The translations under genes and the position numbers were made by a program. A stretch of DNA of 38,214 nt from a virus. How positions within the stretch are numbered: the stretch's first letter is position 1; each line of letters opens with the position of its first letter. Shown here in pieces: positions 1-38,214 of the stretch. Location: IMG/VR virus record IMGVR_UViG_3300035698_009224, positions 1 to 38,214 of that record. One strand, given 5' to 3'. The notes under the pieces are model-generated. The model had not been told where the DNA came from, made no database searches, and saw only the letters and a program-made list of their open reading frames with translations.

Positions 1-2
1 AT

Positions 3-197
3 AATATTGATAATGATTGCACTATTATATATCGTAAATTATTTGATTCTGTTGATTCATATTTTACTTCATCAAGTGTACCACAAGCAATATTAAAGAT
101 TGCTGAATATCAATATAAACATGCTTTCGTGGCAGACGCCGAAATTAACTTGGTTGCTTGCCTAACCGAAATGATAGCCTTCTGCGACTTCAAGTAG
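3..197 (+). CDS. 44: Clamp-loader large subunit gp44, C-terminal end (partial)
   Basis: An open frame enters from the left edge and ends at TAG 195-197, giving 64 visible residues. The tail reads IAEYQYKHAFVADAEIN followed by LVACLTEM, which I recognise as the C-terminal collar helices of T4-type gp44, the AAA+ ATPase that loads the sliding clamp gp45. The call is strengthened by gp62, the partner subunit, coming next; T4 has the same 62-44 pairing. The ATPase motifs lie outside the window, so the assignment rests on the tail and on context. Codons near the end are richer in G/C than in neighbouring genes. Confidence 0.75.
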   Translation, partial: NIDNDCTIIYRKLFDSVDSYFTSSSVPQAILKIAEYQYKHAFVADAEINLVACLTEMIAFCDFK

Positions 198-348
198 GAA
201 AGACTAATTTTGTAAATATATACCCTTTAGTTGATTTATTTTGTCGCATACATTTATGTATATATGTATATGTTAATTTGTGTTTTATACAATATTGTTT
301 TAAATTATTTGTAATAATAATTATTCCGTTTGGTTTAATTATTTGATA
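190..348 (-). pseudogene. Relic of a homing endonuclease C-terminal DNA-binding domain
   Basis: On the reverse strand, about 48 codons resemble the C-terminus of the GIY-YIG endonuclease at 11444-12253. ITNNLKQYCIKHKL plus KGYIFTKL here match INNLNTFCKEHNL plus KGYIFLKL there, with similar spacing. This is a helix-turn-helix-like DNA-binding tail. The frame has no catalytic GIY-YIG part; upstream (to 441) it runs into the gp62 ribosome-binding site and start, so that part is probably not coding. It sits directly behind gp44 in opposite orientation, as the intact endonuclease sits behind the gp43 region. I read it as the remains of an endonuclease gene that lost its N-terminal two thirds. Confidence 0.5.
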
Positions 349-406
349 TGATTTTTGTAATGATTTTATTTTTTTATTTATAATAATTAGTAATTTGGAG
401 TAAATA

Positions 407-799
407 ATGTCTTTAGGTTTATCGGATTTTCTTAAATCCATAAATTATACAAAGGTTGATATAATAGATGGTGACCCTGTTGCTGAAAAAGATTATACAC
501 CGTTTATTATAAACCGTTGCCTCTCATACTTCATGGATACTATATTACATTCTAACGAAATGAATATGTATTCCAGTATACCTAAGAGAATCCAGTTTTT
601 GTATTTAAGGAATGCTATTAGAAAAAATAAGAGATTTTCAAAATGGATTAATGCAGAAAAAATAGAAAATTTAGAATTAGTAAAATCATATTATGGTTAT
701 GGAAATAAAAAAGCTAAAGAGGCAATTGAAATATTGTCACCAGAACAAATTGAAAATATCAGGGAACAAATGTTTACTGGTGGATTAAAGAAGGGATAA
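407..799 (+). CDS. 62: Clamp-loader small subunit gp62
   Basis: A 130-residue protein of the short gp62 type seen in marine T4-like phages (T4 gp62 is longer, about 187). With gp44 it forms the clamp loader that places gp45 on primer-template DNA. Family-typical segments are FIINRCLSYFMDTILHSNEMN (about residues 33-53), the basic IRKNKRFSKW segment near 70-80, and the C-terminal ILSPEQIENIREQ. The start ATG has GGAG at 397-400, 6 nt upstream. It follows gp44 and its stop overlaps the next ATG by one base, so translation is probably coupled. Confidence 0.85.
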   Translation: MSLGLSDFLKSINYTKVDIIDGDPVAEKDYTPFIINRCLSYFMDTILHSNEMNMYSSIPKRIQFLYLRNAIRKNKRFSKWINAEKIENLELVKSYYGYGNKKAKEAIEILSPEQIENIREQMFTGGLKKG

Positions 800-1059
800 T
801 GATTATGATTACGAATCGAATTGGACAGACAATCAAAGTTGGTGACCCAGTAGTTTATGGATGTAAATGTAGCACAACTGTAGGTAGAGTTATGAAAATT
901 GTAAGTACACCAAGAACACCTACAAATTGGAACAAAGATGAATTTACACATGCTGTTACTGTAGGTAAAATCAATACAAGACCTGTATATGGTGGGCTTG
1001 TAACACAGGAAGAAGCAAAAAAACCGGCCGGTATTGGTATAAAGGTTGTAGATATATAG
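799..1059 (+). CDS. Small phage protein of unknown function
   Basis: An 86-residue protein that begins inside the gp62 stop (TAATG). A second ATG at 805 has comparable spacing to the AAGGG at 792-796, so the true start could be either. I recognise no domain. The sequence is beta-rich with a GDPVVYGCKC stretch near residues 15-25, like small SH3-type folds, but that is only an impression. After its TAG, a coding-looking stretch continues in the -1 frame to 1178 (separate entry), so this gene may once have been, or may still be, longer. Confidence 0.6.
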   Translation: MIMITNRIGQTIKVGDPVVYGCKCSTTVGRVMKIVSTPRTPTNWNKDEFTHAVTVGKINTRPVYGGLVTQEEAKKPAGIGIKVVDI

Positions 1060-1061
1060 AC

Positions 1062-1178
1062 CGTTGGGAGAGATATACCCATAAGGTAACAATTTATAAT
1101 GTTAAAAATCTGGTGCTTGTTAATTTAAATACAATGACGGAAGAAGATATAAATGATAATTTTCCAGACCTAAAATAA
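1062..1178 (+). other. Coding-looking frame without a start codon, possible frameshifted tail of the preceding gene
   Basis: From about 1062 to the TAA at 1176-1178 the frame reads WERYTHKVTIYNVKNLVLVN and continues NTMTEEDINDNFPDLK. The composition looks like real phage protein. No ATG, GTG or TTG precedes it in frame back to the stop at 966-968; the only in-frame ATG is at 1133. It lies in the -1 frame relative to the gene ending at 1059. It could be the second half of that gene joined by a frameshift (programmed, mutational or sequencing error), or a degraded gene. Confidence 0.3.
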
Positions 1179-1185
1179 TTATTTT

Positions 1186-1193
1186 TATAAATA
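1186..1193 (+). promoter_or_regulatory. T4-late-like promoter box TATAAATA upstream of regA
   Basis: TATAAATA, the -10 core of T4 late promoters, lies 54 bp before the regA start in a non-coding gap. The 8-mer is expected roughly ten times per strand by chance in DNA this AT-rich, so position rather than occurrence is the evidence. Confidence 0.35.
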
Positions 1194-1247
1194 TTTATGT
1201 AATTTGTAAATACTAAAAATGGTTATTTAAGAAATGGAGAATATATT

Positions 1248-1655
1248 ATGGAATTTATTCCTGGTACAGAAGATTTTATTGAAATTGAATTGAAAGAACG
1301 TGAAGATTTTTTGACAGTTAGAGAAACTTTAACCCGTATGGGTATTAGTTCTTTTCGTAAGAAAACATTATATCAATCTTGTCATATATTACATAAAAGA
1401 GGTAGATATTTTTTAGTTCACTTTAAAGAATTGTTTCAATTGGATGGTAAATCCACAACAATATCTGAATCTGATATTGGTAGACGAAATAGAATAGCGT
1501 CATTATTGGATGAGTGGGGTTTACTTAAATTAAAAGTAAAAATGGATAAGGATACTATTATGGTTCCTGTTAAAGAAATTACAATTTTACCATATAGTAA
1601 AAAAGAAGATTGGATTCTTAAAACAAAATATAATATTGGTTCACTAAATAATTAA
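1248..1655 (+). CDS. regA: Translational repressor RegA
   Basis: A 135-residue homologue of T4 RegA (122 residues). RegA binds the initiation region of many phage early mRNAs and blocks their translation. Diagnostic segments are VRETLTRMGISSFRKKTLYQ (about 24-43), SCHILHKRGRYFLVHFKELF (44-63) and the C-terminal half with RNRIASLLDEWGLL (about 85-98). It has a short N-terminal extension compared with T4. The start is preceded by GGAG at 1233-1236. In T4, regA also lies with genes 62 and 44, between them and gene 43. Confidence 0.94.
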   Translation: MEFIPGTEDFIEIELKEREDFLTVRETLTRMGISSFRKKTLYQSCHILHKRGRYFLVHFKELFQLDGKSTTISESDIGRRNRIASLLDEWGLLKLKVKMDKDTIMVPVKEITILPYSKKEDWILKTKYNIGSLNN

Positions 1656-1672
1656 AAACGGAGAAATATATT

Positions 1673-2182
1673 ATGGCATTTCCTGATTTGAAAATATATA
1701 AATTATATCCTGATGTTAAATTTCCAGAATTTGCAACGATGGAGTCAGCTTGTTTTGATTTGGAAGCATATATCAAACCTGAAAAGGAAATAAGAGGATT
1801 TGATGCGTCAAATGATCCATTGAGAATTGTTCCTACCTGGAGTTATGTATATATTAAACCCCAAGAAAGATTATTAATTCCTACTGGTATAATATTTGAA
1901 ATACCAAAGGGATATTCTCTTAGGATACATCCACGTTCTGGTGTTTCATATAAGACTGGATTAAATCTTGCGAATTGTGAAGGTGTAATTGATTCTGATT
2001 ATTACTATGAAACATTTATATTGCTTATAAATAATTCTGATGAAGATGTGGTGATAAAAGATGGTAATAAAATTGCCCAAGCTGAAATGGTTCCGTGTTT
2101 AAATTATAATACAATTGAAACAGATGTTAAACCAAAACAATCGACAGATAGAATTGGTGGACTTGGAAGTACAGGTGACTAA
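1673..2182 (+). CDS. dut: dUTPase (trimeric type)
   Basis: A 169-residue trimeric dUTP pyrophosphatase that converts dUTP to dUMP and PPi, keeping uracil out of DNA and feeding thymidylate synthesis. All five family motifs are visible: ACFDLEA (26-32), PRSG (87-90), GVIDSDYYYE (104-113, usually GxVDxxYxGE), IAQAEMVP (134-141) and DRIGGLGSTG (159-168) with its glycine-rich nucleotide clamp. A loop of about 15 residues after the first motif is longer than usual. It pairs functionally with ThyX at 22105-22764. Confidence 0.94.
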   Translation: MAFPDLKIYKLYPDVKFPEFATMESACFDLEAYIKPEKEIRGFDASNDPLRIVPTWSYVYIKPQERLLIPTGIIFEIPKGYSLRIHPRSGVSYKTGLNLANCEGVIDSDYYYETFILLINNSDEDVVIKDGNKIAQAEMVPCLNYNTIETDVKPKQSTDRIGGLGSTGD

Positions 2183-2791
2183 ATGAAGAAATATATGGAA
2201 TTTGATGAAACATTATTTTTAAATGAAGAAAAACTTTCAAGAGTCTGGAAGTTGGCCCAAAAAGATGGAGCGTTTGGTATTATAACTGCATTTAGGGATT
2301 CATATAATAGAAATGAAAACTTGTCGCGGAATAAAGAATTAATAAATCTTGCTCGCCAAGAAGGATTTGGATATTGGATTTTAAATGGTTCTTGGATTGA
2401 AACAGATGATTCTGGAAAACGAAAAGAAGTTGGTGAAGATTCTTTATTTATAGCACCTCCTAAATCAATGAAAGATGGCTCTAAAAAATTAAGAAAATTT
2501 ATAGTTAATAATACTAAAAAATATGACCAAGATTGTGGTATATTTAAAGAAGCCAATAAGAGCATTGTTAAGATGTTTCAATATAAAACATATAGAAGTG
2601 GTAACAGAGTTGTAAGCAATAAAATAGTTTCACTTGGTACTTTTAATGTTGCTTCAATACAATCAGCATATTCAAAAATAAGAGGAAGTAACCGTAAGTT
2701 TGTTTTTGAAGGTGTTTATACAAGAAATCCTAAATCGTTTGGTGATGCTGTGATTTTATCAAGACTGGATTTAGAGTTGGAGGATTTTTAA
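2183..2791 (+). CDS. DUF3293-like protein
   Basis: A 202-residue protein starting at the base after the dUTPase stop. The N-terminal half (GAFGIITAFRDS, an LSRNKEL segment, then GFGYWILNGSWIE and VGEDSLF) resembles DUF3293-type proteins, in which a small domain reads 'A-I-I-S-A-R ... N ... G-Y ... G-x-W-x-E ... E-x-S-F'. The C-terminal half (after about 110) is not recognised. No function is known to me. Its stop overlaps the next start (TAATG), so it belongs to the same translational unit. Confidence 0.6.
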   Translation: MKKYMEFDETLFLNEEKLSRVWKLAQKDGAFGIITAFRDSYNRNENLSRNKELINLARQEGFGYWILNGSWIETDDSGKRKEVGEDSLFIAPPKSMKDGSKKLRKFIVNNTKKYDQDCGIFKEANKSIVKMFQYKTYRSGNRVVSNKIVSLGTFNVASIQSAYSKIRGSNRKFVFEGVYTRNPKSFGDAVILSRLDLELEDF

Positions 2792-3303
2792 TGTCCGCAT
2801 ATTGGATAAGTCCAAGAGGAGAATTAATAGAAGTTGGTAGCAATCATATAGATGTTGTTATTAAAAATCCAGCTAAGTTTGGTTATAGATTATCAGATAT
2901 TAAAAAGATTTTTGCTAAGTATAATGAAACCCTTCATAGTGAAGGTGATGCCAGAGAAAAAATTATAACTGATATTATTAAATCTGGTTGGATCCGTTTA
3001 AGACAATATCAAAATTATTGGTCTGTAACTATAAATATTTTAACTAATAAAATTAAAGATTTATTATATCAATGGGCAAATAAAATTATGAAAGGCCGTA
3101 GCAGTTCAGAAAAATATTCAGATGTTCGAATTGTGCCGCTCGGCCGAGGTTCAACAATTACTAAATATGATGTTGAAGATATATCAAAAGATATTTTACT
3201 TAAAGAGGATGATGGTTCATTATGTAAATTACATTTAGAAAAAATTGAAAATTTACCAGATGTTTCTTTAAAAACATTTAAGGATTTTAAAAATGAAAAT
3301 TAA
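2791..3303 (+). CDS. Conserved phage protein of unknown function
   Basis: A 170-residue protein with an N-terminal segment AYWISPRGELIEVGSNHIDV that I have seen in other large-phage hypothetical proteins, followed by helical EGDAREKIITDIIKSGWIRL (about 51-71). The C-terminal part carries IVPLGRGSTITKYDVEDI. No catalytic motif is evident. It overlaps the previous gene by one base and the next small gene by 11 bases. A TATAAATA at 3030-3037 inside it is probably coincidental. Confidence 0.7.
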   Translation: MSAYWISPRGELIEVGSNHIDVVIKNPAKFGYRLSDIKKIFAKYNETLHSEGDAREKIITDIIKSGWIRLRQYQNYWSVTINILTNKIKDLLYQWANKIMKGRSSSEKYSDVRIVPLGRGSTITKYDVEDISKDILLKEDDGSLCKLHLEKIENLPDVSLKTFKDFKNEN

Positions 3304-3463
3304 TATTACTGATATTAATGGAACTCGGACAAATGAAATTCCGGATGCTGTTGAAAAGGAGCTTATGGAATTAAATGGGATGAGCAAACTTGATATTGCC
3401 GCGGCAATTTGCCAAGCTTTATTAAATGATAATACAAGTGACCCTGTTTTGCTCCAAGAATAA
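3293..3463 (+). CDS. Small acidic protein of unknown function (56 aa)
   Basis: ATG 3293 lies inside the end of the preceding gene and the frame ends at TAA 3461-3463. The protein begins MKINITDINGTRTNEIPDAV and has an alanine-rich helix around DIAAAICQALL. No recognised domain. Overlap with the upstream gene and normal codon use support expression, but it is short. Confidence 0.6.
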   Translation: MKINITDINGTRTNEIPDAVEKELMELNGMSKLDIAAAICQALLNDNTSDPVLLQE

Positions 3464-3479
3464 GATTAAATAAAACTAT

Positions 3480-3502
3480 ATCGACAATTTGGTTGAGTCG
3501 AT
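3480..3502 (+). other. Small hairpin in the intergenic gap
   Basis: ATCGAC and GTCGAT pair (6 bp) around an 11-nt loop, shortly after the last gene of the first block. There is no clean T-run, so it is at best a weak terminator. Confidence 0.3.
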
Positions 3503-3550
3503 TTGGTGCTATTTTAGTTCATATATACATTTATACTCAATTATCTATTA

Positions 3551-3594
3551 AAGCCCTTGGTGGGTCGCCTATAGGGAAATAAAGCTCAATTACT
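3551..3594 (+). other. Possible structured element, copy 1 (AAGCCCTTGGTG)
   Basis: The 12-mer AAGCCCTTGGTG recurs exactly at 27513-27524. In both places it is followed by a small hairpin (GGTG/CGCC here), an AGGG that could pair with the CCC, and an AGCT, and in both places a GATTTCCCTTGACAAA promoter begins about 70-85 bp after the 12-mer. Function unknown. Confidence 0.4.
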
Positions 3595-3652
3595 ATGCAT
3601 AAATCAAGCATTTAAGCTATTTATAAAATATTCATTATTTTAAAGATTTCCC

Positions 3653-3680
3653 TTGACAAAGTTGTGGTATGTGTTATAAT
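3653..3680 (+). promoter_or_regulatory. Strong sigma70-type promoter before the tRNA region
   Basis: TTGACA (3653-3658), a 16-bp spacer and TATAAT (3675-3680). The preceding 3645-3660 segment GATTTCCCTTGACAAA is shared exactly with the promoters at 22775 and 27604, which marks a phage promoter family. The predicted start lies just before the tRNA-like gene at 3690. Confidence 0.87.
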
Positions 3681-3689
3681 ATAGATAAT

Positions 3690-3764
3690 TGGTTAATCGT
3701 TCTAATTTGGTAAGCCACCATCAAAACATAGATGGAGATTTGGGTTCGAATCCCAATTAACCAA
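3690..3764 (+). tRNA. tRNA-like gene with 8-nt anticodon loop AAAACATA
   Basis: The acceptor stem is TGGTTAA/TTAACCA (7 bp). The T arm is TTGGG, TTCGAAT, CCCAA, which is canonical. The D arm is weak (GTTC with AAGC at best) but the loop has the usual GG. The anticodon stem is CCATC/GATGG, but the loop is AAAACATA: 8 nt rather than 7, without U33. An anticodon CAU could be proposed from ACATA but is not safe. The same 8 nt reappear as the loop halves of the interrupted tRNA at 5434-5541. The gene sits directly behind a strong promoter and is probably transcribed. Confidence 0.6.
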
Positions 3765-3798
3765 ATGCTTAATTATGAATATTTTTGAAAGGTTTATT

Positions 3799-4002
3799 AT
3801 GAATGGCAAAATGCTTATTGGTATGATTTTAACTTTAATTGCTATTGTGATTTTAGTTATGAGTGTTGGATGGTGGGCGATGTTAGGTGTATTTATTTTT
3901 GTGACTGGTAATAATTTTGAACGTTTTGGTGCTCAAGCTTCGGACAAGAAAAAACGCGGAGAGATTGTTAAAGAGTTATGTAGTTTTGGTAAACTATATT
4001 AA
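3799..4002 (+). CDS. Small membrane protein (67 aa)
   Basis: The start at 3799 is chosen over an upstream ATG at 3775 because GAAAGG at 3787-3792 is properly spaced from it; the same leader wording (GAAAGRTTTATTATG) precedes the gene at 4149. Residues about 5-36 (MLIGMILTLIAIVILVM, then GWWAMLGVFIFV) form one long or two short membrane segments, followed by a charged tail with KKKR. Function unknown. Confidence 0.65.
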   Translation: MNGKMLIGMILTLIAIVILVMSVGWWAMLGVFIFVTGNNFERFGAQASDKKKRGEIVKELCSFGKLY

Positions 4003-4051
4003 AAGCATACGTTAAATAAAATTATATTCTCAAGTTTGCTAATATTAAAAA

Positions 4052-4125
4052 GCTCCAATAGCCCAATAGCAGAGGCACAATACTTAAAATATTGAAAGGT
4101 CTGGGTGCAACTCCCAGTTGGAGTA
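4052..4125 (+). tRNA. tRNA with anticodon UAA (Leu codon UUA), divergent D and T loops
   Basis: The acceptor stem is GCTCCAA/TTGGAGT (one G-U). The anticodon stem is CAATA/TATTG with a canonical loop CTTAAAA, giving UAA, which reads UUA, a frequent codon in this genome. The T stem is CTGGG/CCCAG. Oddities: the D loop lacks GG, the T loop is TGCAACT rather than TTCRANY, and the long variable arm normal for tRNA-Leu is missing. It may be a real but divergent tRNA or a decaying one. Confidence 0.65.
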
Positions 4126-4148
4126 TTATTTTTTTAGAAAGATTTATT

Positions 4149-4361
4149 ATGATTTTTACTGGTGACTGGAGTGATAAAATTGAGGATGAAGAATTATCTA
4201 AAGATGTTTGCAATAATGGAATATTTTTAGGTTCTTGTCAAACTGAAAAAGATTGTTCTTGGATATGTTATCAGTTAGGTGAAAAATATTATATTGGTTT
4301 AAATAGTGAATATGATATTTGGTTAGCTGATAAAGAAGATATTGAAATGTATTTAGGTTAA
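4149..4361 (+). CDS. Small acidic protein of unknown function (70 aa)
   Basis: The longer frame from 4092 would overlap the tRNA, so the start is placed at ATG 4149, which has GAAAG at 4138-4142 upstream. The protein begins MIFTGDWSDKIEDEELSKDV and has four cysteines (about 21, 30, 36, 41). No recognised family. Confidence 0.62.
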   Translation: MIFTGDWSDKIEDEELSKDVCNNGIFLGSCQTEKDCSWICYQLGEKYYIGLNSEYDIWLADKEDIEMYLG

Positions 4362-4373
4362 AGGTGTGTAATT

Positions 4374-4442
4374 ATGCAAGATGCATTTGGTGATTTTGTA
4401 TTAGAGGAATATGATTTAGTATTAAAAAATATGGGAGTATAG
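4374..4442 (+). CDS. Tiny ORF (22 aa)
   Basis: ATG 4374 has AAAGG at 4360-4364 upstream and the frame ends at TAG 4440-4442, 3 bases before the next gene. The sequence is MQDAFGDFVLEEYDLVLKNM plus two residues. It fills the gap between two genes exactly, suggesting a real micro-gene or a coupling leader, but evidence is thin. Confidence 0.4.
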   Translation: MQDAFGDFVLEEYDLVLKNMGV

Positions 4443-4445
4443 TTT

Positions 4446-4901
4446 ATGAGTTATGACGAGGAAAGTAATGACCCAGTACATGTATCAGATAAAGACCTTG
4501 CGGTATCAGGGAAACCTAATAGAGAATTTGGTTTAGGTGCTCAAAGAGATTCCGCTTCTGGAAAAGGAACACCTGTTCTTATATCACCCTTTTTCTTGAA
4601 TCGACTTGCAAAACATCTTGAAAAGGGTGCAAAGAAATACGCAAAACGAAATTGGGAACTTGGTATGCCTTTAAGTGAATATGTTAATTCAATGCAACGA
4701 CATGTAATTGCTTTGATGATGGGTAAACATGATGAGGACCATGAGGCCGCTATTGCTTTTAATATTATGGCATATATACACACAAATGAAATGATAGATG
4801 CTGGATTGTTACCCGAATCTTTGGATGACATGGTAGGATATGATGAGTTAAAAACTGTTAATGAATATATTGAGAAAATTAAAAGTATTTCAAAGGGTTA
4901 G
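4446..4901 (+). CDS. dATP/dGTP pyrophosphohydrolase-like protein (DUF5664)
   Basis: A 151-residue protein of the phage dATP/dGTP diphosphohydrolase family, related to all-alpha NTP pyrophosphatases (MazG-like). The signature runs from about 41 to 110: TPVLISPFFLNRLAKHLEKG, AKKYAKRNWELG, then YVNSMQRHVIALMMGKHDED and HEAAIAFNIMAYIH, carrying the acidic and histidine residues expected to bind metal and nucleotide. It likely trims purine dNTP pools or supports host DNA breakdown. With dUTPase, ThyX and an HD hydrolase it makes up a nucleotide-metabolism set. Confidence 0.83.
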   Translation: MSYDEESNDPVHVSDKDLAVSGKPNREFGLGAQRDSASGKGTPVLISPFFLNRLAKHLEKGAKKYAKRNWELGMPLSEYVNSMQRHVIALMMGKHDEDHEAAIAFNIMAYIHTNEMIDAGLLPESLDDMVGYDELKTVNEYIEKIKSISKG

Positions 4902-4904
4902 ATT

Positions 4905-5318
4905 ATGAGATTTTTGATATTTGTAATTACACTTATGTTTAGTTTATTTCTTACAGCGTGTGGTGCAACAGAATATAGACCATTATTAGATGCAATGTAT
5001 TTTGTAGAATCAACTAATGGAACTAAAATGGATGGTGAGAAAGGTTCTTTGGGACCTTATCAGATACGAAATTTATATTGGCAGGATGCAATAGAACACA
5101 CTCCTGAAATTGGTGGTAAATATTCTGATTGTATAAATAAAGGATATTCAGAAAAAATTATATTATCATATTGGGATAGATATGCAAAAAATTCTAATGA
5201 TTTTAAACATTTAGCTCGGTTGCATAATGGCGGACCAAGTTATATGAGGCGAGAAATTGCTTCTAAAAATACTTTAAAATATTGGAAAAAAATAAAAAAA
5301 TATCTTGATAAACATTAA
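4905..5318 (+). CDS. Lipoprotein with i-type (destabilase-like) lysozyme domain
   Basis: A 137-residue protein. Residues 1-18 are a signal peptide with lipobox LTAC (Cys19 would be lipidated). The rest resembles invertebrate-type lysozymes: FVESTNG with Glu35 as the likely catalytic acid, Asp43 as a candidate second residue, the fold-defining GSLGPYQIRNLYW (47-59) and ARLHNGGP (104-111). It would cleave peptidoglycan during lysis or entry while anchored to a membrane, suggesting a Gram-negative host. Most i-type cysteines are absent. The assignment is by motif recognition only. Confidence 0.7.
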   Translation: MRFLIFVITLMFSLFLTACGATEYRPLLDAMYFVESTNGTKMDGEKGSLGPYQIRNLYWQDAIEHTPEIGGKYSDCINKGYSEKIILSYWDRYAKNSNDFKHLARLHNGGPSYMRREIASKNTLKYWKKIKKYLDKH

Positions 5319-5334
5319 TATGGTAGCTACCTAT

Positions 5335-5352
5335 GTGCCTTTAGCTCAATTG
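5335..5352 (+). pseudogene. 5' fragment of a tRNA gene
   Basis: The stretch from 5335 (GTGCCTTTAGCTCAATTGGTA, its last three bases shared with the next gene) matches the 5' end of the tRNA at 5434 in 19 of 21 bases and then runs straight into the tRNA-Met gene at 5353. The shared GGTA at the junction suggests a deletion between tandem tRNA genes that left only the acceptor and D-arm 5' part. Confidence 0.45.
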
Positions 5353-5424
5353 GTATCTTTAGCTGAGTTGGTTTAGCAACAGGCTCATAACCTGTAGACC
5401 TCGGTTCGAGCCCGAGAAGATACA
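5353..5424 (+). tRNA. tRNA-Met (CAU)
   Basis: The acceptor stem GTATCTT/AAGATAC is perfect. The anticodon stem ACAGG/CCTGT carries loop CTCATAA with anticodon CAU. The T arm is CTCGG, TTCGAGC, CCGAG. CCA is not encoded. It could be elongator Met or a lysidine-type Ile tRNA; the sequence alone does not decide. Confidence 0.9.
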
Positions 5425-5433
5425 TTAATATGC

Positions 5434-5541
5434 GTGTCCTTAGCTCAATTGGTAGAGTGCAGGGAAAAGCCAACATTCATTGTTATAACATTCATTGTTG
5501 GCCATACCCAGAGGTTGTAGGTTCGAGTCCTACAGGATACA
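5434..5541 (+). tRNA. tRNA interrupted by a 34-nt hairpin in the anticodon loop
   Basis: Outside the anticodon loop this is a regular tRNA: acceptor GTGTCCT/AGGATAC, D arm GCTC/GAGT with GG in the loop, anticodon stem CAGGG/CCCAG (one A-A mismatch), 5-nt variable loop AGGTT, T arm GTAGG, TTCGAGT, CCTAC, discriminator A. Between the loop halves AAAA (5465-5468) and CATA (5503-5506) lies a 34-nt insert (5469-5502) closed by GCCAACA/TGTTGGC. It contains AACATTCATTGTT twice (5472-5484 and 5487-5499). Removing the insert leaves loop AAAACATA, identical to that of the tRNA-like gene at 3690. The anticodon cannot be assigned. Confidence 0.7.
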
Positions 5542-5562
5542 TTAAATTTATTGGAGTAAAAA

Positions 5563-5712
5563 ATGAAAGAATTATTGTGTGCTTGTGGTGGTAAATGTGA
5601 AGGTATATGTAGAAAAGTTAATTTAAATAGACCGCGGAAAGATGGAAGTTCTTGTGGGGCTTCATATATAAAACAACCAAAACGAGAATATAAAGATAGG
5701 GATGAAAAATAA
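5563..5712 (+). CDS. Small cysteine-rich protein (49 aa)
   Basis: ATG 5563 has GGAG at 5552-5555 upstream; stop TAA is 5710-5712. Four of its five cysteines are clustered near the N-terminus (C6, C8, C12, C16, then C31) in MKELLCACGGKCEGICRKVN, suggesting metal binding, followed by a basic tail. It lies between two tRNA-like genes. No family recognised. Confidence 0.62.
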   Translation: MKELLCACGGKCEGICRKVNLNRPRKDGSSCGASYIKQPKREYKDRDEK

Positions 5713-5718
5713 TTTTAC

Positions 5719-5761
5719 GCGGACGTGACCGAATGGCTATGGTGTCGGATTTCCAATCCGG
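5719..5761 (+). pseudogene. 5' half of a tRNA (UCC-like anticodon arm), 3' half degenerate
   Basis: The 5' half fits a tRNA: 5' acceptor strand GCGGACG, D arm ACCG/TGGT with GG, and anticodon arm TCGGA, TTTCCAA, TCCGG with anticodon UCC (Gly). Downstream I find no T arm with TTCRA and no strand complementary to GCGGACG before the next gene. It is best read as a truncated tRNA gene or as the 5' half of something assembled differently. Confidence 0.5.
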
Positions 5762-5814
5762 ATTGGCGATAGGTGGTTAGAATACTATTATGTTTGATAA
5801 TTAAATTTTAGAAA

Positions 5815-6534
5815 TTGAGGTGTAAAATCTGGTTTATTGGTGACATCCATGGGAATTTTGAGCAGTATGATTATATTCGTAATGATATGATTCTACCTAA
5901 CGGAAAAAAAGGAATGGATTATTCTATTCAAGTGGGTGATATGGGTATAGGATTTCATGACCATGGTGACCTTAGTTTTCATAATGCAATGTCTGAAAAT
6001 CATAAATTTATTCATGGCAACCATGACAATCCTGCATATTGTAAAACAAGTCCAAATTTTCTTGGACGATATGGTTATAATAAATCAAGTGGTATATTTT
6101 ATGTATCTGGTGGTTTTTCTATTGATAGAATATATAGAACTGTTGATGTAAATTTCTGGGAAAATGAAGAAGTTAATTATACAGAACAAGAAGAAATAAT
6201 CAAGCTGTATAAAAAAATTAAACCCAGAATAGTATCTACGCATGATACACCTACTGTTTTTAGAAATTCTGTTATTACTAATCCAGATAAGTTTAATGAT
6301 TGTAGTATTAGTGTTGCTATGTTTGATGAAATGTTTAAAATTCATCAACCAGAGTATTGGATATGTGGTCACCACCATGTATATAAAAAAATGCAAATAG
6401 ATAATACAACATTTGTTACTCTTGCTGATGTTTGTTGTTTTAATACAAAATTTGATGATGATGATTATGAAAAAACGTATAATGAAATAAATAATTATCC
6501 ATGTATTTATTGCATTGATGATGTTTCGTGGTAA
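5815..6534 (+). CDS. Calcineurin-like metallophosphoesterase
   Basis: A 239-residue phosphoesterase with the two-metal site of the family: GDIHGN (9-14), GDMG (41-44), GNHDN (68-72), a THD near residue 140 and GHHH near 186. It could act on nucleotides, nucleic acid ends or phosphoprotein; the substrate is not readable. The start is odd. No ATG or GTG precedes the first motif in frame. TTG 5815 is the only conventional choice, but the best Shine-Dalgarno-like GAGG (5817-5820) lies after it and is well spaced from an ATC at 5827. Confidence 0.85.
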   Translation: MRCKIWFIGDIHGNFEQYDYIRNDMILPNGKKGMDYSIQVGDMGIGFHDHGDLSFHNAMSENHKFIHGNHDNPAYCKTSPNFLGRYGYNKSSGIFYVSGGFSIDRIYRTVDVNFWENEEVNYTEQEEIIKLYKKIKPRIVSTHDTPTVFRNSVITNPDKFNDCSISVAMFDEMFKIHQPEYWICGHHHVYKKMQIDNTTFVTLADVCCFNTKFDDDDYEKTYNEINNYPCIYCIDDVSW

Positions 6535-6546
6535 GGAAAAAATAAA

Positions 6547-7233
6547 ATGAATATTGAAAGTGCCAAATGTGCCATGTGTTGTGTAACATTTAGTGGATTA
6601 AAATATTATCCATTAAAACCAACAGTAAGTGTAATATCTTTAGATGATATAGCTCATGCATTGAGTTTAAATTGTCGATTTGCCGGCCATATTAAATTCC
6701 ATTATTCTGTTGCAGAACATTCTATAAATTGTATGAAATATGTTGCACATGTTTTTGATGTTAATAACCATCCATTTTTACAACAATTCGATTTAATAAG
6801 AACTGATGAATTGGTTAATAAATTAAAATTACAAGCTTTGATGCATGATGCCAGTGAAGCTTATTTAAATGATATTCCAAAACCTCTTAAAATACATTTA
6901 CCTGGATATAATAAAATTGAGAAAGTTTGGGAAGATAAGATAGCAGAAGCATTTAAATTATTACCTCTTAATAAAACAGAAGAAATATTTATAAAGTCTG
7001 TTGATAATCTTATGTTTATGTATGAGTGTAGAAGCTTATGGAATGATATGCCTGAATGTGGTGTATTGTATGATATGCCAACTGTTTCGGGTCATTGGGA
7101 AAGTTGGTATAATTTAATAGGACCGATAGAACCAAAAAAGTGGGAAGATGTATCTACAGAATTTTATAATTTAGCGTATAAATTATTAACTTATAATTAT
7201 TTAACATTAAAGGAAATTAAGAAATGGGAATAA
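6547..7233 (+). CDS. HD-domain phosphohydrolase (YfbR-like)
   Basis: A 228-residue protein with the HD-superfamily metal site: RFAGH with His48, VAEHS with His58, MHDASEAYLNDIP with His100-Asp101, and a later Asp near 152. This pattern is common in phage 5'-nucleotidases and dNTP hydrolases related to YfbR, which dephosphorylate deoxynucleotides. DatZ of Z-genome phages is also an HD protein, but nothing here proves that specificity. Its end overlaps the next gene by 10 bases. Confidence 0.84.
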   Translation: MNIESAKCAMCCVTFSGLKYYPLKPTVSVISLDDIAHALSLNCRFAGHIKFHYSVAEHSINCMKYVAHVFDVNNHPFLQQFDLIRTDELVNKLKLQALMHDASEAYLNDIPKPLKIHLPGYNKIEKVWEDKIAEAFKLLPLNKTEEIFIKSVDNLMFMYECRSLWNDMPECGVLYDMPTVSGHWESWYNLIGPIEPKKWEDVSTEFYNLAYKLLTYNYLTLKEIKKWE

Positions 7234-7592
7234 AAATCGTTAGATTGAGTAGCGGGGAAGAATTAATTGCTGATATAAAGGATGATGCTGTTGATGCATG
7301 GCATAATAATTCAAGTGTTTTTGTTAAAATGGAACTTCCTGCTATTGTTGTTCCGAAACAAATGAAAAATGAAGGTGGACAAGTCCAAACATCATTAGCT
7401 ATTGTGCCATGGATTCCATATATTGAAAAGGATAATGGAATTGAACTTAATGGTTCATTTATAACGTATATACAAACACCTTGTATTGATTTAGTTAATG
7501 TATATAGTCAGCAATTTGGAAGCGGACTTGTGATACCTGCGTCAGCCGGGCAAAAAAAGAAAATTATTACTGGACCAACTTTAGTACAATAG
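7224..7592 (+). CDS. Small phage protein, possibly Sm-like fold
   Basis: A 122-residue protein starting with MGIKIVRLSSGEELIADIKD, a pattern seen in a widespread T4-like phage family with an Sm-like beta-barrel N-terminus ('I-V-R-L-x-S-G-E-x-I-I'). No catalytic residues are evident. It overlaps the HD gene upstream and its last base is the first base of gp43A, so it is likely translationally coupled to the polymerase. Confidence 0.6.
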   Translation: MGIKIVRLSSGEELIADIKDDAVDAWHNNSSVFVKMELPAIVVPKQMKNEGGQVQTSLAIVPWIPYIEKDNGIELNGSFITYIQTPCIDLVNVYSQQFGSGLVIPASAGQKKKIITGPTLVQ

Positions 7593-9028
7593 TGAATAAA
7601 TATTACACAAATATTTTAATTTCGGGAGATTCCATTCTCCATAGAGGTATAGAGAATGGAAAAACCTTTTTCAGCAAAGAACCATTTGCTCCTGTTTTAT
7701 ATTTACCAACACAAACTGTTTCAAAATATAAAACATTAGATGGTATAAATGTTGAACCAATATCTCCAGGTACAATTAGAGATACTCGGCAATTTTTACG
7801 TCAATATAGAAATGTTGATAATTTTAAATTTTATGGTAATACACGATACGAATATCAATTTATCAATAAAACGTATCCAAAAGATATTGATTGGAATATA
7901 TCAGACCTTAATATTACTTATCTTGATATTGAGTGTGAGTGTGAAGATGGATTTCCTAATATTGAAACAGCTAATGAGGCTATTAATTTAATTACTATTA
8001 AAACACGAGGACAATATCATACTTTTGGTTGCCAAGATTATGATGCTTTTGTAAAACAGAATACATTATATCATAAATGTGAAGATGAAAAAGAATTATT
8101 GCAAGAGTTTATAAAATTGTGGGTGAGTGATTACCCTGATATTATAACTGGTTGGAATGTACAATTCTTTGATATGGTTTATATTGTGAATAGGATAAAT
8201 GTTGTTCTTTCTAAAAAAGATTCTAAAAAATTAAGTCCTTGGGGTATAATAAAAGAAAGGACGGTTACACTTAGAGGTCAAGAGCAACAAGCTTATGATA
8301 TATATGGTATTGCCACAATGGATTACCTTGATTTATATAAGCGTTATACTTATGTTAATCGTGAAAATTATAAATTAGGATATATCGCTCATGTAGAATT
8401 AGGTACATCTAAAATTGATTATTCTGAATATGGTAGCCTTCATTTATTATATAAAAATAATTGGAATAAGTTTGTTGATTATAATATAAAAGATGTTGAT
8501 TTAGTAACTCAATTAGACGATAAACTTAAATTAATTGAATTGGCTTTATCAATAGCATATGACGCAAAAATGAATTTTGAAGATACTAAAAGCCAGGTTA
8601 GGATTTGGGATACTTTAATTTACAATCATCTTGCTCGTAAAAATATTATAATACCTCAAAACCAATCTAATAGTAGAGATACTCAATATGCAGGTGCTTA
8701 TGTTATGGATCCTATTACTGGATTCCATAAATGGGTTGTTTCATTTGATGTTACATCACTTTATCCATCTTTAATTTTAGCTTTGAATTTATCACCAGAA
8801 ACAATTATGGAGTATGAATGTGATGTTCCTGATTTGAAGGAACACCTTCAATTAAATGGATTAATATATTCTGCAAATAATCAATATTTTAGAAATGATA
8901 TTGATGGATTTTTACCAGAACTTCTTAAAAAGGTATTAGATGATAGGGTTATTGCAAAGAAAAAAATGGTTATTGGTAAGAAAAATTTAGAAATTATACG
9001 TAAAATTAAGGAAAGAAGAAAAATTTAA
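7592..9028 (+). CDS. 43A: DNA polymerase gp43A: N-terminal part with 3'-5' exonuclease and palm motif A
   Basis: The first 478 residues of a family B replicative polymerase, GTG start overlapping the previous stop (TAGTG). Visible: Exo I YLDIECE (110-116, Asp112 and Glu114), Exo II NVQFFDMVYI, Exo III YNIKDVDLV, and polymerase motif A SFDVTSLYPS (about 384-393). The frame stops in the helical fingers-side region after KKNLEIIRKIKERRK, just before motif B. Motifs B and C are in gp43B at 10167. Together the pieces total about 851 residues, near T4 gp43 (898), so the two chains probably assemble into one enzyme. Confidence 0.94.
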   Translation: MNKYYTNILISGDSILHRGIENGKTFFSKEPFAPVLYLPTQTVSKYKTLDGINVEPISPGTIRDTRQFLRQYRNVDNFKFYGNTRYEYQFINKTYPKDIDWNISDLNITYLDIECECEDGFPNIETANEAINLITIKTRGQYHTFGCQDYDAFVKQNTLYHKCEDEKELLQEFIKLWVSDYPDIITGWNVQFFDMVYIVNRINVVLSKKDSKKLSPWGIIKERTVTLRGQEQQAYDIYGIATMDYLDLYKRYTYVNRENYKLGYIAHVELGTSKIDYSEYGSLHLLYKNNWNKFVDYNIKDVDLVTQLDDKLKLIELALSIAYDAKMNFEDTKSQVRIWDTLIYNHLARKNIIIPQNQSNSRDTQYAGAYVMDPITGFHKWVVSFDVTSLYPSLILALNLSPETIMEYECDVPDLKEHLQLNGLIYSANNQYFRNDIDGFLPELLKKVLDDRVIAKKKMVIGKKNLEIIRKIKERRKI

Positions 9029-9098
9029 ATTTATATGCTATTGGTAACACATATTTTTTATAAATAGATGTGTAAATATAATAGTATTTAAGTTTAAG
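9024..9098 (+). promoter_or_regulatory. Long hairpin with TATAAATA in its loop, before the gene-43 insert
   Basis: Arms 9024-9042 and 9080-9098 pair over 19 positions with a few G-U pairs and one mismatch, and ACACAT (9047-9052) pairs with ATGTGT (9068-9073) inside. TATAAATA (9059-9066) is in the apical loop. The structure includes the gp43A stop codon and reaches the Shine-Dalgarno AGGAG (9097-9101) of the next gene. Full-length transcripts would fold it; transcripts starting in the loop would not. Confidence 0.5.
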
Positions 9099-9108
9099 GA
9101 GATTAATG

Positions 9109-9495
9109 ATGGGCCAATGGGGATTTAATAGTTATGATTCGGATTTATGCCATGATTATATTCAAGATGTTTGTTCTGAATATTATGATAACCCAGCAAC
9201 ACAAGAACAAGTTACATTGATGATTGATAATTTAACAGATGATATTAATAAAGAAGCAGATAATCATCCTGAAAATAGTATTTCATGGTATAATGTATTT
9301 GCATATATAGGACTTATTTCATGGGTATTATCTAAGAAATATGTGGTTAGTAAAGGTAGACTTAAGCTGTGGTTAGAATGGATAGATGATTATAATACAG
9401 AAAATTCTTTTAGAAAATGGTCAGAACCAAATGAAAGAAAAAAATGTGTTAAACATGAAATGGATGTGGTGAAAAGTGCCTTATCATCTTTATAA
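9109..9495 (+). CDS. DUF4259-like small protein inside the gene-43 insert
   Basis: A 128-residue protein beginning MGQWGFNSYDSDLCHDYI. This resembles the DUF4259 opening (MGAWG ... F-x-N-D-x-A-x-D-W). ATG 9109 is preferred to 9106 because AGGAG (9097-9101) is then 7 nt away. Function unknown. It lies between gp43A and the endonuclease, overlapping the latter by 20 bases, so it travels with the insert. It could be cargo of the mobile element or an older gene caught in it. Confidence 0.6.
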   Translation: MGQWGFNSYDSDLCHDYIQDVCSEYYDNPATQEQVTLMIDNLTDDINKEADNHPENSISWYNVFAYIGLISWVLSKKYVVSKGRLKLWLEWIDDYNTENSFRKWSEPNERKKCVKHEMDVVKSALSSL

Positions 9496-10183
9496 AATAA
9501 CTAATATTATAAATGATAAAATATATGTTGGTGTTCATAAATCTGATAATCCAAATGATTTATATTATGGCTCTGGTATTGCAATAAAAACAGCAATTAA
9601 AAAATACGGTAAAGAAAATTTCATTAAAGAGATTATAGCTTCATATACAACATCTAAGCAAGCATATGAACATGAGAAAACAATTGTTAATGAAGAATTT
9701 GTTAATAAAAGAACAACATATAATATGTGTATTGGTGGAAAAGGCGGCTTTGATTACATACAATCATTAGGTTTACCGAATCCAATGCATAATAAATTGG
9801 TTGCTAAAAAGTGTGTTGATGCCGCTAATAGAACAAGAGCTAATAATCCTGAAAAATATAAAAGGGTTTCAATAGAAAATTTAAAAAAAGCTATTAAATA
9901 TAATACAGGAAGAAAACGTCCAGAACATTCAGAAAAAATGAAAGAACGTGCTAAAAATCCTACTAAAAAAATGATTACTGGTTGGAAAAAAGCAAAAGAA
10001 GCAAGAATAAAAACATATGTTTTAATTTGTAGTAAAAAAGAAATTGAATTGTGTGGTTTAAAAAAATTAAAATCATATTGTAAGATACATAAATTGCCAT
10101 GGTCAAGTGCGTATAATATTATAGTATATAATAAAAAGTTTCAGTGTGGTAAATTGAAAGATTATAGTGGATATATTAAATAA
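9476..10183 (+). CDS. GIY-YIG homing endonuclease splitting gene 43
   Basis: A 235-residue endonuclease with a GTG start. The catalytic domain is N-terminal: YHLYKITN, then IYVGVHKSDN (the YVG of GIY-YIG), a conserved YGKENF and the Glu of YEHEKTIV. The C-terminal part has NUMOD3-like RKRPEHSEKMKERAKN and a helix-turn-helix-like LKSYCKIHKLPWSSAYNII. It would nick or cut polymerase genes that lack the insert and promote its own spread. It overlaps gp43B by 17 bases. There is no room on either side for a group I intron core, so this is a free-standing insertion. Confidence 0.87.
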   Translation: MPYHLYKITNIINDKIYVGVHKSDNPNDLYYGSGIAIKTAIKKYGKENFIKEIIASYTTSKQAYEHEKTIVNEEFVNKRTTYNMCIGGKGGFDYIQSLGLPNPMHNKLVAKKCVDAANRTRANNPEKYKRVSIENLKKAIKYNTGRKRPEHSEKMKERAKNPTKKMITGWKKAKEARIKTYVLICSKKEIELCGLKKLKSYCKIHKLPWSSAYNIIVYNKKFQCGKLKDYSGYIK

Positions 10184-11288
10184 CATAGATTTAGAACAAT
10201 TAACAGATGATGAATTGTTAAAGTTAGAACAAGAAATTAAAATTGATGTTGCAAAAAATTCAACAAAACAGTTAGTTAAAAAAGTGTTGGCTAATTCTGC
10301 TTATGGTTTTCTTGGAACACCATATGGTAGATTTTATGATATCCGTCTTGCCGAAGCTATTACATTAACAGGACAAAATTCAATAAAACATATTGCAAAA
10401 ATATTGGATGATTATCTTAATAAATTATTTAAAACTGATGCCGAACATTATGTAATATATGGTGATACTGATTCTGTTTATGTTACTTTAGATAAACTTG
10501 TAGCCAATGTATATAAAGATAAAAATCCAACTGATGAAGTGATAACTAATTTTTTAGATAAGGTTTGTAAACAAAAGTTAGAACCATTGATTGCTAATGG
10601 ATTTAAACATCTTGAAAATAAGTTTAATTACATTCCAAACCAGTTGAAAATGAAACGTGAAGTTATAGCAGACAAAGCAATTTGGGTTGCTAAGAAACGA
10701 TATATTGTCCGTATTTTGGATGATGAGGGAGTAAGATTATCTAAACCAAAAATTAAAGCCATGGGACTTGAACTTAAAAAATCTTCTATTCCATCATTTT
10801 GTAGAGATATATTAACCAAGGCTGTTGATAAAATATTTAATGGTACTGAAAATGACGTTATTGAATATATTAAAGTTTGTAGGAATGAATTTGAACAGAA
10901 ACCTTTTGAAGAAATTGCTTTTCCGCGTGGTGTAAACAATATAAATAAATGGAAATGTACAAGTGAAATAGCTAAAAAAGGTTGTCCTATACATGTCCGA
11001 GGAGTTTTATACCATAATGCTTTATTGAAGCATTTTAAATTGAAGAAAAAATATAAACCTATTAAGTCTGGTAATAAAGTAAAATATATTTATTTAAAAA
11101 AACAAAACCCTATTGGTACTCATGTTATTGCTTTTACAGATACTTTACCAATTGAATTTAATTTGAATGATTATATTGATTATGATTTACAATTTAATAA
11201 ATCATTTGTTGAACCATTAAAAATTATTCTTAATGGTATAGGTTGGGTTGCTGAGAGAGAAAATAATTTAGAAGATTTTTTTGTATGA
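10167..11288 (+). CDS. 43B: DNA polymerase gp43B: C-terminal part with motifs B and C
   Basis: The remaining 373 residues of the family B polymerase. Motif B is KKVLANSAYGFLGTPYGRFYD with the conserved N-S-x-Y-G. Motif C is YGDTDSVYV with the catalytic aspartates, followed by the thumb. The start is taken as GTG 10167, inside the end of the endonuclease gene, with GAAAG at 10156-10160 as ribosome-binding site. The N-terminal NIDLEQLTDDELLKLEQEI continues the helical linker that ends gp43A. The chain must pair with gp43A to be active. Confidence 0.93.
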   Translation: MDILNNIDLEQLTDDELLKLEQEIKIDVAKNSTKQLVKKVLANSAYGFLGTPYGRFYDIRLAEAITLTGQNSIKHIAKILDDYLNKLFKTDAEHYVIYGDTDSVYVTLDKLVANVYKDKNPTDEVITNFLDKVCKQKLEPLIANGFKHLENKFNYIPNQLKMKREVIADKAIWVAKKRYIVRILDDEGVRLSKPKIKAMGLELKKSSIPSFCRDILTKAVDKIFNGTENDVIEYIKVCRNEFEQKPFEEIAFPRGVNNINKWKCTSEIAKKGCPIHVRGVLYHNALLKHFKLKKKYKPIKSGNKVKYIYLKKQNPIGTHVIAFTDTLPIEFNLNDYIDYDLQFNKSFVEPLKIILNGIGWVAERENNLEDFFV

Positions 11289-11449
11289 AAAGAAAGTCTT
11301 ATGATACAAATCGTTCAATAACAAAAAGGCCACACAAAACTGGTGGTTGGTGTCCTTGTTGTGATGGTGCTCTTGTTTTTGATGGCCAAAGGTGTCCTAA
11401 TTGTGGAAAAAGAATAAAACCATATAGATTTAAAAAACCAATATTATAA
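11285..11449 (+). CDS. Small zinc-ribbon protein (54 aa)
   Basis: ATG 11285 overlaps the gp43B stop (ATGA). It has paired CPCC (about 23-26) and CPNCG (38-42) knuckles typical of a zinc ribbon, flanked by basic residues. Its tail overlaps the convergent endonuclease gene by 6 bases. Function unknown; nucleic-acid binding is plausible. Confidence 0.65.
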   Translation: MKRKSYDTNRSITKRPHKTGGWCPCCDGALVFDGQRCPNCGKRIKPYRFKKPIL

Positions 11450-12253
11450 TTTTAAAAATATATATCCTTTATAATATGGAGTTTTTCTATTATAAATATT
11501 AATTCTAATCGAATTGTAGTTTAAATTATGTTCTTTACAAAAAGTATTTAAATTATTTATTATTATTGTTGATTTTTTCGGAGTTATGATTTTAAATAAT
11601 TTAGCAATTTTATTATTTGGTTTTCCTATTTTTGATTTAGATAACCGTTCTTTTGTTAATTTTGTGTGTTTAAATCCTGTAAGTGATTTTGATATTTTAT
11701 CTTTTGTTTCTTGTGATTGTTTTTTATTTATATGTGCAAGCTTAATTTTATTTTTTGTTTCTTCGGTTTGTTTATGTCCTGGTTTTCCTTTTTTTAAATT
11801 TGATTGTTGTTCTTTTGTTTTTTTGCTATGATGTTTACCATACATTCCATTATTTTTACCTGATTGTGATAATTTCATTTTATTTTTTGTTTCTTTAGAA
11901 TGTTGTGTTCCTTTTCTTGATGGAGGAATATCACCACCGATAGTACCATTATATCCTATACCTTTATATGTATTGTAAATTGATATGAAGTAAACTTCCG
12001 CTAAATATGCTGTTTTATTATTTGGTGTTTGCCATAAGATTGTTGTTTCAAAATCTTCAATGCCATATTTCCGGATAGCACGTTTAAAATATTGATTATA
12101 TCCTGGAGATTTATGATTATATGCACTAAGTTTATGCCTGTATTTTCGTTCTTTGACGTTTTTTGAAACACCAATATAAGATTTACCAGAAGTTTTGGAA
12201 GTGTGCATGTAAATATAATAAAGAATTGTAGTATAAATAGTTTTAGTTGTCAT
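11444..12253 (-). CDS. GIY-YIG homing endonuclease with NUMOD3 repeats, reverse strand
   Basis: A 269-residue endonuclease, the only intact gene seen on the - strand. The N-terminus carries YYIYMHTS and SYIGVSKNVKERKYRH, then FKRAIRKYGIEDFE and a catalytic Glu in AYLAEVYFI. Several NUMOD3 DNA-binding motifs follow (SKETKNKMKLSQSGKNNGMY, TEETKNKIKLAH, SQETKDKISKSL) and a helix-turn-helix-like tail. Leader AAGGG lies 11 nt before its ATG. It is inserted between the gene-43 block and the exonuclease operon without visibly breaking a gene. A relic with the same tail lies at 190-348. Confidence 0.9.
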   Translation of the reverse strand: MTTKTIYTTILYYIYMHTSKTSGKSYIGVSKNVKERKYRHKLSAYNHKSPGYNQYFKRAIRKYGIEDFETTILWQTPNNKTAYLAEVYFISIYNTYKGIGYNGTIGGDIPPSRKGTQHSKETKNKMKLSQSGKNNGMYGKHHSKKTKEQQSNLKKGKPGHKQTEETKNKIKLAHINKKQSQETKDKISKSLTGFKHTKLTKERLSKSKIGKPNNKIAKLFKIITPKKSTIIINNLNTFCKEHNLNYNSIRINIYNRKTPYYKGYIFLKL

Positions 12254-12325
12254 GTTTTAAGTAACCCTTAAAATGTGGTGATTAGAGCGGATTGGTGTTT
12301 GAAGCACCTTTTCGCTTGTTTTATA

Positions 12326-12333
12326 TATTTATA
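12326..12333 (-). promoter_or_regulatory. Reverse-strand TATAAATA box before the GIY-YIG gene
   Basis: TATAAATA on the - strand, 73 bp before the endonuclease ATG, in non-coding DNA. Between them are an AGCG/CGCT-closed hairpin (about 12285-12314) and a short TTAAG/CTTAA hairpin around the ribosome-binding site. Confidence 0.3.
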
Positions 12334-12350
12334 AAATTTGTAATTTACAC

Positions 12351-12379
12351 TTGACATAATAATCATATATTGATATAAT
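12351..12379 (+). promoter_or_regulatory. Sigma70-type promoter for the exonuclease-uvsX operon
   Basis: TTGACA (12351-12356), 17-bp spacer, TATAAT (12374-12379). The next ATG is at 12418 with AAGGA just upstream. It lacks the GATTTCCC prefix of the other strong promoters. Confidence 0.82.
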
Positions 12380-12417
12380 ATAACAAATGAAATGATATTT
12401 TTGAAGGAAAAATTTAA

Positions 12418-13209
12418 ATGCCTATACTTTGTGCGATTGATTTAGAAACAACTGGAATCCAATTTTCAACAACCAATATAGAAAAAGATGTTGATGTGAT
12501 AACAGAAATTGGGATAGTTTTATCCGATACAAAATTTGCAACACCAGAAGAAGCTTATCCGCCGGTGAAAATAGTTAGTGAATTGATAAATGAAAAAAAT
12601 AGACCGAAGATGCATCCAGAAGCATTTGAAGTAACACACTTAACAGAAGAACAATTACAAAAATGGGGATTAAAACCAACAAAATTATTTTGTGAATATT
12701 TGGTTAATATTATTAAAAAAGCTGATTATATTGTTGCATCAAATGGAAATAAATTTGATAAACCAATATTAACAAATTTTTTAAAAAAATATGGAGTAGA
12801 AATGCCAGATATTCAATGGATTGATATTCAGAAAGATATAACTTTCGCTGATAGTTGTAAACAAAGAAATCAAACATATTTAAGTGGATATCATAATACT
12901 GTAAATCCATTTGCTCATAGAGCCGTGGCTGATTGTTTGATGTTATTTAAACTTTTAGGAGCTTATGATTGTAATGGATTGAAATATCCTCTTGATATTA
13001 TAATTAAAAATGCAAAAGCTGTTAAAATTAAAATTCAAGCTAAAGTTTCTTTTGATGAAAAGGAAATGGCAAAGAGTGATAAGTTTAGATGGGATTCAGA
13101 TGGTTCTGATTGTGGAAAACCAAAAACGTGGTGGAAAGAAATAGCCGATAATAAGTATGACCCAGAAAATTATCCATTCGAAACTTCAATTATAAAGGAG
13201 AAAAAATGA
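12418..13209 (+). CDS. DnaQ-like DEDDh 3'-5' exonuclease
   Basis: A 263-residue protein with exonuclease motifs ExoI AIDLETTG (Asp8, Glu10), ExoII NKFDKPIL (Asp114) and ExoIII HRAVAD (His167, Asp172). It hydrolyses DNA or RNA from the 3' end. The last 60 residues (KVSFDEKEMAKSDKFRWD, then CGKPKTWWKEI) form an extra module often found at the end of phage exonucleases. It is the first gene after the promoter and its stop overlaps the next ATG. Confidence 0.85.
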   Translation: MPILCAIDLETTGIQFSTTNIEKDVDVITEIGIVLSDTKFATPEEAYPPVKIVSELINEKNRPKMHPEAFEVTHLTEEQLQKWGLKPTKLFCEYLVNIIKKADYIVASNGNKFDKPILTNFLKKYGVEMPDIQWIDIQKDITFADSCKQRNQTYLSGYHNTVNPFAHRAVADCLMLFKLLGAYDCNGLKYPLDIIIKNAKAVKIKIQAKVSFDEKEMAKSDKFRWDSDGSDCGKPKTWWKEIADNKYDPENYPFETSIIKEKK

Positions 13210-13757
13210 TACCTAAAAAACAAATGACACAAACTCAATATAATAATATTCCATTTATGGATGATATTATAATAGGAAATTCACCAGAACCTGTATATTA
13301 TAAAACAAAAAAGGTATGTAAAGATGGATATTGTTTTGTAGCTCATATGAGTTCCAAAGATGATATACCTAAATTTGAGTTTGAATTAATTCAAGTTGAT
13401 ATTACAATACCAAAAAAGATTTATCTTGCTGTTCCATATACAGGAACAGATGATGAAAAGGCTATTAGATTTCAAAAAGTAAATTCTATGGCTGCAAAGT
13501 TAATAAGTGCTGGTAATATTGTGTTTTCACCAACATCACATGGTCATCCTATTGCAAACCAGGCCGAATCTGAGGATGTTAATATTCCTACAGATTGGGA
13601 GTATTGGAAACAAAGTTGTGAAAGTTTTGTAGAATGGTGCGATGAAGTTTATGTATTTCAATTGGATGGATATGAAAAGTCTATTGGTGTTAAAGCAGAA
13701 ATAGAATATGCAAAACATCTTGGAAAAATTGTAACTTATATTTCGGAGAAGTTATGA
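13206..13757 (+). CDS. Nucleoside 2-deoxyribosyltransferase-like protein
   Basis: A 183-residue protein. From about residue 75 it has the fold pattern of DUF1937/DUF4406 and nucleoside 2-deoxyribosyltransferases: KIYLAVPYTG, NSMAAKLISAGNIVFSPTSH, WEYWKQSC with an acidic DEVYVFQLDGYEKSIGVKAE, then EYAKHLGK. Such proteins move or cleave deoxyribose-base bonds. The N-terminal 70 residues are not recognised. It overlaps both neighbours by 4 bases, placing it in the exonuclease-uvsX operon. Confidence 0.7.
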   Translation: MIPKKQMTQTQYNNIPFMDDIIIGNSPEPVYYKTKKVCKDGYCFVAHMSSKDDIPKFEFELIQVDITIPKKIYLAVPYTGTDDEKAIRFQKVNSMAAKLISAGNIVFSPTSHGHPIANQAESEDVNIPTDWEYWKQSCESFVEWCDEVYVFQLDGYEKSIGVKAEIEYAKHLGKIVTYISEKL

Positions 13758-14695
13758 AAAATCAATTACAAGATTTAATGAGTTTAGCAAATAATCCATT
13801 TGCTGTTATTGCAAGTGATGGTATTGATTGGAGTGATGTAACTGAATATATAGATACTGGTTCGTATGTGCTTAATGCATTGCTTTCTGGTTCTATATAT
13901 GGTGGTTTAGCTTCAAATAAAAGATTAGCTATTGCTGGTGAAACATCTACAGGGAAAACTTTTGCGGCATTAACAATAGTAAAATTATTCTTGGATAAAT
14001 ATAAAGATGGATACGTTTGTTATTTTGATTCTGAATGTGCTGTAACATCTGATATGTTTTTTGAAAGAGGAATTGATGCAAGCCGTGTTGCTGTTTTTGA
14101 TGTTTCTACTATTGAAGCCATTAGATTTCAAACTAATGCGATAGTTGATGGCTATTTAAAGGTTCCAGAAAAAGACCGTAAGCGTTTTATGATTGTTATT
14201 GATTCATTAAGTCAATTATCAACTGATAGAGAAATTGCCACAGTTGAAAATGGTAAGAATAAAGCTGATATGGGTAACACACAAAAGCTCATTAAATCTA
14301 CTTTTAGAACATTATCAAGTAAATTAGGACGTGGTCATATACCTATGATTATAACTGCTCATACATACAAAGAAATGGGAGCATTGTTTCCTCGTAGTAT
14401 TATGGCAGGTGGATGTTTGGTTGCAGGACAAAAAATATATACAAAAACTGGTTTAAAGAGTATTGAAGATGTAAAGATTGGAGATATTGTTGAAACAATT
14501 GATGGTGAAGAAAAAGTTATAAACACATTTAGTTTTGATGATAGAGAAGTATATGAAATGAAATTAGCTGATGGATCAATTATAGAATGTACAGGTGAGC
14601 ATAAATTTATGGTTAAAGATTCTGTTTCTGGTGATTTTATTTGGAAAGAATTGAAAAATATTAATGAAAATGATATTTTATTGAAAAAAAGATAA
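13754..14695 (+). CDS. uvsX-N: UvsX recombinase N-part fused to N-half of a split intein
   Basis: Residues 1-220 are the N-terminal RecA-like core of T4-type UvsX: Walker A GETSTGKT (62-69), Walker B FMIVIDSLSQ near 145-154 and the end HTYKEMGALFPRSIMAGG. At Cys221 (codon 14414-14416) the recombinase stops and an intein begins: block A CLVAGQKIYTKTG, then IGDIVETIDGE, and block B GSIIECTGEHKFMV with the T-x-x-H. The frame ends 93 residues into the intein. The C-half is at 15889. Trans-splicing would restore a recombinase of 349 residues (T4 UvsX 391) that forms filaments on ssDNA. Confidence 0.94.
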   Translation: MKNQLQDLMSLANNPFAVIASDGIDWSDVTEYIDTGSYVLNALLSGSIYGGLASNKRLAIAGETSTGKTFAALTIVKLFLDKYKDGYVCYFDSECAVTSDMFFERGIDASRVAVFDVSTIEAIRFQTNAIVDGYLKVPEKDRKRFMIVIDSLSQLSTDREIATVENGKNKADMGNTQKLIKSTFRTLSSKLGRGHIPMIITAHTYKEMGALFPRSIMAGGCLVAGQKIYTKTGLKSIEDVKIGDIVETIDGEEKVINTFSFDDREVYEMKLADGSIIECTGEHKFMVKDSVSGDFIWKELKNINENDILLKKR

Positions 14696-14702
14696 AATAT
14701 TT

Positions 14703-14760
14703 ACCTCCAGACATAATTGTTTTTATAAATACTATTGTAAACAATATTTTGTCTGGAGGT
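14703..14760 (+). promoter_or_regulatory. RBS-hiding hairpin with a late-promoter consensus in its loop
   Basis: ACCTCCAGACA (14703-14713) pairs perfectly with TGTCTGGAGGT (14750-14760), and ATTGTTT (14716-14722) with AAACAAT (14739-14745). The 3' arm holds the GGAGG Shine-Dalgarno (14755-14759) of the endonuclease at 14766. The loop carries TATAAATACTATT (14724-14736), a full match to the T4 late-promoter consensus as I recall it. Read-through RNA would hide the RBS; RNA started from the loop would expose it. Confidence 0.7.
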
Positions 14761-14765
14761 ATTAA

Positions 14766-15920
14766 ATGGGATTGAAAGATTCATATAAATTTTGGATGAC
14801 AAAGAAATATAATGAATTAGATGCTAAAAAATTGGCTAAAGGTTTTCGTAAATGTCAAATTTGTAATAAATGGATAATAGAGGAAGATTTTTATAAATTT
14901 ACATCTTTAAAAATATGTTCATTAAAATGTTTTGAGCAACATAATAAACAAAAAGCTTTAAATTATAAAAATGCTGGTAAAAAAAATCTTGGACGTCAAT
15001 ATAATAATATTAAATATTGGATAAAAAAAGGTTATTTAAAAAAAGATGCTCAAGAAAAGGTTAGTGAATATTTGAATAATATAAAATTATCTAATAAATT
15101 GTGTATTGAATATTGGATAAAAAAAGGTTATTTAAAAAAAGATGCTCAAGAAAAGGTTAGTGAATTACAAAAAAGTAGAAGTATGCGAACTATTGAATAT
15201 TGGATAAAAAAAGGTTATTTAAAAAAAGATGCTCAAGAAAAGGTTAGTGAATTACAAAAATTATATGGTTTGCAATCACATAAAAATATATCTTCTATAG
15301 AAGAATTACGAAAAATACAACCATTTAGAATTGAATATTGGATTGACCGAGGATTTACATATAATGAATCAATTGATAAGGTAAAAGAAAATAATAAAAA
15401 ATATTCTGTTACTAAAAAAAATATGATGAAAAAATATGGAAAAATTGAAGGAATCAATCGATGGATGAAATGGTATAATAATCATGTAGAGCAAATGAAA
15501 AAATTAGGTCGTAAATATTGTGGAGCTCCATCAAAAATAGCAAATGAATTATTTGATTTATTACAATATGATGGAAATGTTTATTATGGAACATCTAAAA
15601 ACGAGTTTGGAAAATATATAAAGGATTATGGATATGTTAAGTATGATTTTGTTATAAGTGATATAAAATTATGTATTGAATTTCATGGTGATGTATGGCA
15701 CGCAAATCCTAAGAAATTTAAAGAAACAGATACTATGTTTTTTGGAAAAACAGTTAAAGAAATTAGAATACATGATAAAATAAAACAAAAATTCCTTGAA
15801 GATGATGGATTTTTATATATCGTTATTTGGGAAAATGATTATCGTAATAATAAAATAAAAATAAAAGATTATTTACAAGGAGTTATTAATGAAAGAAGTG
15901 CAAGTTTTATCGATTGTTAA
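14766..15920 (+). CDS. EDxHD (Vsr-like) homing endonuclease inside split uvsX
   Basis: A 384-residue protein. The N-terminus has a CxxC/CxxxC metal-knuckle pattern (CQICNKW, then ICSLKCFEQH). Residues about 80-210 contain four repeats of a YWIKKGYLKKDAQEKVSE-type module; three are encoded by an identical 54-nt sequence. The C-terminus is the nuclease: YDFVISDIKLCIEFHGDVWH, ANP, then KIKQKFLEDDGFLYIVIWEND, matching the Vsr-like fold of I-Bth0305I and the endonucleases of fractured phage genes. Its last 32 bases overlap the UvsX C-part. Confidence 0.86.
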   Translation: MGLKDSYKFWMTKKYNELDAKKLAKGFRKCQICNKWIIEEDFYKFTSLKICSLKCFEQHNKQKALNYKNAGKKNLGRQYNNIKYWIKKGYLKKDAQEKVSEYLNNIKLSNKLCIEYWIKKGYLKKDAQEKVSELQKSRSMRTIEYWIKKGYLKKDAQEKVSELQKLYGLQSHKNISSIEELRKIQPFRIEYWIDRGFTYNESIDKVKENNKKYSVTKKNMMKKYGKIEGINRWMKWYNNHVEQMKKLGRKYCGAPSKIANELFDLLQYDGNVYYGTSKNEFGKYIKDYGYVKYDFVISDIKLCIEFHGDVWHANPKKFKETDTMFFGKTVKEIRIHDKIKQKFLEDDGFLYIVIWENDYRNNKIKIKDYLQGVINERSASFIDC

Positions 15921-16395
15921 ATCAATAAAAAAGAAAAAGGTATATGATATAACTGTTGAAAATAAAGAACATTATATATTAGAAAATGATGTTGTTTCTC
16001 ATAATTCTGGCACATATTATTCTGGTGACATGATTGTATTTCTTTCAAAGTCTAAGATGAAAGATGGGAAGGAAGTTGTTGGAAATAATATTCGGTGTAC
16101 TTTAACAAAGGGTAGATTCACGAAAGAAAATAAGCAAGTTATTATTGGTCTTTCATATGATAAGGGGTTATTACGTTATCATGGACTTTTAACTCTTGCT
16201 GAAAAGTATGGTGTAATTAAGAAATTATCCACTAAATATAAATTCCCGCATATTGATGGGAAGGGTTCTTTTGAAAAACATATTTATGAAAATCCTGAAA
16301 AGTTTTTTACTAAAGAAATATTAGATAAAATTGATACATGTGCCGCGACAGAATTTTTATATGGTTCAGCATTAGAGGAAATTAATGAAGAATAA
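15889..16395 (+). CDS. uvsX-C: C-half of split intein fused to UvsX C-part
   Basis: Residues 1-39 are a C-intein: block F VYDITVENKEHYILEN and block G DVVSHN with the splice Asn39. Ser40 (codon 16006-16008) is the +1 nucleophile, opening the UvsX C-extein SGTYYSGDMIVFLSKS and continuing through RCTLTKGRFTKEN to the acidic C-terminus (129 residues). The ATG has AAGGAG at 15875-15883 and lies in the end of the endonuclease gene. It joins the N-part (13754-14695) in trans. Confidence 0.94.
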   Translation: MKEVQVLSIVKSIKKKKVYDITVENKEHYILENDVVSHNSGTYYSGDMIVFLSKSKMKDGKEVVGNNIRCTLTKGRFTKENKQVIIGLSYDKGLLRYHGLLTLAEKYGVIKKLSTKYKFPHIDGKGSFEKHIYENPEKFFTKEILDKIDTCAATEFLYGSALEEINEE

Positions 16396-17518
16396 ACTTT
16401 TAATTGATGGTCATTTTATAGGTAAACCAACAATAGCTTTGAAGGGTTTACCAAAAGAAATGTTTAATGTTAAATTTATTGATAGAGATACTGATAAATT
16501 AATTGGTGAGTGTGATATAACCGGGCAAGAATTTGCGGCCTATCCTCAAAGATGGTATACAAATTGGAGAATAGATATTACTCATATTAAAACAAATACG
16601 CTTGTTTATCGGCATGATTTTGACCCGGCCGGGAAATGGGTTTATATTTTAATTAATACTCCTGCTCTTGGTGATACTATTGCTTGGATGCCATATGTTG
16701 AAGAATATCAAAAGAAAAATAAATGTAAAGTTATTTGTGCAACTTCTTGGAATAAATTATTTGAAAAAGAATATCCTGATATTCATTTTATTACACCACA
16801 TAGACGTATAACGAATAATGATGTTTATGTTTCATATGTTACTGGTGCGGCCACAAAAGACATCCGTGTAAATCGTAGAGATTATAGAACTATACCATTG
16901 CAAGCATCTGTTTCTGATTGCCTTGGTATTGAATATAAAGAACAAAAACCCAGAATAACTATACCAAAAAGTAAAAGAAATATAAAGGGTAAATATGTTT
17001 GTATTTCTCAACACGGTTCAAAATTATGTAAGTGTTGGAATAATCCTACAGGGTGGCAAGAAACTGTTGATTATTTAAAATCACTTGGGTATAAAGTTGT
17101 TAATATATCAAAAGAAAAAGATACACCCAAACGCAATGAACCATTAAGAGGTTGTATTAATAAGACTGGTAATATTGATATAAATGATAGAATTGTTGAT
17201 TTGCATTATGCTGATATGTTTCTTGGTGTTGGTTCTGGTTTAGTATGGTTAGCTTGGGGTATAAATTGTCCTACTGTTTTAATATCTGGGTTTAGTACAC
17301 CAATTTGTGAAATGAGCCATGTTCCAGGAATACATGAAAGAATATATGCACCTGAAGGTGTTTGTGGTGGTTGTTTTAATGATACATTTATACATTATCA
17401 GAAAAATTTTTATGAATGGTGTCCAAAATTAAAAGATTTTGAATGTAGTAAAAAAATAACATTTGAGCATGTTAAAGAATCTATAGACCGAATTATTAAA
17501 CATAAGGATTTAAAGTAA
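16385..17518 (+). CDS. TibC-like O-heptosyltransferase (glycosyltransferase)
   Basis: A 377-residue protein resembling the autotransporter O-heptosyltransferase family (TibC/BAHT): an N-terminal beta domain (LLIDGHFIGKPTIALKG, NVKFIDRDT), then the heptosyltransferase core ALGDTIAWMPYVEEYQKKNK and ISQHGSKLCKCWNNPTGWQE, a GVGSGLVWLAWG nucleotide-sugar loop, and a cysteine cluster (CGGCFND, WCP, FECSKKI) like the family's iron finger. It would transfer a sugar from a nucleotide donor to protein or another target. Its place between uvsX and gp41 is unexpected. It overlaps UvsX-C by 11 bases. Confidence 0.8.
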   Translation: MKNKLLIDGHFIGKPTIALKGLPKEMFNVKFIDRDTDKLIGECDITGQEFAAYPQRWYTNWRIDITHIKTNTLVYRHDFDPAGKWVYILINTPALGDTIAWMPYVEEYQKKNKCKVICATSWNKLFEKEYPDIHFITPHRRITNNDVYVSYVTGAATKDIRVNRRDYRTIPLQASVSDCLGIEYKEQKPRITIPKSKRNIKGKYVCISQHGSKLCKCWNNPTGWQETVDYLKSLGYKVVNISKEKDTPKRNEPLRGCINKTGNIDINDRIVDLHYADMFLGVGSGLVWLAWGINCPTVLISGFSTPICEMSHVPGIHERIYAPEGVCGGCFNDTFIHYQKNFYEWCPKLKDFECSKKITFEHVKESIDRIIKHKDLK

Positions 17519-17826
17519 TGTCAAAAGAATATTCTTTTGTATCAAATAGTATAGATAATAGTGGAGCTTTAAAAATAATATCTGGTAAATATAATGGTCT
17601 TATATATTCATATGGTAAGGTTCAATTTATAAAGAATGGTAATAAAGAACAAATGCGTGTGGTTTTTGAATATAATGTATATAAAACTCCAGATGTTTTT
17701 GATGATGGTTGGGAAGATGGAGAGCTAATTGATTTCTTGGGTAAGATATTAATTGATGTAATGGATGATGAAATGAATGGTGGTAATATATGTAATTTTT
17801 TGAAAGATGGTACAACTAATGGGTAA
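17518..17826 (+). CDS. Phage protein of unknown function (102 aa)
   Basis: A 102-residue protein beginning in the stop of the glycosyltransferase (TAATG). The N-terminal half looks beta-rich ([32 protein letters not shown]), the C-terminal half acidic and helical ([20 protein letters not shown]). No family recognised. Its 3' end overlaps the next gene. Confidence 0.6.
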
Positions 17827-18100
17827 TGAATTTATAACAGATAATACATTATATAATCAGGTTTCTAATACAACACCCTTTAATGTTGAGGTTGTGGATA
17901 GGTCTAATGTTGTTTCAAGTATTTTATGTGAACCAGAACCCAAAGAACCTAAAGAAGTTAAAAACGATATAGTTAATGAAGATGATAAACTTGTTAATGG
18001 CCAGTTAGGTAAGGGAATTAGAGCAACAATAGGTAGAAATGAGCCTTGCCCTTGTAAGTCAGGAAAAAAATATAAAAAATGTTGTGGTAAAGTTTCATAA
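17807..18100 (+). CDS. SEC-C motif protein
   Basis: A 97-residue protein whose C-terminus is a SEC-C zinc-binding motif, [20 protein letters not shown] (about 76-95), as found at the end of SecA and in many small adaptors. The N-terminal 70 residues are unstructured-looking and acidic. ATG 17807 gives the longest form; ATG 17819 (beginning MGNEF) is equally possible because it overlaps the previous stop more closely. Likely a zinc-dependent protein- or nucleic-acid-binding peptide. Confidence 0.7.
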
Positions 18101-18139
18101 GTGTTTATATAATAAAGAGTTAAAATATTTATTATTTAC

Positions 18140-18167
18140 TTGACAAACTTTAGGTATATGTTATAAT
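18140..18167 (+). promoter_or_regulatory. Sigma70-type promoter for the gp41 block
   Basis: TTGACA (18140-18145), 16-bp spacer, TATAAT (18162-18167). It shares TTGACAAA and the 16-bp spacing with the other strong promoters but not the GATTTCCC prefix. Confidence 0.86.
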
Positions 18168-18209
18168 ATATTTGTAAATAGAATAATGTAATTTTTAGGG
18201 CGGATTGAT

Positions 18210-18548
18210 ATGATAATTTATCTTAATGGTAATAAAGATGGTGTTTTTTATGACAAAGAAAGCAATTGGCAACCTGGCAGTAAATTGGCTATTAAATTTC
18301 AGTATAGTAAAAAAGATAATGGTTTAATTACTACTGAATGTGTAGTTTCGAGTATTGTTGAGGAAGATGGTACTGAATTTTCATGTGCTCCTTTATCAAT
18401 AGGTTATGCATACCAAAGCAAAAAAGATGCTCATTGTAAATCAATTGCAAGAAAGGTTGCATTAAAAAATGCTCTTGCTGTATTGAGTAAAGAAGATAGA
18501 ACTAAAATTTGGGAACAATATTTTAGTTATGTTAAATATTACAATTAA
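18210..18548 (+). CDS. Phage protein of unknown function (112 aa)
   Basis: The first gene after the promoter, with AGGGCGGA (18197-18204) as a strong ribosome-binding site. It starts MIIYLNGNKDGVFYDKESNW and has a central beta-rich part and a C-terminal helix rich in Lys and Ala (SKKDAHCKSIARKVALKNAL). No recognised family. Its position suggests an early role linked to replication. Confidence 0.65.
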   Translation: MIIYLNGNKDGVFYDKESNWQPGSKLAIKFQYSKKDNGLITTECVVSSIVEEDGTEFSCAPLSIGYAYQSKKDAHCKSIARKVALKNALAVLSKEDRTKIWEQYFSYVKYYN

Positions 18549-18590
18549 TTGTTTTGATTGAATTTGTGGTTTTTATGATGGGAATATATT

Positions 18591-18932
18591 ATGACAAAAT
18601 GTGCCGGTTTCGGTAAATCTTATTTTAGGACATCTGATGGTTGTATTGCTTGTAAAAAGAAAAACTTAAAACAATATAATAAATGTAAGATGGTTGTTTT
18701 AGCTTCTTTAGAACAACCAGAATATAAAGATAATGATGATGCGGTAAGAATGACATTAGATGATGAAGATTGGATATTTTATTGTAAAAAAATCATTAAA
18801 AGGATTCCAAATGTTATTGTAGAATTTGGACATTATTTAACAGCACCTAAGCGTGGTAGAAAAAAGAAAAAGAAAATTCAGTCTCCGGATTCAGGTACAA
18901 CGTATAGAGATTTATCTGAATATTTAAAATAA
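18591..18932 (+). CDS. Small cysteine-containing basic protein (113 aa)
   Basis: It begins MTKCAGFGKSYFRTSDGCIA and has cysteines at 4, 18, 21 and 32, a possible zinc site (C-x13-C-x2-C-x10-C), then a very basic KRGRKKKKK run near 92-100. This composition fits nucleic-acid binding. It lies immediately before the gp41 helicase gene. Function not identified. Confidence 0.6.
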   Translation: MTKCAGFGKSYFRTSDGCIACKKKNLKQYNKCKMVVLASLEQPEYKDNDDAVRMTLDDEDWIFYCKKIIKRIPNVIVEFGHYLTAPKRGRKKKKKIQSPDSGTTYRDLSEYLK

Positions 18933-18944
18933 TAAGGAATTTGA

Positions 18945-20351
18945 GTGGCAGAACAAATTGAATATATAATTTTAAGGTCGTTATTATATAATGATAATTA
19001 TGTTAAGGATGTTTTACCTTATTTAAAGCAAGAATATTTCATGGATAATGTTGAACGAAATATTTTCTTTAAAATAAAAGCATATATTGATACATATAAT
19101 AGTTTACCGACAAAAGATGCTATTGAACTTGCCGTAAATAACCAAAAAAATCTTAAACAAGATGAGTATGAAAAATCAATTGAATTATTAAATACTCTTG
19201 AATCCAAAAAAGATTTTAAAAACCATGAGGATTGGTTGAGGGATAGTACCGAGAAGTTTTGTAAAGAAAAAGCAATGTATAATGCTTTGATGGAGTCTGT
19301 ACAAATAGCTGATGGTAAATCTAAACAAAAAACACCACAAGCTATACCAGAAATTTTAGAAAATGCATTATCTGTTTCCTTTGAAACTAATATAGGACAT
19401 GATTGGTCAGCCGATGCAGAAGCCCGATGGGATAGCTATAATCTTAAAGAACAGGGTGTGCCATTTGATTTATCCTTTTTTAATAAAATAACAAAAGATG
19501 GATTTAAAAAGAAAACATTAAATGTATTTCTTGCCGGTACAGGAATAGGTAAAACTCTTGCAATGTGCCATATTGCCGCTCATGCAATGACAATAGGAAA
19601 ACAGGTTTTATATATTACATGTGAAATATCAGAAGAAAAAATAGCAGAACGAATTGATGCTAATTTGTTTAATGTTGATATTGAAGATATTGAATTGTTA
19701 CCAAGAAAATTATTCTTAGAAAAAATTGATAAAATCCGAAAAAAGGTACTTGGTAAGATAAAAATAAAAGAATACCCAACATCAACTGCCCATTGCGGAC
19801 ATTTTAAACATTTAATTAGAGAATTGAAATTAAAAAAATCATTTGTACCTGATATAATATTTATTGATTATATAAACATTTGTTGTTCAAGTAGGATTGC
19901 ATTAGGTGGGTCTGGTGGGACATATTCATATATTAAAGCTATCGCAGAGGAAATGCGAGGCCTTGCTGTAGAGTGTGATGTACCTGTTGTAACAGCAACA
20001 CAAACAAATAGAGTTGGTTTTGATAATTCGGATGTTGGCCTTGTTAATACTGCGGAATGCATTGAATCAAATAGTGTTTTATATAAAAAAACTGGTTTAG
20101 ATTATGAAAAAATAAAAATTAAAGATATAAAAGTTGGAGATGAAATAAAAGGTAGTTTTGGTGATGTTGTTGTTATGAAAAAACAAAAACCAGAAATTAA
20201 AAAAACATTTATAATTAAAACAAAAAATGGTAAATCGATACGAGTTAGCGAAAACCATAAATTTCCAACAATTTCTGGTAGAAAATCAATAAATGCTGGT
20301 TTGAAAATTGGGGATATTATAAATACTAATATACTCGGTAATATAGAATAA
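18945..20351 (+). CDS. 41-N: Replicative helicase gp41 N-part fused to N-half of a split intein
   Basis: GTG start. Residues 1-371 are a DnaB-type helicase like T4 gp41: N-terminal helical domain, Walker A AGTGIGKT (197-204), Walker B PDIIFIDYIN (302-311), and the VVTATQTNR segment. It ends ...VGLVNTAE, then Cys372 (codon 20058-20060) opens an intein: block A CIESNSVLYKKTG, IKVGDEIKG, and block B GKSIRVSENHKFPTI. Only 97 intein residues are present. The C-part starts at 21501. Trans-splicing would give 471 residues (T4 gp41 475). Confidence 0.93.
   Translation: MAEQIEYIILRSLLYNDNYVKDVLPYLKQEYFMDNVERNIFFKIKAYIDTYNSLPTKDAIELAVNNQKNLKQDEYEKSIELLNTLESKKDFKNHEDWLRDSTEKFCKEKAMYNALMESVQIADGKSKQKTPQAIPEILENALSVSFETNIGHDWSADAEARWDSYNLKEQGVPFDLSFFNKITKDGFKKKTLNVFLAGTGIGKTLAMCHIAAHAMTIGKQVLYITCEISEEKIAERIDANLFNVDIEDIELLPRKLFLEKIDKIRKKVLGKIKIKEYPTSTAHCGHFKHLIRELKLKKSFVPDIIFIDYINICCSSRIALGGSGGTYSYIKAIAEEMRGLAVECDVPVVTATQTNRVGFDNSDVGLVNTAECIESNSVLYKKTGLDYEKIKIKDIKVGDEIKGSFGDVVVMKKQKPEIKKTFIIKTKNGKSIRVSENHKFPTISGRKSINAGLKIGDIINTNILGNIE
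20318..20325 (+). promoter_or_regulatory. TATAAATA box before the gp41 endonuclease
   Basis: TATAAATACTAAT begins 66 bp before the endonuclease ATG, inside the end of the N-intein frame. Unlike at uvsX and rnl2, I see no strong hairpin over the RBS here. Confidence 0.35.
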
Positions 20352-20383
20352 CCAAACATCGTTGATTTTTAAAGAAATAAAAA

Positions 20384-21511
20384 ATGCCTAAATATAAAGT
20401 AAATTTTTCTGATTTATCACCTATTGATAAATTTAATAGAATATGTAAAAATAAATTTTTTGAAGATATTGATTGTAACTATTGGAGAAAAAATTATTTA
20501 GATATTAATGATACGGATATATTGATTAAAAATAAAAAATTTGTTTTGTCTATTTTATCAAAATTACCAAATCAACCTAATAAATCACAATTAATTAAAT
20601 TAGCCAGATTATATTTTTATTGTGATGAAGATTTTGTTGATTTATTTTTTAAAAAAATCGATAATACGTTAACCAAGGAAACATTTAAACTTAGATATGG
20701 TTTGATTAATGGTAAAAAATTATATGATAATTATATTATTAATTTAAAGAGCCGACCAAAAGCGAAAAATCATAACTCACCAATAATGATAAAATATTGG
20801 ATAGATAAAGGTTTTAATAAAACAGAAGCTAAAAATAAAATATCAATATTACAATCTCACCGGTGTAAAAAACGTAAAGATTATGTAATGAATAATAAAT
20901 TAAAATGGTGTATTAATTATTGGCTCAAAAGAGGATATACACTTAAAGAAGCAAAAATATTAATAAACCCATATATGTTGCAATGTAAGCAAGGATTAGA
21001 AGATTTTAAAAAAAGATATGGAGTTATTAAAGGAAAATTAAAATTTGACGAAATGATAGTCAAACGAAAAAATACTATTTTTGAAAGATATAATACACAT
21101 AATATTTTTACTTTATATCAAAAACAAGCGTCAAAGGAATCATTAAAAATATTTTTACCATTAATTCATTTAATTAAAAAAGAATATAATATTAAACAAA
21201 ATGATATTTGTATAGGAATTGATGGTAATAAAGAATTTATATTAGGTGGAAAATATTTTTATGATTTTGTTATTAAAAGTAAAAAAATAATAATCGAATT
21301 TAATGGTATTAATTGGCATCCTAAAAAATTAAATGATGAAAATTTTAATTGTCCTATATCTTTTATTGATAGTAATGAAAAATATAATTATGACAGGAAA
21401 AAAATAGAATATGCTGTTAATGAGGGATTTAAAGTTTTAGAAATATGGTCTGATTGTGAAAATAATTTTGATATTTGTGTTAATTTTTTAAAAGAGAATA
21501 ATGTTAAATAA
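20384..21511 (+). CDS. EDxHD (Vsr-like) homing endonuclease inside split gp41
   Basis: A 375-residue protein. The middle carries two modules related to those of the uvsX endonuclease (KYWIDKGFNKTEAKNKIS and NYWLKRGYTLKEAKILI). The C-terminus is the nuclease: YFYDFVIKSKKIIIEFNGIN, WHP, then YDRKKIEYAVNEGFKVLEIW, the Vsr-like arrangement. The N-terminal 120 residues are helical and not recognised. Sequence similarity to the uvsX endonuclease is moderate, so the two are old relatives rather than recent copies. It overlaps the gp41 C-part by 11 bases. Confidence 0.82.
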   Translation: MPKYKVNFSDLSPIDKFNRICKNKFFEDIDCNYWRKNYLDINDTDILIKNKKFVLSILSKLPNQPNKSQLIKLARLYFYCDEDFVDLFFKKIDNTLTKETFKLRYGLINGKKLYDNYIINLKSRPKAKNHNSPIMIKYWIDKGFNKTEAKNKISILQSHRCKKRKDYVMNNKLKWCINYWLKRGYTLKEAKILINPYMLQCKQGLEDFKKRYGVIKGKLKFDEMIVKRKNTIFERYNTHNIFTLYQKQASKESLKIFLPLIHLIKKEYNIKQNDICIGIDGNKEFILGGKYFYDFVIKSKKIIIEFNGINWHPKKLNDENFNCPISFIDSNEKYNYDRKKIEYAVNEGFKVLEIWSDCENNFDICVNFLKENNVK

Positions 21512-22061
21512 TGAATATTTTAAATATGCTGTTTATATGGTTGAAAATGAATTGCTTGATTGTAATGACCCATTTTTACTTGCGGAATTATTAGAAGATT
21601 TATATAATTATTTTGAAGAACGAAATAAAATATCAGATAATGAAATTTTCTATAATGATGAAATTATATCTATTACAGAAAATTGTAATGAAGAAACTAT
21701 TGATATTGTAGTTTCAGATGATAATTTATTTTATGCTAATGATATATTAACCAAAAATTCATTTGGATTACCTGCAACGGCAGATTTTATGGTTGCTTTA
21801 ATACAAACAGAAAATTTAGTAGCATTAGACCAGATATTAGTTAAACAATTAAAAAATCGTTATAGAGATAAATCAAAAGATAATAAATTTATTATAGGTA
21901 TGAAAACAAAATATATGAAATTATATGATGTTGAACCAAGTGCCCAAGGTTCTTTAGTTAATACAAATCAATTACCATCACAAATAGACGCTGGTGAAAA
22001 AGATTTTTATGCACAACAAAAACAAAAACAAAATGCAAAATTTGAGGGGTTTAAAATTTAG
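21501..22061 (+). CDS. 41-C: C-half of split intein fused to gp41 C-part
   Basis: Asn86 then Ser87 (codon 21759-21761) mark the splice site: TIDIVVSDDNLFYANDILTK, N, then the helicase C-extein SFGLPATADFMVALIQTENL (100 residues). Two oddities: the residue before Asn is Lys, not the usual His, and the intein part is 86 residues instead of about 40 because of an acidic, Tyr- and Glu-rich N-terminal extension (MLNNEYFKYAVYMVENELLD and on). The extension may help pair with the N-intein or be leftover of the intein middle. Confidence 0.92.
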   Translation: MLNNEYFKYAVYMVENELLDCNDPFLLAELLEDLYNYFEERNKISDNEIFYNDEIISITENCNEETIDIVVSDDNLFYANDILTKNSFGLPATADFMVALIQTENLVALDQILVKQLKNRYRDKSKDNKFIIGMKTKYMKLYDVEPSAQGSLVNTNQLPSQIDAGEKDFYAQQKQKQNAKFEGFKI

Positions 22062-22104
22062 CGTGTTCGCATTTAAATTTTTTATTTTGAAAGGAATTTA
22101 AGAT

Positions 22105-22764
22105 ATGAAATTAGTTTATCCAAGTACAGAATTTTTTGATATGAATAGTATGGGTTTAAAGCTTATTGAAAAAGCTGGAAGAACTTGTTATAAAAGTGAA
22201 GGTAGAATATGTCCAGGAAGTGATGAAAAGTTTGCTGAAATGATATTGAAAAATGGTCATGAGGCAATGATTGAATTTGGTTGGCTTTGTTATAAAGTTA
22301 TTTGTGATAGAGGTGTTACACATGAAATAGTTAGACATCGTTTGTTTAGTTTTGCACAAGAAAGTACCAGATATGTTAATTATAAAAAAGGTGTTGAGTT
22401 TATAATTCCTAATTGGATGTATAATTATATAACTCCTGGTGAACATAATTTAGAAGAACATCCTGAACTTGGACAAATGATAGAATCTTCTGAAGATGTG
22501 TGGCTTTGGTCTATGTGGAATGCAGAACAAAATTATAGAATGTGTGTTGAAAATGGTTGGTTACCTCAACAAGCAAGGAGTATGCTACCAAACAGCTTAA
22601 AAACAGAGATTGTTATAGGTGGGAATATACGAGAATGGAGACATTTTTTCAAGCTTAGAACACACCCTAAAGCTCATCCTCAAATGGTTGAAGTTGCAAA
22701 TATGATACTGGAAGATGCTCTTGGACGCATTCCGATAGTTTTTGATGAATTTTTAAAAAAATAA
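22105..22764 (+). CDS. thyX: Flavin-dependent thymidylate synthase ThyX
   Basis: A 219-residue ThyX that makes dTMP from dUMP with methylenetetrahydrofolate, NADPH and FAD. The ThyX motif is present as RHRLFSFAQESTRY (about 77-90), along with THEIVRHR before it and the C-terminal substrate part LPNSLKTEIVIGGNIREWRH with the catalytic-region Arg residues. It substitutes for the ThyA-type gene td of T4. Start ATG has AAAGGA at 22089-22094. Confidence 0.95.
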   Translation: MKLVYPSTEFFDMNSMGLKLIEKAGRTCYKSEGRICPGSDEKFAEMILKNGHEAMIEFGWLCYKVICDRGVTHEIVRHRLFSFAQESTRYVNYKKGVEFIIPNWMYNYITPGEHNLEEHPELGQMIESSEDVWLWSMWNAEQNYRMCVENGWLPQQARSMLPNSLKTEIVIGGNIREWRHFFKLRTHPKAHPQMVEVANMILEDALGRIPIVFDEFLKK

Positions 22765-22774
22765 AAGATTTCCC

Positions 22775-22802
22775 TTGACAAAGGTACTAAATGTGATATA
22801 AT
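22775..22802 (+). promoter_or_regulatory. Sigma70-type promoter for the RNA-ligase/kinase operon
   Basis: TTGACA (22775-22780), 16-bp spacer, TATAAT (22797-22802), with the shared prefix GATTTCCCTTGACAAA (22767-22782). It begins 10 bp behind the thyX stop. Confidence 0.88.
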
Positions 22803-22831
22803 ATATGTTGTTAATATTTTGGAGAATAGTT

Positions 22832-23329
22832 GTGGCAAAATTAAAAGTAAGAATGAATGAAAAGAAACAAAACTTTGTTGATATAGTAAAGGCTAAATAT
22901 GGTCAAATAGAAATCATATCAAGGGAACAAATAAATGTTCTTTTGGGTGAAAATTCTGATATGGTTTGGCCTTCATGGTTAACAGCAAATAAAGGCTTGC
23001 GTGCTGGTCGAGGACAGTTTTATCTTCCATCTGATATTGGTGAAGTTTCTATTAGTAAACCTGAATTGAAAGTTGCTCCAGCGGAGGTTGTAGTTGAAGA
23101 AGATGAAGCTAAACCTAAAAAGAATTGGTGGGGTGATGGACCTACACCAAAAGCAAAATTTGTATTGCCGGTATCAAAAGAAGATACGGATATTTGTGAA
23201 TGCCCTAAATGTTCACAAGTAGGTTATATAAATTATATGGGTCATACTGTATGTAAAAATCATTGGGTTCGTCATTGTGATTCTAACAGTGAATATAATC
23301 TGAAAAAAGTATTTTGTATTTATGGATAA
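22832..23329 (+). CDS. Phage protein with possible DNA-binding N-terminus and zinc site (165 aa)
   Basis: The longer frame from ATG 22805 begins only 3 bp after the -10 box, before any likely transcript start, so GTG 22832 with GGAG at 22821-22824 is the start. The N-terminal 60 residues (FVDIVKAKYGQIEIISREQI, then WPSWLTANKGLRAGRGQFYL) resemble a winged-helix-like domain seen in other large phages. A linker follows, then CECPKCSQ and a later Cys/His group (VCKNHWVRHC) that could bind zinc. Function unknown. Confidence 0.65.
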   Translation: MAKLKVRMNEKKQNFVDIVKAKYGQIEIISREQINVLLGENSDMVWPSWLTANKGLRAGRGQFYLPSDIGEVSISKPELKVAPAEVVVEEDEAKPKKNWWGDGPTPKAKFVLPVSKEDTDICECPKCSQVGYINYMGHTVCKNHWVRHCDSNSEYNLKKVFCIYG

Positions 23330-23333
23330 GTTT

Positions 23334-23759
23334 ATGATTTGGAAAAAATATAGTTCAATAGATAATGTAAATAGTGATAAAATGATGATGTATATTAGGT
23401 TACATATATCACCTGATACACAATGGTGTGTTACTGAAAAAGCGCATGGCTGTCTTGATTCTGATACTAATATAATTACTAAAGAATTTGGAGAAGTTCC
23501 TATTTCTTATATTGTTGATAACCAAATAAAGTGTCATGTATTATCATACAATATAAAAACAAAAGAAAAGGAATGGGATGAAGTAATAAATTTTCAAAAT
23601 GTGGTAAATGATAATAAAGAATGGTATGTCATAGAATTAGAAGATGGAACACATATAACATTAACAGGTAATCATAAAATGTGGATTGATGATAAAGGAA
23701 AATATATATCTGTTGATGAATTAGTTAAAAATATCAATCAATTAATTTTAAAAAGATAA
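23334..23759 (+). CDS. rnl2-N: RNA ligase 2 N-part fused to N-half of a split intein
   Basis: The chosen start ATG 23334 gives MIWKKYSSIDN, matching the T4 Rnl2 start MFKKYSSLEN; ATG 23322 is in frame but has a poorer leader. Residues 1-39 are the ligase up to motif I, WCVTEKAHG, with the nucleophile Lys36. Cys40 (codon 23451-23453) opens the intein CLDSDTNIITKEFGEV with block B GTHITLTGNHKMWI. The frame ends after 102 intein residues. The intein therefore interrupts the ligase four residues after the catalytic lysine. The C-part is at 24583. Confidence 0.88.
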   Translation: MIWKKYSSIDNVNSDKMMMYIRLHISPDTQWCVTEKAHGCLDSDTNIITKEFGEVPISYIVDNQIKCHVLSYNIKTKEKEWDEVINFQNVVNDNKEWYVIELEDGTHITLTGNHKMWIDDKGKYISVDELVKNINQLILKR

Positions 23760-23774
23760 CTGAAAAGATAGTGT

Positions 23775-23816
23775 AATTTCTCTGTTTTATAAATAGATGT
23801 AAGAAATGGAGAAATT
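23775..23816 (+). promoter_or_regulatory. RBS-hiding hairpin with TATAAATA in its loop
   Basis: AATTTCTC (23775-23782) pairs with GAGAAATT (23809-23816), which ends directly at the endonuclease ATG (23817) and contains most of its GGAG ribosome-binding site (23808-23811). TATAAATA (23788-23795) is in the loop. Same logic as at 14703-14760 although the sequences are unrelated. Confidence 0.65.
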
Positions 23817-24626
23817 ATGCTAAATTTTAAAAAATGTAGATTTTGTGGTAAAAAATATGAAGTTAAAAACAAATATTCAATTTCTGGTCATTTAGCACGA
23901 TGTAAAGGTTTAAATGAATATAAAGAAGCTGTATTAACAAAAGTATATTTGAATAATGAATATAATAAAAATGAACGGTCAGCTTTAGAAATTGCTCAAG
24001 AACATGGATTTAATTCAGCAACAATAATAATAAATCTTTTGAAAAAATATAAAATAAGTAAGAGAAACATTTCTCAATCTTTATGTACGGATTTAACAAA
24101 AAAGAAAATTAAAAAAACAAATATTAAAAGATATGGTTATGAACATAATTTTTGTAAAAATAATCCATCAAGATTGAAATGGGAACAAAGATTATATGAT
24201 GAAGAAGGTATAATTAATGTTTATCAGCGAGAAGATGTTAAAAAAATAATAAAACAAAAATCATTAGAAACAAAATATAGACTTGGATTAGCTGTAAGAC
24301 CTGAATTAAAATCTAAATGGAAAAGATATAAAGAATGTGTATTTAATGAAACTAATAAAAATTATAAAAAATATAAACATCTTATTAATCCATTAAAGGT
24401 AAATAGAAAACGAAATAAATATCATCTTGACCATATTGTTAGTATTAGATATGGCTTTGATAATAATATACCGATAAATATTATGGCTCATACAGCTAAT
24501 TTACAAATGTTAAAAGAAAAGGAAAATATATCAAAAGGTATGAAATGTGGTTGTAGTATTGATGAATTATATAAAAGGGTAAATGAATATGAATTTTGTG
24601 AAAATAAAATCAATAAAAAAAATTAA
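23817..24626 (+). CDS. HNH homing endonuclease inside split RNA ligase 2
   Basis: A 269-residue protein. It starts with a zinc-finger-like CRFCGKKYEVKNKYSISGHL, ARC (Cys7, Cys10, His, Cys), then a helical part with ERSALEIAQEHGFNSATIII that looks like a helix-turn-helix. The catalytic HNH motif is C-terminal: KYHLDHIVSIRYGFDNNIPI, then ANLQMLKEKENISKG. It would cut intein-less ligase genes. It belongs to a different nuclease class from the Vsr-like enzymes in uvsX and gp41. It overlaps the ligase C-part by 44 bases. Confidence 0.86.
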   Translation: MLNFKKCRFCGKKYEVKNKYSISGHLARCKGLNEYKEAVLTKVYLNNEYNKNERSALEIAQEHGFNSATIIINLLKKYKISKRNISQSLCTDLTKKKIKKTNIKRYGYEHNFCKNNPSRLKWEQRLYDEEGIINVYQREDVKKIIKQKSLETKYRLGLAVRPELKSKWKRYKECVFNETNKNYKKYKHLINPLKVNRKRNKYHLDHIVSIRYGFDNNIPINIMAHTANLQMLKEKENISKGMKCGCSIDELYKRVNEYEFCENKINKKN

Positions 24627-25635
24627 AAATGATAGTAATTTGTTTGATATAGAAACTAAAAATAATCATAATTTCTTTGCAAATGATATTTTGGTTCATA
24701 ATTCTAATTATTCTATGTGGTGTGATGGTGTAGAATTTAAAACAGGTAAAAGGAGTTCCTTTATTAGACCTGAATCTAATTTTATGAACCATCAATATGT
24801 TGATGCTAAATACCGAGATAATATTTTTTCTATATTTGATAAGGTAAAAAATACTTATGCAAATGCAAAAGCAGGTAAAGTTGTTGAATATATTATTGTG
24901 AATGGTGAGTTACTTGGTGGAGCTTATGCTGGTGCAAAACCAAAAGACGTTCATGCTAAGAAAGTACAAAGTGGTATTTCTTATTGCCCAGATAATGAAT
25001 TTTATGCTTTTGATTTACAAGTAAAATTTAAAGATTCCGATGTAGCTGAATATATAGATTATGCAGTTGCAGTAGTATTTTTCTTTGTATTACCTCATGC
25101 AGAAATTCTTAAAATGGGTACTTTAGATGAATGTCTTGAATACTCTAATGAATTTCAGTCACGAATTTATAAAATGTTTACTGATGCAGATGGTAATTTT
25201 TTAGAAAAACTACCAGATAATATTTGTGAAGGTGTTGTAATTAAACCTATTACTCCAGAGTTTCTTGCGTCTGGAAGTAGAGTTATATTAAAGAATAAAA
25301 ATGATAAATGGTCTGAACAAAAACAGAAAACTAAGATTAAGAAAATGACTGTGTTATCTCCTCTTGCGTTAGAATTTGCTGAAACCGCTGAAACATATAT
25401 TAATGAAAATCGTTTGAGAAATGTTCTTTCGCATGAATGTGAAGAATGGACTTTTCGAGATTTTGGTAGAATCCAAGGTATGTTTAGCAAAGATATATGG
25501 GAAGAATTTATTAAAGATAATGATGTTTCTGGCCTTGATAAGAAAGAAGTTAAAGCATTATCTAAATATGTAGCTACGAAATGTTCCGAAGTGATACGGA
25601 AAAATATCACAAATATTATAGATAATTGTTTTTAG
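24583..25635 (+). CDS. rnl2-C: C-half of split intein fused to RNA ligase 2 C-part
   Basis: Residues 1-40 are the C-intein: NLFDIETKNNHNFFANDILV, then HN with splice Asn40. Ser41 (codon 24703-24705) opens the ligase SNYSMWCDGVEFKTGKRSSF. Nucleotidyltransferase motifs follow: motif III VNGELLGGAYAG, motif IV EGVVIKP, motif V VILKNKNDKWSE, then the Rnl2 C-terminal domain (310 extein residues). Spliced length would be about 349 (T4 Rnl2 334). The enzyme seals nicked RNA and would work with the kinase at 25863. AAAAGGG just upstream serves the ATG. Confidence 0.93.
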   Translation: MNMNFVKIKSIKKIKNDSNLFDIETKNNHNFFANDILVHNSNYSMWCDGVEFKTGKRSSFIRPESNFMNHQYVDAKYRDNIFSIFDKVKNTYANAKAGKVVEYIIVNGELLGGAYAGAKPKDVHAKKVQSGISYCPDNEFYAFDLQVKFKDSDVAEYIDYAVAVVFFFVLPHAEILKMGTLDECLEYSNEFQSRIYKMFTDADGNFLEKLPDNICEGVVIKPITPEFLASGSRVILKNKNDKWSEQKQKTKIKKMTVLSPLALEFAETAETYINENRLRNVLSHECEEWTFRDFGRIQGMFSKDIWEEFIKDNDVSGLDKKEVKALSKYVATKCSEVIRKNITNIIDNCF

Positions 25636-25650
25636 AAAGGTTTGATTATA

Positions 25651-25833
25651 ATGAGCAAACTTGTACTAAAAAACGTCAAAGATAAAAAATATTATGTTGG
25701 TGAATCTGAATGTGGATATACTTGGTCACTTTTAAAATTAGAGGCCAAAGGATTTAAAGTAGGTGATTTATTGGCCGCGAAAGACTTTTTTATATCTAAT
25801 GGAATTAATGTGAAAGTGGTTCGTGTAAATTAA
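25651..25833 (+). CDS. Small protein of unknown function (60 aa)
   Basis: ATG 25651 is preferred over a TTG at 25642; AAAGG at 25636-25640 is upstream. The protein starts MSKLVLKNVKDKKYYVGESE and contains a helix WSLLKLEAKGFKVGDLLAAK. No recognised family. It sits between RNA ligase 2 and the kinase. Confidence 0.58.
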   Translation: MSKLVLKNVKDKKYYVGESECGYTWSLLKLEAKGFKVGDLLAAKDFFISNGINVKVVRVN

Positions 25834-25862
25834 ATTATGTTTATTTTAATAGGATTAAAATT

Positions 25863-26783
25863 ATGAAGTTAGTTTTACTTAAAGGACTACCAGGCAGCGG
25901 AAAATCTACAGAGGCAAAACGCCTTGTTAATAGTGGGCAATATGTTCGCATTAATCGTGATACTGTTAGAGAAATGTTATTATGTCCTAATGATGATGGT
26001 AAAAAAGCATTTAATTACAAAGTAGAATCTATTGTTACTGATATTTGTTTAACGTCAGCAGATTTAATTATGTCTGATGAAAAATTTCATATTGTTGTTG
26101 ATGAATGTAATTTAAATCCTAAATATATTAATGTTTGGAAAGACCGTGCCACTAATTGGGGTTATACATTTGAAGTCCGCAAAATGAATGTATCTATTGA
26201 TGAATGTATCAAGCGTGATGTTAATAGAGTTCCTAATGTTGGTGCCAGAGTTATTAAGAATATGGCATTGCGGGCAGGCCTGCTTGATGGATATGATTAT
26301 CTTCCTAAAAAACCATTTGATTCTGTCGGTCCATCCAATCGTAAAATTGTGCTTTGTGATGTTGACGGCACATTAGCTGATGTAGAACATAGATTACATT
26401 TTGTGAATGGTAGTGAGAAAAAGAATTGGAAAAGTTTCTTTGAAAATATGTCAAAGGATACTTTACGTCAAAGCACTAAAGATATTGTTACAAAATATTA
26501 TGCTCTTGATTATTTTGTTGTTCTTCTTACAGCAAGACCACAAGAATATTTAATTGATACTGTTGATTGGTTAAATAAATATGATGTACCATTTAATAAT
26601 ATAATTATGAGAAAAAATAATGATTATCGCAGGGACGACATCGTTAAGGAAGAAATTCTTAATAAGTGGTTTACTAACAAAGAATTGATTGAATTTGTGA
26701 TTGATGATAGACCTCAAGTTATACGTATGTGGGAAAGAAATGGTCTTAAAGTGGTAGATGTGGGAAATGGTATAGATTTTTAA
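25863..26783 (+). CDS. pseT: Polynucleotide kinase / 3'-phosphatase
   Basis: A 306-residue homologue of T4 Pnk (301). The N-terminal kinase has P-loop GLPGSGKS (8-15), the catalytic INRDTVREML and an Arg lid. The C-terminal phosphatase is of the DxDxT acylphosphatase type: CDVDGTLADVEHRLHF (about 165-180), with LLTARP and IDDRPQV. It prepares RNA ends (5'-phosphate, 3'-OH) for ligation by the two RNA ligases in this window, as in T4 repair of cleaved tRNA. Confidence 0.94.
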   Translation: MKLVLLKGLPGSGKSTEAKRLVNSGQYVRINRDTVREMLLCPNDDGKKAFNYKVESIVTDICLTSADLIMSDEKFHIVVDECNLNPKYINVWKDRATNWGYTFEVRKMNVSIDECIKRDVNRVPNVGARVIKNMALRAGLLDGYDYLPKKPFDSVGPSNRKIVLCDVDGTLADVEHRLHFVNGSEKKNWKSFFENMSKDTLRQSTKDIVTKYYALDYFVVLLTARPQEYLIDTVDWLNKYDVPFNNIIMRKNNDYRRDDIVKEEILNKWFTNKELIEFVIDDRPQVIRMWERNGLKVVDVGNGIDF

Positions 26784-26795
26784 TTGGAGATTGAA

Positions 26796-26990
26796 TTGAA
26801 AGAGTGTAATAAAATAAATTATTTGGGTAATATGGCGGCTCGTTTGGCTGTTGATGAAGAAAATCGAAAATGGCTTCGATGTAAGGTTTGTGGACTTAAA
26901 GTTAAAGCAAGCGGTAAAGATGCCGAAGAACGAATGGAAAGACATTGTGCTGGATTTCATTGTCGTCCTTCAAGTGTTAAAAGAAAATAA
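26796..26990 (+). CDS. Small zinc-finger-like protein (64 aa)
   Basis: TTG 26796 is chosen because GGAG (26786-26789) is 6 nt upstream; an earlier in-frame TTG at 26784 overlaps that site. CKVCGLKVKASGKDAEERME followed by RHCAGFHC gives a Cys2-His/Cys arrangement resembling a small zinc finger. Function unknown. Confidence 0.6.
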   Translation: MKECNKINYLGNMAARLAVDEENRKWLRCKVCGLKVKASGKDAEERMERHCAGFHCRPSSVKRK

Positions 26991-26993
26991 TGA

Positions 26994-27419
26994 TTGGATA
27001 TTAAAAATATGAATTTAGGACAAATAATAATGTTAAGTACAGTATTAATTCTTGGTGCATTTGCACTTTATTATACAATAACAACAAGCCCAATATATGT
27101 AGTTAAACACGGAATAATGTATAATTATAATTGTCTTGCAATTGGAAAAGCTTTTGCACCTAATTTTACATATGGTTACTATGAAAGTTTAAAAACAGAA
27201 AATGGAAGAAAATTTGTTGAATTTAATGGATATGTTTCAGAAAAATTACATGCTTTACTTCCTGAAATTCCTGTTGGAACATTTATGTTGTTTCAATGGG
27301 GAATATATGCTGATGGTAAAACACTTGAATTTCATGGTATAGGACATTTAAACCCTGATGGTGATGTGTGGGATGTTTATTCATTAAAAACAATATTAGA
27401 TGCTATTTATGATAGTTAA
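26994..27419 (+). CDS. Membrane-anchored protein of unknown function (141 aa)
   Basis: The longest form starts at TTG 26994; ATG 27009 is an alternative and neither has a clear ribosome-binding site. Residues about 10-30 (IIMLSTVLILGAFALYYTIT) form one membrane anchor, leaving a roughly 110-residue domain outside or inside the membrane (YVSEKLHALLPEIPVGTFML). No family recognised. It is the last gene before the terminator at 27446. Confidence 0.62.
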   Translation: MDIKNMNLGQIIMLSTVLILGAFALYYTITTSPIYVVKHGIMYNYNCLAIGKAFAPNFTYGYYESLKTENGRKFVEFNGYVSEKLHALLPEIPVGTFMLFQWGIYADGKTLEFHGIGHLNPDGDVWDVYSLKTILDAIYDS

Positions 27420-27445
27420 AGAGAAATAAAGTATATTTTTATTAA

Positions 27446-27477
27446 AAAACCCCGTCCAGTTGTCTGGTTGGGGTTTT
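27446..27477 (+). terminator. Rho-independent terminator after the ligase/kinase operon
   Basis: AAAACCCC pairs with GGGGTTTT, with an inner CCAG/CTGG, and T runs on one side and A runs on the other. It is nearly symmetric, so it may act in both directions. Confidence 0.85.
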
Positions 27478-27512
27478 GTTATAATTGCTGTAATTATATG
27501 TAATAATGAGTT

Positions 27513-27576
27513 AAGCCCTTGGTGAAGCACCAGCGATGTTAATAGCCCCTGTTATTAGGGTAATAACAGCTATTAA
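27513..27576 (+). other. Structured element, copy 2 (AAGCCCTTGGTG plus CCC-bulge/GGG-loop hairpin)
   Basis: It contains the 12-mer shared with 3551-3562, then hairpin TGGTG, AAG, CACCA (27520-27532). Next is a two-part stem: TTAATAGC/GCTATTAA (8 bp), a CCC bulge (27547-27549), TGTTATTA/TAATAACA (8 bp) and loop GGG (27558-27560). It is too regular to be chance and has no T-run, so it is not a plain terminator. It precedes the promoter at 27604. Confidence 0.5.
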
Positions 27577-27603
27577 AAATTTGTAAAAATAAGCAGATTT
27601 CCC

Positions 27604-27631
27604 TTGACAAAACACCAGATTTTGTTATAAT
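27604..27631 (+). promoter_or_regulatory. Sigma70-type promoter for RNA ligase 1
   Basis: TTGACA (27604-27609), 16-bp spacer, TATAAT (27626-27631), with prefix GATTTCCCTTGACAAA (27596-27611) shared with 3645 and 22767. Confidence 0.88.
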
Positions 27632-27684
27632 ATAGTTATAAAGTGAATTTTTAATGGGACATATTATTTAAAGAGAGAAATATT

Positions 27685-28845
27685 ATGATGAAAATACATA
27701 ACAACCAATGGTATCAATCAGATTCCAAAAAGCCTTATATTCATCCTGCGGTAGAAATGTCATTTGATGAATTTTATAATGGTTTGTTGGATTGTGTGGC
27801 TAAAGGTACAGTTAATATGGTGCTTAATGCTGATAATGACCGTGTATTATTTAAGTATAATCAAATAAAAATATGGGATGAAGGTTGGAATAAATATTCA
27901 ATCCTTGCAAGAGGTTTGATTTTATCGCTCAATGAAAAACGAGTTGTTGCAATGCCATATCCTAAATTTTTTAATTATGGTGAAGGTAGTTATGTATTAC
28001 CTGACGATTCAGAATTTACTGCTTTTGAAAAGCTTGATGGTTCATTAGGTATTTTATATAATTGGAAAGGTAAGTGGGAAGTTGCTACAGCTGGTTCATT
28101 TACTTCTGACCAAGCAATTTGGGCTACCAAATATATAAATAATACAGCAAATTTAAATGTATTGAATAGTTTTTATTATGATTGTACTATTTTAGGTGAA
28201 ATAATATATCCTGAAAATAAAATAGTTATTGATTATGATAATTTCGAAGGTTTTGTTGTGCATGGTGCTTATAATATTCTTGGTCATGAACTTCATTATC
28301 ATTATATGTTAGGTAATACATTTAATTGTGATGTTGTTAAAGCATATTCATATAAAGACCTTCCTAAAATAGTAGAACTTTGTAAATCATTGCCTCATAA
28401 TCAAGAGGGATTTGTTATACATTTCAATAATGGCTATAGAGTTAAGATTAAGGGTGACGAATATGTCCGTGTCCATCGTCTTATATCAAATGTTACACCT
28501 CTTAGGATATGGGAATCTATGCTGGCTGGTGATGATATTGACGCTCTTAAAAAAGAATTACCAGAGGAGTTTAGAGAAACTATTGATGAGTATGTTTCAA
28601 AAATATCTATACAGATAATGAAATTAACATCTAAAGTTGCATTGCACTCTATGGATATAGAGAAATTTACAGATAAGGAATTAGGTTTATGGATAAAGGA
28701 TCCATTTAACATTACACCAAAAAATATTAAAGATTTGCTTTTTATGGTACGTAAAAAGGATTTCTTTAGGAATATGTGTATTGGTGGTTCTGAATGTCGT
28801 AAAAAAATATTTAAAATGTTTAAACCTGTAGGTAATAAAATTTAA
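27685..28845 (+). CDS. rnlA: RNA ligase 1 (T4 RnlA type)
   Basis: A 386-residue homologue of T4 RNA ligase 1 (374). Visible: the upstream ILARGLILSLNEKRVVAMPY block, motif I FEKLDGSLG with nucleophile Lys116, motif III ILGEIIYP, motif IV EGFVIHF and motif V YRVKIKGDEYVRVHR, then the helical tRNA-binding C-terminal domain. It joins 5'-phosphate and 3'-OH RNA ends, classically at broken anticodon loops. ATG 27688 is an alternative start. Its stop overlaps a possible 15-codon ORF (28845-28892) that would couple to the next gene. Confidence 0.93.
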   Translation: MMKIHNNQWYQSDSKKPYIHPAVEMSFDEFYNGLLDCVAKGTVNMVLNADNDRVLFKYNQIKIWDEGWNKYSILARGLILSLNEKRVVAMPYPKFFNYGEGSYVLPDDSEFTAFEKLDGSLGILYNWKGKWEVATAGSFTSDQAIWATKYINNTANLNVLNSFYYDCTILGEIIYPENKIVIDYDNFEGFVVHGAYNILGHELHYHYMLGNTFNCDVVKAYSYKDLPKIVELCKSLPHNQEGFVIHFNNGYRVKIKGDEYVRVHRLISNVTPLRIWESMLAGDDIDALKKELPEEFRETIDEYVSKISIQIMKLTSKVALHSMDIEKFTDKELGLWIKDPFNITPKNIKDLLFMVRKKDFFRNMCIGGSECRKKIFKMFKPVGNKI

Positions 28846-28888
28846 TGGGTATAGCTGATAGTAGTATTAAAAGAATGGATGGAATATT

Positions 28889-29047
28889 ATGAGTGAATTG
28901 AGTGATATGAGTAAAGTTGTAATGTTTATTTGGGGTATTTGTGGAGTGGTAGCAATTGCATTAAATGCCCCGGAGGTTTTGGGTTTTTCATTATTTATTA
29001 CTCTTTGTGTGTTTCTTGGTAAAGTTTTAAATTGGGTTTTTAAATAG
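28889..29047 (+). CDS. Small membrane protein (52 aa)
   Basis: ATG 28889, stop TAG 29045-29047. Two hydrophobic stretches (VVMFIWGICGVVAIAL, about 10-25, and LGFSLFITLCVFLG, about 31-44) suggest a two-pass membrane peptide. A GGATGG motif lies 9-14 nt upstream. Its stop abuts the TATAAATA box of the tmRNA. No function assigned; small phage holins look like this but so do many others. Confidence 0.62.
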   Translation: MSELSDMSKVVMFIWGICGVVAIALNAPEVLGFSLFITLCVFLGKVLNWVFK

Positions 29048-29055
29048 TATAAATA
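29048..29055 (+). promoter_or_regulatory. T4-late-like promoter for the tmRNA
   Basis: TATAAATACTACA starts 19 bp before the mature 5' end of the tmRNA, the right distance for a -10 element with a short trimmed leader. Confidence 0.45.
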
Positions 29056-29066
29056 CTACATATTAA

Positions 29067-29427
29067 GGGGACGAAAGGGATTCGACTGGATAAAGAAGAT
29101 TATAAATGCATGTAGCGGATGGGTAGTTGGCCGCTTTAAAAATCTATCTAACGTCTTAATTGGCAACCGTAGTTTAGCAATGGCCGCGTAAGCGACCCAT
29201 TCTGATAAATCAGCCTGATGGTTTTGAAAGAATGTTAAAATTCAGGATAAGTTTTGTTAAACAATCCGTGATAACAATATCGAAAATTTTATTCGGATGT
29301 AGGTTGGTGTGAATATCAAGATGGTTACTATCAAAAGATATTACCGAATTATACCCAAAAGTAACTAAACATGTAGAATTTTAATTATAATTTATTACAG
29401 GACTCCGCTTCGATGCGGACGTCTCCA
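29067..29427 (+). ncRNA. ssrA: tmRNA (SsrA), phage-encoded
   Basis: A one-piece tmRNA of 361 nt. The tRNA-like ends pair: GGGGACG (29067-29073) with CGTCTCC (29420-29426), then discriminator A. The 5' part contains the family sequence GGGATTCGACTGG, and the T arm is TCCGC, TTCGAT, GCGGA (a 6-nt loop). The tag reading frame at 29162-29191 reads Gly-Asn-Arg-Ser-Leu-Ala-Met-Ala-Ala-stop, ending in Ala-Ala as proteolysis tags do. It would rescue stalled ribosomes and mark the products for degradation. A late-type box lies in front. Confidence 0.88.
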
Positions 29428-29448
29428 TTTTTTAAGAGGGTGGTATAG

Positions 29449-30369
29449 ATGGTAGCTAATACATATAGTGCTGATGTAAATGAGGTATTGTTAGGCTATT
29501 ATTGTTTGGGGAGTAAAGGTTCATGGAGTGGTTTTGTTAAAAGTACAGAAGCAAAACATCAATTGAATCTTAGAAAAGACCAAATTGGTGAAGATGAATA
29601 TTCAATTAGGTCTGAACAAGCAAAAGTTATGGCCATAGAATCTTTAAAGTGGGCCAAAGCAAATGGGTATAAGGGAAAAGTTAAACATGTTTGGTGGACA
29701 GCAAGGCCTGGTGTTTTAGCTAAAGCTGTTAAAAAAGATGTCGATTCAAGAAAAAATCCAACAGATACACTTTTACAATTTTCTGATAAACAATTTTTAG
29801 GTCTATCAGCTAAAAGTACAAAATCTAAAGGTGATATTGGATTTAAAAATCCTGGAATTGGAACAGTTGATAAAGCTTTGGGATTAAACCTTAAAGGAAT
29901 ATACACTAAAATAGAATCTGATATGGTAATTAAAATGAAGTTACCTATTTCCAAAAGTATCAGAAAAAACTTCCTTAGACAAAATAAAACCATACAAACA
30001 AAAACTATTGCAATTGGTATTGATGTTTTAAATAAAATAGCTACAGCTTTATTTAAAAAATTAAAAAGTATGACTAATGCACAATTGATTGATTATATTC
30101 TATCATATTGGATGGATGCAGAAAAAGTATATCCACCATATATAAAAATAACTGGTACTGGTAATAAAGCACCTTTTGGTGCCCATATTTTGGATCCATT
30201 AAAGAATAATAAAATTGCAATGATGCAAAAAGAAAAAATAAAGTTATCACGAATTGGAAATGAATCAATTGGTATAATGGCTGGTAATAAAAAAATATTC
30301 AAAATGCGTGTAAAATTTGAGAGTGAGAAAATGGCATCAAGTTTAAAATTTTCGGGGGATCCGTGGTAG
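29449..30369 (+). CDS. Unknown protein, possible PD-(D/E)xK nuclease (306 aa)
   Basis: The region around residues 80-125 reads KHVWWTARPGVLAKAV, KNPTDTLLQFSDKQFLGLSA, then KSTKSKGDIGFKNPG. An Asp in PTD followed 12-16 residues later by GLSAKS resembles the D...(D/E)xK core of restriction-type nucleases in which the second acidic residue has migrated. The C-terminal half (MTNAQLIDYILSYWMDAEKV, PFGAHILDPLKNNK) is not recognised. This is a weak inference. GAGGG (29436-29440) is the ribosome-binding site. Confidence 0.5.
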   Translation: MVANTYSADVNEVLLGYYCLGSKGSWSGFVKSTEAKHQLNLRKDQIGEDEYSIRSEQAKVMAIESLKWAKANGYKGKVKHVWWTARPGVLAKAVKKDVDSRKNPTDTLLQFSDKQFLGLSAKSTKSKGDIGFKNPGIGTVDKALGLNLKGIYTKIESDMVIKMKLPISKSIRKNFLRQNKTIQTKTIAIGIDVLNKIATALFKKLKSMTNAQLIDYILSYWMDAEKVYPPYIKITGTGNKAPFGAHILDPLKNNKIAMMQKEKIKLSRIGNESIGIMAGNKKIFKMRVKFESEKMASSLKFSGDPW

Positions 30370-30377
30370 TATAAATA
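30370..30377 (+). promoter_or_regulatory. TATAAATA box directly behind the putative nuclease gene
   Basis: TATAAATAGTAAT begins at the first base after the stop codon at 30367-30369. A transcript starting about 30383 would meet a terminator within 70 nt (see 30420-30453). Confidence 0.35.
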
Positions 30378-30419
30378 GTAATGAGTTTTCTACCAGCGGT
30401 AGATAATCTATCAAGGCTT

Positions 30420-30453
30420 CGTGGAGCCAGCCTGGCGAATCCACGATTTTTTT
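30420..30453 (+). terminator. Rho-independent terminator
   Basis: CGTGGA/TCCACG with an inner GCCA/TGGC hairpin, followed by seven T. A second small hairpin TCTACC/GGTAGA with loop AGC lies just upstream (30389-30403). It ends the RNA-ligase-1/tmRNA/nuclease unit. Confidence 0.82.
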
Positions 30454-30477
30454 ATTTACAATTGAAAGTATAAACAT

Positions 30478-31272
30478 ATGGATAAGTTGAGTTTTATTGT
30501 TCCTATCCGGGAACGTAATAAACATGCACAAGGCCTTATAGAAAATATAGCAAAGTATTTTAAACATAGTGATTATGAAATCATATTTGCAGAACAAATA
30601 GAAAAAGACATTCCACTCCGTCATGGCCAATTAAGAAATCTTGCATATAAAAAGGCAACTGGTAATATAATAGTTATTATGGATGTTGATGTGCGGTTTA
30701 TATATCCTATTGATATTGTAGCATTATATAATGAACATAAAGTTCCTCTTTTGCTTTTTGACCAATGTTATGATGTTATAGAAGATAAAAATGAGGAATG
30801 TGGATATAAAATTTCATATGCCCCTGTTTGGTATGGTCGACCAGTTAGGACCTGTCATTCACGATTAATGTGTTGTTCACCAAAAGAATTTATCCAATCT
30901 GGTGGATATTCTAATCTATGTTGGGGTTGGGGCTTTGAAGATACATTGTTTTATTACAGGTTGCAACCAGAACAGTTAATAAACACAATAGGGCATGTAG
31001 CTCATGGTGAACAGAGTGGTGATGTCAAACGAACGGAAGAAAATAGATATATCTTTCAAACAGATAGTCAAAGAGATAGACACAAAGACGGAGTAAAACA
31101 AACCATTGGTGATGATGTGAGTGATTATCCTAAATTTGGAAATTGTACTATCCATGCTTGGGCAACGCAAACAATAGTAAAGCATCACAAATTTTCTAAC
31201 ATAAGAGTACCAGATGATTTTGAATATATGGATGAATTGAAAAATAGAAAGGTACTTAATGAACAAAGTTAA
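30478..31272 (+). CDS. Glycosyltransferase, GT-A fold (galactosyltransferase-like)
   Basis: A 264-residue GT-A enzyme: SFIVPIRERNKHAQGLIENI at the N-terminus, metal-binding MDVDVRF (Asp69-x-Asp71), and the acceptor-side GGYSNLCWGWGFEDTLFYYR (about 146-165) typical of the C-terminal domain of beta-1,4-galactosyltransferases (Glyco_transf_7C). It opens a cluster of sugar- and methyl-transfer genes that continues to the window end. It overlaps the next gene by 14 bases. Confidence 0.82.
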   Translation: MDKLSFIVPIRERNKHAQGLIENIAKYFKHSDYEIIFAEQIEKDIPLRHGQLRNLAYKKATGNIIVIMDVDVRFIYPIDIVALYNEHKVPLLLFDQCYDVIEDKNEECGYKISYAPVWYGRPVRTCHSRLMCCSPKEFIQSGGYSNLCWGWGFEDTLFYYRLQPEQLINTIGHVAHGEQSGDVKRTEENRYIFQTDSQRDRHKDGVKQTIGDDVSDYPKFGNCTIHAWATQTIVKHHKFSNIRVPDDFEYMDELKNRKVLNEQS

Positions 31273-32107
31273 TTTTTTAGTTTTTAGTAAAGATAGAGCA
31301 ATGCAACTTAGATGTTTTTTGGAATCATTGGAAAAACATTCTATTGATGATATATATCTCCATGTTTTATATAAAACATCTAATGAAATAAATCAAAAAC
31401 ATTATGATGAATTAGAAAAATTATTTCCAAATGTTAGATTCATACCTGAATTTAATTTAATATTACAAACAAAACAAATTGTTGATACTTGTAAATATAT
31501 TGTATATTGTGTTGATGATTGTATTTTTACATATTCATTTTCAATTCAAAATATTATAAATTTATTAGAAGAAAATAAAGATGCATTAGGATTTTCTTTA
31601 CGTCTTGGTTTAAATACACAATATTGTTATATGAATGATTTTCGTCAAAGAGAATTGTCTGAATATGAAAATATTACTGATAAAATTATTAAATATGATT
31701 GGACAAAATATCTTGATAAACTCCAAGATTATGGATATCCTCTTGAGGTTTCTTCATCTTGTTATAGAAGCAAAGATGTTTCAAGAATGTTATATCCTAC
31801 TTTAAAGAATGTTCCAGCTATTGAAATAAACATGGATAAATTTAAAATGCAATATATTATTTCGCATCCATATTTATTATGTTATAATACATCGGTTGCT
31901 TTTTGTAACCCTATTAACAAAGTAGCAAATGATAGTGGAATACGCTTCGGAAAAAATAAATCATATTCATCATCAGAATTAACACAAAAATATGAAGATG
32001 GATATATTATAGATATAATTCCATTCGCTGGGGTTATATCTAATTCAGTTCACCAAGAAGTTGATTTTGATTTTATAAAAAGAAAGAGTGTTTATGGAAA
32101 TTGCTAA
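31259..32107 (+). CDS. Probable glycosyltransferase (282 aa)
   Basis: It begins MNKVNFLVFSKDRAMQLRCF, the opening of many GT-A-like phage and bacterial proteins, with an acidic YCVDDCIFTY (about 82-91) where the DxD lies in GT-A enzymes. The rest (LGFSLRLGLNTQYCYMNDF, CYRSKDVSRMLYP) is not diagnostic. Inferred from the fold-like pattern and the glycan cluster. It overlaps its downstream neighbour by 14 bases. Confidence 0.68.
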   Translation: MNKVNFLVFSKDRAMQLRCFLESLEKHSIDDIYLHVLYKTSNEINQKHYDELEKLFPNVRFIPEFNLILQTKQIVDTCKYIVYCVDDCIFTYSFSIQNIINLLEENKDALGFSLRLGLNTQYCYMNDFRQRELSEYENITDKIIKYDWTKYLDKLQDYGYPLEVSSSCYRSKDVSRMLYPTLKNVPAIEINMDKFKMQYIISHPYLLCYNTSVAFCNPINKVANDSGIRFGKNKSYSSSELTQKYEDGYIIDIIPFAGVISNSVHQEVDFDFIKRKSVYGNC

Positions 32108-32927
32108 AAATGAATTTGTAAAAGATTTAATTAACGGTGCGAAAAGGGTTCATTCTCAAACTATAGAAGATGGAATATTAGAAGGAATATTTAATAATAT
32201 AGGAACAACTAATAAATTTTTTATTGAAATTGGTGCATGGGATGGAATATATCTTTCAAATACAGCTAATCTTAGAATAAATAAAAATTGGAATGGATTA
32301 TTATTAGAAGGAAATAAAGAAAAGGCAGATAAATATGATTATGTAACTCATGCTATGGTAACTGCTGAAAATGTAAATGAATTATTTGAAAAAAATAATG
32401 TTCCAAAAGAATATGATTTATTATCAATTGATATTGATGGAAATGATTTTTGGGTTTGGAAAGCTATTGATGATAGTAGATTTAGAGCAAGAGTTGTTAT
32501 TATTGAATATAATGCCAGTTTCCATGATTCAAATAAATCTATGACTATAGTTTATGATCCAAATTATAGACGAAGTGTATATTATTTTGGAGCAACATTA
32601 CGAGCATTGCATAAATTAGGAAAAGAAAAAGGATATTCTCTAATTTTTAGAGTAAGTGACCAAAATTTAATTTTTGTTGATTCTAAATTACTTCACGATA
32701 AAGATAAAGATATAGATGTAATAAAATTTTTGAATAAAGATATGAAAGCAGATAAAGGTATTTTAGGTTTTCCTGATGGCATCGAAAATAAATATAATTA
32801 TGATGAGCAATTATTAAAAAATTGTTTTCCATTTGAACAGAAAATTTGGCATTGGAATTATTTTGCTGATACTAATATGGTGATAGATAAAGAGCAAGAA
32901 TTATGTAGACGATGGGTACAAATTTAA
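32094..32927 (+). CDS. SAM-dependent methyltransferase-like protein (FkbM-like)
   Basis: ATG 32094 is preferred over GTG 32088. The Rossmann motif is FFIEIGAWDGIYLSNTANL (about 41-59), then GLLLEGNKEKADKY for the adenosine-binding acidic loop, and YDLLSIDIDGNDFWVWKAI, the FkbM-type 'D-x-E-G-x-x' equivalent with Asp-Gly-Asn in place of Glu-Gly-x. The last 100 residues are family-specific and unknown. Likely O-methylates a sugar or related group. Confidence 0.75.
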   Translation: MEIAKNEFVKDLINGAKRVHSQTIEDGILEGIFNNIGTTNKFFIEIGAWDGIYLSNTANLRINKNWNGLLLEGNKEKADKYDYVTHAMVTAENVNELFEKNNVPKEYDLLSIDIDGNDFWVWKAIDDSRFRARVVIIEYNASFHDSNKSMTIVYDPNYRRSVYYFGATLRALHKLGKEKGYSLIFRVSDQNLIFVDSKLLHDKDKDIDVIKFLNKDMKADKGILGFPDGIENKYNYDEQLLKNCFPFEQKIWHWNYFADTNMVIDKEQELCRRWVQI

Positions 32928-32928
32928 A

Positions 32929-33474
32929 ATGCCAGCTAATATTAAAATTTTTAAAGAGTATAAAAAAGATATAAATGTTTTTGTTGAAACAGGTACTTAT
33001 GCTGGCGCCAGCTTAAACAATGCAATACGATGTGATTTTGATGTACTTTATAGTATTGAATATGATTTAGGCTTATATAAAAGAAACTTAGAAACATTTA
33101 AAAACTTTCCAAATATATACCTCCTACAAGGCAATAGTGGTGATAAGTTAAAAGAGGTGTTAGATGATGTTAATGAGAAAGCTTTGTTTTGGTTAGATGC
33201 TCATTATTGTGGTTTTGGTGATTTAACATCAAACCCTCAACCAATATTCTCTGAATTGAAATCTATAAAAGAACATCATATAAACACACATACCATATTG
33301 ATAGATGATATGCGATTATTTGATGGTAAAACAGAAGATTTTTTATGCATAACAAAAACATCAATTATAAAAAAATTATATGATATTAATCCGGATTATA
33401 AAATAGAATTTATTGATAGCCCAAATTTTAAAAATGATATTTTGGTAGCTGAAATTAAAGATAAGGATGAATAA
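32929..33474 (+). CDS. Methyltransferase-like Rossmann protein (181 aa)
   Basis: A short class I methyltransferase-like fold: NVFVETGTYAGASLNNAI (about 16-33) as the glycine-rich SAM loop, SIEYDLGLYKRNLE as the acidic loop, then LFWLDAHYCGFGDL and TILIDDMRLFDG. Proteins of this pattern accompany sugar-methylating clusters. Its last base is the first of the next ATG. Confidence 0.7.
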   Translation: MPANIKIFKEYKKDINVFVETGTYAGASLNNAIRCDFDVLYSIEYDLGLYKRNLETFKNFPNIYLLQGNSGDKLKEVLDDVNEKALFWLDAHYCGFGDLTSNPQPIFSELKSIKEHHINTHTILIDDMRLFDGKTEDFLCITKTSIIKKLYDINPDYKIEFIDSPNFKNDILVAEIKDKDE

Positions 33475-34175
33475 TGTTGAATAGTTTGGATAGATTAATA
33501 AGGCAAGGACTTTATAAAGAAGGTAATCCATTACGGTTGCATTTAGGATGTGGACAAACAAAGTTGCCTGGTTTTATAAACATAGATTATGCACAAGAGA
33601 ATCATAATGTTATGACTGTTGCCGCGGATTATATTTCGGATATTGGTGATTTATCGTTCCCTAATGATACTGTTGCAAGAGTTGAAAGCCATCATGTATT
33701 TGAACATTTTAAAAAATATGACGCTTTAGCTTTATTAGTAAATTGGACTTGCTGGTTAAAGGTGGGTGGGCAGTTAGTGATTGCTACACCTAATATTGAA
33801 GGCCTTGCGGAAACTATTGCATCTAAAGATGTTAATTATGAAGATAAGATAAAAGCAATTAGACATCTTGAAGGTGACCAATCAGATAAATGGGCATTTC
33901 ATATTGGACATTGGTTCCCTGAAAGATATTTAAAGACATTGGAGGCTTTAGGATATTATAAAGATAATATTACAATTAAAGCAACAAAAAGACATGGTGG
34001 TATATTATCTGATGTTTATGTTATTGCAATTAAACATAAACATATAGATAAAAATGATTTAATTGATTCAGCTTGTGAAATATTAAAATTGGGTATGATA
34101 GATGAATGTGAAAAACCTATGTATGATATATGGTGTAACTATTTAAGAAACAATTTTGAGGATGCAAATGATTGA
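33474..34175 (+). CDS. Class I SAM-dependent methyltransferase (233 aa)
   Basis: Motif I LRLHLGCGQTKLPGFINIDY (about 20-39) is the classical opening of Methyltransf_11-type enzymes acting on small molecules and sugars, followed by VESHHVFEHF (motif around 72-81) and LKVGGQLVIATPNIEG. The C-terminal region ends with a helical DSACEILKLGMIDECEKPMY tail. It overlaps the next gene by 8 bases. Confidence 0.82.
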   Translation: MLNSLDRLIRQGLYKEGNPLRLHLGCGQTKLPGFINIDYAQENHNVMTVAADYISDIGDLSFPNDTVARVESHHVFEHFKKYDALALLVNWTCWLKVGGQLVIATPNIEGLAETIASKDVNYEDKIKAIRHLEGDQSDKWAFHIGHWFPERYLKTLEALGYYKDNITIKATKRHGGILSDVYVIAIKHKHIDKNDLIDSACEILKLGMIDECEKPMYDIWCNYLRNNFEDAND

Positions 34176-35052
34176 AAACATTCCAACAATAGGATGTAAG
34201 ATTTGGGGTGGTAATTATACTGTCGAAAATGATAATGATTTGAGATATGGAAAAAATCTTAAATATTTTGAATATAATTGGAAAAATCCCGAACAGGAAA
34301 ATATTGTCGTGTTTAGTGACGCTTTAATTGAAGAAGCATTATTACCCAAATATAAAAATATTCCATACAAAATCGCATGGTTAATGGAATCACAAGCCGT
34401 ATTTAATGAATGGCCTAAATATACAAAAATGTATAAATGTTTAATGGATAATTTAGATTCATTTTATGCTGTTGCAACATCTAATAGAGAATTAGTTACT
34501 AAATATCCTGATAAGTTTGTATATGTTCCTTTTGGACAAACCAGAATACCAATAAATGATACTTATTTGTATAATAAACAAAAATTATGTTCATTGACAA
34601 GCGGAGTTATAAAATGGCAAGGACATAAAAGACGAGTAGAAATTTTTAATAAATATAAAAATTCTGATTTGATTGATTTTCTCGGCCGAGGATTTAATAA
34701 CCCATTTCCATTACATGTTGATGCATTTGGTAAATATATGTATCATATTACAATTCATAATTATGATGTGAATGGATATTTTGGTTGTCATTTATTAGAT
34801 GCCTTAGCATGTGGTACTGTCCCTATTGTTACTGGGTCAAAATGTTGGTCTGAATTTTTTGATATGGATGGTATGATAACATTTGAAAATGTTGATGAAT
34901 TGTATGATATTTTTAAAAAAATAGGAACAGATGATTATTATAATAGGTTACCAGCAATTAAAAATAATTTAAAGTTATTAGAAAATTATAGAACATCCGA
35001 AAATCATTTATGGAAAAATATATTATGTGAATTATATGAGAAGGTTAAATAA
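34168..35052 (+). CDS. GT10-like (fucosyltransferase-type) glycosyltransferase
   Basis: The start is set at ATG 34168, with GAGG (34158-34161) 6 nt before; in-frame ATG 34162 and TTG 34156 are worse placed. The C-terminal half contains HITIHNYDVNGYFGCHLLDA, LACGTVPIVTG, matching the donor-binding end of GT10 alpha-1,3-fucosyltransferases (F-E-N ... E-K-x-x-x-A-x-x-x-G-x-V-P-I). The N-terminal half has YKIAWLMESQAVFNEWPKY and YAVATSNRELV. Probably uses GDP-fucose or a relative. Confidence 0.75.
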   Translation: MIENIPTIGCKIWGGNYTVENDNDLRYGKNLKYFEYNWKNPEQENIVVFSDALIEEALLPKYKNIPYKIAWLMESQAVFNEWPKYTKMYKCLMDNLDSFYAVATSNRELVTKYPDKFVYVPFGQTRIPINDTYLYNKQKLCSLTSGVIKWQGHKRRVEIFNKYKNSDLIDFLGRGFNNPFPLHVDAFGKYMYHITIHNYDVNGYFGCHLLDALACGTVPIVTGSKCWSEFFDMDGMITFENVDELYDIFKKIGTDDYYNRLPAIKNNLKLLENYRTSENHLWKNILCELYEKVK

Positions 35053-35058
35053 TAAATT

Positions 35059-36312
35059 ATGCATAAAAATAAAATGATTTTTGTTATACCTGATATGAGT
35101 TGGTTGTTTGATTATAAATCTCAATTTAGTTTAGGTATTCTTTATTTATCTTTTATATTAAAACAAGAAGATTGGGATGTAGAAATATTTGATACTAATG
35201 AAAATGATATAAAAGATTTACCTCAGGCCGATGTTTATGCCTTTTCTGTTTTATATAATACTTATAATAGTGCTATAAATATAAGTAAGATTATACGAAA
35301 TATATATAAAGATGCTTATTTAATTGTTGGTGGTGTTTATCCAACAACAACTCCTGAAAAATTTATTAATCACTTTGATAGTGTATTTAAGGGTGAATCT
35401 GAAAATACTATTAAAGTTTTTTGTGATGATTATAATAATAAAAGTCCAGAAAAAATATACGAAGAATTTGGGATAGTTGATATTTCAAATATAATAGCAG
35501 ATAGAAGCATACTTGATGAAAGTTATGTTAGAACTGGTTCTATATTTCTTAATAATGTTTCATTTTGTGATGGTGGTTCAACTTCTGTGATGTTTTCAAG
35601 AGGGTGTCCTGGTTCTTGTACATTTTGTTGTAGCCCCTTTATGTATAAAAAGAGAGTTAGGTTTCGTTCTGTTGATTCTATAGTAAATGAAATAAAAGGT
35701 ATTATAGATATATATGGTATCCGGCAATTTAAAATTCAAGATGATACATTTACTTTGAATTTAAATTTTCTTAAATTGGTAACAAAAGAATTAAAAAAAC
35801 TTAATATATATTATAGATGTTTAACAAGAGCAGATAGAATAACAGATGATGTTATAAAATTATTATATGATTCTGGTTGTAGAGAAATAGCTGTTGGTGT
35901 TGAATGTGCTGATAATACCGTTTTAAAAGCTTTAAAAAAACACGAAACTGTTGAACAGATAAGCAATTCTATTAGTATTATAAAAAAATATCCAATAAAA
36001 ATTAGAAGTTTTTTTATTGTTGGTCTTCCATTTGATACAAAAGAAACAATGCAAAAAAATATAGATTTTATTGAAAATAATAAATTAGACCATGTAACTA
36101 CTTCTAATTTAATTCTTTTTCCTGGAACAGAATTATATGACCAAAAAGAAAAATATGGAATTACAGAAATAAAAGATAATACATGTATGAATGTAGATTC
36201 CAGTATTCCATTAAAACCCAATATTAAATGTAAACATATGACACAAAATGAACATATAGAAATTATGAAAATATTTTATGATTATTTAATTAAGAAGGGT
36301 TTTACTAAATGA
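35059..36312 (+). CDS. Radical SAM protein with B12-binding-like N-domain
   Basis: A 417-residue protein. The N-terminal 130 residues have a B12-binding-like Rossmann pattern (GILYLSFILKQEDWDVEIFD, VYAFSVLYNTYN, YLIVGGVYPTTTPE), but the D-x-H-x-x-G cobalamin motif is missing. The radical-SAM cluster is RGCPGSCTFCC (Cys183, Cys187, Cys190), followed by QDDTFTLN and the YRCLTRADRITDDV to GVECADNTVLKALKK barrel. It could methylate, cyclise or rearrange a sugar or other substrate. The last 122 bases before its tail recur exactly at 36947-37068. Confidence 0.85.
   Translation: MHKNKMIFVIPDMSWLFDYKSQFSLGILYLSFILKQEDWDVEIFDTNENDIKDLPQADVYAFSVLYNTYNSAINISKIIRNIYKDAYLIVGGVYPTTTPEKFINHFDSVFKGESENTIKVFCDDYNNKSPEKIYEEFGIVDISNIIADRSILDESYVRTGSIFLNNVSFCDGGSTSVMFSRGCPGSCTFCCSPFMYKKRVRFRSVDSIVNEIKGIIDIYGIRQFKIQDDTFTLNLNFLKLVTKELKKLNIYYRCLTRADRITDDVIKLLYDSGCREIAVGVECADNTVLKALKKHETVEQISNSISIIKKYPIKIRSFFIVGLPFDTKETMQKNIDFIENNKLDHVTTSNLILFPGTELYDQKEKYGITEIKDNTCMNVDSSIPLKPNIKCKHMTQNEHIEIMKIFYDYLIKKGFTK
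36172..36293 (+). repeat. 122-bp direct repeat, copy 1 (end of radical SAM gene)
   Basis: It is identical base for base to 36947-37068 (offset 775). Beyond 36293 the copies differ at scattered positions up to the stop codon. Confidence 0.9.
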
Positions 36313-36965
36313 TTAATTTATTTACAGATATTCCTGAATTTATTATACCAGATGATGCTATTGTGGTTGAATGTGGTTCTAATAGAGGAACAGAAACAAA
36401 TTTTATTTTAAAAAATATAAATGAAAATGGAAAATATTTTGCATTTGAGCCAGACCCAAGATGTATTAAAGTATTTAAAAAAGCTGTTAATGATGATAGA
36501 TGTATTTTATATGAAAAAGCTGTTGGTGATTTTGATGGAATTATTCAATTAAAACTTAGTAGTGGTTGTCCCACTAATAGGTGTGTTGGATATAATCATA
36601 TAGACGCATCAACTATTAAAGGTGTATCAAAATATCAGCCAATTTTACATCCATGGTTAAAATGGGAAAATATTATTGATGTACCTATTATAAAATTAGA
36701 TACGTGGTTTGATAGTGTTGATATAGAACATATTGATTTTATGTGGGCTCATGTGGAAGGTGCCCAAGAAGAATTAATAAAGGGTGGATTAAATACATTA
36801 TCAAAAACAGATTGGTTATATTTGGAATGTTTTGATGATAATATACAATACGATGAAGAACTTTGTACAACAGAGGTTTTAAAATTATTACCAAATTTTG
36901 AATTAGTAAAGCAATATTCATATGATGCATTATTTAAAAATAAAGGAAAGATAATACATGTATGA
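36309..36965 (+). CDS. FkbM-family methyltransferase (218 aa)
   Basis: Rossmann start AIVVECGSNRGTETNFIL (about 18-35), the acidic loop FAFEPDPRCIKVFKKAV, and the FkbM block IDFMWAHVEGAQEELIKGGL (about 138-157) with the Glu-Gly pair. Likely methylates a sugar hydroxyl. It lies between the two copies of the 122-bp repeat and its ATG overlaps the radical SAM stop (ATGA). Confidence 0.83.
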   Translation: MINLFTDIPEFIIPDDAIVVECGSNRGTETNFILKNINENGKYFAFEPDPRCIKVFKKAVNDDRCILYEKAVGDFDGIIQLKLSSGCPTNRCVGYNHIDASTIKGVSKYQPILHPWLKWENIIDVPIIKLDTWFDSVDIEHIDFMWAHVEGAQEELIKGGLNTLSKTDWLYLECFDDNIQYDEELCTTEVLKLLPNFELVKQYSYDALFKNKGKIIHV

Positions 36966-37068
36966 ATGTAGATTCCAGTATTCCATTAAAACCCAATATT
37001 AAATGTAAACATATGACACAAAATGAACATATAGAAATTATGAAAATATTTTATGATTATTTAATTAA
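36947..37068 (+). repeat. 122-bp direct repeat, copy 2
   Basis: The second copy of the radical SAM tail segment 36172-36293. Its first 19 bases overlap the end of the FkbM gene, which therefore ends within repeated DNA. Confidence 0.9.
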
Positions 37069-37087
37069 AAAGGGATTTATAAAATAA
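36962..37087 (+). pseudogene. Duplicated C-terminal fragment of the radical SAM gene (41 codons)
   Basis: It starts MNVDSSIPLKPNIKCKHMTQ and continues to YLIKKGFIK, the same as the last 41 residues of the radical SAM protein except Thr to Ile near the end. It has an ATG and a stop that overlaps the next gene's ATG (TAATG), so it may be translated, but it has no independent domain. It is a scar of a duplication or recombination event. Confidence 0.8.
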
Positions 37088-37809
37088 TGTCAATTAATAC
37101 AGATGAAATAAAAAATTCTGGTGAATTGGAACTTATAAAAAAAGTAATATTTAATAGTGATGTTGTTTTTGATATAGGTGCTAATAAGGGAAATTGGATT
37201 GGTTCCGTTTTGCAAGAAAAATCAAACATTAAATTTTATGCTTTTGAACCGATACCAAAGGTTTATGAAACTTTAAAAAATAATATTAATGAAAATGGTA
37301 AATTTTATAATATTGCCATATCAAATTCTAATGGTGTAAAAACATTTCAATGTTATGGTGATGATAGTAATATATCTATGATGAGCGGATTTTTTAATAG
37401 ATTGACTTGGGAAAAACAAACTGGTGCAATAGCAACACCTATTGAAGTTGAAACAAGAACTCTTGATTCATTTTGTAATGAAAAAAATATTAATCATATT
37501 GATTTTATGAAAATTGATACCGAAGGTTCAGAATATGATGTATTACTTGGTGCAAGTAATTTGCTTAATAGAGGTGTTATAAAATTAATACAATTTGAAT
37601 ATGGTGGGTGTTATCCCGATGCTGGGACATATTTAAAAGATATATATGAAATGTTATCTAATAATGGATATATATTGTTTAGAATTATTCCAAGGGGTAT
37701 ACAACATATTGATAAATGGCGTGATGAAATGGAAAATTATGTAATGTGTAATTATTTTGCTGTTCAAAAAAATTATATGAAAACCTTATTTAATATATAT
37801 GGAGTTTAA
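37087..37809 (+). CDS. FkbM-family methyltransferase (240 aa)
   Basis: A second FkbM enzyme: VVFDIGANKGNWIGSVLQEK (about 26-45), FYAFEPIPKVYETLKNNI, and the diagnostic TRTLDSFCNEKNINHIDFMK, IDTEGSEYDVLLGA (about 124-157). It is only distantly similar to the FkbM gene at 36309, so it is not a simple tandem copy. Its stop overlaps the next ATG. Confidence 0.88.
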   Translation: MSINTDEIKNSGELELIKKVIFNSDVVFDIGANKGNWIGSVLQEKSNIKFYAFEPIPKVYETLKNNINENGKFYNIAISNSNGVKTFQCYGDDSNISMMSGFFNRLTWEKQTGAIATPIEVETRTLDSFCNEKNINHIDFMKIDTEGSEYDVLLGASNLLNRGVIKLIQFEYGGCYPDAGTYLKDIYEMLSNNGYILFRIIPRGIQHIDKWRDEMENYVMCNYFAVQKNYMKTLFNIYGV

Positions 37810-38214
37810 TGCTTAAAGCCAGTATAATAATACCTATAATAAGACCAGAGTGTGCTGAAGAATGTATGAAAGCATGTGTTGAAAATGCTGGCATACCAAG
37901 AGAAGAATATGAATTTATTTGTGCTGAAGATGTCAACCGAGAAGGATGTCCTTTGATGGTTAAATTTTTAGTAGAAAATGCAAATTCAGATATTGTTATT
38001 TTTTTAGGTGATGATACAATACCAGAAAAGAATTGGCTTAAAGAAGGTCTTAAAGTTATGGAGTGTTTTGAAGATGGTTGGGGTCTGGTTAAAATAAATG
38101 ACCATCAAAATACACCTTGGGCTCAACATTGGATGCTCCATAAAAAGATGCTTGAATATTTAACAAACGCAGAACCATTTTATACTGGTTTTTGGCATTC
38201 TTGTTGTGATGAAT
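37809..38214 (+). CDS. GT2-like glycosyltransferase, N-terminal part (runs off the window)
   Basis: ATG 37809 overlaps the preceding stop (TAATG). The 135 visible codons read LKASIIIPIIRPECAEECMK, then ICAEDVNREGCPLMVKFLVE and IVIFLGDDTIPEKNWL with the Asp-Asp metal site of GT-A enzymes at about 69-70. It carries on past the right edge. Confidence 0.75.
   Translation, partial: MLKASIIIPIIRPECAEECMKACVENAGIPREEYEFICAEDVNREGCPLMVKFLVENANSDIVIFLGDDTIPEKNWLKEGLKVMECFEDGWGLVKINDHQNTPWAQHWMLHKKMLEYLTNAEPFYTGFWHSCCDE

Follow-up and report, generated by a model that had tools for sequence, protein, structure and literature searches.

A tRNA gene whose anticodon loop is interrupted by a hairpin raises the question of whether its RNA loses the hairpin and decodes, serves in another role, or is a by-product of rearrangement. 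We examined such a gene at positions 5434-5541 of an IMG/VR virus record of 38,214 bases, analysed over its whole length (hereafter the window). The DNA polymerase of the window groups with T4-like phages related to cyanophages, with a top identity of about 50% among the relatives found. Comparison of the window with phage DNA yielded zero matches to close relatives, the use of ThyX as a route to such relatives yielded none, and no relative close enough for comparing the 5434-5541 locus was found in the collections searched. The locus comprises the following features:

5434..5541, + strand: tRNA gene with an interrupted anticodon loop, 108 nt (Rfam RF00005, 46.0 bits; our own tRNA model R1, 50.5 bits)
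5469..5502, + strand: 34-nt hairpin insert GCCAACA..TGTTGGC, with AAAA on one side and CATA on the other (fold -10.2 kcal/mol)
5472-5484 and 5487-5499, + strand: two identical copies of AACATTCATTGTT, spacing 15, a tandem-duplicated short palindrome

The gene belongs to the tRNA family both by score (gathering score of 29 for RF00005) and by the cloverleaf order of its stems, and in the RF00005 alignment a 42-nt loop separates the two strands of the anticodon stem. The acceptor (GTGTCCT in the 5' part), D (GCTC/GAGT) and T stems are intact, the anticodon stem (CAGGG/CCCAG) has one A-A mismatch, and the 3' part holds a 5-nt variable loop, the T arm, the acceptor strand and a discriminator A. 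Along the anticodon loop, AAAA (5465-5468) is followed by the hairpin GCCAACATTCATTGTTATAACATTCATTGTTGGC (5469-5502) and then by CATA (5503-5506). The hairpin, in full GCCAACA-UUCAU-UGU-UAUA-ACA-UUCAU-UGUUGGC, contains a 13-nt near-palindrome twice with 15-nt spacing, which confirms the insert, its position and the duplicated palindrome described in an earlier note on this DNA. Since the two AACATTCATTGTT copies are identical, the duplication is probably recent.

The 42-nt loop was predicted to fold at -11.2 kcal/mol (z -3.8, with 0 of 200 shuffles as stable) and the whole tRNA at z -3.2; of random 34-mers drawn from the window, only 0.23% folded as well as the insert. Searches of viral contigs returned no exact match to the inner 28-mer of the insert or to the 3' half of the tRNA, and the insert is unique to its own locus in what was searched. 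ARAGORN without introns reported neither this gene nor the one at 3690 described below, and with introns allowed it called 5434 a dubious tRNA-Ala(ggc) containing an intron of 31 nt. Using the tRNA body as a blast query in phages, we obtained matches to Trp, Met, Val, Arg and Asn isotypes.

To ask whether excision can restore a decoding tRNA, we enumerated every single excision whose product has a 5-bp stem, one joint base and loops of 7 nt (anticodon) and 4-5 nt (variable), scored them as pairs + U33 + purine 37, and used dinucleotide shuffles as the null. In this standard register the best score at 5434 was 4.0 (P 0.56), and looser joints and variable loops (P 0.64) yielded no product other than GGGTG-TTGGCCA-TACCC, whose joint is 3 nt and whose variable loop is 7 nt long. 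No single excision in the standard register gave a U33-bearing 7-nt loop beside a good stem, so the proposal of an excised element failed the standard test. The gene thus has the 7-nt loop with U33 of a decoding tRNA neither as encoded nor after one excision, and because no product has U33 beside a good stem in the standard register, removal of the hairpin would not yield a normal decoding tRNA. Even with the hairpin cut out, the RNA probably cannot read codons.

Two known intron types were rejected for the insert. The catalytic core of group I introns spans some 200 nt or more, and the exclusion of this class by size, already argued in the earlier note, holds for an insert of 34 nt; at gathering score, Rfam matched tRNAs and a tmRNA in the whole window and nothing else. 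Bulge-helix-bulge introns of archaea and eukaryotes have two 3-nt bulges either side of a 4-bp helix at the splice sites, and the predicted fold at 5434 has a symmetric 4x4 internal loop instead.

We then considered the neighbouring tRNA genes and fragments:

3690..3764, + strand: weak tRNA with the 8-nt loop AAAACATA (Rfam 31.1 bits, gathering score 29; R1 36 bits)
4052..4125, + strand: canonical tRNA-Leu(UAA) (ARAGORN; Rfam 49.3 bits)
5335..5355, + strand: 5' fragment of a lost tRNA gene, 21 nt (direct repeat family D1; 90% identical to 5434-5454)
5353..5424, + strand: canonical tRNA with a CAU anticodon, Met or lysidine-type Ile (ARAGORN; Rfam 65.9 bits), called tRNA-Met below
5717..5790, + strand: decayed tRNA (R1 19.7 bits over 5719-5771; reading of the sequence)

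Without its hairpin, the gene at 5434 has the loop AAAACATA, the same as that of the gene at 3690. This sharing, pointed out in the earlier note, is confirmed, and base composition gives it a probability of about 1.1e-4; the accompanying claim that it can hardly be coincidence was not supported. The identity of the two loops carries less weight than it first appears to, since CATA aligns with the CAU and A37 of the adjacent tRNA-Met, and if CATA was inherited from a CAU anticodon, the coincidence left is AAAA, at about 2% by composition. In the part of one comparative study considered here, a CAU tRNA is present in all tRNA-bearing T4-like genomes compared, and no tRNA insert is mentioned (PMC1524935). 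The gene at 3690, tRNA-Gln-like by eye (U1-A72, TCG, GGTAAG), has paired acceptor, anticodon (a perfect 5 bp) and T stems and is less regular than previously described, because its D stem is broken at 2 of 4 pairs. As a phage-wide motif, AAAACATA was rejected: scanning viral contigs for it before a T arm yielded 42 stretches (12 in a stricter scan), few of which were tRNAs, with no clear tRNA bearing an 8-nt AAAACATA loop among the stretches examined, and a reversed-letter control yielded 23, among which were likewise several odd tRNAs. The suggested recurrence of such loops in other phages was therefore not borne out. In the window, the loop complement TATGTTTT occurs no more often than its reversed control.

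The fragment at 5335-5355 is fused onto the start of tRNA-Met and is the scar of a deletion between tRNA genes. From CATA onwards, the 3' half of the 5434 tRNA has 72% ungapped identity to the 3' half of tRNA-Met from CAU and A37, and the similarity extends into the trailer ATACATTAA. Together, the fragment and this identity point to duplication and deletion inside the array. The tRNA at 5717 retains an intact anticodon arm (TCGGA-TTTCCAA-TCCGG) and has a ruined T arm. A decaying repeat insertion, one of the possibilities raised earlier, fits best, since the 5' fragment and the ruined tRNA adjoin the gene.

Downstream, the window encodes RNA repair enzymes and a tmRNA:

23322..25635, + strand: T4 RNA ligase 2 (Rnl2) type ligase, intein-split (Pfam domains)
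25863..26783, + strand: polynucleotide 5'-kinase/3'-phosphatase, PNKP (Pfam HAD_PNKP 6e-25, AAA_33 7e-15)
27685..28845, + strand: T4 RNA ligase 1 (Rnl1) type ligase (Pfam RNA_lig_T4_1 4e-15)
29067-29430: phage-encoded tmRNA, tag GRFKNLSNVLIGNRSLAMAA (Rfam)

The kinase/phosphatase and two RNA ligases noted from the letters are thus present. In the Rnl2 gene, Intein_splicing was matched in both halves (below its cut-off), RNA_ligase and T4_Rnl2_C were matched in the second half, and the ORF between the halves had no Pfam match. PNKP, Rnl1 and the split Rnl2 are common to many T4-like phages and do not single out the gene at 5434.

We built R1 from 22 tRNAs and ran it on fetched viral contigs, yielding more than 12 tRNA-like genes whose anticodon loop holds 20-71 nt, a set biased to such genes because the contigs were fetched by odd-loop patterns, and including a few misaligned class II tRNAs. 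In T4-like relatives chosen by polymerase or nearby gene, none of the 22 tRNA matches exceeded 82 nt, which indicates that inserts are uncommon. Anticodon-arm inserts appear repeatedly in phages that are not related to one another (Aeh1, B23, Lak megaphages and IMG/VR contigs). On one 4.6-kb contig (L036:3872-4526, - strand), all three tRNA genes have anticodon-loop inserts, with loops of 26, 27 and 32 nt. With one insert-bearing tRNA as query, blast pointed to Synechococcus phage B23, with an insert-bearing gene of 110 nt annotated 'tRNA-OTHER', and to Aeromonas phage Aeh1, with one of 122 nt (96384-96505) annotated tRNA-Val(CAC). Inserts of about 40 nt in Aeh1, B23 and three IMG/VR phages (L147, L148 and G012) form a family of the form UNAAAAC-hairpin-UAACAGCAAAU, in these tRNA genes:

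Aeh1, L178:2863-2975 (113-nt gene, copy recognised by eye) and 2995-3116 (aligned insert)
B23, L177:11984-12093
L187:436-551 and 694-804 (same phage as L147)
L188:474-589 (same phage as L148)
L136:1266-1379 and 3214-3332 (-)

The family hairpin has two-sided changes at 7 of 7 pairs, and pairing covers 97.6% of its cells, compared with 70.7% for shuffles and 31-45% for slid controls, figures that lean to structure because the alignment was hand-arranged with N padding and the hairpins in register. We built a covariance model (R2) from the Aeh1, B23, L147, L148 and G012 copies, and searching with it yielded a further copy in L147 (31.1 bits); by eye, the tRNA adjoining the first Aeh1 tRNA holds another. 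An Rfam scan to E 0.5 gave no match at these inserts beyond the tRNAs containing them. The 5434 insert was rejected as a member, reaching at most 4.3 bits with R2 at the insert with filters off.

Applied to the family, the excision test restored an anticodon arm in four tRNAs (Arg UCG, Asn GUU and, twice, Asp GUC): ACGGC-ATTCGGA-GCCGT in B23 (P 0.008), TTCGC-CTGTCCC-GCGAA in G012b (P 0.008), CCTCC-TTGTCCC-GGAGG in L147-2 (P 0.016) and, in the 113-nt gene Aeh1-2, CTGGC-CTGTTAA-GCCTG, which has one mismatch (P 0.039). In these copies the insert lies in the 5' strand of the anticodon stem, with excision near positions 28-29. Excision restored no arm in L147-1, L148, Aeh1-1 or G012a, so that half of the eight copies fit the intron reading well. 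The family looks like a small non-group-I tRNA intron, and structured phage anticodon-arm inserts are therefore not always debris, because they recur and one family resembles real introns. An Rnl1-type ligase was found in three of the five family phages (W01, W02 and G012, in the last inside a 747-codon open frame), one of which also has PNKP; RtcB was absent from the nine insert-bearing phages searched, including the five with the family.

The closest described precedent is that of the Lak megaphages, whose tRNA introns, predicted from sequence, were called 'enigmatic' in 2019, with none reported earlier to those authors' knowledge, as stated in the part of the report considered here (PMC6784885). 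In three Lak genomes we found tRNA-like genes of 96-159 nt; excision restored TCGGT-CTTCCAT-ACCGA in the 159-nt gene (P 0.01) and no arm in those of 104, 115 and 127 nt, and R2 gave weak matches (E 0.03-0.7), none at the long tRNA genes. Like the Lak genes, 5434 is a phage tRNA gene enlarged by an insert other than a group I intron, with the tRNA body intact and the insert confined to the anticodon arm. It differs in its 34-nt duplicated palindrome of unrelated sequence, in giving no standard mature loop and in its T4-like phage with repair enzymes. With the ~40-nt family it shares a hairpin insert in the anticodon arm of a phage tRNA, in several cases with Rnl1 in the phage, but that family has a conserved UNAAAAC-hairpin-UAACAGCAAAU layout, and the 5434 insert fails both R2 and the excision test. 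Pre-tRNA introns of archaea and eukaryotes are likewise short helix-forming inserts in the anticodon loop, whereas here no bulge-helix-bulge is seen, the insert lies 5' of CAU rather than 3' of the anticodon, and the carrier is a bacterial virus with a tmRNA. Engineered tRNA scaffolds (PMC3753655) also have a tRNA body with a hairpin replacing the anticodon loop; 5434 is, unlike them, natural and short, with no known cargo. The gene belongs to a known but poorly understood kind, phage tRNA genes with a structured anticodon-arm insert, and to its non-decoding sort. Descriptions of such inserts later than the 2019 Lak report may exist outside the open-licence literature.

With confidence just past even, we read 5434 as the gene for a non-decoding RNA derived from a tRNA, lying in a small phage tRNA array that is recombining and decaying. 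A CAU-type tRNA would have gained a small palindrome 5' of the anticodon, probably via slippage or fold-back synthesis, and a 15-bp duplication of the palindrome would have followed. Host RNase P and RNase Z would go on processing the transcript as they do a tRNA, leaving a stable body in which a hairpin replaces the anticodon loop and which the ribosome cannot use. No selected function is needed to explain the gene, and its RNA is most likely a by-product of the rearranging array. Decay is favoured by the failed excision test, the 5' fragment, the 72% identity to tRNA-Met, the decayed tRNA at 5717, the broken D stem at 3690 and an insert seen at no other locus searched; it is disfavoured by acceptor, D and T helices more intact than old decay predicts, by the recurrence of structured anticodon-arm inserts in phages, and by the PNKP, Rnl1 and Rnl2 of the same phage. 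The three intact outer helices, the strong hairpin fold (z -3.8) and the repair enzymes would also suit a functional non-decoding tRNA mimic, either a stable hairpin-presenting scaffold or a decoy that ties up host anticodon nucleases or withstands them while PNKP and Rnl1 repair the real tRNAs. Phage tRNAs have been proposed to evade tRNA-targeting defences by altered anticodon loops (PMC10264068), and engineered scaffolds with a hairpin for the anticodon stem-loop have been made in E. coli (PMC3753655). We consider such a mimic unlikely: conservation was seen in no relative, the loop lacks U33 or a recognisable anticodon-nuclease target, and the identical duplicated palindrome with adjoining tRNA debris resembles drift.

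Improbable in our judgement is an excised element, in which an endonuclease would cut out the hairpin, and PNKP with RNA ligase 1 or 2 would join the halves into a 74-nt tRNA with the loop AAAACATA. The loop already present at 3690, the canonical arms restored in four tRNAs of the ~40-nt family and the Rnl1-type ligase that most phages of that family share with the window are consistent with it, as are the tRNA introns reported in the part of the Lak study considered here (PMC6784885). However, the product would have an 8-nt loop without U33, the excision test at 5434 was at chance, the insert scored no higher than 4.3 bits with the model of the intron-like family, and the junction is a 4x4 internal loop with no visible bulge-helix-bulge. 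A wider conjecture, to which we give little credence, is that the PNKP and RNA ligases of T4-like phages mend tRNAs and also splice phage tRNAs with short non-self-splicing inserts, 5434 being a substrate or decoy whose product is not for decoding. Eight-nucleotide anticodon loops allow four-base reading, and the loops of 3690 and excised 5434 both end in CAUA; a translating tRNA whose enlarged loop contains CAU, such as a frameshift suppressor, is nonetheless very improbable, given that both genes lack U33, 3690 has a broken D stem and 5434 keeps its hairpin.

The significance of this gene alone is modest, and the covarying ~40-nt family is the more promising discovery. Sorting inserts by whether excision restores the anticodon arm separates candidate introns from debris, 5434 being non-restoring, and makes the splicing question testable in cultured phages such as Aeh1. 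No protein-based tRNA splicing pathway is known in bacteria.

Two further observations concern intervening and repeated elements. In two phages that carry the ~40-nt family, free-standing elements of ~50-100 nt recur between the tRNA genes (L187:380-860 and L136:900-3450). Each has a CAGCAA motif and a terminal stem, as in AGATGGTTCAGCAATTC..GACCATCT and GGTGCATACAGCAAAAT..ATGCACC, the CAGCAA core being common to the ~40-nt family. In the window itself, the ORF list reads as apparent intein or endonuclease-like interruptions at 9028-10167, 14695-15889, 20351-21501 and 23759-24583, the genes apparently interrupted being those for the DNA polymerase, a RecA-like protein, a helicase and Rnl2 (intein domains matched for Rnl2 only), a high load of intervening elements for 38 kb.

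Follow-up and report, generated by a model that had tools for sequence, protein, structure and literature searches.

A minority of phages has been described as carrying genes for tmRNA. One survey counts them in 402 of 18,146 phage genomes, or 2.3% (PMC9004378), and a second source lists Bacillus phage G and the mycobacteriophages Bxz1, Cali and Wildcat, among others (PMC4131195). The nearest described systems are the T4-like marine phage Melnitz and the Pelagibacter phage Mosig, in which, according to PMC9004378, the tmRNA is, as here, carried by a phage with T4-type genes and with no integrase involved. Our motif scan of viral contigs, which may in part be prophage or host DNA, yielded at least 119 tmRNA-like stretches, and among 200 candidate viral loci ARAGORN made 41 one-piece and 47 permuted calls, including the one described here. 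The statement in the initial annotation of this DNA that phage tmRNAs are "rare" was thus too strong. The gene reported here, which resides on a 38,214-base viral contig (the whole stretch analysed, referred to as the window), is a good new example, a one-piece tmRNA whose tag is apparently host-style, from a T4-like lineage that is uncultivated.

ARAGORN called the tmRNA with ends identical to those proposed in the initial annotation, and the Rfam model RF00023 matched over its full length (1-374) at positions 29067-29430 with 91.3 bits and an E value of 2e-34, far above the gathering cut-off of 47. The closed tRNA-like ends and the conserved 5' sequence noted earlier were also found, the former as a 7-bp acceptor stem with the alanine signal G3.U70 and the latter as GGGATTCGACTGG, read directly in the gene. 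No CCA is encoded at the 3' end, where the stem is followed by a single A; the two tRNAs called by ARAGORN in the window likewise have no encoded CCA. The first helix of PK1 was also drawn by the computed fold, and the PK2-PK4 helices are those drawn by the Rfam alignment only, the candidate stems in the fold being weak. The G+C content of the gene (36.6%) lies above that of the window (28.0%), as expected if RNA structure is kept. A permuted, two-piece tmRNA was ruled out by the linear order of the parts in both ARAGORN and Rfam. We conclude that this is an intact phage-encoded tmRNA, with PK1, resume codon, tag frame and stop codon in H5 all present (Table 1). Its six-base T loop was dropped as an oddity, since the form is common in tmRNAs: a pattern scan found C-TTCGAT-G in 80 viral stretches, with five T-stem pairs in 78, four in one and two in one.

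Table 1. Features of the tmRNA locus, with tag-less tmRNA-like RNAs of other phages (positions refer to the window unless another record is named)
Feature	Position	Strand	Basis or context
RNA ligase 2-type gene, C-terminal piece	24583..25635	+	context, 5' of tmRNA
Polynucleotide kinase/phosphatase gene	25863..26783	+	context, 5' of tmRNA
T4-type RNA ligase 1 gene	27685..28845	+	context, upstream neighbour
Small ORF before tmRNA	28889-29047		sequence
TATAAATA, T4-type late-promoter consensus, putative	29048..29055	+	motif match and placement
One-piece tmRNA (ssrA) gene	29067..29427	+	ARAGORN and Rfam RF00023
Acceptor stem 5' strand GGGGACG (G3 of G3.U70)	29067..29073	+	sequence, Rfam alignment
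PK1: AGCGG (29114-29118)/CCGCT (29131-29135); GGTAG (29122-29126)/CTATC (29144-29148)	29114..29148	+	pairing by eye
Tag frame GNRSLAMAA and stop UAA	29162..29191	+	Rfam alignment, sequence, motif counts, bacterial parallels
Helix H5 GGCCGC-GUAA-GCGACC, stop codon in loop, one mismatch	29182..29197	+	Rfam alignment, sequence
T arm TCCGC-TTCGAT-GCGGA, six-base loop	29404..29419	+	Rfam alignment, sequence
Acceptor stem 3' strand CGTCTCC and discriminator A	29420..29427	+	sequence, Rfam alignment
Downstream gene, no assigned function	29449..30369	+	22 bases after tmRNA
Tag-less RNA, L211	6320-6449		
Tag-less RNA, L221	480-608		
Tag-less RNA, L259	2583-2662		
Tag-less RNA, L264	8828-8938		
Tag-less RNA, Streptomyces phage BRock NC_048650	97140-97220		

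The tag frame reads GGC AAC CGT AGT TTA GCA ATG GCC GCG TAA. ARAGORN proposed a different, 20-residue tag, GRFKNLSNVLIGNRSLAMAA, starting at 29129. We rejected it because its first codons would fall inside PK1 (29114-29148), and because both the Rfam alignment, which sets UAAUU-GGC of the window against the consensus UAAuU-GCA, and the bacterial relatives put the resume codon at 29162. The window has a single copy of the motif formed by resume site and tag, and none of 100 shuffles has one. In a scan of the genome collection with a gapped pattern (resume site and tag end, separated by 0-18 free bases), nine genomes matched, six labelled Saprospiraceae and three Planctomycetota or subgroups thereof, with a match length of 35 bases in all nine, equal to that of the window. 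Every one of these loci matched the Rfam model, and in eight ARAGORN called a tmRNA whose tag began at the same GGC. GNRQLAMAA, one residue off the phage tag, is encoded by three of the nine; it was seen in Saprospiraceae, and GNYQLAMAA in Planctomycetota, with resume codons that align with that of the window. The frame read in the initial annotation, GNRSLAMAA, is thus better supported by sequence comparison than that of ARAGORN, and it holds in distant phage tmRNAs and in bacteria, the relatives open to comparison. An automatic tag call can evidently err where a resume-like motif recurs inside PK1.

Judged by its one-residue neighbour and the shared resume codon in bacterial tmRNAs, GNRSLAMAA is an ordinary bacterial tag form. 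In the order sampled around one matched genome, 129 of 149 genomes held a tmRNA at an E value of 1e-20 or better; for 30 genomes fetched from this order, ARAGORN made 28 calls, 26 of them with nine-residue tags and 14 with an AMAA ending. The majority of tags in the sampled Planctomycetota class begin with Ala. With a stricter tag pattern, 2 of 100 genomes sampled from the family Saprospiraceae matched, and no genome of the collection matched the exact pattern of the tmRNA 5' end. A literature text search for the exact string GNRSLAMAA also returned no match, which carries little weight. The tag form points to a host among the Saprospiraceae or Planctomycetota. The ribosome-binding sites pull against Bacteroidota: a Shine-Dalgarno-like motif precedes 28 of the 39 gene starts tested, against a background of 18.5%, and usage that high is ill-suited to a typical Bacteroidota host.

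On its predicted genes the phage is T4-like, since the window holds DNA polymerase pieces, one of them 48% identical to cyanophage S-SM2, together with a UvsX-like recombinase and a DnaB-like helicase. Several of these genes are interrupted. A homing endonuclease (phrog_314) separates the two pieces of the DNA polymerase (7592-11288), and an ORF splits each of three other genes, those for the UvsX-like recombinase (13754-16395), the DnaB-like helicase (18945-22061) and RNA ligase 2 (23322-25635). The splitting ORFs of the recombinase and the helicase are homing-endonuclease-like (phrog_22677), and intein-like matches stand at the break points of all three genes, an arrangement that we take to resemble fractured genes with split inteins. 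Also in the window are two tRNA-like genes (5434-5541 and 3690-3764) which have an Rfam match, no ARAGORN call and a common odd anticodon loop, AAAACATA; in the former, AAAA and CATA are separated by an inserted hairpin of 34 bases. The block 3' of the tmRNA region (30478-37809) carries galactosyltransferase-like, FkbM-type methyltransferase and B12-binding radical SAM genes.

The gene immediately downstream of the tmRNA, with which it is possibly co-transcribed, had no PHROG and no NCBIfam match, and its relatives in viral contigs adjoin UvsX and helicase genes. Ninety such relatives were found, of which 80 were kept, and 30 of these 80 records were searched for tmRNA: one exceeded the cut-off and five reached an E value of 1e-3 or better, ARAGORN seeing permuted tmRNAs and tRNA-Ala genes among those five. 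Across these 30 records, the tmRNA locus is not conserved. RNA ligase 1, used as a query against viral contigs, yielded no confirmed relative, and a DNA search of phage records gave three short local matches only, none at megablast level. To place the tmRNA itself, we built a FastTree tree of 111 tmRNAs (that of the window, the hand-cut RNAs of the viral contigs L201 and L202, and otherwise one-piece ARAGORN calls), from which phage RNAs outside 281-459 nt were left out. The RNA of the window grouped with L212 and L213 and then with L141, L145 and L106, at local supports of 0.82 and 0.80, the clade that follows having 0.91; since identities to it within the tree stay below 47%, this tree is a rough guide. 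Because the nearest RNAs in it are phage tmRNAs, it weakly favours a phage-borne lineage over a recent pick-up from a host.

Upstream of the tmRNA lie genes of RNA repair. We counted such genes in 28 tmRNA-bearing viral records, which were picked by hand and not drawn at random: RNA ligase 1 exceeded the cut-off in 4 and the kinase-phosphatase in 3, the window contributing to both counts. In the two other records with both genes (G034 and G035, with the same tag), kinase, ligase and tmRNA follow one another as in the window within a few kilobases, and in a further one (G041) the ligase and the tmRNA are about 24 kb apart. Conversely, a tmRNA exceeded the cut-off in 3 of 12 named phage records holding RNA ligase 1 or a related polymerase. 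The link between tmRNA and RNA-repair genes is suggestive at best. A tentative and rather doubtful reading is that this T4-like phage has a true late tmRNA gene set among genes of RNA repair, behind those for RNA ligase 2, polynucleotide kinase and RNA ligase 1, and with a tag that copies that of the host; if true, the phage would both mend cut RNAs and rescue ribosomes stalled on those that cannot be mended.

The box that the initial annotation had noticed in front of the gene is TATAAATA, which ends 11 bases 5' of the tmRNA and would set the start of transcription at about 29061. PMC5587285 quotes this octamer as the T4 late consensus, and the late motif is given as TATAAAT in PMC9004378. 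Counted on both strands, the octamer shows no overall excess in the window (21 observed, 17.3 expected). On the plus strand, however, 7 of the 15 copies stand 10-110 nt 5' of a gene start, a zone comprising 12.8% of positions; the 56 permutations of the octamer have on average 2.4 copies in this zone, and no other one equals the 7 of TATAAATA. One of the seven is the tmRNA's own, and three more precede the endonuclease-like ORFs that interrupt the UvsX, helicase and RNA ligase 2 genes. Given this concentration upstream of genes and the copy just 5' of the tmRNA, it may reasonably be inferred that the RNA is transcribed late from TATAAATA. Among the genes of the window we identified no late sigma factor. 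Elsewhere, the octamer stands 36 nt before the tmRNA in L201 and L202, a near-identical pair that counts as one case, and it was found within 80 nt upstream of 0 of 40 other one-piece tmRNAs called by ARAGORN in viral contigs; late transcription is thus not a rule among phage tmRNAs. Of the late-infection role suggested in the initial annotation, it is the late timing that gains a plausible T4-type late promoter.

We consider it probable, at roughly 75%, that the gene is an intact ssrA of a T4-like phage, made late and performing trans-translation with host partners and a host-style tag. The gene has the structural parts that an RNA needs to be charged with alanine, to resume translation, to tag the product and to terminate. 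The RNA would be made late from the upstream octamer, trimmed by host RNases, and provided with CCA and charged with alanine by host enzymes, the last two steps being suggested by G3.U70 and the lack of an encoded CCA. Together with host SmpB and EF-Tu, the charged tmRNA would enter ribosomes stalled on broken mRNA; these would resume at GGC, add (A)GNRSLAMAA and stop at the UAA in H5, whereupon the ribosome would be released and the product would bear a host-style degradation tag. The benefit to the phage may be that ribosome rescue is kept going once host transcription is over and RNA is being cut. No smpB match was obtained in any of the 23 tmRNA-bearing records searched, the window among them, so this partner would come from the host or from parts of the phage genome outside the window.

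Other uses of such a gene appear improbable to differing degrees. It might be a passenger, acquired by the phage and no longer under selection, as the single tmRNA over the cut-off among the 30 downstream-gene records could suggest. The minimum-free-energy fold, no better than that of shuffles (z -0.65), agrees with such a loss, although the program cannot represent tmRNA pseudoknots. Every defining part of the gene is nevertheless intact, and its nearest relatives in the rough tree are phage tmRNAs and not a recent bacterial donor, which makes this explanation unlikely. A decoy function, in which the phage RNA draws SmpB or EF-Tu off the host tmRNA and thereby weakens quality control in the host instead of freeing ribosomes, has been discussed for the tRNA-like-domain-only RNA of mycobacteriophage DS6A, a kind of molecule described in PMC4131195 as strongly inhibiting tmRNA, and tag-less short forms also occur in other phages. 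But the PK1, full tag frame and stop codon kept here would be needless for a decoy, and we regard this function as very unlikely.

Slimmer still is the chance that the phage replaces the host tag in order to spare tagged proteins or to route them to another protease. The initial annotation had raised such a change of proteolysis; this receives no support from a tag one residue away from a bacterial one carried by three of the nine matched genomes, with an ending shared by half of the 28 tags called in the sampled order. Trans-translation with a host-style tag thus remains our preferred reading.

Among the systems compared, the closest in tag are the tmRNAs of Saprospiraceae and Planctomycetota metagenome-assembled genomes (L312-L320), which share the resume motif and a nine-residue tag such as GNRQLAMAA; they differ in being bacterial chromosomal genes, and their whole-gene identity to the phage RNA is about 45% at most. 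The nearest RNAs in the tree, from the IMG/VR contigs L212 and L213, also have nine-residue tags (GETQLALAA and GTTQLALAA), but they have no TATAAATA within 80 nt upstream and no RNA ligase 1 match in their records. Several phages carry short tag-less tmRNA-like RNAs of about 77-130 nt that consist of the tRNA-like part only (Table 1; Rfam 44.9-64.5 bits, that of L211 falling under the cut-off of 47), and these resemble in make-up the DS6A form described in PMC4131195. In another contig (L165), a tRNA-rich region contains both a phage tmRNA and a GOLLD RNA (159.4 bits; 9666-10138). Phages G, Bxz1, Cali and Wildcat possess a complete one-piece tmRNA like that of the window; they belong to other phage groups and are likened here by their description in PMC4131195. 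Melnitz, like the phage studied here, is T4-like, but its tmRNA is two-piece (permuted) and is reported in PMC9004378 to lie 3' of an early promoter and to occur with a glutamine riboswitch, whereas that of the window is one-piece and follows a late-type element. For Melnitz early expression has been proposed, whereas the likely timing here is the opposite, late, so that the purpose of tmRNA in phages can be framed as two testable alternatives.
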